Positions 1-64,000 of a DNA stretch of 64,000 nucleotides are shown here, piece by piece. How positions within the stretch are numbered: position 1 is the first letter of the stretch; each line of letters starts with the position of its first letter. A program made the position numbers and the translations under genes. The notes under the pieces were generated by a model, which had not been told where the DNA came from, made no database searches, and saw only the letters and a list, made by a program, of their open reading frames with translations. The stretch comes from Lampris incognitus (lineage: Eukaryota > Chordata > Actinopteri > Lampriformes > Lampridae): positions 604,501 to 668,500 of the forward strand of contig NC_079221.1 of NCBI RefSeq assembly GCF_029633865.1, in the 5' to 3' direction.

Positions 1-1830
1 ACCATCCAGTATGTCTCCAAAGCTAGTTAGGAGATCCAACCTCCGCTACTTTTTGGTCTACAGCAAGATCAGCTTCATCAACTTTTGTGTGAAGGCGTTA
101 AGACGTCAAGGCACATGATTGTGTCGCATCCAGTGTACGGAACAACCGCACAGTCATCATCATCATCAAAGAGAAGACATGGGCTAGCATCCATAATCAC
201 AGTCCTTGAGGGGATATGGAGAGTTATTGAGGCTCTCACATCCCCAGCATGAAAGGAGAAGACAGGTTGTGGATTATGGCAAAGCGATGATAGAAACTTG
301 TTCATGAAACCAAGCGTCAAACAGGTGACACCTTCGGGATGCAAGTAGCATTATCAGCAAAAGACACTGGCGGGCCCACCCAGTCTTGCATTTTATCTGG
401 ATATTTGCCATTTGTCTTGACTAGTTCTGTTCTGACAGCTGAGAGTGAGGCACCTGTGTCAAGCGTAGCAACCATGGACACACCATTGAAGTTAACTTTC
501 ACTCTAAAAGCCCCATTCCAGTGAGACTGAAAAGCCTCAACCTCAACGTGACCAACAACATGCTGATCCTGTGAGGTAGGTGCAAGTGGGCGAGGCTCAG
601 TTAGCGTCTGGAGGGAGGATTGCCTCTGTCAAACGTCTTCCCTCCCCTGGAGTTTCCCTCCTGTCTGTTGGGCTGCCTGGTCTGATCAGACACATTAGGA
701 TTTCCAGTCCCTGTCTCAGCCGTTCCTGAATTCTGAAGCATTGGTCGAGGCTGATTGTTATTTTCATGGGGCTCCCTAGCACGAGAGCAGAACTGGGCAA
801 CAGTGTTGCATCTGGGGCAGGTGTGAGATGTGAAACCAGGCCTTGAGCATTTGAAGCAGTAGGGCTCACTGTTATGATTCGCTCTGGAGCCAACAGGGAA
901 GTGGGCCACTTGGACCAAGAAATTAGTGAAGCTCATGAGCCCGCAACAACAGATCCATGACCGATGCGATTGGCGTGCCATAGAGAGCAACTCTGTATCT
1001 CTCCCGCACATGTTTACATACCAGTTCAACATGTTCTCGCCGTGGGGGCGGGCTTTTTAGTTTTTTGTACTCACTCAGCATGTAAGCCACAAAGGTAGGT
1101 AGAAGCTCCTCAGGCGCCTGGACACGATCAAGGATGTCTCTTATGACACGTTCTTGATTGTCTGCTGGAAGGAAAACTGTCTTGAAAAGCTCACAGAATT
1201 GTGTCTATGTGACAACGTGAGAGCTGAGAACACTGAACCATTTCCCAAGTTCCTTTGCGAGAAAGTGTGGCAGCTCATGAAGCATTTGAATATCAGTCAG
1301 ATTCAAGGAAGATCTGTAAGTGTTAACAGACTGCAGCCACTCTTCTGGGTGAACTCCACCGTCACAGGCAAACACAGGTGGTTCAAGGTTTGCCTGGTGT
1401 AAAGCTGCTGTGAGAACGCTAGTTGTGTTACTTAGCTCAAGTGAATTGGACTGAAGGAGAGAGGGAGTGTGTTCAATGTCAGCTCTATTTGAATACTCTC
1501 CACTATAAGGTGTGTGTCTCTTACCAGTTACACCCGGAGAATATGGGATTGAAGCAACCACTGGGATAAGAGTTGACTGGTGAGCAGTAGAAACATTGGT
1601 GCATACCTTGCCGGCTTGTTCCCAGTGTGTCAGCATGCTCCTTTATAGGTCGAGGGACTCAAACAGACATCCTATCAGTTTCTCAACCTCAGTTTGTAGA
1701 TTCTGAACCTGCATCTCAAGGGTTGGAACAGTATGATGAGGGACAGCCTGACCTGGGTAATGCTGTTCACCAGCCTCTGGGTCCAATAAGTCAGGTAACT
1801 CTGTCTGCCGCTTGTGCCATTCTCATTTAC
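1..1830 (-). mobile_element. LTR retroelement internal region: degraded gag and protease
   Basis: Minus-strand coding remnants, partial at the window start. 1735-1830 and 1205-1700 read as an N-terminal gag region with a coiled-coil-like stretch (MQVQNLQTEVEKLIG) and a capsid-like part with HPEEWLQSVNTY and FLAKELGKWF. 601-1032 has a nucleocapsid-like knuckle (CFKCSRPGFTSHTC) in a basic, Gln/Arg-rich tail. 317-502 has a retropepsin motif, LDTGAS. An in-frame stop near 1205-1207 and frame changes between the blocks make it non-functional. A Ty3/gypsy or retrovirus-like affiliation is inferred from domain order; the reverse transcriptase would lie left of position 1. Confidence 0.75.
317..502 (-). 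pseudogene. retroelement aspartic protease fragment
   Basis: 61-codon open stretch whose VATLDTGASLSAV segment is the active-site signature of retroviral-type aspartic proteases. The stretch is short compared with a complete protease (about 100 residues), and it is out of frame with the knuckle-bearing block upstream on the same strand. Confidence 0.65.
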
Positions 1831-2288
1831 AGGAAACAAACAATATTATCAGATAACCACCACCGTAATCACAATCGGAATGAAATGTTCACAATACAGG
1901 ATCAACACTGCAAATGACCAAAATCTCGCTGGATATAGTCACATTATTCCAGGTATTTATATTTCAAGGTTGTTGTTTTTTTAATTTAATTATTACTTCT
2001 TTAAATTTTAATACTCTTTTATATAACCGAAATGAAAGCCTTATAGCACAAAAACCAGTGGTGTATGCAAATGGCAGTCTTAGATGCAATGCAGAGTTTC
2101 AAAGCAGTCTCACCCTTTTCTCCCTCTCTCATTTTTTTCTTTTCGTTTTAAATGTTGTATTTTTTTCCTTTTAAATGTATTGTTCCAAAATGCAGTGCCG
2201 TTCAGTCAATCCAGAAAACCCTCTAGTCCAAAGTCCAGACGCAGAATAATGCAGATGCAAGCTCCATGCTAGTGTAAACTACTAGTAA

Positions 2289-2319
2289 GACCCGTTAGCC
2301 CCTAGCTAGCTAACGGGTC
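2289..2319. repeat. perfect 11-bp inverted repeat (hairpin)
   Basis: GACCCGTTAGC at 2289-2299 pairs with GCTAACGGGTC at 2309-2319 across a 9-nt loop. No T-run follows on either strand, so it is not a bacterial-style terminator. Its role is unknown. Confidence 0.8.
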
Positions 2320-2400
2320 GGACCCTTTAGCTGAGCGGTTAGTGACGTGGCCTTGTGGTGCAGTACACGCCGTATCGAATCCCGCACCGGGCACGAAGAT
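2318..2400 (+). repeat. tRNA-like SINE head or similar, with pol III box-like motifs
   Basis: TTTAGCTGAGCGGTTAGTG resembles a tRNA D-arm and A box. About 50 bp later TATCGAATCCCGCACCGG resembles a T-arm and B box. No complete cloverleaf could be drawn. It lies inside the untranslated leader of the LTR element on the opposite strand, next to a perfect 11-bp hairpin. Confidence 0.45.
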
Positions 2401-2763
2401 AACCGGTTACACTGGTCTGTCGGCTAACGTTACCGTTCCGCTCAGAGGATGACTCAGCAGCACAGCCACAGGTCATGACCCCGCTCCCGGGACGTGAAAG
2501 GGGAGGCTCCGTGGCTCGCTCTCTACTCCTCCTCTCCTGCGCGCGGTTCAGCGTGCGGCTGCTCTGGGAAGTGCCTTGCGTCGATAACGTTGTTACAATC
2601 CGCACGTGGGAGCCTTTAGCGTGAGCATCTACATTAGCTTCAGACAGCACATTAGCTCGGTACCGTACGCAGATCCACCACCGTCAATGTTCCACTCAGC
2701 GGGCAGGTCGATCCAACTCCAGGTCCGGAGCTTTGTAGTTGAGGGGGAAAGTCCAAAGAATGA

Positions 2764-2776
2764 TGTTCGGGCGCCA
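2764..2776 (-). other. primer-binding site, tRNA-Lys type
   Basis: On the minus strand TGGCGCCCGAACA lies two bases beyond the LTR end. It matches 13 bases of the complement of the 3' end of tRNA-Lys(UUU), the primer used by many retroviruses and LTR retrotransposons. It fixes the element's direction and the LTR boundary. Confidence 0.8.
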
Positions 2777-2778
2777 CT

Positions 2779-3461
2779 TGTAACGAGCTGTGGTTACGTG
2801 TTAGCTGTGTTAGCTTAGTACTAGCTAGGCTGCACCAGAATAGCTTAGCATAGAGTCATTCAATAGTAGTGCAGTCATTTAGCCCACGCTTTTATCCAAA
2901 GCGACTTACAATAAGTGCATCATGTAACGTAGGAGATCAGGAGAACTACTAGTCATCAGAGGTCATAAGTGCGTCTTCTCTATAAATAAGCATCTAAGAG
3001 CAAAACCAGTGCTAAAGTAAAAGTGCAAGAAAGAGATTTTATTTTAAAATAATGAGTGAATACAATAAGTGGTAAGAGCAAGTAACAGGGTAGGAGTTCT
3101 TGAAGAGGTGAGTTTTCAACCTGCGCTGAAAGATGGGCAGCGACTCGGCTGTCCTGACATCAGTGGGGAGTTCATTCCACCACTGTGGGGCAGGACAGAG
3201 CAGAGCCGGGACCGGGTCGATCGGCAGCAGGGGCCTCTGAGCGACAGGGCAACCAGGCGTCCCGAGGCAGCAGAGCAAAGTGGTTGGGTGGGGGTGTAGG
3301 GCTTACCATGGCCTGGAGATAGGAAGGAGCTGTTCCTTTCACTGCCCTGTAGGCTAGCATCAGAGTCTTAAACTGGATGGGAGCAGCTCCTGGGAGCCAG
3401 TGTGGGGACATGAGAAGGGGAGTTGTGTGGGAGAACAGTAGGTATATTTCTCACTGTTACA
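2779..3461 (-). mobile_element. 5' LTR of the retroelement, core replaced by a LINE fragment
   Basis: The outer ends read TGTAACAGTGAGAAATATA (3461 downward) and CAGCTCGTTACA (ending 2779) on the minus strand. These match the ends of the solo LTR at 5274-5655. Only about 27 bp and 90 bp of LTR remain at the two ends; about 265 bp of the LTR core is missing and LINE sequence occupies its place. Confidence 0.75.
2870..3434 (-). mobile_element. L2/CR1-like LINE 3' fragment
   Basis: Minus-strand reading gives the end of a LINE open frame: MLAYRAVKGTAPSYLQAM, then WWNELPTDVRTAESLPIFQR and RLKTHLF. It is followed by the widespread fish LINE/SINE tail around 2885-2915 (reverse of ccaaagcgacttacaataag). 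A frame change splits the coding part. It is nested inside the LTR. Confidence 0.7.
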
Positions 3462-3589
3462 CAGGCCAGCTCGAAAATAAAACATTTCAAGCATTCTTTA
3501 CAAACCTTGGCTGCACGGAGCTTGACGTTTTCCTCTCACTGAGATGGACACATATTTTCACATGTATAATTTCACATGCTTTAATCTCT

Positions 3590-5220
3590 TTCGGCTGCTC
3601 CCGTTAGGGGGCGCCACAGCGGATCATCCGTTTCCATTTCTTCCTGTCCTCTGTCACACCAGCCACCTGCATGTCCTCCCTCACCACATCCATAAACCTC
3701 CTCTTTGGCCTTCCTCTTCTCCTCTTCCCTGGCAGCTCCATATTCAGCATCCTTCTCCCAATATACCCAGCATCTCTCCTCCACACATGTCCAAACCATC
3801 TCAGTCTGGTCTCTTTTGCTTTGTCTCCAAACCGTCCAACCTGAGTTCGTTCCTAATCCTGTCCTTCTTCGACACTGCTAATGAAAATCTTAGCATCGTC
3901 AAGTCTGCCACCTCCAGCTCCACCTCCTGTCTTTTCATCAGTGCCACTGTCTCCAAACCATATAACATAGCTGGTCTCACAACCATCTTGTAAACCTTCC
4001 CTTTAACGCTTGCTGGTACCCTTCTGTCACAAATCACTACTGACACTTTTCTCCACCCACTCCACCCTGCCTGCACTCTCTTCTTTTCCTTTCTTCCACA
4101 CTCCCCGTTACTTTGAACAGTTGACCCCAAGTATTTAAACTCATCCACCTTAGTCACCACTACTCCTTGCATCCTAAACATTCCATCTTCCCTCTTGTTC
4201 ATGCATATGTATTCGGCCTTGCTCCTACTGACACTCATTCCCGTTACCACCCTGCACTCTCCAATCTCTTTCAGATTTCACCTCCTGCATAAACTATAGT
4301 CCACCTGTGTGCACTTTCCTCCACTCTTGTACGTCACCCTGTGTTCCTCCCTCTTCTTGAAACATGTATTCACCATAGCCACTTCAATCCTTTTCGCAAA
4401 CTTCACCACCATCTGTTCAACATTCCTCTCCTTGACTCCATACCTACCCATCACCTTCTCATCCCCCCTGTTCCCTTCTCCAACATGCCCATTGAAGTCC
4501 GCTCCAATCACCACTCTCTCCTCCTTGGGTATCCTCTCCACCACATCATCCAACTAACTCCAGAATTCTTCATTCTCGTCCATCTCACACCCAACTTGCG
4601 GGGTATATGCGCTGATAACATTCAGCAATACACCTTCGATTTCCAGCTTCATACTCATCACTCTGTCTGACACTGTCTTCACCTCCAGCACACTCTTGAC
4701 ATACTCTTCCTTCAGGATTACCCCTACCCCATTACTCCTCCCATTCACACCATGGTAGAAGAGTTTAAACCTCCGATACTCCTGGCCTTACTCCCCTTCC
4801 ACCTGGTCTCTTGCACACACAGTATGCCTACCTTTCTTCTTTCCATCATGTCAGCCAGCTCTCTCCCTCTACCAGTCATAGTGCCAACATTCAAAGTTCC
4901 AACTCTCACCTCCACACTCCTACCCTTCCTCCTCTCCTGCTGCCTCTGGACATGTCTTCCCCCTCTCCTTCTCCTTCGCCCAACAGTAGCATAGTTTCTA
5001 CCGGCACCCTGCTGGCCAACAGTACCGGTGGCGGTCGTTAGTAACCTGGGCCTCAACCGATCTGGTATGGGAATCTGATGTATGCTCTGCATATTTGATT
5101 TGGCAAAGGATTTAGGCCGGATGCCCTTCCTGAGGCAACTCTCCCCATTTATCCGGGCTTGGGACCGGCACTAAGAATGCACTGGCTTGTGCATCCGCCA
5201 GTGGCTGGGTTCACTCTTAC
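3590..5220 (-). mobile_element. RTE-type LINE with most of the reverse transcriptase deleted
   Basis: Read on the minus strand, 5092-4745 holds an endonuclease start (GTLNVGTMTGRGRELADM, CVQETRWKG). 4748-4554 has VLLNVISAYTPQVG and 4553-4278 has VVIGADFNGHVGEG. Near 4265 the sequence jumps directly to the C-terminal thumb-side region at 4250-3801 (VDEFKYLGSTVQ, VRPAMLYGLE). It then runs to the tail at 3799-3581 (KRRRGRPKRRFMDVVREDM). The catalytic YADD region is absent. RTE/Expander-like affiliation is by motif recall. Confidence 0.75.
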
Positions 5221-5273
5221 AACTTGAACTTATGAATTTGTGATGAAAGCGATTAAAGGTTTGCACTGGACAG

Positions 5274-5655
5274 TGTAACAGTCAGAAATATAACTACTGG
5301 GTTTTGGGACAGTATTTTGGTTGTAGTACCACACTTAGTCACTGGGTGGCGCTTCATGTATATCTACTATGACGCATCTCTGGAGCTAGCGTCACTCCCA
5401 GTCTACCAGTCTATTGTACAAAAGTAACGCGTCTCTCCTTAGTAACAGCTCAGTTGGTGTACAGCTGTGTGTCACTCTACATGTATGTTGAAAGCTCATG
5501 GTGCCGTCGTAACCAGGCATTGTAGGGTGGCAAGTATTGATAATTAAAGTGACACAAGTGCGAAATCCTACTATCGATTCGTCTGAATGACTCTATGCTA
5601 AGCTATCCTGGTGTACTAAGCTAACACAGCTAACACGTAACCACAGCTCGTTACA
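5274..5655 (+). mobile_element. solo LTR with 4-bp target duplication
   Basis: Begins TGTAACAGTCAGAAATATA and ends CAGCTCGTTACA, with matching TGTAAC/GTTACA termini. It is flanked on both sides by ACAG (5270-5273 and 5656-5659). No internal region follows, so it is probably the product of recombination between two LTRs. It is the same family as the LTR at 2779-3461, in the opposite orientation. Confidence 0.8.
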
Positions 5656-5794
5656 ACAGGGTGAACAAGCTTTCCAGTGATGAGCTGAAAGAACTTCAGC
5701 ACTTTCTAAAAATCTGGAGTATCAAAAACAAGCACGAAACAAGCCAGACCTAAGGCGCACCTGATGCGAAGAATAGGTGTACTGTCTCTTTAAT

Positions 5795-5935
5795 GATAAT
5801 AACCATCCATCCATCCATCATCCAAACCGCGTATCCTGCTCTCAGGGTCGCGGGGATGCTGGCGCCTATCCCAGCAGTCATTGGGTGGCAGGCGGGGAGA
5901 CACCCTGGACAGGCTGCCAGGCCATCACAGGGCCA
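5795..5935 (-). repeat. SINE-A 3' tail fragment
   Basis: Starts with a ccat tetranucleotide run and the stretch containing gtcgcggggatgctgg and cccagcagtcattgggtgg. The same tail is seen in the copy at 32331-32728. The tRNA-like head is missing. Confidence 0.7.
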
Positions 5936-5978
5936 AGAAGAAGAAGAAGAAGAAGAAGAAGAAGAAGAAGAAGAAGAA
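5935..5978 (+). repeat. (AAG)n microsatellite
   Basis: About 14 uninterrupted AAG units directly after the SINE tail fragment. Confidence 0.95.
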
Positions 5979-7409
5979 TTTTTATTTCTAGAGTACTTTT
6001 CCATATTACAAAGTGCTTCACAAAGGCAGCAAAATAAAATAAAAACAACTTGGTGTATAAAAAAACAACACGAGACAGTTAAAAGAAAATCAAAATTCAA
6101 GTAAAATTCATCATCATCAGCGGTCACTCGGGGTCGAGTATGACTGTCCTGCTTCTGGGTTCTGTGTGTGTCCTTGCGGAAGGACGCCTGTGGGTGACAG
6201 CTTTTTACGTGGAGTGGCTGATGCACCTGCAGCCACCACACGGTCCTTGGCAGGGGGTGGCCAGAGTCCAATGGCATGGAGAACCAAGATGATTGGGGAC
6301 TCTCTGTTGCAGCCTTCATCCACCTTCACTGGCATTGTCTTCCACCAGTTCCGCCGTTGAGGTCTTTGTTGTCCCTTGCAACATCATTACAAACTATCAT
6401 CAATATCAGTACAATACAATCTCCTCAATGGAGGGTGTACCATTTATCTGCAGCGTACATGGGCATTTAGAGAAGGCATCATACTACTTTAATGAGAGCG
6501 TCGGCATCAACTGTAGCTATAACTGAGGTGGAGGTAACAGATGTTGCATACCAAATGGAAGAAGAAACAAAAGCTGGCTATGGACCTGGACTGCTGAAAG
6601 GGAAATCCTGAAAACTGTTTTTAGCAGCAAATGGAAGCAAAAGGCAAAGCCAGAACCTGCTGAAAAGCATGGCTGACAGTATACCCAGTTCCCCTGTGAG
6701 CATTAGAGAGGAATTGTGCAGCTTTTCCTGTTCATTTGCTGTGTGGGGGAGCACTGTTGCAATCAGATGATCTTTGACTGAAGGGGATGCTAAGTACCAA
6801 GACCTTGATTGAAGTCCAATGTCATCGATTGGTCTCCAAGTTTTCAGATCACAGAAGCTCATTCAAATGATAAGTGCCAGAGCATATGATCAACTACCTC
6901 AAGAAATAGCGTGTCCCCAGAAACACAAGTATTTCTAACTGATGATTTAATCAAACCCTGTCACCCTGATGCATTTCCTAAGGAAGGACAAGCCCTCTGT
7001 ATGAAGCCCCCTGATCATATAGTATGTCTGAAGGATGTCCGTAACTCCTGTTTTAAAGCCACCTGTCAATTTACCTCCTTGCAGTGTTGGTTGGAAAAAA
7101 AACTGAGGGGCTATATCTCAGACTCCCCTTTGAGCTCGACATCAGGCCTTTCTTGTACAAATATCCTGCAAAGGCTGTCATGTTTGCAGATTAGTCCAAG
7201 CTTGGCTGTCAAAGATGAACCGACTGCAAGGTCCATGATATTCTTAGTCAGGCTTTTCACTCTCTACACAAATGTGCACATTGAACTGACCATTGTACAG
7301 TTAAATGTCGCTCTCATCATGGCTGTATTCTGTAATCTATCCCAAAACAGCCAATTATCTTTTTGGGATCCTCATACATCCAAATGTACACCTTATATCA
7401 TATATATAA
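5979..7409. other. no recognised gene; unclassified sequence
   Basis: Scanned on both strands. 6104-6365 has a repeat-like look (catcatcatc start, high GC), but I do not recognise the family. An open frame of 174 codons at 6911-7435 runs into the following SINE, has no recognisable motif and is probably chance. Confidence 0.5.
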
Positions 7410-7790
7410 GGGCAGTACGGTGGCCCAGTGGTTAGCGCTGTCACCTCACAGCAAGAAGGTCTTGGGTTCAAACCCCAGGGTTGTCCAACCTTGGGGGTCA
7501 TCCCAGGTCCTTTCTGTGTGGAGCTTGCATGTTCTCCCCATGTCTGCGGTGGGTTTCCTCCGGGTGCTACGGTTTCCCCCACCATCAAAAGAAACATGCA
7601 TGTCAGGGTTAATACTCCTGTCTGTGCCCCTGAGCAAGGCAATGGAAAAAGAACTGGAGTTGTTCCCCCAGCGCAGTATGAAGGCGGCAGCCCACTGCTC
7701 CTAGCTACACAGATCCCAGCTCGTGTGGGTTAATTTTGCAGTTACAGAATTTCCCCAAGGGGATTAAAAAAGGAAACTTAAATATTAAAT
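7410..7790 (+). repeat. SINE-A, tRNA-derived
   Basis: The head ggcagtacggtggcccagtg with gttagcgctg and a B box (gggttcaaacccc) at about 7466-7480 marks a tRNA-derived SINE. The body contains gtgtggagcttgcatgttct. The 3' end is aatttccccaaggggatta followed by an A-rich tail. Confidence 0.8.
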
Positions 7791-8007
7791 ATTAAAATAT
7801 GTGTACATGCACGTGGCCTTACCCTAAACAGGGTTTGCCTTCCCCCTCCTCACACACATACGTTCTAGGCTATCCTGTGAATGAGTAGATACTTGTGTTA
7901 ATGCACAAAATGTGGTATAAAAATAAAGTTTGATGAGTAGCATTCATCTATGATTATTTATGAAAATAATGAAGAATAGCTCATGGCACATTTGACAATT
8001 TCGTGTT

Positions 8008-8102
8008 CCCACGTGTAAAGCAAATGTGAAGCAAATGTGTAAAGTTCCCACGTGTAAAGCAAATGTGTTGAGTTTTTGCTTTCCCACATGTAAAGCAAAA
8101 AC
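8008..8102 (+). repeat. short tandem repeat with CACGTG cores
   Basis: Three to four imperfect copies of cccacgtgtaaagcaaatgtg. Two copies keep the palindrome CACGTG (E-box); one has CACATG. Confidence 0.75.
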
Positions 8103-8202
8103 TCAAACCATCTGAAGCCATTATCATGGCTTGAATGCATCACCTTCATTCTTCTGTGAGGATTTATTACAGTTACTGCTCAGTGTAATGGTCATTTATA
8201 GA

Positions 8203-8638
8203 ACCCCCCACCCCCCTTTTTCTCCCCAATTGTATCCGGCCAATTACCCCGTTCTCCGAGCTGTCCCGGTTGCTACTCCACCCCCTCTGCTGATCCGGGG
8301 AGGGCTGCAGACTACCACATGTCTCCTCCCATACATGTGGAGTCGCCAGCCTCTTCTTTTCACCTGACAGTGAGGAGTTTCACCTGGGGGGCGTAGCGTG
8401 TGGGAGGATCACGCTATTCCCCCCAGTTCCCCCTCCCCCTGAACAGGTGCCCCGACCGACCAGAGGAGGCGCTAGTGCAGCGACCAGGACACATACCCAC
8501 ATCTGGCTTCCCACCCGCAGACACGGCCAACTGTGTCTGTAGGGACGCCCGACCAAGTCGGAGGTAACACGGGGATTCGAACTGGCGATCCCCGTGTTGG
8601 TAGGCAATGGAATAGACCACTACGCTACCTGGATGCCC
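8203..8638 (-). repeat. SINE-B, tRNA-derived
   Basis: On the minus strand the head reads gggcatccaggtagcgtag then tggtctattcc, with B box cagttcgaatcccc. The body has gggaagccagatgtgggtat and ends ttggggagaaaaagg. One of seven copies of this family in the window. Confidence 0.85.
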
Positions 8639-10221
8639 TTATGTAACCTTTTCTTGTTAGTCCAGAGGCTTTCAGTGAGGACAAAGATTTCAAGTTAAAA
8701 GCACTAAGTTTTTTTATTCATTAGGAAATCATGTTATGAAAATAATGACAACTGACCATATATTGGACAGACGTATCTGTCCTTGTGTTAACAAACTGTC
8801 CTGGAGGACGGGACATCTCAACGCACCCCAGAGCAGAGCTGTCCTCTATTCCCACCGTGATGGCTCGCATGTGCTTCGACTCGTACCGGCGGAAGCCGCA
8901 GTCTCCTTTTCCGGTGTTTGTACAAAATGTCCTTGTTATGCTTTCTGCGGACCCCCCCCCCCCAAACACGTGCCCACCATCTATTAATAACTGACACAGA
9001 CGCCTGTACATACACTTACAGCAGGCTCGCCGCCCATTTTGCAAAGGGGCGTGACGCGTTAAAGCCAAAACGACAACTTGTGATGGTGGTCTCCACATGT
9101 CCCACGTGACACGAGGGTGGGGGCGTTAAAGTGTTATGCAAAGCACACGAGACACCTGCCACTGCAGTACACGCAGAAGAAGACACCTCTGAACACTCCT
9201 CCAACTCAGAACTGACATTCTAAGTCAAGTCTTTAGTGGCAGCCATTTTTTCTCGTCTGTAGCTGTAAAAGACAACATTCTTAAGGACATTCTCCCTCAG
9301 GAATAAACAGCTGGAAATAGGATTATGTACGTTTGTAATGGCTGATGCTTCGGTCAAGTATGCTCATCTTCTCCAAAAAGACCTTTGGATGCAATCACAG
9401 AGGGAAGGCCGTATTAACCGACTCCTCCCACCCTGCATGGTCCTTCCCATCAAACGGCTGAGGGACTCAGAAGGTCAGGCTGGACAGGCATCTGCACAAC
9501 ACTTAAGGCTTAATTCAAAACATTTGGCAAATTCGGTGACGCTAAACAATGACTAAAGTCCTTGTAATCTCATGATCAGCTGAGCTCTGCAGCCGCCCAG
9601 AGCTACGCGGTCCACATCAGCCACACTGCATTTAGTTTAGACAACAGACTGTCAATATATTACATAGTCCACACACCCAGAAGAACAAGTGCCGGTGTGA
9701 CTACAACGTCGTAAAAAAAGATTCTTGGAAGTGATGCTGAAAGGTACTACCACTGTAATGGGCTGCTGAAACCAGCATCTCCACGCCGACGTCATCACAG
9801 AACCGACACGGCCCCCTCACGGTGCGGGAACACAGTCAGAACTGAGTCGAAACACAATAATGACAGCAGCATTTATTTCTGCTAGCAGCCTTGTACTATG
9901 ACCAGAGAACCACATGAGGGTGCTTGTGGGGGACACGCCATCCAAATTACGAGGCTGCTGAAGCCAGGGTTCTGGTACAATGTGCAAAGTCTCCCCTGGC
10001 ATGAGCACAGGGCAAACTGACACAGCCGAAATTCACAGATTCTGACCTCTACCAAAGAAAGAAATGGTTACCGCACCGCTGACCTACAACCGTCTTCTTC
10101 ACTGACAGGCAGGCTGGTACAAACACTCTTACAGGAGGCCACACGTTCTGAATCAATCTAGCGGGCACCACAGCTCCTTTCTCAATGACTCATATTTGCT
10201 GAGGCAAGAAATGTCAACTCG
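8639..10221. other. non-coding; possible dip2a 3' flank or 3' UTR
   Basis: No convincing open frame on either strand. Short C-runs occur near 8951. On the minus strand AATAAA occurs at 9877-9872, a possible polyadenylation signal about 1.7 kb past the dip2a stop. No transcript evidence is available. Confidence 0.4.
9872..9877 (-). promoter_or_regulatory. candidate AATAAA polyadenylation signal for dip2a
   Basis: This AATAAA on the gene's strand lies downstream of the stop codon and the 28-bp array; I noticed none closer to the stop. If used, the 28-bp array is part of the mature mRNA. The assignment is inference. Confidence 0.3.
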
Positions 10222-11470
10222 GCCACCTCACTCTCCGCTCCCCCATCTGGCCGCCTCCCCCATCTGGCCGCCTCACTCTCCGCTCCCCCATCTGGCCGCC
10301 TCACTCTCCGCTCCCCCATCTGGCCGCCTCACTCTCCGCTCCCCCATCTGGCCGCCTCACTCTCCGCTCCCCCATCTGGCCGCCTCCCCCATCTGGCCAC
10401 CTCACTCTCCGCTCCCCCATCTGGCCGCCTCCCCCATCTGGCCGCCTCACTCTCCGCTCCCCCATTTGGCCGCCTCCCCCATCTGGCCGCCTCACTCTCC
10501 GCTCCCCCATCTGGCCGCCTCACTCTCCGCTCCCCCATTTGGCCGCCTCCCCCATCTGGCCGCCTCACTCTCCGCTCCCCCATCTGGCCGCCTCACTCTC
10601 CGCTCCCCCATCTGGCCGCCTCACTCTCCGCTCCCCCATCTGGCCGCCTCACTCTCCGCTCCCCCATCTGGCCGCCTCACTCTCCGCTCCCCCATCTGGC
10701 CGCCTCACTCTCCGCTCCCCCATCTGGCCGCCTCACTCTCCGCTCCCCCATCTGGCCGCCTCACTCTCCGCTCCCCCATCTGGCCGCCTCACTCTCCGCT
10801 CCCCCATCTGGCCGCCTCACTCTCCGCTCCCCCATCTGGCCGCCTCACTCTCCGCTCCCCCATCTGGCCGCCTCACTCTCCACTCCCCCATCTGGCTGCC
10901 TAACTCTCCGCTCCCCCATCTGGCTGCCTCACTCTCCGCTCCCCCATCTGGCCACCTCACTCTCCGCTCCCCCATCTGGCCGCCTCACTCTCCACTCCCC
11001 CATCTGGCTGCCTAACTCTCCGCTCCCCCATCTGGCTGCCTCCCCCATCTGGCCACCTCACTCTCCGCTCCCCCCATCTGGCCGCCTCACTCTCCGCTCC
11101 CCCATCTGGCCGCCTCACTCTCCGCTCCCCCATCTGGCTGCCTCCCCCATCTGGCCGCCTCACTCTCCACTCCCCCATCTGGCTGCCTAACTCTCCGCTC
11201 CCCCATCTGGCTGCCTCCCCCATCTGGCCACCTCACTCTCCGCTCCCCCCATCTGGCCGCCTCACTCTCCGCTCCCCCATCTGGCCGCCTCACTCTCCGC
11301 TCCCCCATCTGGCTGCCTCCCCCATCTGGCCGCCTCACTCTCCGCTCCCCCATCTGGCCGCCTCACTCTCCGCTTCCCCATCTGGTCGCCTCACTCTCCG
11401 CTCCCCCACCTGGCTGCCTCACTCTCCGCTCCCCCATCTGGTCGCCTCACTCTCCACTCCCCCATCTGGC
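10222..11470. repeat. 28-bp GC-rich minisatellite
   Basis: Units of ccgcctcactctccgctccc + ccatctgg (28 bp), mixed with a short form of 17 bp that lacks the actctccgctc part; about 45-50 units. The C-rich strand is plus, so a dip2a transcript would carry the G-rich form. Long open frames on both strands arise only because the unit has no stop codons. Confidence 0.95.
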
Positions 11471-11606
11471 TTTCCATCACTCATTTTAACTCCATGTTAG
11501 TCGCTACACAGCTCGGGGGGGGGGCTGTGTGGGCTGCACCTCCCATTATAAGCCCCACAGTTAGTGTCCTTTAGCCTGGCAGCCCCCCTTCCCTGTCACA
11601 GCGGCC

Positions 11607-11859
11607 TCACATGTTGTAAGCCACATAGATGGGGTCCAGCTGGTCGGCCAAGAATCCGTCCCTCAGGTGCATGCGCTGCTTCTCCCCACGGGAGTTGATG
11701 GGGATGACCCCGGGGTCGACCACAACCACCACCCCGACGATGAGATAATGCTCCTCCAGCACCACGTTAGTGACCAGGGCCACCAGGTCCAGGGCCTCCT
11801 GCTCCGAGCCCTCCAACTCCACCACCACCACCAGCAGGTTGGTCCAGGTGAACACCGCG
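11607..11859 (-). CDS. dip2a: dip2a terminal coding exon with stop codon
   Basis: 83 codons and TGA (11609-11607). It runs from AVFTWTNLLVVVVELEGSEQ through PINSRGEKQRMHLRDGF to the invariant C-terminus DPIYVAYNM. The PINSRGEKQR stretch lies where adenylate-forming enzymes have the A10 catalytic lysine. Upstream of the acceptor the intron is a (GA/CT)n tract. Confidence 0.96.
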
Positions 11860-11967
11860 CTAGAGAGAGGGAGAGAGAGAGATAGAGATAGAGAGAAGGA
11901 GAAAGGTGAAGATGAAGAACAAAATAGGTGCAAAGAAGACAGCAGAAAGGAGAGAGAGGAATGCAAG

Positions 11968-12052
<85 letters not shown>

Positions 12053-12366
12053 GAAAGGAGGAGAGAGGTTCATGAGGGAGGTCAGAAGTGATTTGTTGGG
12101 GGAGTTCAAAGTCCAAATGAAGGGGAATTACTCATTCTGTTCATTTTAGGTGGGGGGAGGAGCGAGTGGCGGCCTGAGGACGGAATTCTTACCATTCAGC
12201 GATGCTCTTGTGAGAGCGGATGACAGAGGTTTCAATGTCGATGGGGTGATACCGCATTCCTCTCAACTCCAAAGTCTCATCAAGAGAGCCCACCACATAC
12301 AGGGCATCATGACGCTCTGCCACCCACCCCCACACAGACACACACACAGACACACACACACACACA

Positions 12367-12410
<44 letters not shown>

Positions 12411-15400
12411 AATGAACACGAATTTGCTAAAAACGAAGAGTCAGAATAGTGATGGAGTCTAGTCCGTAACGATGCTTCCAGCAAAGGCCTGCTTAGAGGA
12501 CAGACATCAGCCCCTCCTCCCAATATGGCAACTGCCATGAACTGCTGCAACAGAGCAGTATATCTTCCTATTTCCCCCCTTTTTTTCTCCCCAATCGTAC
12601 CCGTCCAGTTACCCCACTCTTCCGAGGTGTCCCGGTCTCTTCTCCACCCCCTCTGCTGATCCGGGGAGGGCTGCAGACTACCACATGTCTCCTCCCATAC
12701 ATGTGGAGTCACCAGCCGCTTCTTTTCACCTGACAGTGAGGAGTTTCACCAGGGGGACGTAGCATGTGGGAGGACCAGCACACATACCCACATCTGGCTT
12801 CCCACCCGCAGACACGGCCAACTGTGTCTGTAGAGACACCCGACCAAGCCGGAGGTAACACGGGGATTCGAACCAGGATCCCCATGTTGGTAGTCAATGG
12901 AATAGACCACTATGCTACCTGCACACCCTATCTTCCTATTTGGACACGCACAAACCCAGACATACAGACATGTTGAGCATGCACAGAACAACAGCTTGGA
13001 GTCTCGTAAGATGAAAACGTGAGTGGCCGTTTGGAAAGAGGAACTTCACGACTCATCTTCTCTCCGATACTTGATGTTTGATAAACTATACCCTGCATGT
13101 AACCCATCCTAGCTGTGTAGCCAGGAGCAGTGGGCAGCCGCCTTGCAGCACCCAGGGACCGACACCAGTTCTTCTTGCCGTGCCTTGCTCAGGGGCACAG
13201 ACAGGAGTATTAACCCTAACATGCAGGTCTTTCTGATGGTGGGGGAAACTGGCGCACCCAGAGAAAACCCAACGCAGACAGGGGAGAACATGCAAACTCC
13301 ACACAGAGGATAACCTGGGATGACCCCGAAGGCTGGACAACATCGAGGTTCTAACACAAGACCTTCTTACTATGAGGTGACAGAGCTAAACACTGCGCCA
13401 CCGTGCCACCCTTGGTGGACAACGCAAAGACCAACTACAGGAAGTTGCTGTTGATTATAGTGTTTTTATTGGCCACCGTGCCACCGTGGGCAGCACAGTG
13501 GTGCAGTGGTTGGTGCTGTCACCTCACAGCAAGAAGGTCCTAGGTTGGGACCCCGGGGTTGTCCAGCCTTGGGGGGTCATCCCAGGTCCTTTCTGTGTGG
13601 AGTTTGCATGTCCTCCCTGTGTCTGCGTGGGTTTTCTCCGGGTACTCCGGTTTCCCCCACCATCAAAAAGACCTGCATGTTAGGGTTAGTACTCCTGTCT
13701 GTGCCCCTGAGCAAGGCATGGCAAGACGAACTGGAGTCGGTCCCCGGGCGCTGCACGACGGCTGCCCACTGCTCCTAGCTACACAGCTAGCATGGTGAAA
13801 TGCAGAGGAAGAATTTCCCCACGGCGATGAATGAAGTACTAATAATAAAAAAAAGTGTTCATCTCATCCTCAGCGACGGTCCTCACCTCCACTGGCATCT
13901 GTGAGCTCGGTACGTCGCAGGAAGCCCAGGTAGCCTGTCCTTGCCCACACGGTCTGGGTGTCACCAAAGCTGAGCTTGGTGCTGAAGTGGTCAGCATGGA
14001 GCGCCTCCTCCCCGTACACCGTGTAGTAGCCTGTAGCATTATGAGGACCGCTCACCCAGACCTGTTCCGCAGAAACCAAGACAAAACATGGCGGACAGAG
14101 TCGTAGCGTCAGCAGCTGATGGCTAGACAGGTGGCGTGGCAGCTGTCGTTCCTTTGTGGGGGGACAACAGCTGCTTTTGTTTTCAACAAACAAGCACATG
14201 GAGAAAGAAATCCACAATCAGTGGAAAGCTACAGCAGGCAGGGTTGAGAAAAGGCTGAGCTGGTGACGCACCTCCCCCAGATGGGAGTCTCCCAGGGGCC
14301 CTTTAGTCTCGGTGTTGGCGATAATGACCTTCACTCCTGGAAGGATCTGGTGAGGCAGACAGGGATATGCACCAGGTTACAGAACAGCTGATCTTACTTT
14401 GGTCGATTTGTTATACTTTAACACCCAATTCCCTCAGTCAAAAGTTGGAAACATAGCAAAAGGGGGCAAAACATTTCGTGGATAGAGTCACAATAATAAC
14501 TACCCTACCTTCCCAGACTCCATTAACGGTAAACTGTGTGGTGAGCCTCTCTCAACAAGACGAACCCTGAAGAGGAGGCATACAAAAAACATTACATGAA
14601 ATATTGATTATAAAAATACCGCAACCGCTACAATTCCTTTTACAAATACCACAACGTTCCACCCACAAGAATGATGGATAATCACAAATGATAACATTTA
14701 TCTGACAAGATGTCTGACTGAAACCAGCTCAGCATGCTGCTGCAGGCGGCACAGCTGTGCAGCAGCACATCAACACGCCGTCCTTGTTGCCCATCTGTCC
14801 TCCTGCCACACAATCCCAGTGTGTGACCACTCCTGTGTAATACCTACTATCACCACTGCAGCTCTCTCTCTCTCTCCCTCTCTCTCTCTCCCTCTCTCTC
14901 TCTCTCTCTCCCTCTCTCTCTCCCTCTCTCTCTCTCTCCCTCTCTCTCTTCCTCCTCTCTCTCTCTCTCTCCCTCTCTCTCTTCCTCCTCTCTCTCTCCC
15001 TCTCTCTCCCTCTCTCTCTCCCTCTCTCTCTCTCCCTCCTCTCTCTCTCTCTCTCCTCTCTCTCTCCCTCTCTCTCTCCCTCTCCTCNNNNNNNNNNNNN
15101 NNNNNNNNNNNNNNNNNNNNNNNNNNNNNNNNNNNNNNNNNNNNNNNNNNNNNNNNNNNNNNNNNNNNNNNNNNNNNNNNNNNNNNNNNNNNNNNNNNNN
15201 NNNNNNNNNNNNNNNNNNNNNNNNNNNNNNNNNNNNNNNNNNNNNNNNNNNNNNNNNNNNNNNNNNNNNNNNNNNNNNNNNNNNNNNAGGTGGTGCCCCC
15301 CGGGGGTCGACGGGGGACAACGTGTCGCCCCTCTGAAGAATGCCAGGAGGTGGTGCCCCCCGGGGGTCGACGGGGGCCCAACGTGTCGCCCCTCTGGAGA

Positions 15401-18400
15401 ATGCCAGGAGGTGGTGCCCCCCGGGGGGTCGACGGGGGCCCAACGTGTCGCCCTTTGGAGAATGCCAGGAGGTGGTGCCCCCCCGGGGGTCGACGGGGGC
15501 CCAACGTGTCGCCCCTCTGAAGAATGCCAGGAGGTGGTGCCCCCCGGGGGGTCGACGGGGGCCCAACGTGTCGCCCCTCTGAAGAATGCCAGGAGGTGGT
15601 GCCCCCCGGGGGGCGACGGGGGCCCAACGTGTCGCCCCTCTGAAGAATGCCAGGAGGTGGTGCCCCCCGGGGGGTCGACGGGGGCCCAACGTGTCGCCCC
15701 TCTGAAGAATGCCAGGAGGTGGTGCCCCCCGGGGGTCGACGGGGGCCCAACGTGTCGCCCCTCTGAAGAATGCCAGGAGGTGGTGCCCCCCGGGGGGTCG
15801 ACGGGGGCCCAACGTGTCGCCCCTTTGGAGAATGCCAGGAGGTGGTGCCCCCCGGGGGTCGACGGGGGGCCCAACGTGTCGCCCCTCTGGAGAATGCCAG
15901 GAGGTGGTGCCCCCCAGGGGGTCGACGGGGGACCAACGTGTCGCCCCTCTGGAGAATGCCAGGAGGTGGTGCCCCCGGGGGTCGACGGGGGACCAACGTG
16001 TCGCCCCTCTGGAGAATGCCAGGAGGTGGTTCCCCCCGGGGGTCGACGGGGGACCAACGTGTCGCCCCTCTGGAGAATGCCAGGAGGTGGTTCCCCCCGG
16101 GGGTCGACGGGGGACCAACGTGTCGCCCCTCTGGAGAATGCCAGGAGGTGGTGCCCCCGGGGGTCGACGGGGGCCCAACGTGTCGCCCCTCTGGAGAATG
16201 CCAGGAGGTGGTGCCCCCCGGGGGGTCGACGGGGGACCAACGTGTCGCCCCTCTGGAGAATGCCAGGAGGTGGTGACCCCCGGGGGGTCGACGGGGGCCC
16301 AACGTGTCGCCCCTCTGGAGAATGTCAGGAGGTGGTGCCCCCGGGGGTCGACGGGGGCCCAACGTGTCGCCCCTCTGGAGAATGCCAGGAGGTGGTTCCC
16401 CCCGGGGGTCGACGGGGGCCCAACGTGTCGCCCCTCTGGAGAATGCCAGGAGGTGGTGCCCCCCGGGGGTCGACGGGGGCCCAACGTGTCGCCCCTCTGG
16501 AGAATGCCAGGAGGTGGTGCCCCCGGGGGGTCGACGGGGGACCAACGTGTCGCCCCTCTGGAGAATGTCAGGAGGTGGTGCCCCCCGGGGGTCGACGGGG
16601 GACCAACGTGTCGCCCCTCTGGAGAATGCCAGGAGGTGGTGACCCCCGGGGGGTCGACGGGGGCCCAACGTGTCGCCCCTCTGGAGAATGTCAGGAGGTG
16701 GTGCCCCCGGGGGTCGACGGGGGCCCAACGTGTCGCCCCTCTGGAGAATGCCAGGAGGTGGTTCCCCCCGGGGGTCGACGGGGGCCCAACGTGTCGCCCC
16801 TCTGGAGAAAGCCAGGAGGTGGTGCCCCCGGGGGTCGACGGGGGACCAACGTGTCGCCCCTCTGGAGAATGTCAGGAGGTGGTGCCCCCGGGGGTCGACG
16901 GGGGACCAACGTGTCGCCCCTCTGGAGAATGTCAGGAGGTGGTGCCCCCCGGGGGGTCGACGGGGGCCCAACGTGTCGCCCCTTTGGAGAATGCCAGGAG
17001 GTGGTGACCCCCGGGGGTCGACGGGGGACCAACGTGTCGCCCCTCTGGAGAATGCCAGGAGGTGGTGCCCCCGGGGGTCGACGGGGGCCCGGGGCGCCGC
17101 CCCCAGTCGAGTGTCTTGACATGCTTGTGTAAGAAGTGGGGTTGTTGTGAAGCGTCTAGTGTGTTGGTGTAGTGTTGTGTGTTGTCACGTCTCACTCTCA
17201 ACCTTCACCGCTGTCTAGCAGAAATGCAAACAGGAGAGCCGAGCACATAAGTCTCTCCCTGCCAGTACACAGCCTCTTCAACAGCAAGCCCTATGTAGCG
17301 CCTCCTCGTGGTGACACCCAGTAACTGGGTACACCTTGGACCCTGGCTGAACTACAAGGGACTCGGAGGAGGTCTGGCCCCTAGACGTGCAGTACACAGG
17401 CCCACCGGTGTGTGGATATTCCCTGATGCCCACGAACCACCCCCAGCTATGGGTTAAATAGTGTCACCTAGTGGATACCTCGGGAGAGGACTAGGCTACA
17501 GGAGTAAACTCCTACACAACATCCATGTCCACAGTGCTGTTGTTTTGTGTTTTTCTTGCCCTTTTGTGTGTGTTTAAATGGGAGAGTACTGCTGGCGTCG
17601 TGTGTAGCTGCTGCTCCTCCCTCTCGTAGCCCCCCTTCCCATCCACCCTTGTATGTCTGCCCCCCTTCCCATCCACCCGTGTGTCTGTGTTGTATTGATC
17701 TGTTGACTTGTTTCACCACCTTTATTGTAAAGCCACTTTGAGTGTTAGAACAGTGCTATAAAAGATTGATTTATTATTATTAGTATTATTACTACCTGTC
17801 ATGTCGGAGGGCTCTCATATCCACGTAGACAGTGGTGGGGTCTGGTCCTGCTGTACCCTGGGGTTGGGGAGACAAGCAGAATCGGGACATGAGTCTATAC
17901 AGTGAGTCTTAAGCCCTTACATCCCCGAAGGTTGAATCAGTTCTTCTGAACACAAAGTTTAGTGGGAGAAACATTTCATCACTGCAATCACAGCATTGTA
18001 AGATGGTGACAGATGTAGTCTTAGACCCCTCTCGGTTCAGAATGGCCGTTCCCTCTGCACGTACATGTCCTGTTTGACTCCCTGTTCAAACCAACGTTCC
18101 TCCCTATCAAGGATGTGCATATCCTCACCCTTGAAAGAGTGGCTACTGGCCTGTGGATGGTGTAGACTGTGGAGTCCTGGCCTGTAGATGGTGTAGACTG
18201 TGGAGTCCTGGACTGTAGATGGTGTAGACTGTGGAGTCCTGGACTGTAGATGGTGTAGACTGTGGAGTCCTGGCCTGATGTCTTAGCTCTCATGTGTTGT
18301 CCCATCTGCTTCAGAGTACATCTGTCACCATCTTGCAATGCTTTGATTGCAGCTATCCCCCAATCCTCTGTGAGTAGTACACATGGCCATCGTAACTGTA

Positions 18401-21111
18401 GTTAATGGTCACGGCATTTGCATATGAAACTGGTCACTGGTTTGGGTCATTATGCCACTGTATTGTTTAGAAGGGTGGGGACACCTGCAGTCAGTGTATT
18501 GTTTATAAGGGTGGGGACACCTGCAGTCACTGTATTGTTTATAAGGGTGGGGACACCTGCAGTCACTGTATTGTTTATAAGGGTGGGGACACCTGCAGTC
18601 ACTGTATTGTTTATAAGGGTGGGGACACCTGCACCCACTGTATTGTTTATAAGGGTGGGGACACCTGCAGTCACTGTATTGTTTATAAGGGTGGGGACAC
18701 CTGCAGTCAGTGTATTGTTTATAAGGGTGGGACACTTGCAGTCACTGTATTGTTTATAAGGGTGGGGACACCTGCACCCACTGTATTGTTTATAAGGGTG
18801 GGACACCTGCAGTCACTGTATTGTTTATAAGGGTGGGGACACCTGCACCCACTGTATTGTTTATAAGGGTGGGGACACCTGCAGTCACTGTATTGTTTAT
18901 AAGGGTGGGGACACCTGCACCCACTGTATTGTTTATAAGGGTGGGACACCTGCACCCACTGTATTGTTTATAAGGGTGGGGACACCTGCAGTCACTGTAT
19001 TGTTTATAAGGGTGGGGACACCTGCACCCACTGTATTGTTTATAAGGGTGGGGACACCTGCACCCACTGTATTGTTTATAAGGGTGGGACACCTGCAGTC
19101 ACTGTATTGTTTATAAGGGTGGGGACACCTGCAGCCACTGTATTGTTTATAAGGGTGGGGACACCTGCAGTCACTGTATTGTTTATAAGGGTGGGACACC
19201 TGCAGCCACTGTATTGTTTATAAGGGTGGGACACCTGCAGCCACTGTATTGTTTATAAGGGTGGGGACACCTGCACCCACTGTGTTGTTTATAAGGGTGG
19301 GACACCTGCAGTCACTGTGTTGTTTATAAGGGTGGGGACACCTGCACCCACTGTATTGTTTATAAGGGTGGGGACACCTGCAGCCACTGTATTGTTTATA
19401 AGGGTGGGGACACCTGCAGCCACTGTATTGTTTATAAGGGTGGGGACACCTGCAGTCACTGTATTGTTTATAAGGGTGGGGACACCTGCAGTCACTGTAT
19501 TGTTTATAAGGGTGGGGACACCTGCAGCCACTGTATTGTTTATAAGGGTGGGGACACCTGCAGCCACTGTATTGTTTATAAGGGTGGGGACACCTGCAGT
19601 CACTGTATTGTTTATAAGGGTGGGACACCTGCAGTCAGGTGAGAGTGAAGAAGTCACTCAGATGATGAGGAAACGTTTCTCTCCCTGAACGTTGTGTTCA
19701 GAGGAACTGATTCAACTTCCTGGGACTTCCTGGATTGTTGAGCATGCATCAAGACTCGAACCCTTACAGATATTACAAGCTGGCTGGATGGAAGGGAATT
19801 GGAAGCTGCTTAATATGCTGCTTAATGCAGAGCCGTTGGGGGAAAAAAGCAGGGTGGCAGCCAGAAGCCAACCAGCCAGCCTTTGATATCCTGCAAGTCA
19901 ACTTCACCATGTAACCATGGAAACTGTAACTAATTTTTGTACATGTTGTATTATGCCTGATATCGCTCCCTTGTGTGTTCCCCTGACAGCAGGTTCTCCA
20001 GCCTTCACTAGAAAACGGGTGCCAATTACAGCAAAGTACCACTGTATATGAATCCTACACAAACTCATAAATCAAGTGAGTTAAAATGCTGATCCTCTGC
20101 AAAAAAAACAAAAGCATAGAGACCTTGATATAATTTCTAACTGCGTCGTTTATCGTCTGTGCTGTAGTCACTGCCATGCAGTACAACTGACTTATTGTTT
20201 CTCCAAGACTGATTCACGGCACTGGTTGTCCTATTGATTTCCTCGGCTTCAAGATTCAACAGCTTTTCTGCTGAAAGACTGGTTACAACAAATCCTACTG
20301 CCGGTGGAAAGCAGGAGCACAAGCTAGCGATGAGCGCCGGTTGAAGTGAAAGACTGCATGGGTCTTCTGGGAGGTGGCAGCCAAACACTGTTATATGAGC
20401 AGGGGGACATGTGCACCTGGTCAAGCAGAGGTTGCAGCATCGAAGCGTTGTTGGAAGGACCCCTCTAGACCTTTCCATCAGGCTAAATTTATCATTCTGT
20501 GCAGCTTGATTAAAAGTAAATCTTTTTCTGACAATGCCAATCAATTACTACTTTAAAATAGCCTCCTGCACAAACTAACACATTATACTAACACATTACC
20601 CTTACCTGACGGCACCAAGCTGTACCAAGTGTTTGGCGTTATTCTCATCACAGACACATGATGAGGTTTGAGAGCAGAGTAAAACCATAAATTAGCCCTG
20701 CACCAAAAATAGCTTCATGGCAACACAATGCATGCTGCCAGGTGTGCTGCGACAAAAAATGGCCCTTTTCGAATGGTGAAGGAGTGGCCCTTGCCTGTGC
20801 ACAATACTTTAAGTCGGGCTCAAACTAACGGATGCTAGCTACAGTTGGAGTTAACCAATGAAAAGGGAAAGCGAGAGACACCTGAAGAGACTGATGTTAA
20901 GCATCTCTGGGACATCATGCAGGAAGGACAAACTAACACATGGATGCATCAATAACACACATGGCAGCCGTAAGAGCGAGCAGCCCGCCTCACCCCACAG
21001 TACCTGCTCAGCCAGCTTCCCCAGCCTGTTGGGCTGACGAGAGGGCACGAGGGCAGGGTCACAGAGAGAAAGGAAGGTACATCATACACGGACACACATG
21101 CCCGAAACACA

Positions 21112-21189
<78 letters not shown>

Positions 21190-24100
21190 GACATATACAT
21201 GCATACAGAGAGAGACAGAGAGACAGAGAAAAAAGAAAAACGATAAACAGTCAGACTGAGAAACGGTGGGGCTAATAACCGAAAGCAAAGAAAGTAAAAC
21301 GGTGAGGGGTAAAACCATCGTAAAGGGCATAGTTCCTCAACATGAATTCTGGTGCCGTGGGGCACGGCTCAGTAACGTAACATGTTTCATATTTCCCATC
21401 ATCCTGACTCAGAAATAAAGGTGGTCTCCTTTCCCAGGCGTCCCTACAGACACAACTGGCTCTGGGTGAGAAGCCGGATGTGGGTATGTGTCCTGGTCGC
21501 TGCACTAGCGCCTCCTCTGGTCGGTTGGGGCGCCTGGTCAGGGGGGAGGGGGAACTGGGGGGAATAGCGTGATCCTCCCACGTGCTATGTCCCCCTGGTG
21601 AAACTCCTCACTGTCAGGTGAAAAGAAGCGGCGGGTGACTCCACATGTCTGGGAGGAGGCATGTGGTAGTCTGCAGCCCTCCCCGGATCAGCAGAGGAGG
21701 CGGAGCAGCAACCGGGACGGCTTGGAAGACTGGGGTATTTGGCCAAGTACAATTGGGGGAAAAAGTGGGGTGGGGGGGTCAACAAAAAAAATAAAGATCG
21801 TCTCCCTTCCTGTCATCGGTTAGGAGCAGCTTCATGCCCGTTCTCCGTCAGTCTCTGGTCGGTCTGGATTCTGTTGCAAACTGGCAATGCAGTAAAAGAT
21901 GACCGGGCACTTAGTTTGACCAATTACAGCTTTGCCCTTACTGTATTTCACCCCAGCTCTTAGCAAGGACAAAACCAGCATTAATATCTAATATTGAGCC
22001 AACACATATGAAATTAATATCTAATATAGATCCAACACATATGAAATTAATATCTAATATTGATCCAACGCATATGAAATTAATATCTAATATTGATCCA
22101 ACGCATATGAAATTAATATCTAATATTGAGCCAACACATTTGAAATTAATATTTAATATAGATCCAACACATATGAAATTAATATCTAATATTGAGCCAA
22201 CACATTTAAAATTAATATCTGATATTGAGCCAACACATATGAAATTAATATCTAATATAGATCCAACACATTTGAAATTAATATCTAATATTGATCCAAC
22301 ACATATGAAATTAATATCTAATATTGAGCCAACAAATTTGAAATTAATATCTAATATAGATCCAACACATATGAAATTAACATCTAATATTGATCCAACA
22401 CATTTGAAATTAATATCTAATATAGATCCAACACATTTAAAATTAATATCTAATATTGATCCAACACATTTGAAATTAATATCTAATATTGATCAAACGC
22501 ATATGAAATTAATATCTAATATTGATCCAATATCTAATATTGAGCCAACACATTTGAAATTAATATCTAATATTGAGCCAACAAATTTGAAATTAATATC
22601 TAATATAGATCCAACACATATGAAATTAATATCTAATATTGATCCAACACATTTGAAATTAATATCTAATATTTAGCCAACACATTTGAAATTAATATTT
22701 AATATAGATCCAACACATATGAAATTAATATCTAATATTGAGCCAACACATTTAAAATTAATATCTAATATTGAGCCAACACATATGAAATTAATATCTA
22801 ATATAGATCCAACACATTTGAAATTAATATCTAATATTGATCCAACACATATGAAATTAATATCTAATATTGAGCCAACAAATTTGAAATTAATATCTAA
22901 TATAGATCCAACACATTTAAAATTAATATTTAATATTGATCCAACACATTTGAAATTAATATCTAACATTGATCAAACGCATATGAAATTAATATCTAAT
23001 ATTGATCCAATATCTAATATTGAGCCAACACATTTGAAATTAATATCTAATATTGATCCAACGCATATGAAATTAATATCTACTATTGAGCCAACAAATT
23101 TGAAATTAATATCTAATATAGATCCAACACATATGAAATTAATATCTAATATTGATCCAACACATTTGAAATTAATATCTAATATTGAGCCAACACATTT
23201 GAAATTATAATCTAATATAGATCCAACACATATGAAATTAATATCTAATATAGATCCAACACATTTGAAATTAATATTTAATATTGATCCAACACATATG
23301 AAATTAATATCTAATATAGATCCAACACATTTGAAATTAATATCTAATATTGATCCAACACATATGAAATTAATATCTAATATAGATCCCACACATTATA
23401 AATTAATATCTAATATTGATCCAACACATATGAAATTCATATCTAATATTGATCCAACACATATGAAATTAATATCTAATATAGATCCAACAGATTTGAA
23501 ATTAATATCTAATATAGATCCAACACATTTGAAATTAATATCTAATATTGAGCCAACACATATGAAATTAATATCCAATATTGATCCAACGCATATGAAA
23601 TTAATATCTAATATTGATCCAACACAGGAACACATGAAAGATGCTCCTCTTCAAGCCATTTGCTGCCAAGAGCCATAAACTAACTATAAACTAAACCTAG
23701 AGGAATATGGAGCTGGACACCCTCCAAAATAAGGTGAGACTTTACCTAAAATATACCTTCCTTCTATTGATGACTGTAATAACATAAGATATTACCGAGG
23801 ATAAGTCTCACCTTATTCCATTAATGAGTCTGTCAGACTACAGCCCTTTAGCGTAACACACTGAGCAGTGTCACGGCTACTTTTGGTCCTCTATGCACAG
23901 CCAGAAATAGTTATCATTTTGGAGTTTTTCCTCCTTTTTCTCCTCAACTGCACTTTGGCCAATTACCCCCCTCTCCGAGCTGTGCTGGTCTCTGCTCCAC
24001 CCCCTCTGCTGATCCAGGGAGGGCTGCAGACTACCACATGCCTCCTCCCATACATGTGGCGTCACCAGCCGCTTCTTTTCACCTGACAGTGAGGAGTTTC

Positions 24101-24892
24101 ACCAGGAGGACGTAGTGCGTGGGAGGATTACGCTATTCCCCCAGTTCCCCCTCCCCCCTTACCAGGCGTGCCGACCGACAAGAGGAGGCGCTAGCGCAGC
24201 GACCAGGACACATACCCACATCCGGCTTCCCACCCACAGACACGGCCAATTGTGTCTGTAGGGATGCCCGACCAAGCCGGAGGTAACACGGAGATTCGAA
24301 GTGGTGATCCCTGTGTTGGTAGACAACGGAATAGACTGCCACACTACCTGGACACCCATGGTTATCATTTATGACCCTTGACCTCTTCAACCCTCCTCCT
24401 TGCCCCTTTCCTCTCCTCCTCTGTGTGGTCCTCACCTGCAAACAGACTGCTACATTGACCCTGCAGCCAAAGGTGGTGCTGACGGCGCGTGGTGACAGCC
24501 CCAAGTCCTTGAAGATCTTGGAGAAAGACTGAGTGAGAGCGATGCGGGGCCTCTCCTCCGCCACCACCATGCACGTGCGCACACATGACAGGTTGACATT
24601 CCGCAACTACACATGGGATAAGGAAAAGAGGAAGTAAGAAACAAGCAAAACCCTTCTGTACCCATCTCCTTTGCAGGAGATAAACAAAACCATTTGATAT
24701 TTGAAAAGAGGGGCTAACCCGCAACGCTTCTGTCTGTGAACCGAGGCCCTTGGTGCACATCTCCATGACAGAGTAGGAGCAGAAGGTGACACGGACTTTG
24801 TACTGGCTGACTGCTGCCAGCCACAGAGATGCATTACTCTCCAGCTCCAGAGGAGGCACCAGAATGGACTGGTGACCTGAATACACACTGGG

Positions 24893-24974
<82 letters not shown>

Positions 24975-27900
24975 TTTCATTTGGAAATAATTTACTTTAA
25001 TACAAACTGGGTAGTAGGAAGTAGTGCACTTGTGCTTTCTATGTTCCAAAATCCTTTTATGAGCAAAAGGACTTATCAGGGTTGGGCAGACGTGTTCCAC
25101 ATTGTTATAAAGTATACATTAAAAGAAAAGAAAGAAAAGGAAGCAATAACAATGAAATTGATAATAGTGATAAAATAAGATAAAACAGCCCCACCCCACC
25201 CCTTTGATTGTCCAGAGTAGTTTTAAGGCATAATATTTAGCATAAATAAATAACAGTAGAGCTGGAGCTAGTATGTCCATGGAGTCAGTTGTTATTTTTA
25301 TGTCAAGGGCAGAGGTTAAATTGCACGTCATGTCATGTCATTTGGGTGTTATGGATGCATGATAAAAAGGGTTCCCAAGTTTTGTAGAATTTCTACTCAG
25401 AACCCCTGACTGAGAAGCGCAACATCTCCAGGTTGAGGCAGGACATTACACCTCGAAGCCACTTATTAAGTGTGGACGGGGCGGCATCCTTCCACCTGAG
25501 CAAAACCGCACGTCTGGCCAAGAGTGAAGCAAAGGTAAGCATGCAGCATTCTGAAAATGTCAAATGAGCCACTCCATCAGTAACGCCAGACAAAGCAACC
25601 AGAGGGTCTGGGTCTAGGTTCCGCTTTAAAATGTTGGATAGAGTGTGAAAAACATCTTTCCAGAATTTTTCCAAGTGAGGGCACAGCCAGTACATGTGTA
25701 TCAGGGTAGCATTGCTGTTTTTGCATTTGTCGCAGGTGGGGGTGATATCAGGATAGATGCTCGATAATTTAACCTTAGACATGTGGGCCCTTTGAACCAC
25801 CTTAAATTGCACTAGGCAGTGTCTTGCACAGATTAAGGATTTGTGTATTGATGTGAGAATGGAATCCCATTGGTCATCAGATAGTGCATGTCCCAAATCG
25901 TGTTCCCAGGCTGTTTTAATCATCTCTAGAGGTGGACATGTCAGCATGGAAATGTCTCTGTATAATGTTGACAATGCACCTTTAGATAGTGGGTCAAAGG
26001 AGAGAAATGTGTCAACAGGGTTCGTGTCAGGTTTTTCAGGAAAGCGCGGTAAGATAGAACGCATATATTGTCTGACTTATAAATATCGAAAAAAGGGTGT
26101 TCTGGGTAAGTTGTATTTCTCAGACAGCTGGGTGAAAGACATAAAGCAGTTGTTTTTGAATGTGTCTTTAAAAAATCTGATACCTTTCCTGTGCCAATCC
26201 TGAAAAGTTGAGTCATGTCGAGATGGTATGAAAAGACGACTGGAAGCAACAGGACTCCGAAGAGAGAAGTCTCTGTAGCCAAAAGTCTTCCTGAATTGGG
26301 CTCACACTTTAAGGGTATGACAAACAACTGGGTTGTCTATTAGTTTAGTCAGAGTGTAGTTGAGTGGTGAGCCAAGGAGTGCTGGAAGCGAAATATCCTG
26401 GCATGATCTTAGCTACAGAGATGTCCATTCTCAGCTGTCTGACTGAAGGTAAAAGTGGTTCCAAAAAGACAGGGAATATTAGCAGCCAAGTAGTAGTGAT
26501 GCATATCAGGGAGCACCATGCCCCCATCTCTTTTGAATCTTGCCATATATATGAGGAAATAATCGAATCTAATGAAACAAAAAATGATTTTGGGATGAAC
26601 ACCGGTACACACTGAAATAAATATGTAAACTTTGGTAGTGTATTAATTTTTATAGAGTTTATTTGTCAGGCAAGGGACGGGGTAAGAGGGGACCACTGCA
26701 GCAACAATGTTTTAATTTTCTTCAAAAAGATTTTTACATTTCCGTGTGACTGCTACTCCCAATTAGGTGAATTATCTTTCTTCAATTTGGAATGGTATGT
26801 CATCGTAGTCTAGGTCAAATGCTTTTCTATGAATCGGGAACAATTCACTTTTCTGCAAGTTTATCTTGTATCCCGATAGTGATCCAAACTGGTGAAGCAG
26901 AGAAAGTGCTACTGGCAGAGAGGTTGTTGGGTCTGAGACATATAGCAGAAGATCATCTGCATATAAAGACACTTTATGTTCCATACCTCACCACCAAATA
27001 CTGGCAATGTTTGCATCGTTACGAAGAGCAACTGCAGGCGGTTCAATAGCTAGATCAAAGAGGATTGGACTTGGTGGGCAAACCTGAGAGTTTCCGCGGC
27101 CTAGGGCGAAAGGTTGAGAAACTGTGCTGTTAGTTTTGAACTGTTGCAGTGGGAGATGTATACAGGTGCATCTCAAAAAATTTGAATATTGTGGAAAAGT
27201 TCATTATTTTCTGTAATTTAATTCAAAAAGTGAAACTTTCATATATTCTAGATTCATTACACATAAAGTGAAATCTGTCAAGCCTTTTTTGTTTTAAACT
27301 TGATGATTACAGCTTACAACTCATGAAAATCAAAAATCCAGTATCTCAAAATATTAGAATATTACATAAGACCAATCAAAAAAAGGATTTATCATACAGA
27401 AATGTCGACCTTCTGAGACGTATGTTCATTTATTTACTCAATACTTGGTCGGGGCTCCTTTTGCACAAATTACTGCATCAACGCGGCGTGGCCTGGAGGC
27501 AACCAGCCTGTGGCACTGCTGAGATGTTATGGAAGCCCAGGTTGCTTTGATAGTGGCCTTCAGCTCGTCTGCATTGTTGGGTCTGGTGTCTCTCATCTTC
27601 CTCTTGACAATACCCCATAGATTCTCTATGGGGTTCAGGTCAGGCGAGTTGGCTGGCCAATCAAGCACAGTAATACCATGGTAGTTTTGGCACTGTGGGC
27701 AGGTGCCAAGTCCTGCTGGAAAATGAAATCAGCATCTCCATAAAGCTTGTCAGCATTGACTCTGGGTTTGATGAAACACAGTGGACCAACACCAGCAGAT
27801 GACATGGCACCCTAAAGGCACCCTAAATCATCACCGACTGTGGAAACTTCACACTGGACTTCAAGCAACTTGGATTCTGTGCCTCTCCACTCTTCCTCCA

Positions 27901-29708
27901 GACTCTGGGACCTTGATTCCCAAATGAAATGCAACATTTACTTTCATCTGAAAAGAGGACTTTGGACCACTGACCAACGGTCCAGTTCTTTTTCTCCTTA
28001 GCCCAGGTAGGACGCTTCTGACGTTGTCTCTGGTTGAGGAGTGGCTTGACACTAGGAATGTGACACTTGTAGCCCAGTTCCTGGGCACGTCTGTGTGTGG
28101 TGGCTCTTGATGCACTGACTCCAGCCTCAGTTCACTCCTTGTGAAGCTCCCCCAGGTTCTTGAATCGGCCTTGCTTGACAATCCTCTCAAGGCTGTGGTC
28201 ATCCCTGTTGCTTGTGCACCTTTTCCTACCACACTTTTCCCTTCCAGTCAACTTTCCATGGATATGCTTTGATACAGCACTCTGCGAACAGCCAGCCCTT
28301 TCTGCAACGACCTCCTGTGGCTCATGGGGTATTGTCAAGAGGAAGATGAGAGACACCAGACCCAACAATGCAGACGAGCTGAAGGCCACTATCAAAGCAA
28401 CCTGGGCTTCCATAACATCTCAGCAGTGCCACAGGCTGGTTGCCTCCAGGCCACGCTGCGTTGATGCAGTAATTTGCGCAAAAGGAGCCCCGACCAAGTA
28501 TTGAGTGCATAAATGAACATACTTCTCAGAAGGTCGACATTTCTGTATGATGAATCCTTTTATTGATTGGTCTTCTGTAATATTCTAATATTTTGAGATA
28601 CTGGATTTTTGATTTTCATGAGCTGTAAGCCGTAATCATCAAGATTAAAATAAAAAAGGCTTGACATATTTCACTTTATGTGTAATGAATCTAGAATATA
28701 TGAAAGTTTCACTTTTTGAATTAAATTACGGAAAATAATGAACTTTTCCACAATATTCAAATTTTTTGAGATGCACCTATATAATAAGTACTTATGTTTT
28801 TTAACTGAGACAATAGATGGGCCAAGAGGGACACATACCAGAAGAAACACAGGAGAAAGGGCTCTGGCAGCACTTGATGCCATACTAGTTCCAGTCAGTA
28901 GGGGCTTAAACCGCCCACTTACCATAGTGGTTGTCTTACCTGCACAGACACCAAAGAGCAAAGCCCAAGCCGCAGTAGGGGTCCAAACAGATGGCGATCT
29001 GCCGGGAGGGGTAGAGCTCACACTGCAGCTTGATGGAACGACACAAGGCACTGGTGGCAGCGTGAGACATCTGGATAGGTAAGCAAAACATACAAGGGCA
29101 TCGAGACAGCAACGATACTTAGAAACAACACAATCTACCATCGCATTAGATCCCAGTATTCAGATATTATTAAATTAAAACTGATTTTGTGTAACTAAAG
29201 ACTGGACAGTGTCTGAGTAATATTGCTGACATTTATTGTTGGGGATGTGCTGTAGTGTGAAGAGAGAATCATAAAGTTTCTTTCAGGTAAGAGTTTATTT
29301 TTATAAAAAGTTTAGATGCTCATTCGTCCACCTTAACCTCAACCTGGTAGCCCGCCGAGAATGTGTTAAACAGACACTACAACGCTGTAGTTGGCTGGCC
29401 AAACTCATATCTATGCTTCCTTCAACACGGGACATCCCTGTCAGTGCTGAAGTACCTTGACCCCAGCTAGGATGCCTGTTGTGGACACACTGAAGTCCAA
29501 GTAGGCCAGCATCTCTGGGGTGGGAGGCTTATAGATCTGGGGACTCTTCTTCCTCGGAAGGTCATCTGAAGGTCAAACAGAGGGAGAGGAGGTCAGTTTG
29601 CTGATGTTGTACCTATAAACTTACACCACCAGCCAGCAGATCTTGAGGCATGAGAATGCACTCTGTTAAGATCACCTCTTTACAGGGGTGTGCATATGCC
29701 TGTGCACG

Positions 29709-29765
<57 letters not shown>

Positions 29766-30366
29766 TGTTGCTGCTGTCCCCCCCCCCCTTTTTTTTCTCA
29801 AATTATACTTGGCCAACTACCCCACTCTTCCAAGACGTCCCAGTCTCTGCTCCACGCCCTTTGCTGATCTGGGGAGGGCTGCAGACTACCACATGTCTCC
29901 TCCCATACATGTGGAGTCACCAGCCGCTTCTTTTCACCTGACAGTGAGGAGTTTCGCCAGGGGGACGTAGCACGTGGGAGGATCACGCTATTCCCCCCAG
30001 TTCCCCCTCCCCCCTGACCAGGCGCCCTGACTGACCAGAGGAGGCGCTAGTGCAGCAACTAGGACACACACCCACATCCAGCTTCCCACCCGCAGACACG
30101 GCCAATTGTGAATTATGTCTGTAGGGATGGACGCCTGACCAAGCTGAAGGTAACACGGGAATTCAAACTGGCGATCCCCATGTTGGTGGGCAACGGAATA
30201 GACCGCTATGCTACCCGGACGCCCCCGTCTGTGTTGTTTTTACCTGTGTCAAGGACCACTGGCCAGCTTTTGACGTCTACAGCAGCAGCAGCCTCTTTGG
30301 ATTTCAGCAGCTTCATTATTGCTTGAGTGGTCAGGATACACACAGACTTACTGACCTGTCACACGT

Positions 30367-30440
<74 letters not shown>

Positions 30441-32458
30441 TAACAATGAGCCTCGCAGCGACCTTACATTTGTTGATCCTAAACTTGTCTGAAACAAAAA
30501 CGGAGATGACTACTGGGGATGAAAGAGTGTGCTCTTTGACCCAGATTACAACAGTCAGTGTTACCTCAACAATCATCTTGACTGTGGGCAGGGTAGTGGC
30601 CAGGTTCTGTGGATGAGGAGGCCTGACAGTGACAGGCACACAGCCAGCGTACAGGCAGCCATAGAAGGTGGCAATAAGGTCAATCCCTGAGAGCAAACAT
30701 AAATCACATTGCATAGTTCAGGCATTTAGTGACTCACAATGAAAGGTGATGTCAAAGATGACAGAACAAGAAAGCAGCGGTTCTTACCTGGCGGGTATAC
30801 TAGTGCTACATGGTCCCCAGCATTGAGGCGCCCTTTTTCCATCAGCGCCACCGCGACACGCTCTGCCCGCTTATGAAGCTGCAGACAGGAAGCTGTGCTA
30901 GCAACAGTACCCTGGTGAACAACAGACAACAAGAACATGCTTTAGCGCCGCCACATTTCACACGGAGATCTGATTCTCCTAGCAGTGTAGCAAATGGACG
31001 GGAAACAGAAAGTACCTTGGCGTTTAGGACCAAGAAGAGAGGGTGGTCGGGTGTGGCCTGAGCCCTCCACTGCAGAACATCCTGCATGTATAAGAACTGT
31101 GGAGGAAAGACAAAAACATGAGAGAAAGTGAGCTATGACCTATAAAACAAAATCAAAGGTAGCAATAAAGGAAAAAGTCAAGAGATACTGAGGCAGTACG
31201 GGCACAAGTCCCAATGACCATGGCGGGATGAAGTGGGGATTTGACAGATCAGTGAAGGACATTAAAAAATACTGTGTTTGGACAGCTGAGAAGTATAGAG
31301 AAGTGATGGCTGATGGAAGCAGTATGAAGGGGATTAGGGATCAAAATTATACAATATGTTAATTTCCTGTAGCACAATGGGGGCAGAGTTCAAACCATGC
31401 CCCCTTTTGTCTTATTACACTGAACCAACAGGAAATCTTTCAAGATCCAAGACAGACCCCAGAGTAGTTTCTTACCTGTGTGCATAGAGGTGATGAGAGG
31501 GTGAAATGAAGATGGCTATCTACCTTACGTGCCTGGTCATTGTCTTCTAGTTGGGCCACATCTCGCCCACAGGCTTGGGCTATCCGTTTCCCGGCCACAA
31601 GGTTGCCCACTATCATAGAAGCAGGCCCAACCTCTGTCCAGCACAACAAAACACCACCATCATCACCATCAATCATGTTAGTCAGTCACACAGTATCATG
31701 ACTGATACTTATTTTCTTCAGTAACAAACACAACAACAATTTGCAAAGAGAGAGCAAGTTCTCATGATTCACATGTTCTTACAATGTGAGAGCCCTCCTT
31801 ACTTGCCCCTGCTGTGGCTCACCTGGTTGCTTTTGGCGTGGCTTGGGCAGGTTGGTAACACAAGTGTGGGGGCACATAAGGACATTGCAGGGGTGCAGGG
31901 CTCCCTCCAGGAAGCGCTGTTTGGTCTCAGAGATGTGGATGCCACCCAGAGGTGCCTTGGGCAGTGTGTTTGCAGGTACCAGAGCCAGGCAATACACCCC
32001 CACCTGGTGAATACTATCTATAGCCTGCACGGAAAAAAATACAAGGAAAACAAAGGGAAGAGCCAGGAGGTGAGTAAACTGAAATAGAATGGAAGAAATC
32101 GGCTTTCACATTACAGTATCAGAAAAAAGCAAAAGCATTGTTTTTATTTGACTTTTGTTATCCACTACAGTTGTGTTCTGAATATTTTCTTAAAAGGTGG
32201 ACGCTTACAGAAAGACCTTATGTCCTTTTTACCCCTCCTCATGTTCTACGCCTCTTATCAACTTAACTAACAGGCCTGGGTCAAATAAAGGTTTAAAAAT
32301 TTCACCACTTTAAAATACTTCCTATTTTAATCATCCATCCATCCATCATCCAAACCGCTTATCCCGCTCTCAGGGTCGTGGGATGCTGGAGCCTATCCCA
32401 GCAGTCATTGAGTGGCAGGTGGGGAGACACCCTGGACAGACCGCCAGGCCATCACAGG

Positions 32459-32499
<41 letters not shown>

Positions 32500-35400
32500 C
32501 ACACTTAGGGACAATTTAGTACGGTAAGTCACCTGACCTACATGTCTTTGGACTGTGGGAGGAAACCAGAGCCCCCAGAAGAAACCCATGCAGACACGGG
32601 GAGAACATGCAAACTCCACCCAGAGGAAGACCCAGGACGGCCCCCAAGGTTGGACTACCCCGGGGCTCAAACCCAGGACCTTCTTGCTGTGAGGCGACCA
32701 CGCTAACTACTGCGCCACCGTGTCACCCGCTGATAAATATTTCAAGTAAAAGTCATCATATTAGCATCTGTATTTGTCAGTAAGTAATAGTCATCATATT
32801 AGCATCTGTACTTGTCAGTAAGTAATAGTCATTATATTAGCATCTGTATTTGTCAGTAAAGTAAAAGTCATCATATTAGCATCTGTATTTGTCAGTAAAG
32901 TAAAAGTCATCATATTAGCATCTGTATTTGTCAGTAAAGTAAAAAAAGTCATCATATTAGCATCTGTATTTGTCAGTAAAGTAAAAGTCATTATATTAGT
33001 ATCTGTATTTGTCAGTAAGTAAAAGTCATCATATTAGCATCTGTATTTGTCAGTAAGTAATAGTCATCATATTAGCATCTGTACTTGTCAGTAAAGTAAA
33101 AGTCATTATATTAGCATCTGTATTTGTCAGTAAGTAATAGTCATCATATTAGCATCTGTATTTGTCAGTAAAGTAAAAGTCATTATATTAGTATCTGTAT
33201 TTGTCAGTAAGTAAAAGTCATCATATTAGCATCTGTATTTGTCAGTAAGTAATAGTCATCATATTAGCATCTGTATTTGTCAGTAAAGTAAAAGTCATTA
33301 TATTAGCATCTGTATTTGTCAGTAAGTAAAAGTCATCATATTAGCATCTTTATTTGTCAGTAAAGTAAACGTCATTATATTAGCATCTGTACTTGTCAGT
33401 AAAGTAAAAGTCATTATATTAGCATCTGTACTTGTCAGTAAAGTAATAGTCATCATATTAGCATCTGTATTTGTCAGTAAAGTAAACGTCATTATATTAG
33501 CATCTGTACTTGTCAGTAAAGTAATAGTCATTATATTAGCATCTGTACTTGTCATTAAAGTAAAAGTCATTATATTAGCATCTGTATTTGTCAGTAAGTA
33601 ATAGTCATTATATTAGCATCTGTATTTGTCAGTAAGTAAAAGTCATCATATTAGCATCTGTATTTGTCAGTAAAGTAAACGTCATTATATTAGCATCTGT
33701 ACTTGTCAGTAAGTAAAAGTCATTATATTAGTATCTGTATTTGTCAGTAAGTAAAAGTCATCATATTAGCATCTGTATTTGTCAGTAAGTAATAGTCATC
33801 ATATTAGCATCTGTATTTGTCAGTAAAGTAAAAGTCATTATATTAGCATCTGTATTTGTCAGTAAGTAAAAGTCATCATATTAGCATCTTTATTTGTCAG
33901 TAAAGTAAACGTCATTATATTAGCATCTGTACTTGTCAGTAAAGTAAAAGTCATTATATTAGCATCTGTACTTGTCAGTAAAGTAATAGTCATCATATTA
34001 GCATCTGTATTTGTCAGTAAAGTAAACGTCATTATATTAGCATCTGTACTTGTCAGTAAAGTAAAAGTCATTATATTAGCATCTGTACTTGTCATTAAAG
34101 TAAAAGTCATTATATTAGCATCTGTATTTGTCAGTAAGTAATAGTCATTATATTAGCATCTGTATTTGTCAGTAAGTAAAAGTCATCATATTAGCATCTG
34201 TATTTGTCAGTAAAGTAAACGTCATTATATTAGCATCTGTACTTGTCAGTAAGTAATAGTCATCATATTAGCATCTGTATTTGTCAGTAAAGTAAATGTC
34301 ATTATATTAGCATCTGTATTTGTCAGTAAGTAAAAGTCATCATATTAGCATCTGTATTTGTCAGTAAAAGCATCTGTATTTGTCAGTAAAGTAAAAGTCA
34401 TTATATTAGCATCTGTATTTGTCAGTAAGTAAAAGTCACCATATTAGCATCTGTATTTGTCAGTAAAAGCATCTGTATTTGTCAGTAAAGTAAAAGTCAT
34501 CATATTAGCATTTGTATTTGTCAGTAAGTAAAAGTCATCATATTAGCATCTGTATTTGTCGGTAAAAGCATCTGTATTTGTCAGTAAAGTAAAAGTCATC
34601 ATATTAGCATCTGTATTTGTCAGTAAAGTAAAAGTCACTATATTAGCATCTGTATTTGTCAGTAAGTAAAAGTCACCATATTAGCATCTGTATTTGTCAG
34701 TAAAAGCATCTGTATTTGTAAGTAAAGTAAAACTCATCATATTAGCATCTGTATTTGTCAGTAAAAGCATCTGTATTTGTCAGTAAAGTAAAAGTCATCA
34801 TATTAGCATCTGTATTTGTCAGTAAAGTTATATTAGCATCTGTATTTGTCAGTAGAAATTGGACATTAAAGGACAAATCAGAAGTGATTGAGGACAATGA
34901 ACAAATAGCAACAATCTTTAATACATTCTTTGTGTACTCTGTACAATGTCTAGCTGAGAATTTTGGAGAAAGACCCAGACTTCTTCAATCAGTAAATTAG
35001 GAACTCCCAGTATTCACAATTGAATGTGTCTCTGAAGCTGCTGTTATGAAAGCGCTTGACAGCTTAAAACGGTCCAAGTCCAAGGATGTCTTCGACCTTA
35101 ACTCTCATTTCTTTAAGAATTATAGATCGATTATTTGTAAACCTTTAACTCATCTGATAAATTTATCAATAAAAAAATCATGTTTTCCATCTTCCTGCAA
35201 GGCTGCAGTGGTGACATCTGTCTTTAAGTCAGGGGACAGTACTGCGCCATGAAATTACAGACCCATCAGTATTCTCCCAATAGTCTCTAAAATTGCTGAA
35301 AAGATTGTGTGTGACCAGCTAGTCACCCACTTAAATGAAGGTGCATATAATTTACACCCAATGCAATTTGGTTTCAGTAAGCATCATGCTACAGAAACTG

Positions 35401-38400
35401 TGATCTGTTATTTTGTGGAGCAGGTTAAAAGTTATCTTGACAATGGTGGTGTGGTTGGAGCCGTGTTTTTGGATTTTACAAAGGCCTTTGACACCTTTAA
35501 TCATGACGTCCTACTCTCAAAGAGTTCAAGATTTAACTTTTCCGTTGATGCATTAGACTGGATGGAGTCCTATTTAAATAAGAGAAAACAGTGTACTAAA
35601 ATTGGTGACAAATGTTCAGCAAACACATATTGTACAGCAGGGGTCCCTCAAGGGTCTATACTAGGACCCATTTTATTTAGTATATACATAAACGACCTTC
35701 CACAAGCCTGTCCAGATGTAAACGTTCAAATGTATGCCGACGATACGGTCATCTTAACTCATACAAGATCAAAAGAGCAAGGTGCAGCTAAATTAACAGC
35801 TGCCATGTGCAAGGTATCGGATTGGCTTACAAACTCATGCTTAACTCCCAATGTAAGCAAAACAGTCTGCATGTACTTTACATCAAGGACCAACAATTCA
35901 GTTGATCCAGACATTTTATTAAATGGTGAAGTTATTAATACGGTGACACATGTAAAATATTCAGGCATCATAATGGACAAGCACTTGCCTTTTAAAAAAC
36001 ATGTCAGTAAGGTAACCAAGAACATTAAGTTCAATTTGAATAATTTTAAGAGCATCAGGCATCAAATGTCTTCATCTGCCGCAAATCTTTTTCTACATGC
36101 CATGATTTTCCCTCATTTGTCGTACTGTATAACCACTTGGTCCCAAGCAGGTGTGACCACCCTCAAGCCAGTATATTCTCTATATAAACAGATTTTTTAA
36201 AATATTGGATAAAAAAACCAAGGGAATTTCACCACTGCCATATCCTGAAAAAATATAACTGTCCTAATTTTGATAATTTTTTGTTTTATTCAGATGTATG
36301 CCTGATGTTCAAGATTATTCATGGACTCACCCCCCTGAGAGCATGCCTGGCCTCTCCCGACAATGACAGAACTGTAAGGGTCAGAACCAGAGCATCTTCA
36401 AGGGGAGATTGGGTACCACAGTTTAGGAAGACTACTTTTGATCAATTAGCCTTTTCAGTAAAAGTGGTGGGAAAGTGGAATTCCCTTCCCCCAATGTCAG
36501 AGAGTCAGCCAGCTTTGCGGTGTTTAAAAAGCGTCGTAAACTTTGGTTAAAATCAGCACAAACGTGTAATCACAAATAAATGTCCTTGCTTTAACATTTT
36601 GTACATACTTTAGATTTCACTCGGGGTTTTTGTTGTGCTTTTTATTCAGAGTAGTTACTATATTTTTCTTAGTCCGGAGCAGCCCAGGGTTCTGGCCTGA
36701 ACCAGCCTAGGGTTCTGGCCTGAACCAACCTAGGGTTCTGGCCTGAACCAACCTAGGGTTCTGCCTGAACCAGCCTTGGGTTCTGGCTGGAACCAGCCCA
36801 GGTGCAACTGACCGTAGACTTGTGTGTAATTTATAGTCCCGGCCATTGAACAGGCCAGACTGGTTTTTAGAGCTGTTGTCATAGTTTAGGACAGATTGTT
36901 ATTTATTGATGTTTCAGGTCAGTTTACTATTTATATTTATTGTTGCTGAATAGATGAAATCCATATTCATTATGTTGTTGTCATATAGGCCAGATTGCTA
37001 GTTATATCCCCTGTTTTAAATAGATCAGATTGTATTTATAACTTTTGAGATTGGTTTTCTGATGTATTGTCATGTTTTTACTTCTGTATTAATTGTTGTT
37101 TGTCTGCCTGTCCAATAGTTTTCTTATGTATTGTTATGTTTTTACTTCTGTATTAATTGTTGTTTGTCTGCCTGTCCAATAGTTTTCTTATGTATTGTTA
37201 TGTTTTTACTTCTGTATTAATTGTTGTTTGTTTGCCTGCCCAGGGACTGCAGATGCAAATTAGCTGCCAACTAACTCTGGTGCAATTGTAAAATTGTGCG
37301 TTGTCCCTGTCAAAAAAACAATAAACTAAACTAAGTAAACGCCTTTATATTAGCATCTGTATTTGTCAGTAAAGTAAAAGTCATATTAGCATCTGAATTT
37401 GTCAGTAAATTAAAAGTCATCATATTAGCATCTGTACCTGTCAGTAAAGTAAAAGTCATTGCATTAGCATCTGTATTTGTCAGTAAAGTAATAGTCATCA
37501 TATTGGCATCTGTATTTGTCAGTAAAGTAAACCAAGTAAAAAAACACGTTCTACAGAATTGCTTCAGTTTTGAAGAAGTGTTCATCAGAAGTGTAACTTA
37601 GCGATGCATAAAAGTCCTTGCACGTCAACCCCTTTCTTTCCGGCGATGCTTCCGCAGGTGAAGGTAATACATGCAACACCGGTACTGTATATCAGTGAGT
37701 GCTTGCAGACCAGCTGCAAATCTGCCACACCGCTCTATTCCATCAGTTTCAAAATCCTCTGTTGTTCTGCAGGATTTTGCATATTGCCTGTCATCAAAGC
37801 TGCAATGAAGACAAAGCAACTGTTGTCAGCTGACAGGTTTGAACCCCAATATCTATAACTATTTGACAAGGGAAACAAACAGCGCAAAAAATAAACAAAT
37901 AACTAAAAGAAAATATAGCAAGGAACTGCTGAAGGCATAGGTTTTAAACATGACACATGTTTTGTTTTTGTGGATTTTCTCACCCTTTTTTCCCCAGTTG
38001 TATCCGGCCAATTACCCCACTCTTCTGAGCCGTCCCGGTCGCTGCTCCACCCCCTCTGCTGATCCAGGGAGGGCTGCAGACTACCACATACCCCCTCCCA
38101 TACATGTGGAGTCACCAGCCGCTTCTTTTCACCTGACAGTGAGGAGTTTCACCGGGGGGACGTAGCACGTGGGAGGAGCACGCTATTCCCCCCAGTTCCC
38201 CCTCCCCCCTGAACAGACGCCCCGACCGACCAGAGGAGGCGTGAGTGCAGTGACCAGGACACATACTCACATCCAGCTTCCCACCCACAGACATGGCTAA
38301 CTGTGTCTGTAGAGACACTAAGCCAGGGGTAACACAGGGATTTGAACCAGTGATCCCCGTGTTGATAGGCAACGGAACAGCCCGCCATGCTACCTGGACA

Positions 38401-41400
38401 CCCATGGCAGTTCTTTTTAATCTTTACGCCTACACTGTAATATAAGCTGGTATATAATGTCCCGGGTTAGCGTTGCTCAGCTTTGCTGTTTTAATAACCC
38501 AGCATAATGCTGTTTTGTACTGATGGAGCACCATTCGGGTTTTTCCAACTGGGTCTGCAGATCATACAATACACTTTTTTAGGACCACCTCCCCCCCCAA
38601 AATTGTGTAAAATGTTTTTTAAATTCAGAACCCAAAACTTTTATTTTGTCCTCTTGGGAAAAAAACATTGCAGGTGGTTTGCGAAGGCGTTGAAAGTCAG
38701 GTTGTGTGCGAACAAGGCAGAAGATTAGCAGAAGATCATGTAGCACCTGAAGAACACGGCTCATCCACTGAAAGCTGTCCTCCTCGGAGGCATCTGGTCT
38801 TTGTTCTGCCACAACAACGATTCTTTCATCATGTAGCACTGACACAGAAAACACCGCTATCCTGGAACACACAAATAAAACCCCCGTGTTACAATGGCAG
38901 CACTGTGTACAACACTGCACTGAACAACAAACACACAATGCATCTGGGGCTTCCATGTCAGCAGCCGACCAACTCTCATGTAGACAGTTTTCAGCTGTAG
39001 CTACAACCAACTGTAGGTTTTGGAAAAAAAAGGAGTTTTTAAACTTCCCCTCCTTTACCTTCCCCTGTAAACAAACTTCATGGGCTCCACTGCCAGTGCG
39101 GTGGCGACCACGTCATCAGCGTTGTGTCTCCGCCCACTCACCACCATCAGCCCATCCATCTTCCCCACAACAAACACCAGATGGTCCTGGTGGGGTGACA
39201 CAATGAAGACACAGCTACATTTTTATTCATTTATTTTTTAACCCCTCCCTTTTCTCCCCAATTGTACTTGGCCAATTACCCCACTCTTCCAAGCCAACCC
39301 GGTCTCTGCTCCAGCCCCTCTGCTGATCCGGGAAGGGCTGCAGACTACCACATGCCTCCTCCCATACATGTGGGGTCACCAGCCGCTTCTTTTCACCTGA
39401 CAGTGAGGAGTCTCACCAGGGGGAAGTAGTGCATGGGAAGAGCACGCTATTCCCCCCAGTATCCCCTCCCCCCTCAAACAAGCGCACTGATTGACCAGAG
39501 GAGGTGCCAGTGCAGCGACCAGGACACATACCCACATCCGGCTTCCCAGCCCACAGACACGGCCAATTGTGTCTGTAGGGACGCCTGACCAAGTCGGAGG
39601 TAACGCGGGGATTCGAACTGGCGATCCCTGTGTTGGTAGGCAACGGTTTAGACTGCTACGCTACCCGGATGCCCCCACACATTTACATTTTTAGGAACTA
39701 AACTGGTGTTAGCACCTGGAGGGATCAGTGTCTCGCTTAAGGACATGTCAACAGAACGGGCGGTTGTAAGCTGTGAAAGAATAAGTATATTGCACACACT
39801 CTTTTGTGAAACACACAGCAGTACACAACAAAGCAGGTGTTTAGTTAACTCTTTTCCAAACCCCCAGAAGCTTTACTGCTGTTGGTGCCAAGACTGACAT
39901 CAGTGAAACCACTTGAGTCCAGTAAAGTGCTTGAGAGGACATGAATAACACAGCGGCGAGGTAAAATCCAGACCACTACTGAGCAAACTGGGTGAACTGA
40001 AATAAGAACAGAAATCAGTCAGCCAGTCATTCGTCCACTGTGACAGAAATCAGTCAGCCAGCCATTCACCCACTGTAACAGAAATCAGTCAGCCAGCCAT
40101 TCACCCACTGTAACAGAAATCAGTCAGCCAGCCATTCATCCACTGTAACAGAAATCAGTCAGCCAGTCAATCGTCCACTGTAACAGAAATCAGTCAGCCA
40201 GCCATTCACCCACTGTAACAGAAATCAGTCAGCCAGTCATTCACCCATGGTAACAGAAATCAGTCAGCCAGTCATTCATCCACTGTAACAGAAATCAGTC
40301 AGCCAGTCATACACCCACTGTAACAGAAATCAGTCAGCCAGTCATTCGTCCACTGTAACAGAAATCAGTCAGCCAGCCATTCATCCACTGTAACAGAAAT
40401 CAGTCAGCCAGTCAATCGTCCACTGTAACAGAAATCAGTCAGCCAGCCATTCACCCACTGTAACAGAAATCAGTCAGCCAGTCATTCACCCACTGTAACA
40501 GAAATCAGTCAGCCAGTCATTCATCCACTGTAACAGAAATCAGTCAGCCAGTCATACACCCACTGTAACAGAAATCAGTCAGCCAGTCATTCGTCCACTG
40601 TAACAGAAATCAGTCAGCCAGTCATTCACCCACTGTAACAGAAATCAGTCAGCCAGTCATTCACCCACTGTAACAGAAATCAGTCAGCCAGTCGTTAACC
40701 CACCGTAACAGAATTCAGTCAGCCAGTCATTCATCCACTGTAACAGAAATCAGTCAGCCAGTCATTCATCCACTGTAACAGAAATCAGTCAGCCAGTCAT
40801 TCGTCCACTGTAACAGTGGACATAACCTGGACCGGTTCTTCTGTACAGTTGAGTAATGCCAGCCGGACATTAAAGTCTCGTCTGACCTCGAGCTGAAATG
40901 AGAAAGGTCAGCCCTTACTAAAACATCTGTGCTTAACTCCTTTCTTTTTTAAGACCGTTCCTAAGGGAAACTACTGTCCTCAGTGTTTTTTCTGGTGCTG
41001 AGCCACCGAGACATCCAGCACTTGGCAAACAAGTCAAGGTCAAAGCAGAAAAATAAGGGAGTTTAGGATCAGGAAGAAAACTGACCGGTCCCACAAATCC
41101 CAGTAAAGACGTCCTGGTGAAGGGTCTGTCGCTGATTGGGGCTCCAGACAATGTTACTGGGATAGCCTGCAACAACACACATTACAGAAGACACAGGTAA
41201 GTGAGGGCTCAAATGTGGCCCATGTGTGCATGCCAGCACATGCTATAAAAGCACTTTCTAAGATTTTATACTTCTGATTTTGAAGTTTTTTGTGAGGTGA
41301 AGATTATCATCAATATTTCAAAGATCTGGAGCAGCCAATCTGGAAACATTATTTCAACACCTGAGAACTGAGTATATTTTCTGCAAAAAGGACCAACATT

Positions 41401-42833
41401 TGTTTAAATATGGTCCAAAATAATCATTTTGAAAAAGCAGGGGCAACGCTTATTAAAGGGTGAATATGTCATATTGGGAGGGAAAAAATGCACAAATACC
41501 AATACAAACAAGCAAATTCACACATAAACAAACATGCAATATGTTGTGAACACTACATACTCCAGAGGGTACATACTCCAGACGGTACACTTATCTTTCA
41601 TTTACTGGGCTATGGAAGTCCCCCCAAAAAATGCACTTTTCATACAATGTCAGATTAGACGAATAAACAACAAACTGTCACACAACCAGTCTTCAAGGAA
41701 AGGATCACTGACCTCAAAGATGTTCTTGGTCATGCCAGGCAGGCCGTAGTAGGCAACGCCCGTGCTACCTGAGCTCACGCAGATCTCACCCACCTCATCT
41801 GTCTGACAGAGATAGGGAGTCCCCTCCACTCGCACCACACAAACCAGGGCTGAGGATGCACAATGATGACATCATCATTCACCAGAAGGAGGGGTGAGAA
41901 ACAATTAGCTATCATCCTAAGTAGAGATCTCAATTCATTGATCCATTTTAATCCTGTAGGAACGGCTTTGTAATGGACATTTTTTGAACATCTGACATTC
42001 GTTCATTCATCATCAGCCACTTCTCCGGGATCGGGTCATGGTGGCAGCAAGCTAAGTAGGGCACTCCCGACGTCCCTCTCCCCAGCAACGCCCTCCAGCT
42101 CCTCCTGGGGGATCCCAAGGCGTTCCCAGGCCAGATTGGACATGTAGTCCCTCCAGCAAATTCTGGGTCTACCCCGGGGTCTCCACCCAGTTGGCCATGC
42201 CTGGTAAACCTCCAAAGGAAGGCGCCCAGGAGGCATCCTAATCAGATGCCCGAACCACCTCAACTGGCTCCTTTCGATGCGAAGGAGCAGCGACTCTACT
42301 CTGAGCTCCCTCCGGATGTCCGAGCTCCTCACCCTATCTCTAATGCTGAGCTGAGACACCCTACAGATATTATTTATTGTTTTGTTATGCAATGTGTGTA
42401 TGCAAATTGCTGTATTGCTGCTTTTACAATTGGCCACACAAATAGTTATATTTGGGGAAAAAACACACCTCTGGACAGTCAAAATACTCTGGCTGCAGAG
42501 TGAAGACAACTCGGGACAAAAGAAATAACTGAAAAATCCTGGACTCATGCATGTCACAAGCAACAGTTAGTATCCAATACAAAGCAGCAACGTCCAGGAC
42601 CAACAGCACCACTGACTTAGTGGAGCAGTTAGCCCGAGTCTCGTACTTTCTTCCCCCAACCTCAGCAACAAGAGCAGTTACAGCACAGCGTACCTCCAGG
42701 CATGACCTGTCCCACATCCTGCACAGTGAGGACAGACAGTTTCTCCTCGGTGTCCACACGGATCACACTGTGGCTCAGACCGCCCATAGACAGCACCGCC
42801 TTCCCGGGAGGGGGAACACCCATCTCTGGGGGT
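11607..42833 (-). CDS. dip2a: DIP2A-like disco-interacting protein 2, C-terminal 892 residues (21 exons)
   Basis: Spliced coding sequence read on the minus strand. Exons in transcript order: 42833-42694, 41849-41713, 41166-41086, 39186-39059, 38861-38747, 32024-31823, 31633-31524, 31096-31016, 30911-30788, 30686-30565, 30355-30244, 29565-29456, 29070-28940, 24887-24719, 24606-24436, 17857-17796, 14566-14509, 14346-14272, 14061-13887, 12316-12193, 11859-11607. They total 2680 nt; every intron is GT-AG and every junction preserves phase. DIP2 proteins carry two adenylate-forming (fatty-acyl-AMP-ligase-like) domains and are linked to lipid (diacylglycerol) homeostasis. This part holds the C-terminal half of the first domain and all of the second. 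Residues such as NLSCVRTCMVV, TAGPDPTTVYVDM and NATGYYTVYGEE fit my recollection of DIP2A better than DIP2B or DIP2C. Full-length DIP2A is about 1570 residues, so roughly 57 percent is here. The paralogue call rests on memory, not on a search. Confidence 0.9.
11861..12049 (+). repeat. (GA)n microsatellites in the last dip2a intron
   Basis: A short GA tract at 11862-11890 and a longer pure one at about 11971-12049. On the dip2a strand they form a CT tract directly in front of the terminal acceptor and may serve as its polypyrimidine tract. Confidence 0.9.
12193..12316 (-). CDS. dip2a: dip2a exon, domain 2 (A8 hinge)
   Basis: Codes RHDALYVVGSLDETLELRGM then RYHPIDIETSVIRSHKSIAE. This is the A8 hinge (G-x-x-D-x-x-x-x-x-R-G-x-R). 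A (CA)n tract starts about 15 bp upstream of the acceptor. Confidence 0.95.
12331..12407 (+). repeat. (CA)n microsatellite
   Basis: CA repeats with a few CAGA interruptions, in the intron just upstream (transcript sense) of the exon at 12193-12316. Confidence 0.95.
12573..12928 (-). repeat. SINE-B with 12-bp target-site duplication
   Basis: Same family as 8203-8638 with an internal deletion of the middle part. It is flanked by a perfect duplication, tatcttcctatt, at 12561-12572 and 12929-12940, which proves retroposition and fixes its ends. Confidence 0.9.
13107..13412 (-). repeat. SINE-A
   Basis: Minus-strand copy: the head (complement of cactgcgccaccgtgccacc) is at the right end and the body reads leftward to the agctgtgtagccaggagcag complement. 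It faces a plus-strand copy of the same family 75 bp away. Confidence 0.8.
13487..13855 (+). repeat. SINE-A
   Basis: The head gtgggcagcacagtggtgca is followed by cctcacagcaagaaggtcct and ggaccccggggt. It ends in gaatttccccacggcgatga plus an A-rich tail about 30 bp from the donor site of the dip2a exon 13887-14061. Confidence 0.8.
13887..14061 (-). CDS. dip2a: dip2a exon, domain 2 (A7 region)
   Basis: 58 codons plus one base: VWVSGPHNATGYYTVYGEEA, then LHADHFSTKLSFGDTQTVWA and RTGYLGFLRRTELTDASG. RTGYLGFL stands at the A7 position but lacks the ribose-binding Asp. A SINE ends only about 30 bp past the donor site. Confidence 0.95.
14272..14346 (-). CDS. dip2a: dip2a exon, domain 2
   Basis: 25 whole codons: ILPGVKVIIANTETKGPLGD then SHLGE. 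This leads into the LGE(I/V)WV strand of the AMP-binding fold. Confidence 0.95.
14509..14566 (-). CDS. dip2a: dip2a exon, domain 2
   Basis: 58-bp exon coding VRLVERGSPHSLPLMESGK. Its first base completes the Arg codon left open by the previous exon. The donor is gtaggg. Confidence 0.94.
14862..15087 (+). repeat. (CT)n low-complexity tract
   Basis: Nearly pure CT with CCT and TTCCTCC interruptions, running straight into the assembly gap. Confidence 0.95.
15088..15287. other. assembly gap of 200 N
   Basis: Exactly 200 N, a conventional placeholder length. The true size is unknown. It separates the CT tract from the 61-bp array, so part of either repeat may be missing. Confidence 0.98.
15288..17100. 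repeat. 61-bp GC-rich minisatellite
   Basis: About 30 copies of a unit with gaggtggtgccccccggggg, tcgacgggggcccaacgtgt and cgcccctctggagaatgcca. Nearly all copies keep GGGGGTCGACGGGGG around a SalI-type palindrome. Variation is mostly in C/G run length and in tctgaagaatg versus tctggagaatg. Located in a dip2a intron. Open frames of hundreds of codons through it are artefacts. Confidence 0.97.
17796..17857 (-). CDS. dip2a: dip2a exon, domain 2
   Basis: Short exon, 20 codons plus AG: GTAGPDPTTVYVDMRALRHD. It sits alone between a 6.6-kb intron (33-bp and 36-bp arrays) and a 3.2-kb intron (61-bp array and the sequence gap). Both junctions fit the neighbours exactly. Confidence 0.94.
18142..18278 (+). 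repeat. 31-bp tandem repeat, about 4 copies
   Basis: Unit tgtagatggtgtagactgtg + gagtcctggac. It lies between the two internal inverted arms of the MITE-like element. Confidence 0.85.
18455..19637 (+). repeat. 36-bp minisatellite
   Basis: About 33 copies of tgtattgtttataagggtgg + ggacacctgcagtcac. Three versions of the last bases occur (cagtcac, cacccac, cagccac), and a 35-bp form has one G fewer. The same sequence occurs once as part of the MITE-like element's body at the array edges, so the array seems to have grown from it. Confidence 0.95.
19718..21100. other. dip2a intron sequence, nothing recognised
   Basis: Open frames of 60-136 codons here have no recognisable motif or splice context and differ in composition from dip2a exons. 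A GCTGGGGAAGCTGGCTGAGCAG block near 21005-21030 has flanking ag/gt but would disrupt the dip2a frame. Confidence 0.5.
21101..21235 (+). repeat. compound (CA)n(TA)n(GA)n microsatellite
   Basis: CA repeats to 21160, alternating AT to about 21184, then a short gagagaca stretch. Alternating purine-pyrimidine DNA of this kind is prone to slippage. Confidence 0.95.
21434..21793 (+). repeat. SINE-B, 5'-truncated, opposite orientation
   Basis: Starts inside the body (aggcgtccctacagacacaa) and runs to the end (caagtacaattgggggaaaa). It is the only one of the seven SINE-B copies on the plus strand, antisense to dip2a. Confidence 0.85.
21979..23626. repeat. 33-bp AT-rich minisatellite
   Basis: About 50 copies of aaattaatatctaatattga + tccaacacatatg. 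Two alternations recur: gatcc/gagcc and atatg/atttg. Because 33 is divisible by three, plus-strand frames stay open and translate as an 11-residue repeat, MKLISNIDPTH; the minus strand gives VGSILDINFIC. A partial unit (ttgatccaatatctaatatt) occurs at about 22517 and again exactly 480 bp later. It is intronic and antisense to dip2a, so I do not call it a gene. Confidence 0.97.
23925..24360 (-). repeat. SINE-B with target-site duplication
   Basis: Full-length copy whose flanks both read gttatcattt (23910-23919 and 24361-24370). It ends about 75 bp from the dip2a exon 24436-24606. Confidence 0.85.
24436..24606 (-). CDS. dip2a: dip2a exon, domain 2 (A5 region)
   Basis: 57 codons: LRNVNLSCVRTCMVVAEERP, then FSKIFKDLGLSPRAVSTTFG and CRVNVAVCLQ. 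STTFGCRVN is in the place of the A5 substrate/adenine-binding motif. NLSCVRTCMVV is a key reason for choosing DIP2A over DIP2B and DIP2C. Confidence 0.95.
24719..24887 (-). CDS. dip2a: dip2a exon, domain 2
   Basis: 56 codons: VYSGHQSILVPPLELESNAS then LWLAAVSQYKVRVTFCSYS and MEMCTKGLGSQTEALR. The donor is gttagc, an unusual +3 base, but ending here gives the same spacing as vertebrate DIP2A. A (CA)n tract of about 75 bp lies a few bases upstream of the acceptor. Confidence 0.93.
24895..24973 (+). repeat. (CA)n microsatellite
   Basis: About 38 pure CA units beginning 8 bp from the acceptor of the exon 24719-24887; the transcript would carry (GU)n here. Confidence 0.97.
25393..27160 (-). mobile_element. 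L1/Tx1-type LINE 3' part, degraded
   Basis: Minus strand. 27118-26988 reads a motif-B-like region (SPILFDLAIEPPAVAL). 26984-26772 has the catalytic YADDLLLY of reverse transcriptase and SGYKINLQKSELFP. 26602-26345 has thumb-side remnants. 26064-25393 is a 223-codon C-terminal frame with CARHCLVQFKVVQRAHMSK and a zinc-finger-like CDKCKNSNATLIHMYWLC. Blocks are in different frames, so it is dead. It is cut at its 5' side exactly where the Tc1 element starts. Confidence 0.8.
27438..27668 (-). pseudogene. Tc1 transposase C-terminal fragment
   Basis: Contains SPDLNPIENLWGIVKRKM, the region with the last acidic residue (Glu) of the DDE catalytic triad in Tc1-type transposases, and reaches the natural end ICAKGAPTKY. 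The upstream frames are shifted, so no active enzyme is coded. Confidence 0.8.
28328..28504 (+). pseudogene. inverted second copy of the Tc1 transposase C-terminus
   Basis: Reads WGIVKRKMRDTRPNNADELK and ends ICAKGAPTKY on the plus strand, as the minus-strand fragment does. One clear residue difference (RCVD versus RRVD) is seen. It belongs to a duplicated arm, not to a separate element. Confidence 0.85.
28940..29070 (-). CDS. dip2a: dip2a exon, domain 2
   Basis: 43 codons plus AG: MSHAATSALCRSIKLQCELY followed by QIAICLDPYCGLGFALWCLC. The split Ser codon joins the next exon across an intron carrying the Tc1 and L1 insertions. Confidence 0.95.
29456..29565 (-). CDS. dip2a: dip2a exon, domain 2 nucleotide-binding loop
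   Basis: Encodes DLPRKKSPQIYKPPTPEM then LAYLDFSVSTTGILAGVK. The SVSTTGILAGVK part sits where adenylate-forming enzymes have the A3 phosphate loop (TSGTTGxPKG). Thr-Thr-Gly and the final Lys are kept. Confidence 0.95.
29709..29764 (+). repeat. (TG)n microsatellite
   Basis: About 27 TG units immediately before the tail end of a SINE-B copy. Confidence 0.97.
29776..30225 (-). repeat. SINE-B
   Basis: Full-length copy with head complement gctacccggacgccc at the right end. Its right end lies less than 20 bp from the dip2a exon 30244-30355. Confidence 0.85.
30244..30355 (-). CDS. dip2a: dip2a exon, domain 2
   Basis: 37 codons plus one base: VSKSVCILTTQAIMKLLKSK then EAAAAVDVKSWPVVLDT. A (CA)n tract lies 9 bp beyond its acceptor, in the polypyrimidine side of the intron. 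Confidence 0.94.
30365..30437 (+). repeat. (CA)n microsatellite
   Basis: About 36 CA units, starting 10 bp upstream (transcript sense) of the acceptor of the exon 30244-30355. Confidence 0.97.
30565..30686 (-). CDS. dip2a: dip2a exon, domain 2
   Basis: Contains IDLIATFYGCLYAGCVPVTV, then RPPHPQNLATTLPTVKMIVE, among the most conserved DIP2 stretches. The acceptor intron end is ctcag and the donor is gtaaca. Confidence 0.95.
30788..30911 (-). CDS. dip2a: dip2a exon, domain 2 N-terminal lobe
   Basis: 41 codons plus one base: CLQLHKRAERVAVALMEKG followed by GDHVALVYPP. This is the strand-helix of the AMP-binding fold ending in the conserved YPPG turn. The Gly codon is split across the intron. 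Confidence 0.94.
31016..31096 (-). CDS. dip2a: dip2a exon, start of adenylate-forming domain 2
   Basis: 27 codons, containing QDVLQWRAQATPDHPLF. This opens the second adenylate-forming domain; the segment resembles the N-terminal helix of acyl-CoA synthetases (a RAxxTPD pattern). Confidence 0.94.
31524..31633 (-). CDS. dip2a: dip2a exon, inter-domain linker
   Basis: Encodes VGPASMIVGNLVAGKRIAQA and EDNDQARK, joining domain 1 to domain 2. The acceptor is placed so that the AG left at the exon start completes a Glu codon. An alternative AG two bases downstream would break the frame. Confidence 0.92.
31823..32024 (-). CDS. dip2a: dip2a exon, end of domain 1 and linker
   Basis: 67 codons plus one base, the longest internal exon seen. 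NTLPKAPLGGIHISETKQRF matches the A10-like tail of domain 1. CNVLMCPHTCVTNLPKPRQK starts the linker to the second domain. Every residue block is readily recognised as vertebrate DIP2. Confidence 0.95.
32331..32728 (-). repeat. SINE-A, long form with (CA)n
   Basis: The tail starts with ccat repeats, then the gggatgctggagcctatccc stretch, a (CA)n run at 32461-32496, and a body with caaactccacccagaggaag. The head complement (ctactgcgccaccgtgtcac) is at the right end. Confidence 0.85.
32735..34854. repeat. 38-bp minisatellite, left block
   Basis: About 57 copies of agtcatcatattagcatctg + tatttgtcagtaaagtaaa, with length variants from (t)aagtaa indels and shortened units after 34360. A 536-bp stretch (33185-33720) recurs at 33725-34260, an exact 540-bp offset. 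Confidence 0.96.
36683..36800 (+). repeat. 24-bp tandem repeat in the LINE 3' UTR
   Basis: About five imperfect copies of gggttctggcctgaaccaac + ctag. Confidence 0.8.
37051..37243 (+). repeat. 64-bp tandem repeat (3 copies) in the LINE 3' UTR
   Basis: Unit with ttatgtattgttatgttttt and acttctgtattaattgttgt. The last two copies are virtually identical and the first is slightly diverged. Confidence 0.85.
37333..37530. repeat. 38-bp minisatellite, right block
   Basis: About five copies of the same unit as 32735-34854, on the other side of the LINE. Confidence 0.93.
37976..38404 (-). repeat. SINE-B
   Basis: Full-length copy with small internal losses (the head region has gagacactaagccaggggta where other copies have a longer stretch). 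Confidence 0.85.
38747..38861 (-). CDS. dip2a: dip2a exon, C-terminal subdomain of domain 1
   Basis: 38 codons, IAVFSVSVLHDERIVVVAEQ followed by RPDASEEDSFQWMSRVLQ. This is a typical small-subdomain strand plus helix. The donor is gtgcta, a weaker match to consensus. The following intron (32025-38746) contains the 38-bp array and the LINE that splits it. Confidence 0.93.
39059..39186 (-). CDS. dip2a: dip2a exon, adenylate-forming domain 1 (A8 hinge)
   Basis: 42 codons plus two bases. VVGKMDGLMVVSGRRHNADD corresponds to the A8 hinge between the large N-terminal and small C-terminal subdomains. It ends VEPMKFVYRG, and the split Arg codon is completed in the next exon. Confidence 0.93.
39238..39676 (-). 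repeat. SINE-B
   Basis: Full-length copy with a probable duplication of tacattttta at 39216-39225 and 39684-39693. Its tail lies about 50 bp from the acceptor of the dip2a exon 39059-39186. Confidence 0.85.
40007..40817 (+). repeat. 35-bp minisatellite
   Basis: About 23 copies of cactgtaacagaaatcagtc + agccagtcattcacc. Variation is almost limited to gtcatt/gccatt/gtcaat and cacc/catc/cgtc. A block order (acacc, cgtcc, catcc) recurs about 245 bp apart. Confidence 0.95.
41086..41166 (-). CDS. dip2a: dip2a exon, adenylate-forming domain 1 (A7-like segment)
   Basis: Exactly 27 codons. FTRTSLLGFVGP occupies the place of the A7 motif (RTGD) of adenylate-forming enzymes. The usual aspartate is not there, a departure that is normal for DIP2 proteins. 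Confidence 0.92.
41713..41849 (-). CDS. dip2a: dip2a exon, adenylate-forming domain 1
   Basis: Encodes 45 whole residues, including TDEVGEICVSSGSTGVAYYG and the GMTKNIFE end. This is the stretch after the central glycine-rich part of domain 1. It enters in phase 1 (the split codon gives Ala) and leaves on a codon boundary at a gtcagt donor. Confidence 0.92.
42010..42365 (-). mobile_element. LINE 3' terminal fragment
   Basis: Minus-strand frame with RVRSSDIRRELRVESLLLRI, RSQLRWFGHLIRMPPGRLPL and GRPRICWRDYMSNLAWERLG, ending LLSLLPP-stop. This is a common C-terminal tail of teleost non-LTR retrotransposons. The clade is not resolved. It lies in the intron between the first two dip2a exons of the window. 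Confidence 0.75.
42694..42833 (-). CDS. dip2a: dip2a exon (first in window), adenylate-forming domain 1
   Basis: Encodes 46 whole residues including GGLSHSVIRVDTEEKLSV and QDVGQVMPG. The first base completes a codon begun in an exon beyond 64000. The acceptor is cag and the donor is gtacgc. It lies about 150 bp from the start of the giant 55-bp array, so the intron upstream must contain that array. Confidence 0.9.
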
Positions 42834-42988
42834 CTGCGAGAGGGATGAGGAATTATTATATCATGTTGATGATATATCATGTTGATAATATATGTTCATC
42901 AGCTGGCTAAACGTAGGAAAATATTTGATAGTCATGGCTGCTTTTGACATCCACAACATTGCTTTGTCAGCCTTGTAACTTCCGACTG

Positions 42989-45900
42989 CTGAGAAACCAT
43001 CTGCTCGCTCCGTATTACCACCACTCCAGAAACAGTGTTTTTGTTGAGAAACTATCTGCTCGCCCTGTATTACGACCACTCCAGAAACAGTGTTTTTGTT
43101 GAGAAACTATCTGCTCACTCTATATTACCACCACTCCAGAAACGGTGTTTTTGTTTAGAAACCATCTGCTCGCTCCCTATTATGACCACTCCAGAAACAG
43201 TGTTTTTGGTGAGAAACTATCTGCTCACTCCATATTACCACCACTCCAGAAACTGTGTTTTTGTTGAGAAACTATCTGCTCGCTCTGTATTACGACCACT
43301 CCAGAAACAGTGATTTTGTTGAGAAACTATCTGCTCGCTCTATATTACCACCACTCCAGAAATAGTGTTTTTGTTGAGAAACTATCTGCTCACTCTGTAT
43401 TACCACCACTCCAGAAACAGTGTTTTTGTTGAGGAACTATCTGCTCACTCCATATTACCACCACTCCAGAAACGTTACTTTTGCTGAGAAACCATCTGCT
43501 CGCTCCGTATTACGACCACTCCAGAAATGGTGTTTTTGTTGAGAAACCATCTGCTCGCTCTGTATTACGACCACTCCAGAAACGGTGTTTTTGTTGAGAA
43601 ACTAGCTGCTCGCTCCGTATTACGACCACTCCAGAAACAATGAGAACATTCACAGACATGTTCCAGAAACAGTGTTTTTGTTGAGAAACTATCTGCTCAC
43701 TCCCTATTATGACCACTCCAGAAACAGTGTTTTTGCTGAGAAATTATCTGCTCGCTCTATATTACCACCACTCCAGAAATGGTGTTTTTGTTGAGAAACT
43801 ATCTGCTAGCTCTGAAATACCACCACTCCAGGAACAGTGTTTTTGTTGAGAAAATATCTGCTCACTCCGTATTACCACCACTCCAGAAATGGTGTTTTTG
43901 TTGAGAAACTATCTGCTCGCTCTGAATTACCACCACTGCAGAAACAGTGTTGTTTTGAGAAACTATCTGCTCGCTCTGAATTACAACTCCAGAAACGGTG
44001 TTTTTGTTTAGAAACCATCTGCTCACTCCCTATTATGACCACTACAGAAATGGTGTTTTTGTTGAGAAACTATCTGCTCGCTCCCTATTATGACCCACTC
44101 CAGAAACAATGAGAACATTCACAGTCATGTTCCAGAAACAGTATTTTTGCTGAGAAACCATCTGCTCGCTCTGTATTACAACCACTCCAGAAACGGTGTT
44201 TTTGTTGAGAAGCTATCTGCTCACTCCCTATTATGACCACTCCAGAAATGGTGTTTTTGTTGAGAAACTATGTGCTCGCTCTGAATTACCACCACTCTAA
44301 AAACAGTGTTTTTGTTGAGAAACTATCTGCTCACTCCATATTACCACCACTCCAGAAAAGGGTGTTTTTGTTGAGAAGCTATCTGCTCACTCCATATTAC
44401 CACCACTCCAGAAACGGTGTTTTTGTTGAGAAACTATCTGCTCGCTCCGTATTACGACCACTGCAGAAACAATGAGAACATTCACAGTCATGTTCCAGAA
44501 ACAGTGTTTTTGTTGAGAAACTATCTGCTCGCTCTGTATTACAACCACTCCAGAAACAGTGTATTTGTTGAGAAACCATCTGCTCACTCCCTATTATGAC
44601 CAATTCAAGAAATGGTGTTTTTGTTGAGAAACCATCTGCTCACTCCCTATTATGACCACTCCAGAAATGGTGTTTTTGTTGAGAAACCATCTGCTCACTC
44701 CCTATTATGACCACTCCAGAAATGGTGTTTTTGTTGAGAAACTATCTGCTCGCTCTGAATTACCACCATTCCAGAAACAGTGCTTCTGTTGAGAAACTAT
44801 CTGCTCACTCCATATTACCACCACTCCAGAAACAATGAGAACATTCACAGACATGTTCCAGAAACAGTGTTTTTGTTGAGAAACTATCTGCTCACTCCGT
44901 ATTACCACCACTCTAGAAACGGTGTTTTTGTTGAGAAACTATCTGCTCGCTCTGTATTACCACCACTCTAGAAACGGTGTTTTTGTTGAGAAACTATCTG
45001 CTCACTCCGTATTACCACCACTCTAGAAATGGTGTTTTTGTTGAGAAACTATCTGCTCGCTCTGTATTACAACCACTCAAGAAACAGTGTTTTTGTTGAG
45101 AAACCATCTGCTCACTCCCTATTATGACCCACTCCAGAAACAATGAGAACATTCACAGTCATGTTCCAGAAACAGTATTTTTGCTGAGAAACCATCTGCT
45201 CGCTCTGTATTACAACCACTCCAGAAATGGTGTTTTTGTTGAGAAACCATCTGCTCACTCCCTATTACGACCACTCCAGAAATGGTGTTTTTGTTGAGAA
45301 AGTATGTGCTTGCTCTGAATTACCACCACTCCAGAAACAGTGTTTTTGCTGAGAAATTATCTGCTCACTCCCTATTATGACCACTCCAGAAATGGTGTTT
45401 TTGTTGAGAAACCATCTGCTCACTCCCTATTATGAACAATCCAGAAATGGTGTTTTTGTTGAGAAACTATGTGCTCGCTCTGGATTTACCACCGCTCAAA
45501 AAACAGTGTTCTTGTTGAGAAACTATCTGCTCGCTCCCTATTACGACCACTACAGAAACAGTGTTTTTGTTGAGAAACTATCAGCTCACTCCGTATTACA
45601 ACCACTCCTGAAACAATGACAACATTCACAGACACGTTACAGAAACAGTGTTTTTGTTGAGAAAGTATGTGCTTGCTCTGTATTACCACCACTCCAGAAA
45701 CAGTGTTTTTGCTGAGAAACTATCTGATCGCTCTGTATTACGACCACTCCAGAAATGGTGTTTTTGTTGAGAAACTATCTGCTCGCTCTGAATTACAACC
45801 AATCAAGAAACAGTGTTTTTGTTGTGAAACCATCTGCTCACTCCCTATTATGACCAATCCAGAAATGGTGTTTTTGTTGAGAAACCATCGGCTCACTCCC

Positions 45901-48900
45901 TATTATGACCAATCCAGAAATGGTGTTTTTGTTGAGAAACTATGTGCTCGCTCTGAATTACCACCACTCCAAAAACTGTTTTTGTTGAGAAACTATCTGC
46001 TCGCTCCCTATTACGACCACTCCAGAAACAGTGTTTTTGTTGAGAAACTATCTGCTCGCTCCGTATTACGACCACTCCAGAAACAATGACAACATTCACA
46101 GACATGTTCCAGAAACAGTGTTTTTGTTCAGAAAGTATGTGCTCGCTCTGTATTACCACCACTCCAGAAACAGTGTTTTTGCTGAGAAACCGTCTGCCCA
46201 CTCCCTATTATGACCACTCCAGAAATGGTGTTTTTGTTGAGAAACCATCTGCTCACTCCCTATTATGACCAATTCAAGAAATGGTGTTTTTGTTGAGAAA
46301 CCATCTGCTCACTCCCTATATTATGACCAATCCAGAAATGGTGTTTTTATTGAGAAACTATCTGCTCGCTCCCTATTACGACCACTCCAGAAACAGTGTT
46401 ATTGTTGAGAAACTATCTGCTCGCTCCGTATTACGACCACTCCAGAAACAATGAGAACATTCACAGACATGTTACAGAAACAGTGTTTTTGTTGAGAAAG
46501 TATGTGCTTGCTCTGTATTACCACCATTCCAGAAACAGTGTTTTTGCTGAGAAACTATCTGCTCGCTCTGTATTACGACCACTCCAGAAATGGTGTTTTT
46601 GTTGAGAAACTATCTGCTCGCTCTGAATTACCACCACTCCAGAAAGATTGTTTTTGTTGAGAAACTATCTGCTCGCTCCTTATTATGACCACTCCAGAAA
46701 CAATGAGAACATTCACAGTCATGTTCCAGAAACAGTGTTTTTGCTGAGAAACCATCTGCTCGCTCTGTATTACAACCACTCCAGAAATGGTGTTTTTGTT
46801 GAGAAACCATCTGCTCACTCCCTATTATGACCACTCCAGAAATGGTGTTTTTGTTGAGAAACCATCTGCTCACTCCCTATTATGACCACTACAAAAATGG
46901 TGTTTTTGTTGAGAAAGTATGTGCTTGCTCTGTATTACCACCACTCCAGAAACAGTGTTTTTGCTGAGAAACTATCTGATCGCTCTGTATTACTACCACT
47001 CCAGAAACAGTGTTTTTGCTGAGAAACTATCTGCTCGCTCTGTATTACGACCACTCCAGAAATGGTGTTTTTGTTGAGAAACTATCTGCTCGCTCTTAAT
47101 TGCCACCACTCCAGAAATGGTGTTTTTGTTGAGAAACTATCTGCTCACTCCATATTACCACCACTCCAGAAACGGTGTTTTTGTTGAGAAACTATCTGCT
47201 CGCTCCGTATTACGACCACTCCAGAAACAATGAGAACATTCACAGACATGTTACAGAAACAGTGTTTTTGTTGAGAAAGTATGTGCTTGCTCTGTATTAC
47301 CACCACTCCAGAAACAGTGTTTTTGCTGAGAAACTATCTGCTCGCTCTGTATTACGACCACTCCAGAAATGGTGTTTTTGTTGAGAAATTATCTGCTCGC
47401 TCTGAATTACAACCAATCAAGAAACAGTGTTTTTGTTGAGAAACCATCTGCTCACTCTCTATTATGACCACTCCACAAATGGTGTTTTTGTTGAGAAACC
47501 ATCTGCTCACTCCCTATTATGACCACTCCAGAAATGGTGTTTTTGTTGAGAAACCATCTGCTCACTCCCTATTATGACCACTCCAGAAATGGTGTTTTTG
47601 TTGAGAAACCATCTGCTCACTCCCTATTATGACCAATCCAGAAATGGTGTTTTTGTTGAGAAACTATGTGCTCGCTCTGAATTACCACCACTCCAAAAAT
47701 GGTGTCTTTGTTGAGAAACTATCTGCTCGCTCCCTATTACGATCACTCCAGAACAGTGTTTTTGTGAGAAACTATCTGCTCGATCCGTATTACGACCACT
47801 CCAGAAACAATGAGAACATTCACAGACATGTTACAGAAACAGTGTTTTTGTTGAGAAAGTATGTGCTTGCTCTGTATTACCACCACTCCAGAAACAGTGT
47901 TTTTGCTGAGAAACTATCTGCTCGCTCTGTATTACGACCACTCCAGAAATGGTGTTTTCGTTGAGAAACTATCTGCTCGCTCTGAATTACTACCACTCCA
48001 GAAAGAGTGTTTTTGTTGAGAAACTATCTGCTCGCTCTGTATTACCACCACTCTAGAAATGGTGTTTTTGTTGAGAAACCATCTGCTCACTCCCTATTAT
48101 GACCACTGCAGAAATGGTGTTTTTGTTGAGAAACCATCTGCTCACTCCCTATTATGACCACTCCAGAAATGGTGTTTTTGTTGAGAAACCATCTGCTCAC
48201 TCCCTATTACGACCACTCCAGAAATGGTGTTTTTGTTGAGAAACTATCTGCTCGCTATGAATTACCACCACTCCAGAAACAGTGTTTTTGTTGAGAAACT
48301 ATCTGCTCACTCCATATTACCACCACTCCAGAAACAATGAGAACATTCACAGACATGTTCCAGAAACAGTGTTTTTGTTGAAAAACTATCTGCTCACTCC
48401 GTATTACCACCACTCTAGAAACGGTGTTTTTGTTGAGAAACCATCTGCTCACTCCCTATTATATCCACTCCAGAAATGGTGTTTTTGTTGAGAAACCATC
48501 TGCTCACTCCCTATTATGACCACTCCAGAAACAATGAGAACATTCACAGACATGTTACAGAAACAGTGTTTTTGCTGAGAAACTATCTGATCGCTCTGTA
48601 TTACTACCACTCCAGAAACAGTGTTTTTGTTGAGAAACTATCTGCTCGCTCTGAATTACCACCACTCCAAAAACAGTGTTTTTGTTGAGAAACTATCTGC
48701 TCGCTCCCTATTACGACCACTCCAGAAACAGTGTTTTTGTTGAGAAACTATCTGCTCGCTCCGTATTACGACCACTCCAGAAACAATGACAACATTCAAA
48801 GACATGTTCCAGAAACAGTGTTTTTGTTGAGAAAGTATGTGCTCGCTCTGTATTACCACCACTCCAGAAACAGTGTTTTTGCTGAGAAACTATCTGCTCG

Positions 48901-51900
48901 CTCTGTATTACGACCACTCCAGAAATGGTGTTTTCGTTGAGAAACTATCTGCTCGCTCTGAATTACTACCACTCCAGAAAGAGTGTTTTTGTTGAGAAAC
49001 TATCTGCTCGCTCGGAATTACAACCACTCAAGAAACAGTGTTTTTGTTGAGAAACCATCTGCTCACTCCCTATTATGACCACTGCAGAAATGGTGTTTTT
49101 GTTGAGAAACCATCTGCTCACTCCCTATTATGACCACTCCAGAAATGGTGTTTTTGTTGAGAAACCATCTGCTCACTCCCTATTACGACCACTCCAGAAG
49201 TGGTGTTTTTGTTGAGAAACTATCTGCTCGCTATGAATTACCACCACTCCAGAAACAGTGTTTTTGTTGAGAAACTATCTGCTCACTCCATATTGCCACC
49301 ACTCCAGAAACAATGAGAACATTCACAGACATGTTCCAGAAACAGTGTTTTTGTTGAGAAACTATCTGCTCACTCCGTATTACCACCACTCTAGAAACGG
49401 TGTTTTTGTTGAGAAACCATCTGCTCACTCCCTATTATATCCACTCCAGAAATGGTGTTTTTGTTGAGAAACCATCTGCTCACTCCCTATTACGACCACT
49501 CCAGAAATGGTGTTTTTGTTGAGAAACTATCTGCTCGCTCTGAATTACCACCACTCCAGAAACAGTGTTTTTGTTGAGAAGCTATCTGCTCACTCCATAT
49601 TACCACCACTCCAGAAACAATTAGAACATTCACAGACATGTTCCAGAAACAGTGTTTTTGTTGAGAAACCATCTGCTCACTCCCTATTATATCCACTCCA
49701 GAAATGGTGTTTTTGTTGAGAAACCATCTGCTCACTCCCTATTATGACCACTCCAGAAACAATGAGAACATTCACAGACATGTTACAAAAACAGTGTTTT
49801 TGCTGAGAAACTATCTGATCGCTCTGTATTACTACCACTCCAGAAACAGTGTTTTTGCCGAGAAACTATCTGCTCGCTCTGTATTACCACCACTCCAGAA
49901 ATGGTGTTTTTGTTGAGAAACTATCTGCTCACTCCATATTACCACCACTCCAGAAACAGTGTTTTTGTTGAGAAACTATCTGCTCGCTCCGTATTACAAC
50001 CACTCCAGAAACAATGAGAACATTCACAGACATGTTACAGAAACAGTGTTTTTGTTGAGAAAGTATGTGCTTGCTCTGTATTACCACCACTCCAGAAACA
50101 GTGTTTATGCTGAGAAACTATCTGCTCGCTCTGTATTACGACCACTCCAGAAATGGTGTTTTTGTTGAGAAACTATCTGCTCGCTCTGAATTACAACCAA
50201 TCAAGAAACAGTGTTTTTGTTGAGAAACCATCTGCTCACTCCCTATTATGACCACTCCAGAAATGGTGTTTTTGTTGAGAAACCATCTGCTCACTCCCTA
50301 TTATGACCAATCCAGAAATGGTGTTTTTGTTGAGAAACTATGTGCTCGCTCTGAATTACCACCACTCCAAAAACAGTGTTTTTGTTGAGAAACCATCTGC
50401 TCACTCCCTATTATGACCACTCCAGAAATGGTGTTTTTGTTGAGAAACTATCTGCTCGCTCCCTATTACGACCACTCTGGAAACAGTGTTTTTGTTGAGA
50501 AACTATCTGCTCGCTCCGTATTACGACCACTCCAGAAACAATGACAACATTCACAGACATGTTCCAGAAACAGTGTTTTTGTTGAGAAAGTATGTGCTCG
50601 CTCTGTATTACCACCACTCCAGAAACAGTGTTTTTGCTGAGAAACCGTCTGCTCACTCCCTATTATGACCACTCCAGAAATGGTGTTTTTGTTGAGAAAC
50701 CATCTGCTCACTCCCTATTATGACCAATCCAGAAATGGTGTTTTTGTTGAGAAACTATTTGCTCACTCTGAATTACCACCACTCCAAAAAACGGTGTTTT
50801 TGTTGAGAAACTGTCTGCTCGCTCCCTATTACGACCACTCCAGAAACAGTGTTTTTGTTGAGAAAGTATGTGCTTGCTCTGAATTACCACCACTCCAGAA
50901 ACAGTGTTTTTGTTGAGAAACTATCTGCTCACTCCATATTACCACCACTCCAGAAACAATGAGAACATTCACAGACATGTTCCAGAAACAGTGTTTTTGT
51001 TGAGAAACCATCTGCTCACTCCCTATTATATCCACTCCAGAAATGGTGTTTTTGTTGAGAAACCATCTGCTCACTCCCTATTATGACCACTCCAGAAACA
51101 ATGAGAACATTCACAGACATGTTACAGAAACAGTGTTTTTGCTGAGAAACTATCTGATCGCTCTGTATTACTACCACTCCAGAAACAGTGTTTTTGCCGA
51201 GAAACTATCTGCTCGCTCTGTATTACCACCACTCCAGAAATGGTGTTTTTGTTGAGAAACTATCTGCTCACTCCATATTACCACCACTCCAGAAACAGTG
51301 TTTTTGTTGAGAAACTATCTGCTCGCTCCGTATTACAACCACTCCAGAAACAATGAGAACATTCACAGACATGTTACAGAGACTGTGTTTTTGTTGAGAA
51401 AGTATGTGCTTGCTCTGTATTACCACCACTCCAGAAACAGTGTTTATGCTGAGAAACTATCTGCTCGCTCTGTATTACGACCACTCCAGAAATGGTGTTT
51501 TTGTTGAGAAACTATCTGCTCGCTCTGAATTACAACCAATCAAGAAACAGTGTTTTTGTTGAGAAACCATCTGCTCACTCCCTATTATGACCACTCCAGA
51601 AATGGTGTTTTTGTTGAGAAACCATCTGCTCACTCCCTATTATGACCAATCCAGAAATGGTGTTTTTGTTGAGAAACTATGTGCTCGCTCTGAATTACCA
51701 CCACTCCAAAAACAGTGTTTTTGTTGAGAAACGATCTGCTCACTCCCTATTATGACCACTCCAGAAATGGTGTTTTTGTTGAGAAACTATCTGCTCGCTC
51801 CCTATTACGACCACTATGGAAACAGTGTTTTTGTTGAGAAACTATCTGCTCGCTCCGTATTACGACCACTCCAGAAACAATGACAACATTCACAGACATG

Positions 51901-54900
51901 TTCCAGAAACAGTGTTTTTGTTGAGAAAGTATGTGCTCGCTCTGTATTACCACCACTCCAGAAACAGTGTTTTTGCTGAGAAACCGTCTGCTCACTCCCT
52001 ATTATGACCAATCCAGAAATGGTGTTTTTGTTGAGAAACCATCTGCTCACTCCCTATTATGACCAATCCAGAAATGGTGTTTTTGTTGAGAAACTATTTG
52101 CTCACTCTGAATTACCACCACTCCAAAAACGGTGTTTTTGTTGAGAAACTGTCTGCTCGCTCCCTATTACGACCACTCCAGAAACAGTGTTTTCGTTGAG
52201 AAAGTATGTGCTTGCTCTGTATTACCACCACTCCAGAAACAGTGTTTTTGCTGAGAAACTATCTGCTCGCTCTGTATTACGACCACTCCAGAAATGGTGT
52301 TTTTGTTGAGAAACTATCTGCTCGCTCTGTATTACAACCACTCAAGAAACAGTGTTTTTGTTGAGAAACCATCTGCTCACTCCCTATTATGACCACTGCA
52401 GAAATGGTGTTTTTGTTGAGAAACCATCTGCTCACTCCCTATTATGACCACTCCAGAAATGGTGTTTTAGTTGAAAAACCATCTGCTCACTCCCTATTAC
52501 GACCACTCCAGAAATGGTGTTTTTGTTGAGAAACTTTCTGCTCGCTCTGAATTACCATCACTCCAGAAACAGTGTTTTTGTTGAGAAACTATCTGCTGAC
52601 TCCGTATTACCACCACTCTAGAAACGGTGTTTTGTTGAGAAACCATCTGCTCACTCCCTATTATATCCACTCCAGAAATGGTGTTTTTGTTGAGAAACCA
52701 TCTGCTCACTCCCTATTATGACCAATCCAGATATGGTGTTTTTGTTGAGAAACTATGTGCTCGCTCTGAATTACCACCACTCCAAAAAACGGTGTTTTTG
52801 TTGAGAAACTGTCTGCTCGCTCCCTATTACGACCACTCCAGAAACAGTGTTTTTGTTGAGAAAGTATGTGCTTGCTCTGAATTACCACCACTCCAGAAAC
52901 AGTGTTTTTGTTGAGAAACTATCTGCTCACTCCATATTACCACCACTCCAGAAACAATGAGAACATTCACAGACATGTTCCAGAAACAGTGTTTTTGTTG
53001 AGAAACCATCTGCTCACTCCCTATTATATCCACTCCAGAAATGGTGTTTTTGTTGAGAAACCATCTGCTCACTCCCTATTATGACCACTCCAGAAACAAT
53101 GAGAACATTCACAGACATGTTACAGAAACAGTGTTTTTGCTGAGAAACTATCTGATCGCTCTGTATTACTACCACTCCAGAAACAGTGTTTTTGCCGAGA
53201 AACTATCTGCTCGCTCTGTATTACCACCACTCCAGAAATGGTGTTTTTGTTGAGAAACTATCTGCTCACTCCATATTACCACCACTCCAGAAACAGTGTT
53301 TTTGTTGAGAAACTATCTGCTCGCTCCGTATTACAACCACTCCAGAAACAATGAGAACATTCACAGACATGTTACAGAGACTGTGTTTTTGTTGAGAAAG
53401 TATGTGCTTGCTCTGTATTACCACCACTCCAGAAACAGTGTTTATGCTGAGAAACTATCTGCTCGCTCTGTATTACGACCACTCCAGAAATGGTGTTTTT
53501 GTTGAGAAACTATCTGCTCGCTCTGAATTACAACCAATCAAGAAACAGTGTTTTTGTTGAGAAACCATCTGCTCACTCCCTATTATGACCACTCCAGAAA
53601 TGGTGTTTTTGTTGAGAAACCATCTGCTCACTCCCTATTATGACCAATCCAGAAATGGTGTTTTTGTTGAGAAACTATGTGCTCGCTCTGAATTACCACC
53701 ACTCCAAAAACAGTGTTTTTGTTGAGAAACGATCTGCTCACTCCCTATTATGACCACTCCAGAAATGGTGTTTTTGTTGAGAAACTATCTGCTCGCTCCC
53801 TATTACGACCACTATGGAAACAGTGTTTTTGTTGAGAAACTATCTGCTCGCTCCGTATTACGACCACTCCAGAAACAATGACAACATTCACAGACATGTT
53901 CCAGAAACAGTGTTTTTGTTGAGAAAGTATGTGCTCGCTCTGTATTACCACCACTCCAGAAACAGTGTTTTTGCTGAGAAACCGTCTGCTCACTCCCTAT
54001 TATGACCAATCCAGAAATGGTGTTTTTGTTGAGAAACCATCTGCTCACTCCCTATTATGACCAATCCAGAAATGGTGTTTTTGTTGAGAAACTATTTGCT
54101 CACTCTGAATTACCACCACTCCAAAAACGGTGTTTTTGTTGAGAAACTGTCTGCTCGCTCCCTATTACGACCACTCCAGAAACAGTGTTTTCGTTGAGAA
54201 AGTATGTGCTTGCTCTGTATTACCACCACTCCAGAAACAGTGTTTTTGCTGAGAAACTATCTGCTCGCTCTGTATTACGACCACTCCAGAAATGGTGTTT
54301 TTGTTGAGAAACTATCTGCTCGCTCTGTATTACAACCACTCAAGAAACAGTGTTTTTGTTGAGAAACCATCTGCTCACTCCCTATTATGACCACTGCAGA
54401 AATGGTGTTTTTGTTGAGAAACCATCTGCTCACTCCCTATTATGACCACTCCAGAAATGGTGTTTTAGTTGAAAAACCATCTGCTCACTCCCTATTACGA
54501 CCACTCCAGAAATGGTGTTTTTGTTGAGAAACTTTCTGCTCGCTCTGAATTACCATCACTCCAGAAACAGTGTTTTTGTTGAGAAACTATCTGCTGACTC
54601 CGTATTACCACCACTCTAGAAACGGTGTTTTGTTGAGAAACCATCTGCTCACTCCCTATTATATCCACTCCAGAAATGGTGTTTTTGTTGAGAAACCATC
54701 TGCTCACTCCCTATTATGACCAATCCAGATATGGTGTTTTTGTTGAGAAACTATGTGCTCGCTCTGAATTACCACCACTCCAAAAACAGTGTTTTTGTTG
54801 AGAAACTATCTGCTCGCTCCCTATTACGACCACTCCAGAAACAGTGTTTTTGTTGAGAAACTATCTGCTCACTCCATATTACCACCACTCCAGAAACAAT

Positions 54901-57900
54901 GAGAACATTCACAGACATGTTCCAGAAACAGTGTTTTTGTTGAGAAAGTATGTGCTCGCTCTGTATTACCACCACTCCAGAAACAGTGTTTTTGCTGAGA
55001 AACCGTCCGCTCACTCCCTATTATGACCACTCCAGAAATGGTGTTTTTGTTGAGAAACCATCTGCTCACTCCCTATTATGACCACTCCAGAAATGGTGTT
55101 TTTGTTGAGAAACCATCTGCTCACTCCCTATTATGACCAATCCAGAAATGGTGTTTTTGTTGAGAAACTATGTGCTCGCTCTGAATTACCACCACTCCAA
55201 AAACGGTGTTTTTGTTGAGAAACTATCTGCTCGCTCCCTATTACGACCACTCCAGAAACAGTGTTTTTGTTGAGAAACTATCTGCTCGCTCCGTCTTACG
55301 ACCACTCCAGAAGCAATGAGAACATTCACAGACATGTTACAGAAACAGTGTTTTTGTTGAGAAAGTATGTGCTTGCTCTGTATTACCACCACTCCAGAAA
55401 CAGTGTTTTTGTTGAGAAACTATCTGCTCGCTCTGAATTACCACCACTCCAGAAAGAGTGTTTTTGTTGAGAAACTATCTGCTCGCTCTGTATTACAACC
55501 ACTCAAGAAACAGTGTTTTTGTTGAGAAACCGTCTGCTCACTCCCTATTATGACCACTCCAGAAATGGTGTTTTTGTTGAGAAACCATCTGCTCACTCCC
55601 TATTATGACCACTCCAGAAATGGTGTTTTTTTGAGAAACCATCTGCTCACTCCCTATTATGACCACTCCAGAAATGGTGTTTTTGTTGAGAAACCATCTG
55701 CTCACTCCCTATTACGACCACTCCAGAAATGGTGTTTTTGTTGAGAAACCATCTGCTCACTCCCTATTACGACCACTCCTGAAATGGTGTTTTTGTTGAG
55801 AAACTATCTGCTCGCTCTGAATTACCACCACTCCAGAAACAGTGTTTTTGTTGAGAAACTATCTGCTCACTCCATATTACCACCACTCCAGAAACAATGA
55901 GAACATTCACAGACATGTTCCAGAAACAGTGTTTTTGTTGAGAAAATATCTGCTCACTCCGTATTGCCACCACTCTAGAAACGGTGTTTTGTTGAGAAAC
56001 TATCTGCTCGCTCCCTATTACGACCACTCCAGAAACAGTGTTTTTGTTGAGAAACTATCTGCTCACTCCATATTACCACCACTCCAGAAACAATGAGAAC
56101 ATTCACAGACATGTTCCAGAAATTGTGTTTTTGTTGAGAAAGTATGTGCTCGCTCTGTATTACCACCACTCCAGAAACAGTGTTTTTGCTGAGAAACCGT
56201 CTGCTCACTCCCTATTATGACCACTCCAGAAATGGTGTTTTTGTTGAGAAACTTTCTGCTCGCTCTGAATTACCACCACTCCAGAAACAGTGTTTTTGTT
56301 GAGAAACTATCTGCTCACTCCCTATTATATCCACTCCAGAAATGGTGTTTTTGTTGATAAACCATCTGCTCACTCCCTATTATGACCAATCCAGATATGG
56401 TGTTTTTGTTGAGAAACTATGTGCTCGCTCTGAATTACCACCACTCCAAAAACAGTGTTTTTGTTGAGAAACTATCTGCTCGCTCCCTATTACGACCACT
56501 CCAGAAACAGTGTTTTTGTTGAGAAACTATCTGCTCACTCCATATTACCACCACTCCAGAAACAATGAGAACATTCACAGACATGTTCCAGAAACAGTGT
56601 TTTTGTTGAGAAAGTATGTGCTCGCTCTGTATTACCACCACTCCAGAAACAGTGTTTTTGTTGAGAAACTATCTGCTCGCTCTGTATTACAACCACTCAA
56701 GAAACAGTGTTTTTGTTGAGAAACCGTCTGCTCACTCCCTATTATGACCATTCAAGAAATGGTGTTTTTGTTGAGAAACCATCTGCTCACTCCCTATTAT
56801 GACCACTCCAGAAATGGTGTTTTTTTGAGAAACCATCTGCTCACTCCCTATTATGACCACTCCAGAAATGGTGTTTTTGTTGAGAAACCATCTGCTCACT
56901 CCCTATTATGACCACTCCAGAAATGGTGTTTTTGTTGAGAAACCATCTGCTCACTCCCTATTACGACCACTCCTGAAATGGTGTTTTTGTTGAGAAACTA
57001 TCTGCTCGCTCTGAATTACCACCACTCCAGAAACAGTGTTTTTGTTGAGAAACTATCTGCTCACTCCATATTACCACCACTCCAGAAACAATGAGAACAT
57101 TCACAGACATGTTCCAGAAACAGTGTTTTTGTTGAGAAAATATCTGCTCACTCCGTATTGCCACCACTCTAGAAACGGTGTTTTGTTGAGAAACTATCTG
57201 CTCGCTCCCTATTACGACCACTCCAGAAACAGTGTTTTTGTTGAGAAACTATCTGCTCACTCCATATTACCACCACTCCAGAAACAATGAGAACATTCAC
57301 AGACATGTTCCAGAAACAGTGTTTTTGTTGAGAAAGTATGTGCTCGCTCTGTATTACCACCACTCCAGAAACAGTGTTTTTGCTGAGAAACCGTCTGCTC
57401 ACTCCCTATTATGACCACTCCAGAAATGGTGTTTTTGTTGAGAAACTTTCTGCTCGCTCTGAATTACCACCACTCCAGAAACAGTGTTTTTGTTGAGAAA
57501 CTATCTGCTCACTCCGTATTACCACCACTCTAGAAACGGTGTTTTGTTGAGAAACCATCTGCTCACTGCCTATTATATCCACTCCAGAAATGGTGTTTTT
57601 GTTGAGAAACCATCTGCTCACTCCCTATTATGACCAATCCAGATATGGTGTTTTTGTTGAGAAACTATGTGCTCGCTCTGAATTACCACCACTCCAAAAA
57701 CAGTGTTTTTGTTGAGAAACCATCTGCTCACTCCCTATTATGACCACTCCAGAAACAGTGTTTTTGTTGAGAAACTATCTGCTCACTCCATATTACCACC
57801 ACTCCAGAAACAATGAGAACATTCACAGACATGTTCCAGAAACAGTGTTTTTGTTGAGAAAGTATGTGCTCGCTCTGTATTACCACCACTCCAGAAACAG

Positions 57901-60900
57901 TGTTTTTGCTGAGAAACCGTCCGCTCACTCCCTATTATGACCACTCCAGAAATGGTGTTTTTGTTGAGAAACCATCTGCTCACTCCCTATTATGACCACT
58001 CCAGAAATGGTGTTTTTGTTGAGAAACCATCTGCTCACTCCCTATTATGACCAATCCAGAAATGGTGTTTTTGTTGAGAAACTATGTGCTCGCTCTGAAT
58101 TACCACCACTCCAAAAACGGTGTTTTTGTTGAGAAACTATCTGCTCGCTCCCTGTTACGACCACTCCAGAAACAGTGTTTTTGTTGAGAAACTATCTGCT
58201 CGCTCCGTCTTACGACCACTCCAGAAACAATGAGAACATTCACAGACATGTTACAGAAACAGTGTTTTTGTTGAGAAAGTATGTGCTTGCTCTGTATTAC
58301 CACCACTCCAGAAACAGTGTTTTTGTTGAGAAACTATCTGCTCGCTCTGAATTACCACCACTCCAGAAAGAGTGTTTTTGTTGAGAAACTATCTGCTCGC
58401 TCTGTATTACAACCACTCAAGAAACAGTGTTTTTGTTGAGAAACCGTCTGCTCACTCCCTATTATGACCACTCCAGAAATTGTGTTTTTGTTGAGAAACC
58501 ATCTGCTCACTCCCTATTATGACCACTCCAGAAATGGTGTTTTTTTGAGAAACCATCTGCTCACTCCCTATTATGACCAATCCAGAAATGGTGTTTTTGT
58601 TGAGAAACTATGTGCTCGCTCTGAATTACCACCACTCCAAAAACAGTGTTTTTGTTGAGAAACGATCTGCTCACTCCCTATTATGACCACTCCAGAAATG
58701 GTGTTTTTGTTGAGAAACTATCTGCTCGCTCCCTATTACGACCACTATGGAAACAGTGTTTTTGTTGAGAAACTATCTGCTCGCTCCGTATTACGACCAC
58801 TCCAGAAACAATGACAACATTCACAGACATGTTCCAGAAACAGTGTTTTTGTTGAGAAAGTATGTGCTCGCTCTGTATTACCACCACTCCAGAAACAGTG
58901 TTTTTGCTGAGAAACCGTCTGCTCACTCCCTATTATGACCAATCCAGAAATGGTGTTTTTGTTGAGAAACCATCTGCTCACTCCCTATTATGACCAATCC
59001 AGAAATGGTGTTTTTGTTGAGAAACTATTTGCTCACTCTGAATTACCACCACTCCAAAAACGGTGTTTTTGTTGAGAAACTGTCTGCTCGCTCCCTATTA
59101 CGACCACTCCAGAAACAGTGTTTTCGTTGAGAAAGTATGTGCTTGCTCTGTATTACCACCACTCCAGAAACAGTGTTTTTGCTGAGAAACTATCTGCTCG
59201 CTCTGTATTACGACCACTCCAGAAATGGTGTTTTTGTTGAGAAACTATCTGCTCGCTCTGTATTACAACCACTCAAGAAACAGTGTTTTTGTTGAGAAAC
59301 CATCTGCTCACTCCCTATTATGACCACTGCAGAAATGGTGTTTTTGTTGAGAAACCATCTGCTCACTCCCTATTATGACCACTCCAGAAATGGTGTTTTA
59401 GTTGAAAAACCATCTGCTCACTCCCTATTACGACCACTCCAGAAATGGTGTTTTTGTTGAGAAACTTTCTGCTCGCTCTGAATTACCATCACTCCAGAAA
59501 CAGTGTTTTTGTTGAGAAACTATCTGCTGACTCCGTATTACCACCACTCTAGAAACGGTGTTTTGTTGAGAAACCATCTGCTCACTCCCTATTATATCCA
59601 CTCCAGAAATGGTGTTTTTGTTGAGAAACCATCTGCTCACTCCCTATTATGACCAATCCAGATATGGTGTTTTTGTTGAGAAACTATGTGCTCGCTCTGA
59701 ATTACCACCACTCCAAAAAACGGTGTTTTTGTTGAGAAACTGTCTGCTCGCTCCCTATTACGACCACTCCAGAAACAGTGTTTTTGTTGAGAAAGTATGT
59801 GCTTGCTCTGAATTACCACCACTCCAGAAACAGTGTTTTTGTTGAGAAACTATCTGCTCACTCCATATTACCACCACTCCAGAAACAATGAGAACATTCA
59901 CAGACATGTTCCAGAAACAGTGTTTTTGTTGAGAAACCATCTGCTCACTCCCTATTATATCCACTCCAGAAATGGTGTTTTTGTTGAGAAACCATCTGCT
60001 CACTCCCTATTATGACCACTCCAGAAACAATGAGAACATTCACAGACATGTTACAGAAACAGTGTTTTTGCTGAGAAACTATCTGATCGCTCTGTATTAC
60101 TACCACTCCAGAAACAGTGTTTTTGCCGAGAAACTATCTGCTCGCTCTGTATTACCACCACTCCAGAAATGGTGTTTTTGTTGAGAAACTATCTGCTCAC
60201 TCCATATTACCACCACTCCAGAAACAGTGTTTTTGTTGAGAAACTATCTGCTCGCTCCGTATTACAACCACTCCAGAAACAATGAGAACATTCACAGACA
60301 TGTTACAGAGACTGTGTTTTTGTTGAGAAAGTATGTGCTTGCTCTGTATTACCACCACTCCAGAAACAGTGTTTATGCTGAGAAACTATCTGCTCGCTCT
60401 GTATTACGACCACTCCAGAAATGGTGTTTTTGTTGAGAAACTATCTGCTCGCTCTGAATTACAACCAATCAAGAAACAGTGTTTTTGTTGAGAAACCATC
60501 TGCTCACTCCCTATTATGACCACTCCAGAAATGGTGTTTTTGTTGAGAAACCATCTGCTCACTCCCTATTATGACCAATCCAGAAATGGTGTTTTTGTTG
60601 AGAAACTATGTGCTCGCTCTGAATTACCACCACTCCAAAAACAGTGTTTTTGTTGAGAAACGATCTGCTCACTCCCTATTATGACCACTCCAGAAATGGT
60701 GTTTTTGTTGAGAAACTATCTGCTCGCTCCCTATTACGACCACTATGGAAACAGTGTTTTTGTTGAGAAACTATCTGCTCGCTCCGTATTACGACCACTC
60801 CAGAAACAATGACAACATTCACAGACATGTTCCAGAAACAGTGTTTTTGTTGAGAAAGTATGTGCTCGCTCTGTATTACCACCACTCCAGAAACAGTGTT

Positions 60901-63900
60901 TTTGCTGAGAAACCGTCTGCTCACTCCCTATTATGACCAATCCAGAAATGGTGTTTTTGTTGAGAAACCATCTGCTCACTCCCTATTATGACCAATCCAG
61001 AAATGGTGTTTTTGTTGAGAAACTATTTGCTCACTCTGAATTACCACCACTCCAAAAACGGTGTTTTTGTTGAGAAACTGTCTGCTCGCTCCCTATTACG
61101 ACCACTCCAGAAACAGTGTTTTCGTTGAGAAAGTATGTGCTTGCTCTGTATTACCACCACTCCAGAAACAGTGTTTTTGCTGAGAAACTATCTGCTCGCT
61201 CTGTATTACGACCACTCCAGAAATGGTGTTTTTGTTGAGAAACTATCTGCTCGCTCTGTATTACAACCACTCAAGAAACAGTGTTTTTGTTGAGAAACCA
61301 TCTGCTCACTCCCTATTATGACCACTGCAGAAATGGTGTTTTTGTTGAGAAACCATCTGCTCACTCCCTATTATGACCACTCCAGAAATGGTGTTTTAGT
61401 TGAAAAACCATCTGCTCACTCCCTATTACGACCACTCCAGAAATGGTGTTTTTGTTGAGAAACTTTCTGCTCGCTCTGAATTACCATCACTCCAGAAACA
61501 GTGTTTTTGTTGAGAAACTATCTGCTGACTCCGTATTACCACCACTCTAGAAACGGTGTTTTGTTGAGAAACCATCTGCTCACTCCCTATTATATCCACT
61601 CCAGAAATGGTGTTTTTGTTGAGAAACCATCTGCTCACTCCCTATTATGACCAATCCAGATATGGTGTTTTTGTTGAGAAACTATGTGCTCGCTCTGAAT
61701 TACCACCACTCCAAAAACAGTGTTTTTGTTGAGAAACTATCTGCTCGCTCCCTATTACGACCACTCCAGAAACAGTGTTTTTGTTGAGAAACTATCTGCT
61801 CACTCCATATTACCACCACTCCAGAAACAATGAGAACATTCACAGACATGTTCCAGAAACAGTGTTTTTGTTGAGAAAGTATGTGCTCGCTCTGTATTAC
61901 CACCACTCCAGAAACAGTGTTTTTGCTGAGAAACCGTCCGCTCACTCCCTATTATGACCACTCCAGAAATGGTGTTTTTGTTGAGAAACCATCTGCTCAC
62001 TCCCTATTATGACCACTCCAGAAATGGTGTTTTTGTTGAGAAACCATCTGCTCACTCCCTATTATGACCAATCCAGAAATGGTGTTTTTGTTGAGAAACT
62101 ATGTGCTCGCTCTGAATTACCACCACTCCAAAAACGGTGTTTTTGTTGAGAAACTATCTGCTCGCTCCCTATTACGACCACTCCAGAAACAGTGTTTTTG
62201 TTGAGAAACTATCTGCTCGCTCCGTCTTACGACCACTCCAGAAGCAATGAGAACATTCACAGACATGTTACAGAAACAGTGTTTTTGTTGAGAAAGTATG
62301 TGCTTGCTCTGTATTACCACCACTCCAGAAACAGTGTTTTTGTTGAGAAACTATCTGCTCGCTCTGAATTACCACCACTCCAGAAAGAGTGTTTTTGTTG
62401 AGAAACTATCTGCTCGCTCTGTATTACAACCACTCAAGAAACAGTGTTTTTGTTGAGAAACCGTCTGCTCACTCCCTATTATGACCACTCCAGAAATGGT
62501 GTTTTTGTTGAGAAACCATCTGCTCACTCCCTATTATGACCACTCCAGAAATGGTGTTTTTTTGAGAAACCATCTGCTCACTCCCTATTATGACCACTCC
62601 AGAAATGGTGTTTTTGTTGAGAAACCATCTGCTCACTCCCTATTACGACCACTCCAGAAATGGTGTTTTTGTTGAGAAACCATCTGCTCACTCCCTATTA
62701 CGACCACTCCTGAAATGGTGTTTTTGTTGAGAAACTATCTGCTCGCTCTGAATTACCACCACTCCAGAAACAGTGTTTTTGTTGAGAAACTATCTGCTCA
62801 CTCCATATTACCACCACTCCAGAAACAATGAGAACATTCACAGACATGTTCCAGAAACAGTGTTTTTGTTGAGAAAATATCTGCTCACTCCGTATTGCCA
62901 CCACTCTAGAAACGGTGTTTTGTTGAGAAACTATCTGCTCGCTCCCTATTACGACCACTCCAGAAACAGTGTTTTTGTTGAGAAACTATCTGCTCACTCC
63001 ATATTACCACCACTCCAGAAACAATGAGAACATTCACAGACATGTTCCAGAAATTGTGTTTTTGTTGAGAAAGTATGTGCTCGCTCTGTATTACCACCAC
63101 TCCAGAAACAGTGTTTTTGCTGAGAAACCGTCTGCTCACTCCCTATTATGACCACTCCAGAAATGGTGTTTTTGTTGAGAAACTTTCTGCTCGCTCTGAA
63201 TTACCACCACTCCAGAAACAGTGTTTTTGTTGAGAAACTATCTGCTCACTCCCTATTATATCCACTCCAGAAATGGTGTTTTTGTTGATAAACCATCTGC
63301 TCACTCCCTATTATGACCAATCCAGATATGGTGTTTTTGTTGAGAAACTATGTGCTCGCTCTGAATTACCACCACTCCAAAAACAGTGTTTTTGTTGAGA
63401 AACTATCTGCTCGCTCCCTATTACGACCACTCCAGAAACAGTGTTTTTGTTGAGAAACTATCTGCTCACTCCATATTACCACCACTCCAGAAACAATGAG
63501 AACATTCACAGACATGTTCCAGAAACAGTGTTTTTGTTGAGAAAGTATGTGCTCGCTCTGTATTACCACCACTCCAGAAACAGTGTTTTTGTTGAGAAAC
63601 TATCTGCTCGCTCTGTATTACAACCACTCAAGAAACAGTGTTTTTGTTGAGAAACCGTCTGCTCACTCCCTATTATGACCATTCAAGAAATGGTGTTTTT
63701 GTTGAGAAACCATCTGCTCACTCCCTATTATGACCACTCCAGAAATGGTGTTTTTTTGAGAAACCATCTGCTCACTCCCTATTATGACCACTCCAGAAAT
63801 GGTGTTTTTGTTGAGAAACCATCTGCTCACTCCCTATTATGACCACTCCAGAAATGGTGTTTTTGTTGAGAAACCATCTGCTCACTCCCTATTACGACCA

Positions 63901-64000
63901 CTCCTGAAATGGTGTTTTTGTTGAGAAACTATCTGCTCGCTCTGAATTACCACCACTCCAGAAACAGTGTTTTTGTTGAGAAACTATCTGCTCACTCCAT
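42989..64000. repeat. giant 55-bp minisatellite with higher-order structure
   Basis: Over 21 kb, continuing past the window. Basic unit: cactccagaaacagtgtttt, tgttgagaaactatctgctc, gctctgtattaccac. Main variants change cagtg/tggtg/cggtg, cta/cca before tctgctc, and gctctg/actccc/actccg. About 40 units carry an inserted aacaatgagaacattcacag + acatgttccag segment. Many open frames of 60-86 codons are repeat artefacts. On gene context it should be intronic to dip2a. Confidence 0.97.
51625..58555. repeat. 6,931-bp higher-order repeat, first copy
   Basis: Everything compared from 51625 to 57069 reappears at 58556-64000 at a constant 6,931-bp offset, including rare private variants. Examples are the tttagttgaaaaacc unit, the ccagaagcaatgag unit and the ccagaaattgtg unit. 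The second copy is cut by the window end. Confidence 0.9.

Follow-up and report, generated by a model that had tools for sequence, protein, structure and literature searches.

In the higher-order repeats of centromeric alpha satellite, diverged monomers are copied together as near-identical multi-monomer blocks, and the edges of the arrays are diverged. Tandem repeats have also been described within genes and towards chromosome ends. As outlined in one account of human variable number tandem repeats (VNTRs), genes carrying subtelomeric VNTRs include PTPRN2, DLGAP2 and ABCA7, and VNTR variability is tied to meiotic recombination, unequal crossover and non-allelic homologous recombination (PMC7608644). 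The Y-linked Drosophila genes kl-3 and kl-5 are described as having gigantic satellite-filled introns whose transcription follows a special programme (PMC6508621). Among fish, the Atlantic cod genome is reported to be dense in tandem repeats, which are problematic for assembly (PMC5241972).

Here we describe a long array of 55-bp units in the dip2a gene of Lampris incognitus. Coordinates refer to the window, the whole 64,000-nucleotide stretch that was analysed, and continue beyond its end in the same numbering. We consider it likely that the array is a single-locus minisatellite in a subtelomeric dip2a intron, growing by in-register unequal homologous exchange of multi-unit blocks.

Results

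The 3′ part of dip2a lies on the minus strand at 11,610-42,838, where 21 collinear tblastn pieces match Garra rufa DIP2A (P0002); the final one stops at 11,610, the point at which the open frame closes with ...AYNM and a stop. Its assignment to homolog A follows the top-scoring named matches for the DIP2 gene. The exon that follows the array-bearing intron, with edges read off the sequence, is at 42,694-42,833 on the minus strand, and 156 bp separate its 3′ splice site (CTCTCGCAG|ACCC) from the 55-bp array. The preliminary description had placed the array in an intron, which depended on finding an upstream exon beyond 64,000. Such an exon piece is present at 115,767-115,880, and its protein sequence joins contiguously with that of the exon at 42,694-42,833. 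With ordered dip2a exons flanking it to either side, and splice sites, the array is intronic. The intron, on the minus strand, extends from 42,834 through the end of the window to 115,767, a length of about 72.9 kb, and 71,243 of the 72,928 bp counted (about 98%) are tandem repeat. Further tandem arrays are also present in dip2a, and single arrays here reach 33-37.5 kb. The gene apparently remains intact and would be spliced around the array, effective splicing across the intron being deduced from the exon structure.

TRF detected a 55-bp periodicity that sets in at 42,990 and lasts until the end of the window, and the array continues to 80,520 (685,020 on the contig, C14). At 37.5 kb, with 633 units and no N, it is larger than the minisatellite of more than 21 kb first described, and its scale for an intronic array is indeed unusual. 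A two-unit parse of the part within the window (42,990-64,000) gave 356 units, 310 of a 55-bp type and 46 of an 87-bp type, both within the size range of minisatellite units (about 10-100 bp). The GC content of the unit is 41%. Coding potential was rejected for the in-window part, which has stops in all six frames (195-337 per frame), and no known RNA family matched within the window at gathering score. Origin of the unit as a piece of another in-window repeat was also rejected, the matches being short and weak.

The array contains nested duplications of kilobase blocks, and the offsets noted earlier (976, 1,194, 1,339, 1,998, 2,914 and 6,931 bp) were all recovered with mismatches. A 1,998-bp tandem duplication occupies 50,669-54,786; its copies, 50,669-52,788 and 52,667-54,786, have 3 mismatches in 2,120 bp, all inside 32 bp near the left edge, and are exact over 2,023 bp (50,766-52,788 and 52,764-54,786). 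A 6,931-bp tandem duplication runs from 51,614 to the window end at 64,000 and beyond. Its copies, 51,614-58,608 and 58,545-65,539, differ at one of 6,995 positions, meet at an in-register junction at 58,492-58,545, and are exact over 5,456 bp up to the window end or 6,966 bp with the sequence beyond. A third duplication, of about 10 kb, has its left parent at 47,427-58,608 and its copy outside the window at 66,717-76,939. The copy differs from the parent by 0.06-0.10% and is without one 1,998-bp block that the parent has. As about 138 bp at its junction (two to three units) match neither parent, this event was no plain two-parent crossover.

Older duplications lie at offsets of 1,339 bp (49,537-52,129; 8 mismatches in 1,254 bp), 2,914 bp (54,480-58,608; 11 in 1,215) and 976 bp (48,062-49,492; 3 in 455), and a 1,194-bp-offset duplication lies inside 54,480-58,608 (6 in 885). 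Block copies from the three recent events (about 10 kb, 1,998 bp and 6,931 bp) are 0.01-0.14% diverged, those at offsets of 976, 1,194, 1,339 and 2,914 bp are 0.6-0.9% diverged, and divergence is 1.2% at 2,390 bp and 3.3% at 2,567 bp. The 55-bp register is kept at all six junctions examined (6,931, 1,998, 1,339, 2,914, 1,194 and the 10-kb copy).

As one assembly is the sole source, the recent blocks could partly be assembly expansion. Two array haplotypes of about 27 kb and 18 kb might have been joined end to end, or blocks duplicated by the assembler, with a true array that is much shorter. The small difference between the 10-kb copy and its parent could be allelic, the end of one allele running into the start of the other is the arrangement expected from a false join, and a 200-N assembly gap sits elsewhere in dip2a. 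The array itself, however, is free of N, and the junctions at 58,492-58,545 and about 66,579-66,716 are in register. Identity at these junctions is confined to about one unit, or else two to three units have no match in either parent, so that an assembler would have had no long overlap to join. We regard such an artefact as unlikely.

The 87-bp type accounts for 86 of the 633 units across the array. Each of these units contains a 22-bp segment that matches the 3′ end of a dispersed element at every base, with a 10-bp direct repeat on each side that is exact in 50 of the 86 and has at most one mismatch in 72. In the example at 50,914-51,000, the element end (50,959-50,980) lies between repeats at 50,949-50,958 and 50,981-50,990. 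The element's 3′ end was defined from two copies (L001 and L002), one with an imperfect duplication. It is fixed independently by the 12-bp duplication of L002, and the 22-bp piece ends at the same base; the target T[ACG]CAGA is common to both insertions. The 87-bp unit thus has the element's own end and a target-site duplication, the marks of a mobile-element insertion, as read from those two copies. The earlier statement that no transposon interrupts the array holds for whole elements but not for this fragment. L002 gave only weak miRNA-family matches, all below gathering scores and on its long inverted repeat, and L001 gave one sRNA-family match, also below gathering score. In C-variant 87-bp units, a candidate p53-like half site (AGACATGTTC) extends across the inserted fragment into its flank; we treat it as a coincidence.

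The 22-bp piece is best read as one insertion that afterwards spread through block copying. A single founder predicts low diversity, and the part shared by both types has a diversity of 0.061 in 87-bp units against 0.145 in 55-bp units. The reverse history, in which 87-bp units came first and were shortened to 55 bp by deletion between the 10-bp repeats, has in its favour that such a deletion would give back exactly the 55-bp unit. It is nevertheless improbable, given the lower diversity and minority status of the 87-bp type, whose extra segment is moreover the end of an element, with a target-site duplication.

Units differ from one another by about 6.8 positions in 55 (about 12%), and this value is flat along the whole array. 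Four CpG-decay sites (8 of the 55 columns) account for 55% of the unit diversity. Since CpG transitions make up just 10 of the 50 mismatches between block copies, CpG decay contributes to recent change without dominating it. The preliminary description had reported identity rising from left to right. Best-partner identity is indeed low at the left edge (0.73-0.92 from 42,990 to about 47,400) and is 0.94-1.0, mainly 1.0, in the core (about 47.4-79 kb), but the right edge (79.0-80.5 kb) is also diverged, at 0.77-0.87. The gradient is thus an effect of a window cut inside the core, combined with the diverged left edge.

The same description had proposed satellite-like homogenisation of the 55-bp unit, which would proceed by slippage and gene conversion. 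The kilobase-long identity of the blocks fits this proposal, but the flat unit diversity does not, and there are 135 distinct haplotypes among the 546 55-bp units. Adjacent units are almost as unlike as random ones (lag-1 5.05 against 5.26 shuffled, z -2.2), with values near shuffled in the left part (z -1.8) and the middle (z 0.0). Neighbours at the right edge are somewhat closer than random (4.57 against 5.41, z -2.9), which shows that copying on a small scale also takes place. Local slippage was rejected as the chief mode of growth, and unit homogenisation, already disfavoured, is very improbable. It is the multi-kilobase blocks that are homogenised, and not the units.

The preliminary description had asked whether the unit is specific to the locus or dispersed. 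In the 1.48-Gb assembly the exact unit pattern has 305 matches, all inside the array and none on the other strand, in a search that would miss diverged or unassembled arrays of the unit. By these exact matches it is locus-specific, and not a satellite family with arrays at many loci or centromeres. A 21-base core had no match in viral contigs, a collection from which records near the window's own genome were possibly omitted. The array lies 0.6 Mb from the contig end in a region rich in minisatellites. Of 80,000 bp sampled in the first 2 Mb or so of the contig, 14,052 were tandem repeat, against none of 30,000 bp sampled further in. Restriction of tandem repeats to dip2a was rejected, as other near-start samples are also rich, one of them over all of its 5,000 bp. 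Maintenance of the array for dip2a expression, for example as a brake on transcription of a huge intron or as a block that is methylated or bound by proteins, is highly unlikely: the host intron does belong to a conserved, apparently intact gene with further arrays, and transcribed gigantic satellite introns with a special programme are described in Drosophila (PMC6508621), but the unit showed no constraint that we could see, and the surplus of unrelated minisatellites in the region speaks for a mutational cause.

Discussion

The growth of this minisatellite by block exchange probably began with a tandem array of 55-bp units that had come to differ from one another, CpG sites contributing over-proportionally. 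The 22-bp 3′-terminal fragment of a mobile element would then have entered one unit, producing the 10-bp target-site duplication and the 87-bp unit, and copying of blocks would have multiplied that unit to 86. Three recent nested events, which we infer occurred in the order of about 10 kb, 1,998 bp and 6,931 bp, roughly doubled the array, from about 18.2 kb to 37.5 kb. The mechanism was probably homologous exchange or an equivalent repair event, and the array would need no function of its own.

The locus suggests that an array may come to look satellite-like through the copying of kilobase blocks while its units stay diverged, which separates two ideas that are often merged. The mismatches between blocks, together with the CpG sites, give it a clock of its own, and the 22-bp element end with its target-site duplication gives it a tag. 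With both, the steps from a minisatellite towards a higher-order array should be readable, and then testable in individuals. It also provides a vertebrate example of an apparently intact gene with one intron consisting almost wholly of tandem repeat. It is conceivable, although we would not expect it, that dip2a is a live minisatellite-building hotspot in which kilobase blocks are still exchanged, intron length varies widely between individuals and transcription is affected. If so, the tag, coming from one founder unit, would allow each exchange to be traced.

Judged by its sequence, the array is a young higher-order-repeat pattern. Like alpha satellite, it has diverged monomers, near-identical recent blocks and diverged edges. 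Unlike alpha satellite, it is a single, non-centromeric, intronic locus with a 55-bp unit, and in place of many head-to-tail copies it has two to three per block, in nested sizes.

Drosophila kl-3 and kl-5, as described, are likewise functional genes with introns that are nearly all tandem repeat, but theirs comprise megabases of simple repeat, are Y-linked and are expressed under a special programme, whereas this is 72.9 kb of vertebrate minisatellites in a gene for which no such programme is known (PMC6508621). As in the account of Atlantic cod, this is fish sequence dense in tandem repeats, although here the excess was observed towards one end of a contig and within a single gene (PMC5241972). 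The human subtelomeric VNTRs, as that account presents them, differ in that their most-enriched class exceeds 60% GC, against 41% for the fish unit, and single fish arrays of up to 33-37.5 kb are known from one assembly; what the two settings share is many minisatellites, one large gene and a chromosome end nearby (PMC7608644).

The array and its place in dip2a

A single array of a 55-bp unit, with interspersed 87-bp units, fills the window (C14:604,501-668,500) over its final 21 kb. Tandem Repeats Finder (TRF) and a two-unit parse agree on this, the parse counting 310 units of the 55-bp type and 46 of the 87-bp type. C14 is a 60-Mb contig in an assembly of 1.48 Gb and 537 contigs, and we also analysed the next 160 kb (224,000 bp in all), keeping window coordinates throughout. 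The array ends at 80,520 and totals 37,531 bp with zero N. Its 633 units (547 of 55-bp and 86 of 87-bp type) measure 52-58 or 87-88 bp, the sole exception being the final unit, a 43-bp partial.

Three of eight translated stretches scanned matched DIP2-related Pfam models: PF23024 was matched by two stretches, one above and one below the cut-off, and PF24919 by one, slightly under its own cut-off. A fourth stretch weakly matched the AMP-binding model. Searching with the joined exons returned 596 proteins at E<=0.001 from 7,995 candidates scored. In the best 120 of the 596, which we inspected, the top named matches were DIP2 homolog A proteins (78%, Chelonia mydas, P0001; 77%, Garra rufa, P0002), against 51-70% for proteins named B or C among the matches listed. 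The Garra rufa protein matched in 21 collinear tblastn pieces, all minus-strand and spanning 42,838 to 11,610. Its residues 156-207 lie at 42,838-42,683 and residues 120-157 at 115,880-115,767, both on the minus strand, the latter beyond the window. These pieces flank the array, so the DIP2A protein is continuous across it. For another homolog A (P0120), 15 collinear pieces span 115,767-192,464. The preliminary description staked its intronic reading on dip2a exons continuing past 64,000, and they do, with splice sites on both sides of the array (upstream CCGCAG|GTAAGC, downstream CTCTCGCAG|ACCC). The array-bearing intron is thus about 72.9 kb long, with 156 bp separating its 3' splice site from the array.

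Probable growth by block duplication

Taking the best ungapped pairs by offset, the longest blocks are nearly identical. Offset 6931 (51,614-58,608) has 1 mismatch in 6,995 bp, offset 10,361 (59,598-66,578) 5 in 6,981, offset 17,292 (52,667-58,608) 6 in 5,942 and offset 19,290 (47,427-52,788) 3 in 5,362. Offset 1998 (50,669-52,788) has 3 in 2,120, all clustered in 32 bp close to the left edge, and offset 2390 (74,871-76,930) has 24 in 2,060. Shorter pairs inside the window have offsets of 1339 (8 mismatches in 1,254 bp), 2914 (11 in 1,215), 1194 (6 in 885), 2567 (18 in 543), 976 (3 in 455) and 1666 (1 in 352). Collapsing the 19,290 offset leaves an array of 18,241 bp.

The right copy of the block of about 10 kb (66,717-76,939) is without one 1998 block, so the ~10-kb event is older than the 1998 event unless the copy has since lost the block. 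The 6931 copy contains part of the 1998 pair, which places the 6931 event last. At 1e-8 substitutions per site per generation, an assumed and not a measured rate, block divergence of 0.06-0.10% would be about 28,000-50,000 generations.

The 55-bp register is kept at all six junctions inspected, those of the ~10-kb copy and of offsets 6931, 1998, 1339, 2914 and 1194. Sharing at the 6931 junction extends no more than about one unit past the exact block, with one base missing; at the ~10-kb junction some 138 bp (66,579-66,716, two to three units) resemble neither parent. Both features are compatible with recombination between misaligned units. Such short sharing and unmatched sequence also mean that an assembler had no long overlap here, though the recent blocks could still in part be assembly expansion.

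The preliminary description saw satellite-like homogenisation, with identity rising from left to right. The rise is seen in the window alone: along the full array, best-partner identity runs from a diverged left edge through a near-identical core to a diverged right edge, and the window holds the first part of this profile. Homogenisation of the unit itself is not borne out. The 55-bp units (n=546) differ by 6.79 per 55 and form 135 haplotypes, and diversity is flat: with units grouped by 30, all 21 bins fall at 4.8-5.8 differences across the 43 shared columns. Neighbours across the whole array differ by 5.05, against 5.26 when shuffled (z -2.2), and at lags 2 and 3 units differ more than shuffled ones (z +4.3 and +3.6). 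There is some neighbour similarity at the right edge (4.57 vs 5.41 shuffled, z -2.9) and none against shuffled units at the left (z -0.4). Given this flat diversity and near-shuffled order, unit-by-unit slippage is minor and block copying dominant.

At four dinucleotide sites in each unit the variants are CG, TG and CA, joined by CC at two of the four. These CpG-decay sites are 8 of 55 columns, yet carry 55% of unit diversity; the array's CpG observed/expected ratio is 0.39. Seven pairs of block copies, some of them overlapping, were compared over 6,824 bp, the first copies having 100 CpGs. Of the 50 mismatches, 10 are CpG transitions, 17 other transitions and 23 transversions. CpG transitions thus exceed their site share, though they are a minority of changes.

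A mobile-element tag in the 87-bp units

The 87-bp unit is a 55-bp unit with 32 bp added: the 22-bp segment ATGAGAACATTCACAGACATGT and, after it, TCCAGAAACA, which duplicates the 10 bp just before the segment. The segment is identical to the 3' end of a dispersed repeat. One copy of this element, on C6 (L002:1508-1768, minus strand), is 261 bp with long internal inverted repeats and is flanked by a perfect 12-bp target-site duplication, TACAGAACACTA, which fixes the element end at ...ACATGT. Its hairpin gives weak miRNA-family matches under gathering scores. A 69-bp copy on C16 (in L001) has both ends as in the longer copy and an imperfect duplication. All three targets, including that in the array, start T[ACG]CAGA.

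A model-based alignment puts the insert junctions at an identical position in 86 of 86 units. The flanking 10-bp repeats match exactly in 50 units; 22 units show one mismatch, 10 show two and 4 show three. In the part common to both unit types, diversity is 0.061 in 87-bp units vs 0.145 in 55-bp units. A single insertion of an element fragment, then spread by block copying, explains the shared junctions, the flanking repeats and the lower diversity. In many 87-bp units the base right after the fragment is A rather than C, extending their likeness to the flanks of the other two element copies; we take the A as a later change. Fragment and flank together read AGACATGTTC (e.g. 50,973-50,982), which fits the p53 half-site consensus, probably by coincidence.

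Locus specificity and the surrounding region

Whether the unit is confined to this locus was a question raised by the preliminary description. It is locus-specific for the exact pattern TGAGAAACNATCTGCTCNCTCNNNATTAYNACCAC, with all 305 matches in the assembly lying within the array; this exact search lets diverged copies escape, and genome-wide places are known for part of the matches. A 401-base array piece matched only the two dispersed element copies in a DNA search that omits very common words, the array itself being likewise absent from its output. We found no literature linking dip2a with a minisatellite. No title named the array among the matches listed on teleost intronic minisatellites, midisatellites and higher-order repeats, on fish tandem repeats, gigantic genes and VNTR nesting, on fish intronic satellite arrays and subtelomeric minisatellites, or on target-site duplications with minisatellites.

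Counting repeats of period >=7 and length >=100, 71,243 of the intron's 72,928 bp and 129,554 of the 224,000 bp analysed are tandem repeat. A second giant array occupies 80,785-113,836 of the same intron (C14:685,285-718,336; stretches L005-L008), about 33 kb of a 14-bp unit, GTCATCCACTCACT, with exact repeats longer than 1 kb, offset by as much as about 14.8 kb; a small array of 0.7 kb and a 20-bp unit follows it. Past the most 5' matched exon piece, a third large array, of a 35-bp unit, runs from 195,355 to 224,000 and beyond (L017-L019; at least 28.6 kb). Eleven smaller stretches, at most 2.1 kb long and with base units of 14-64 bp, are spread over 10,255-40,816; all but the first, which is 3' of the stop codon, fall between dip2a exon pieces. 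Two separate arrays in the dip2a region share one 39-bp unit and lie 2.5 kb apart (32,744-34,854 and 37,333-37,531). A 200-N gap (15,088-15,287) separates a CT repeat from a 61-bp minisatellite, whose assembled length is therefore unreliable.

Elsewhere in the first ~2 Mb of C14, twelve samples total 80,000 bp, of which 14,052 bp, in seven samples, are tandem repeat. The two adjoining the low end of the window (L020, L021) have none, and the repeat-rich L036 and L031 lie less than 50 kb past the end of the 224-kb stretch; L031 (C14:870,001-875,000, 200 kb past the window) is tandem repeat of period 26 for its entire 5 kb. Six samples at 3 to 50 Mb have 0 bp in 30,000. These few samples point to a regional excess that may be subtelomeric. 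Telomere-like sequence at the start of C14 is limited to a short degenerate CCCTAA cluster. The excess near the contig start resembles the subtelomeric excess of tandem repeats described for human chromosomes (PMC7608644).
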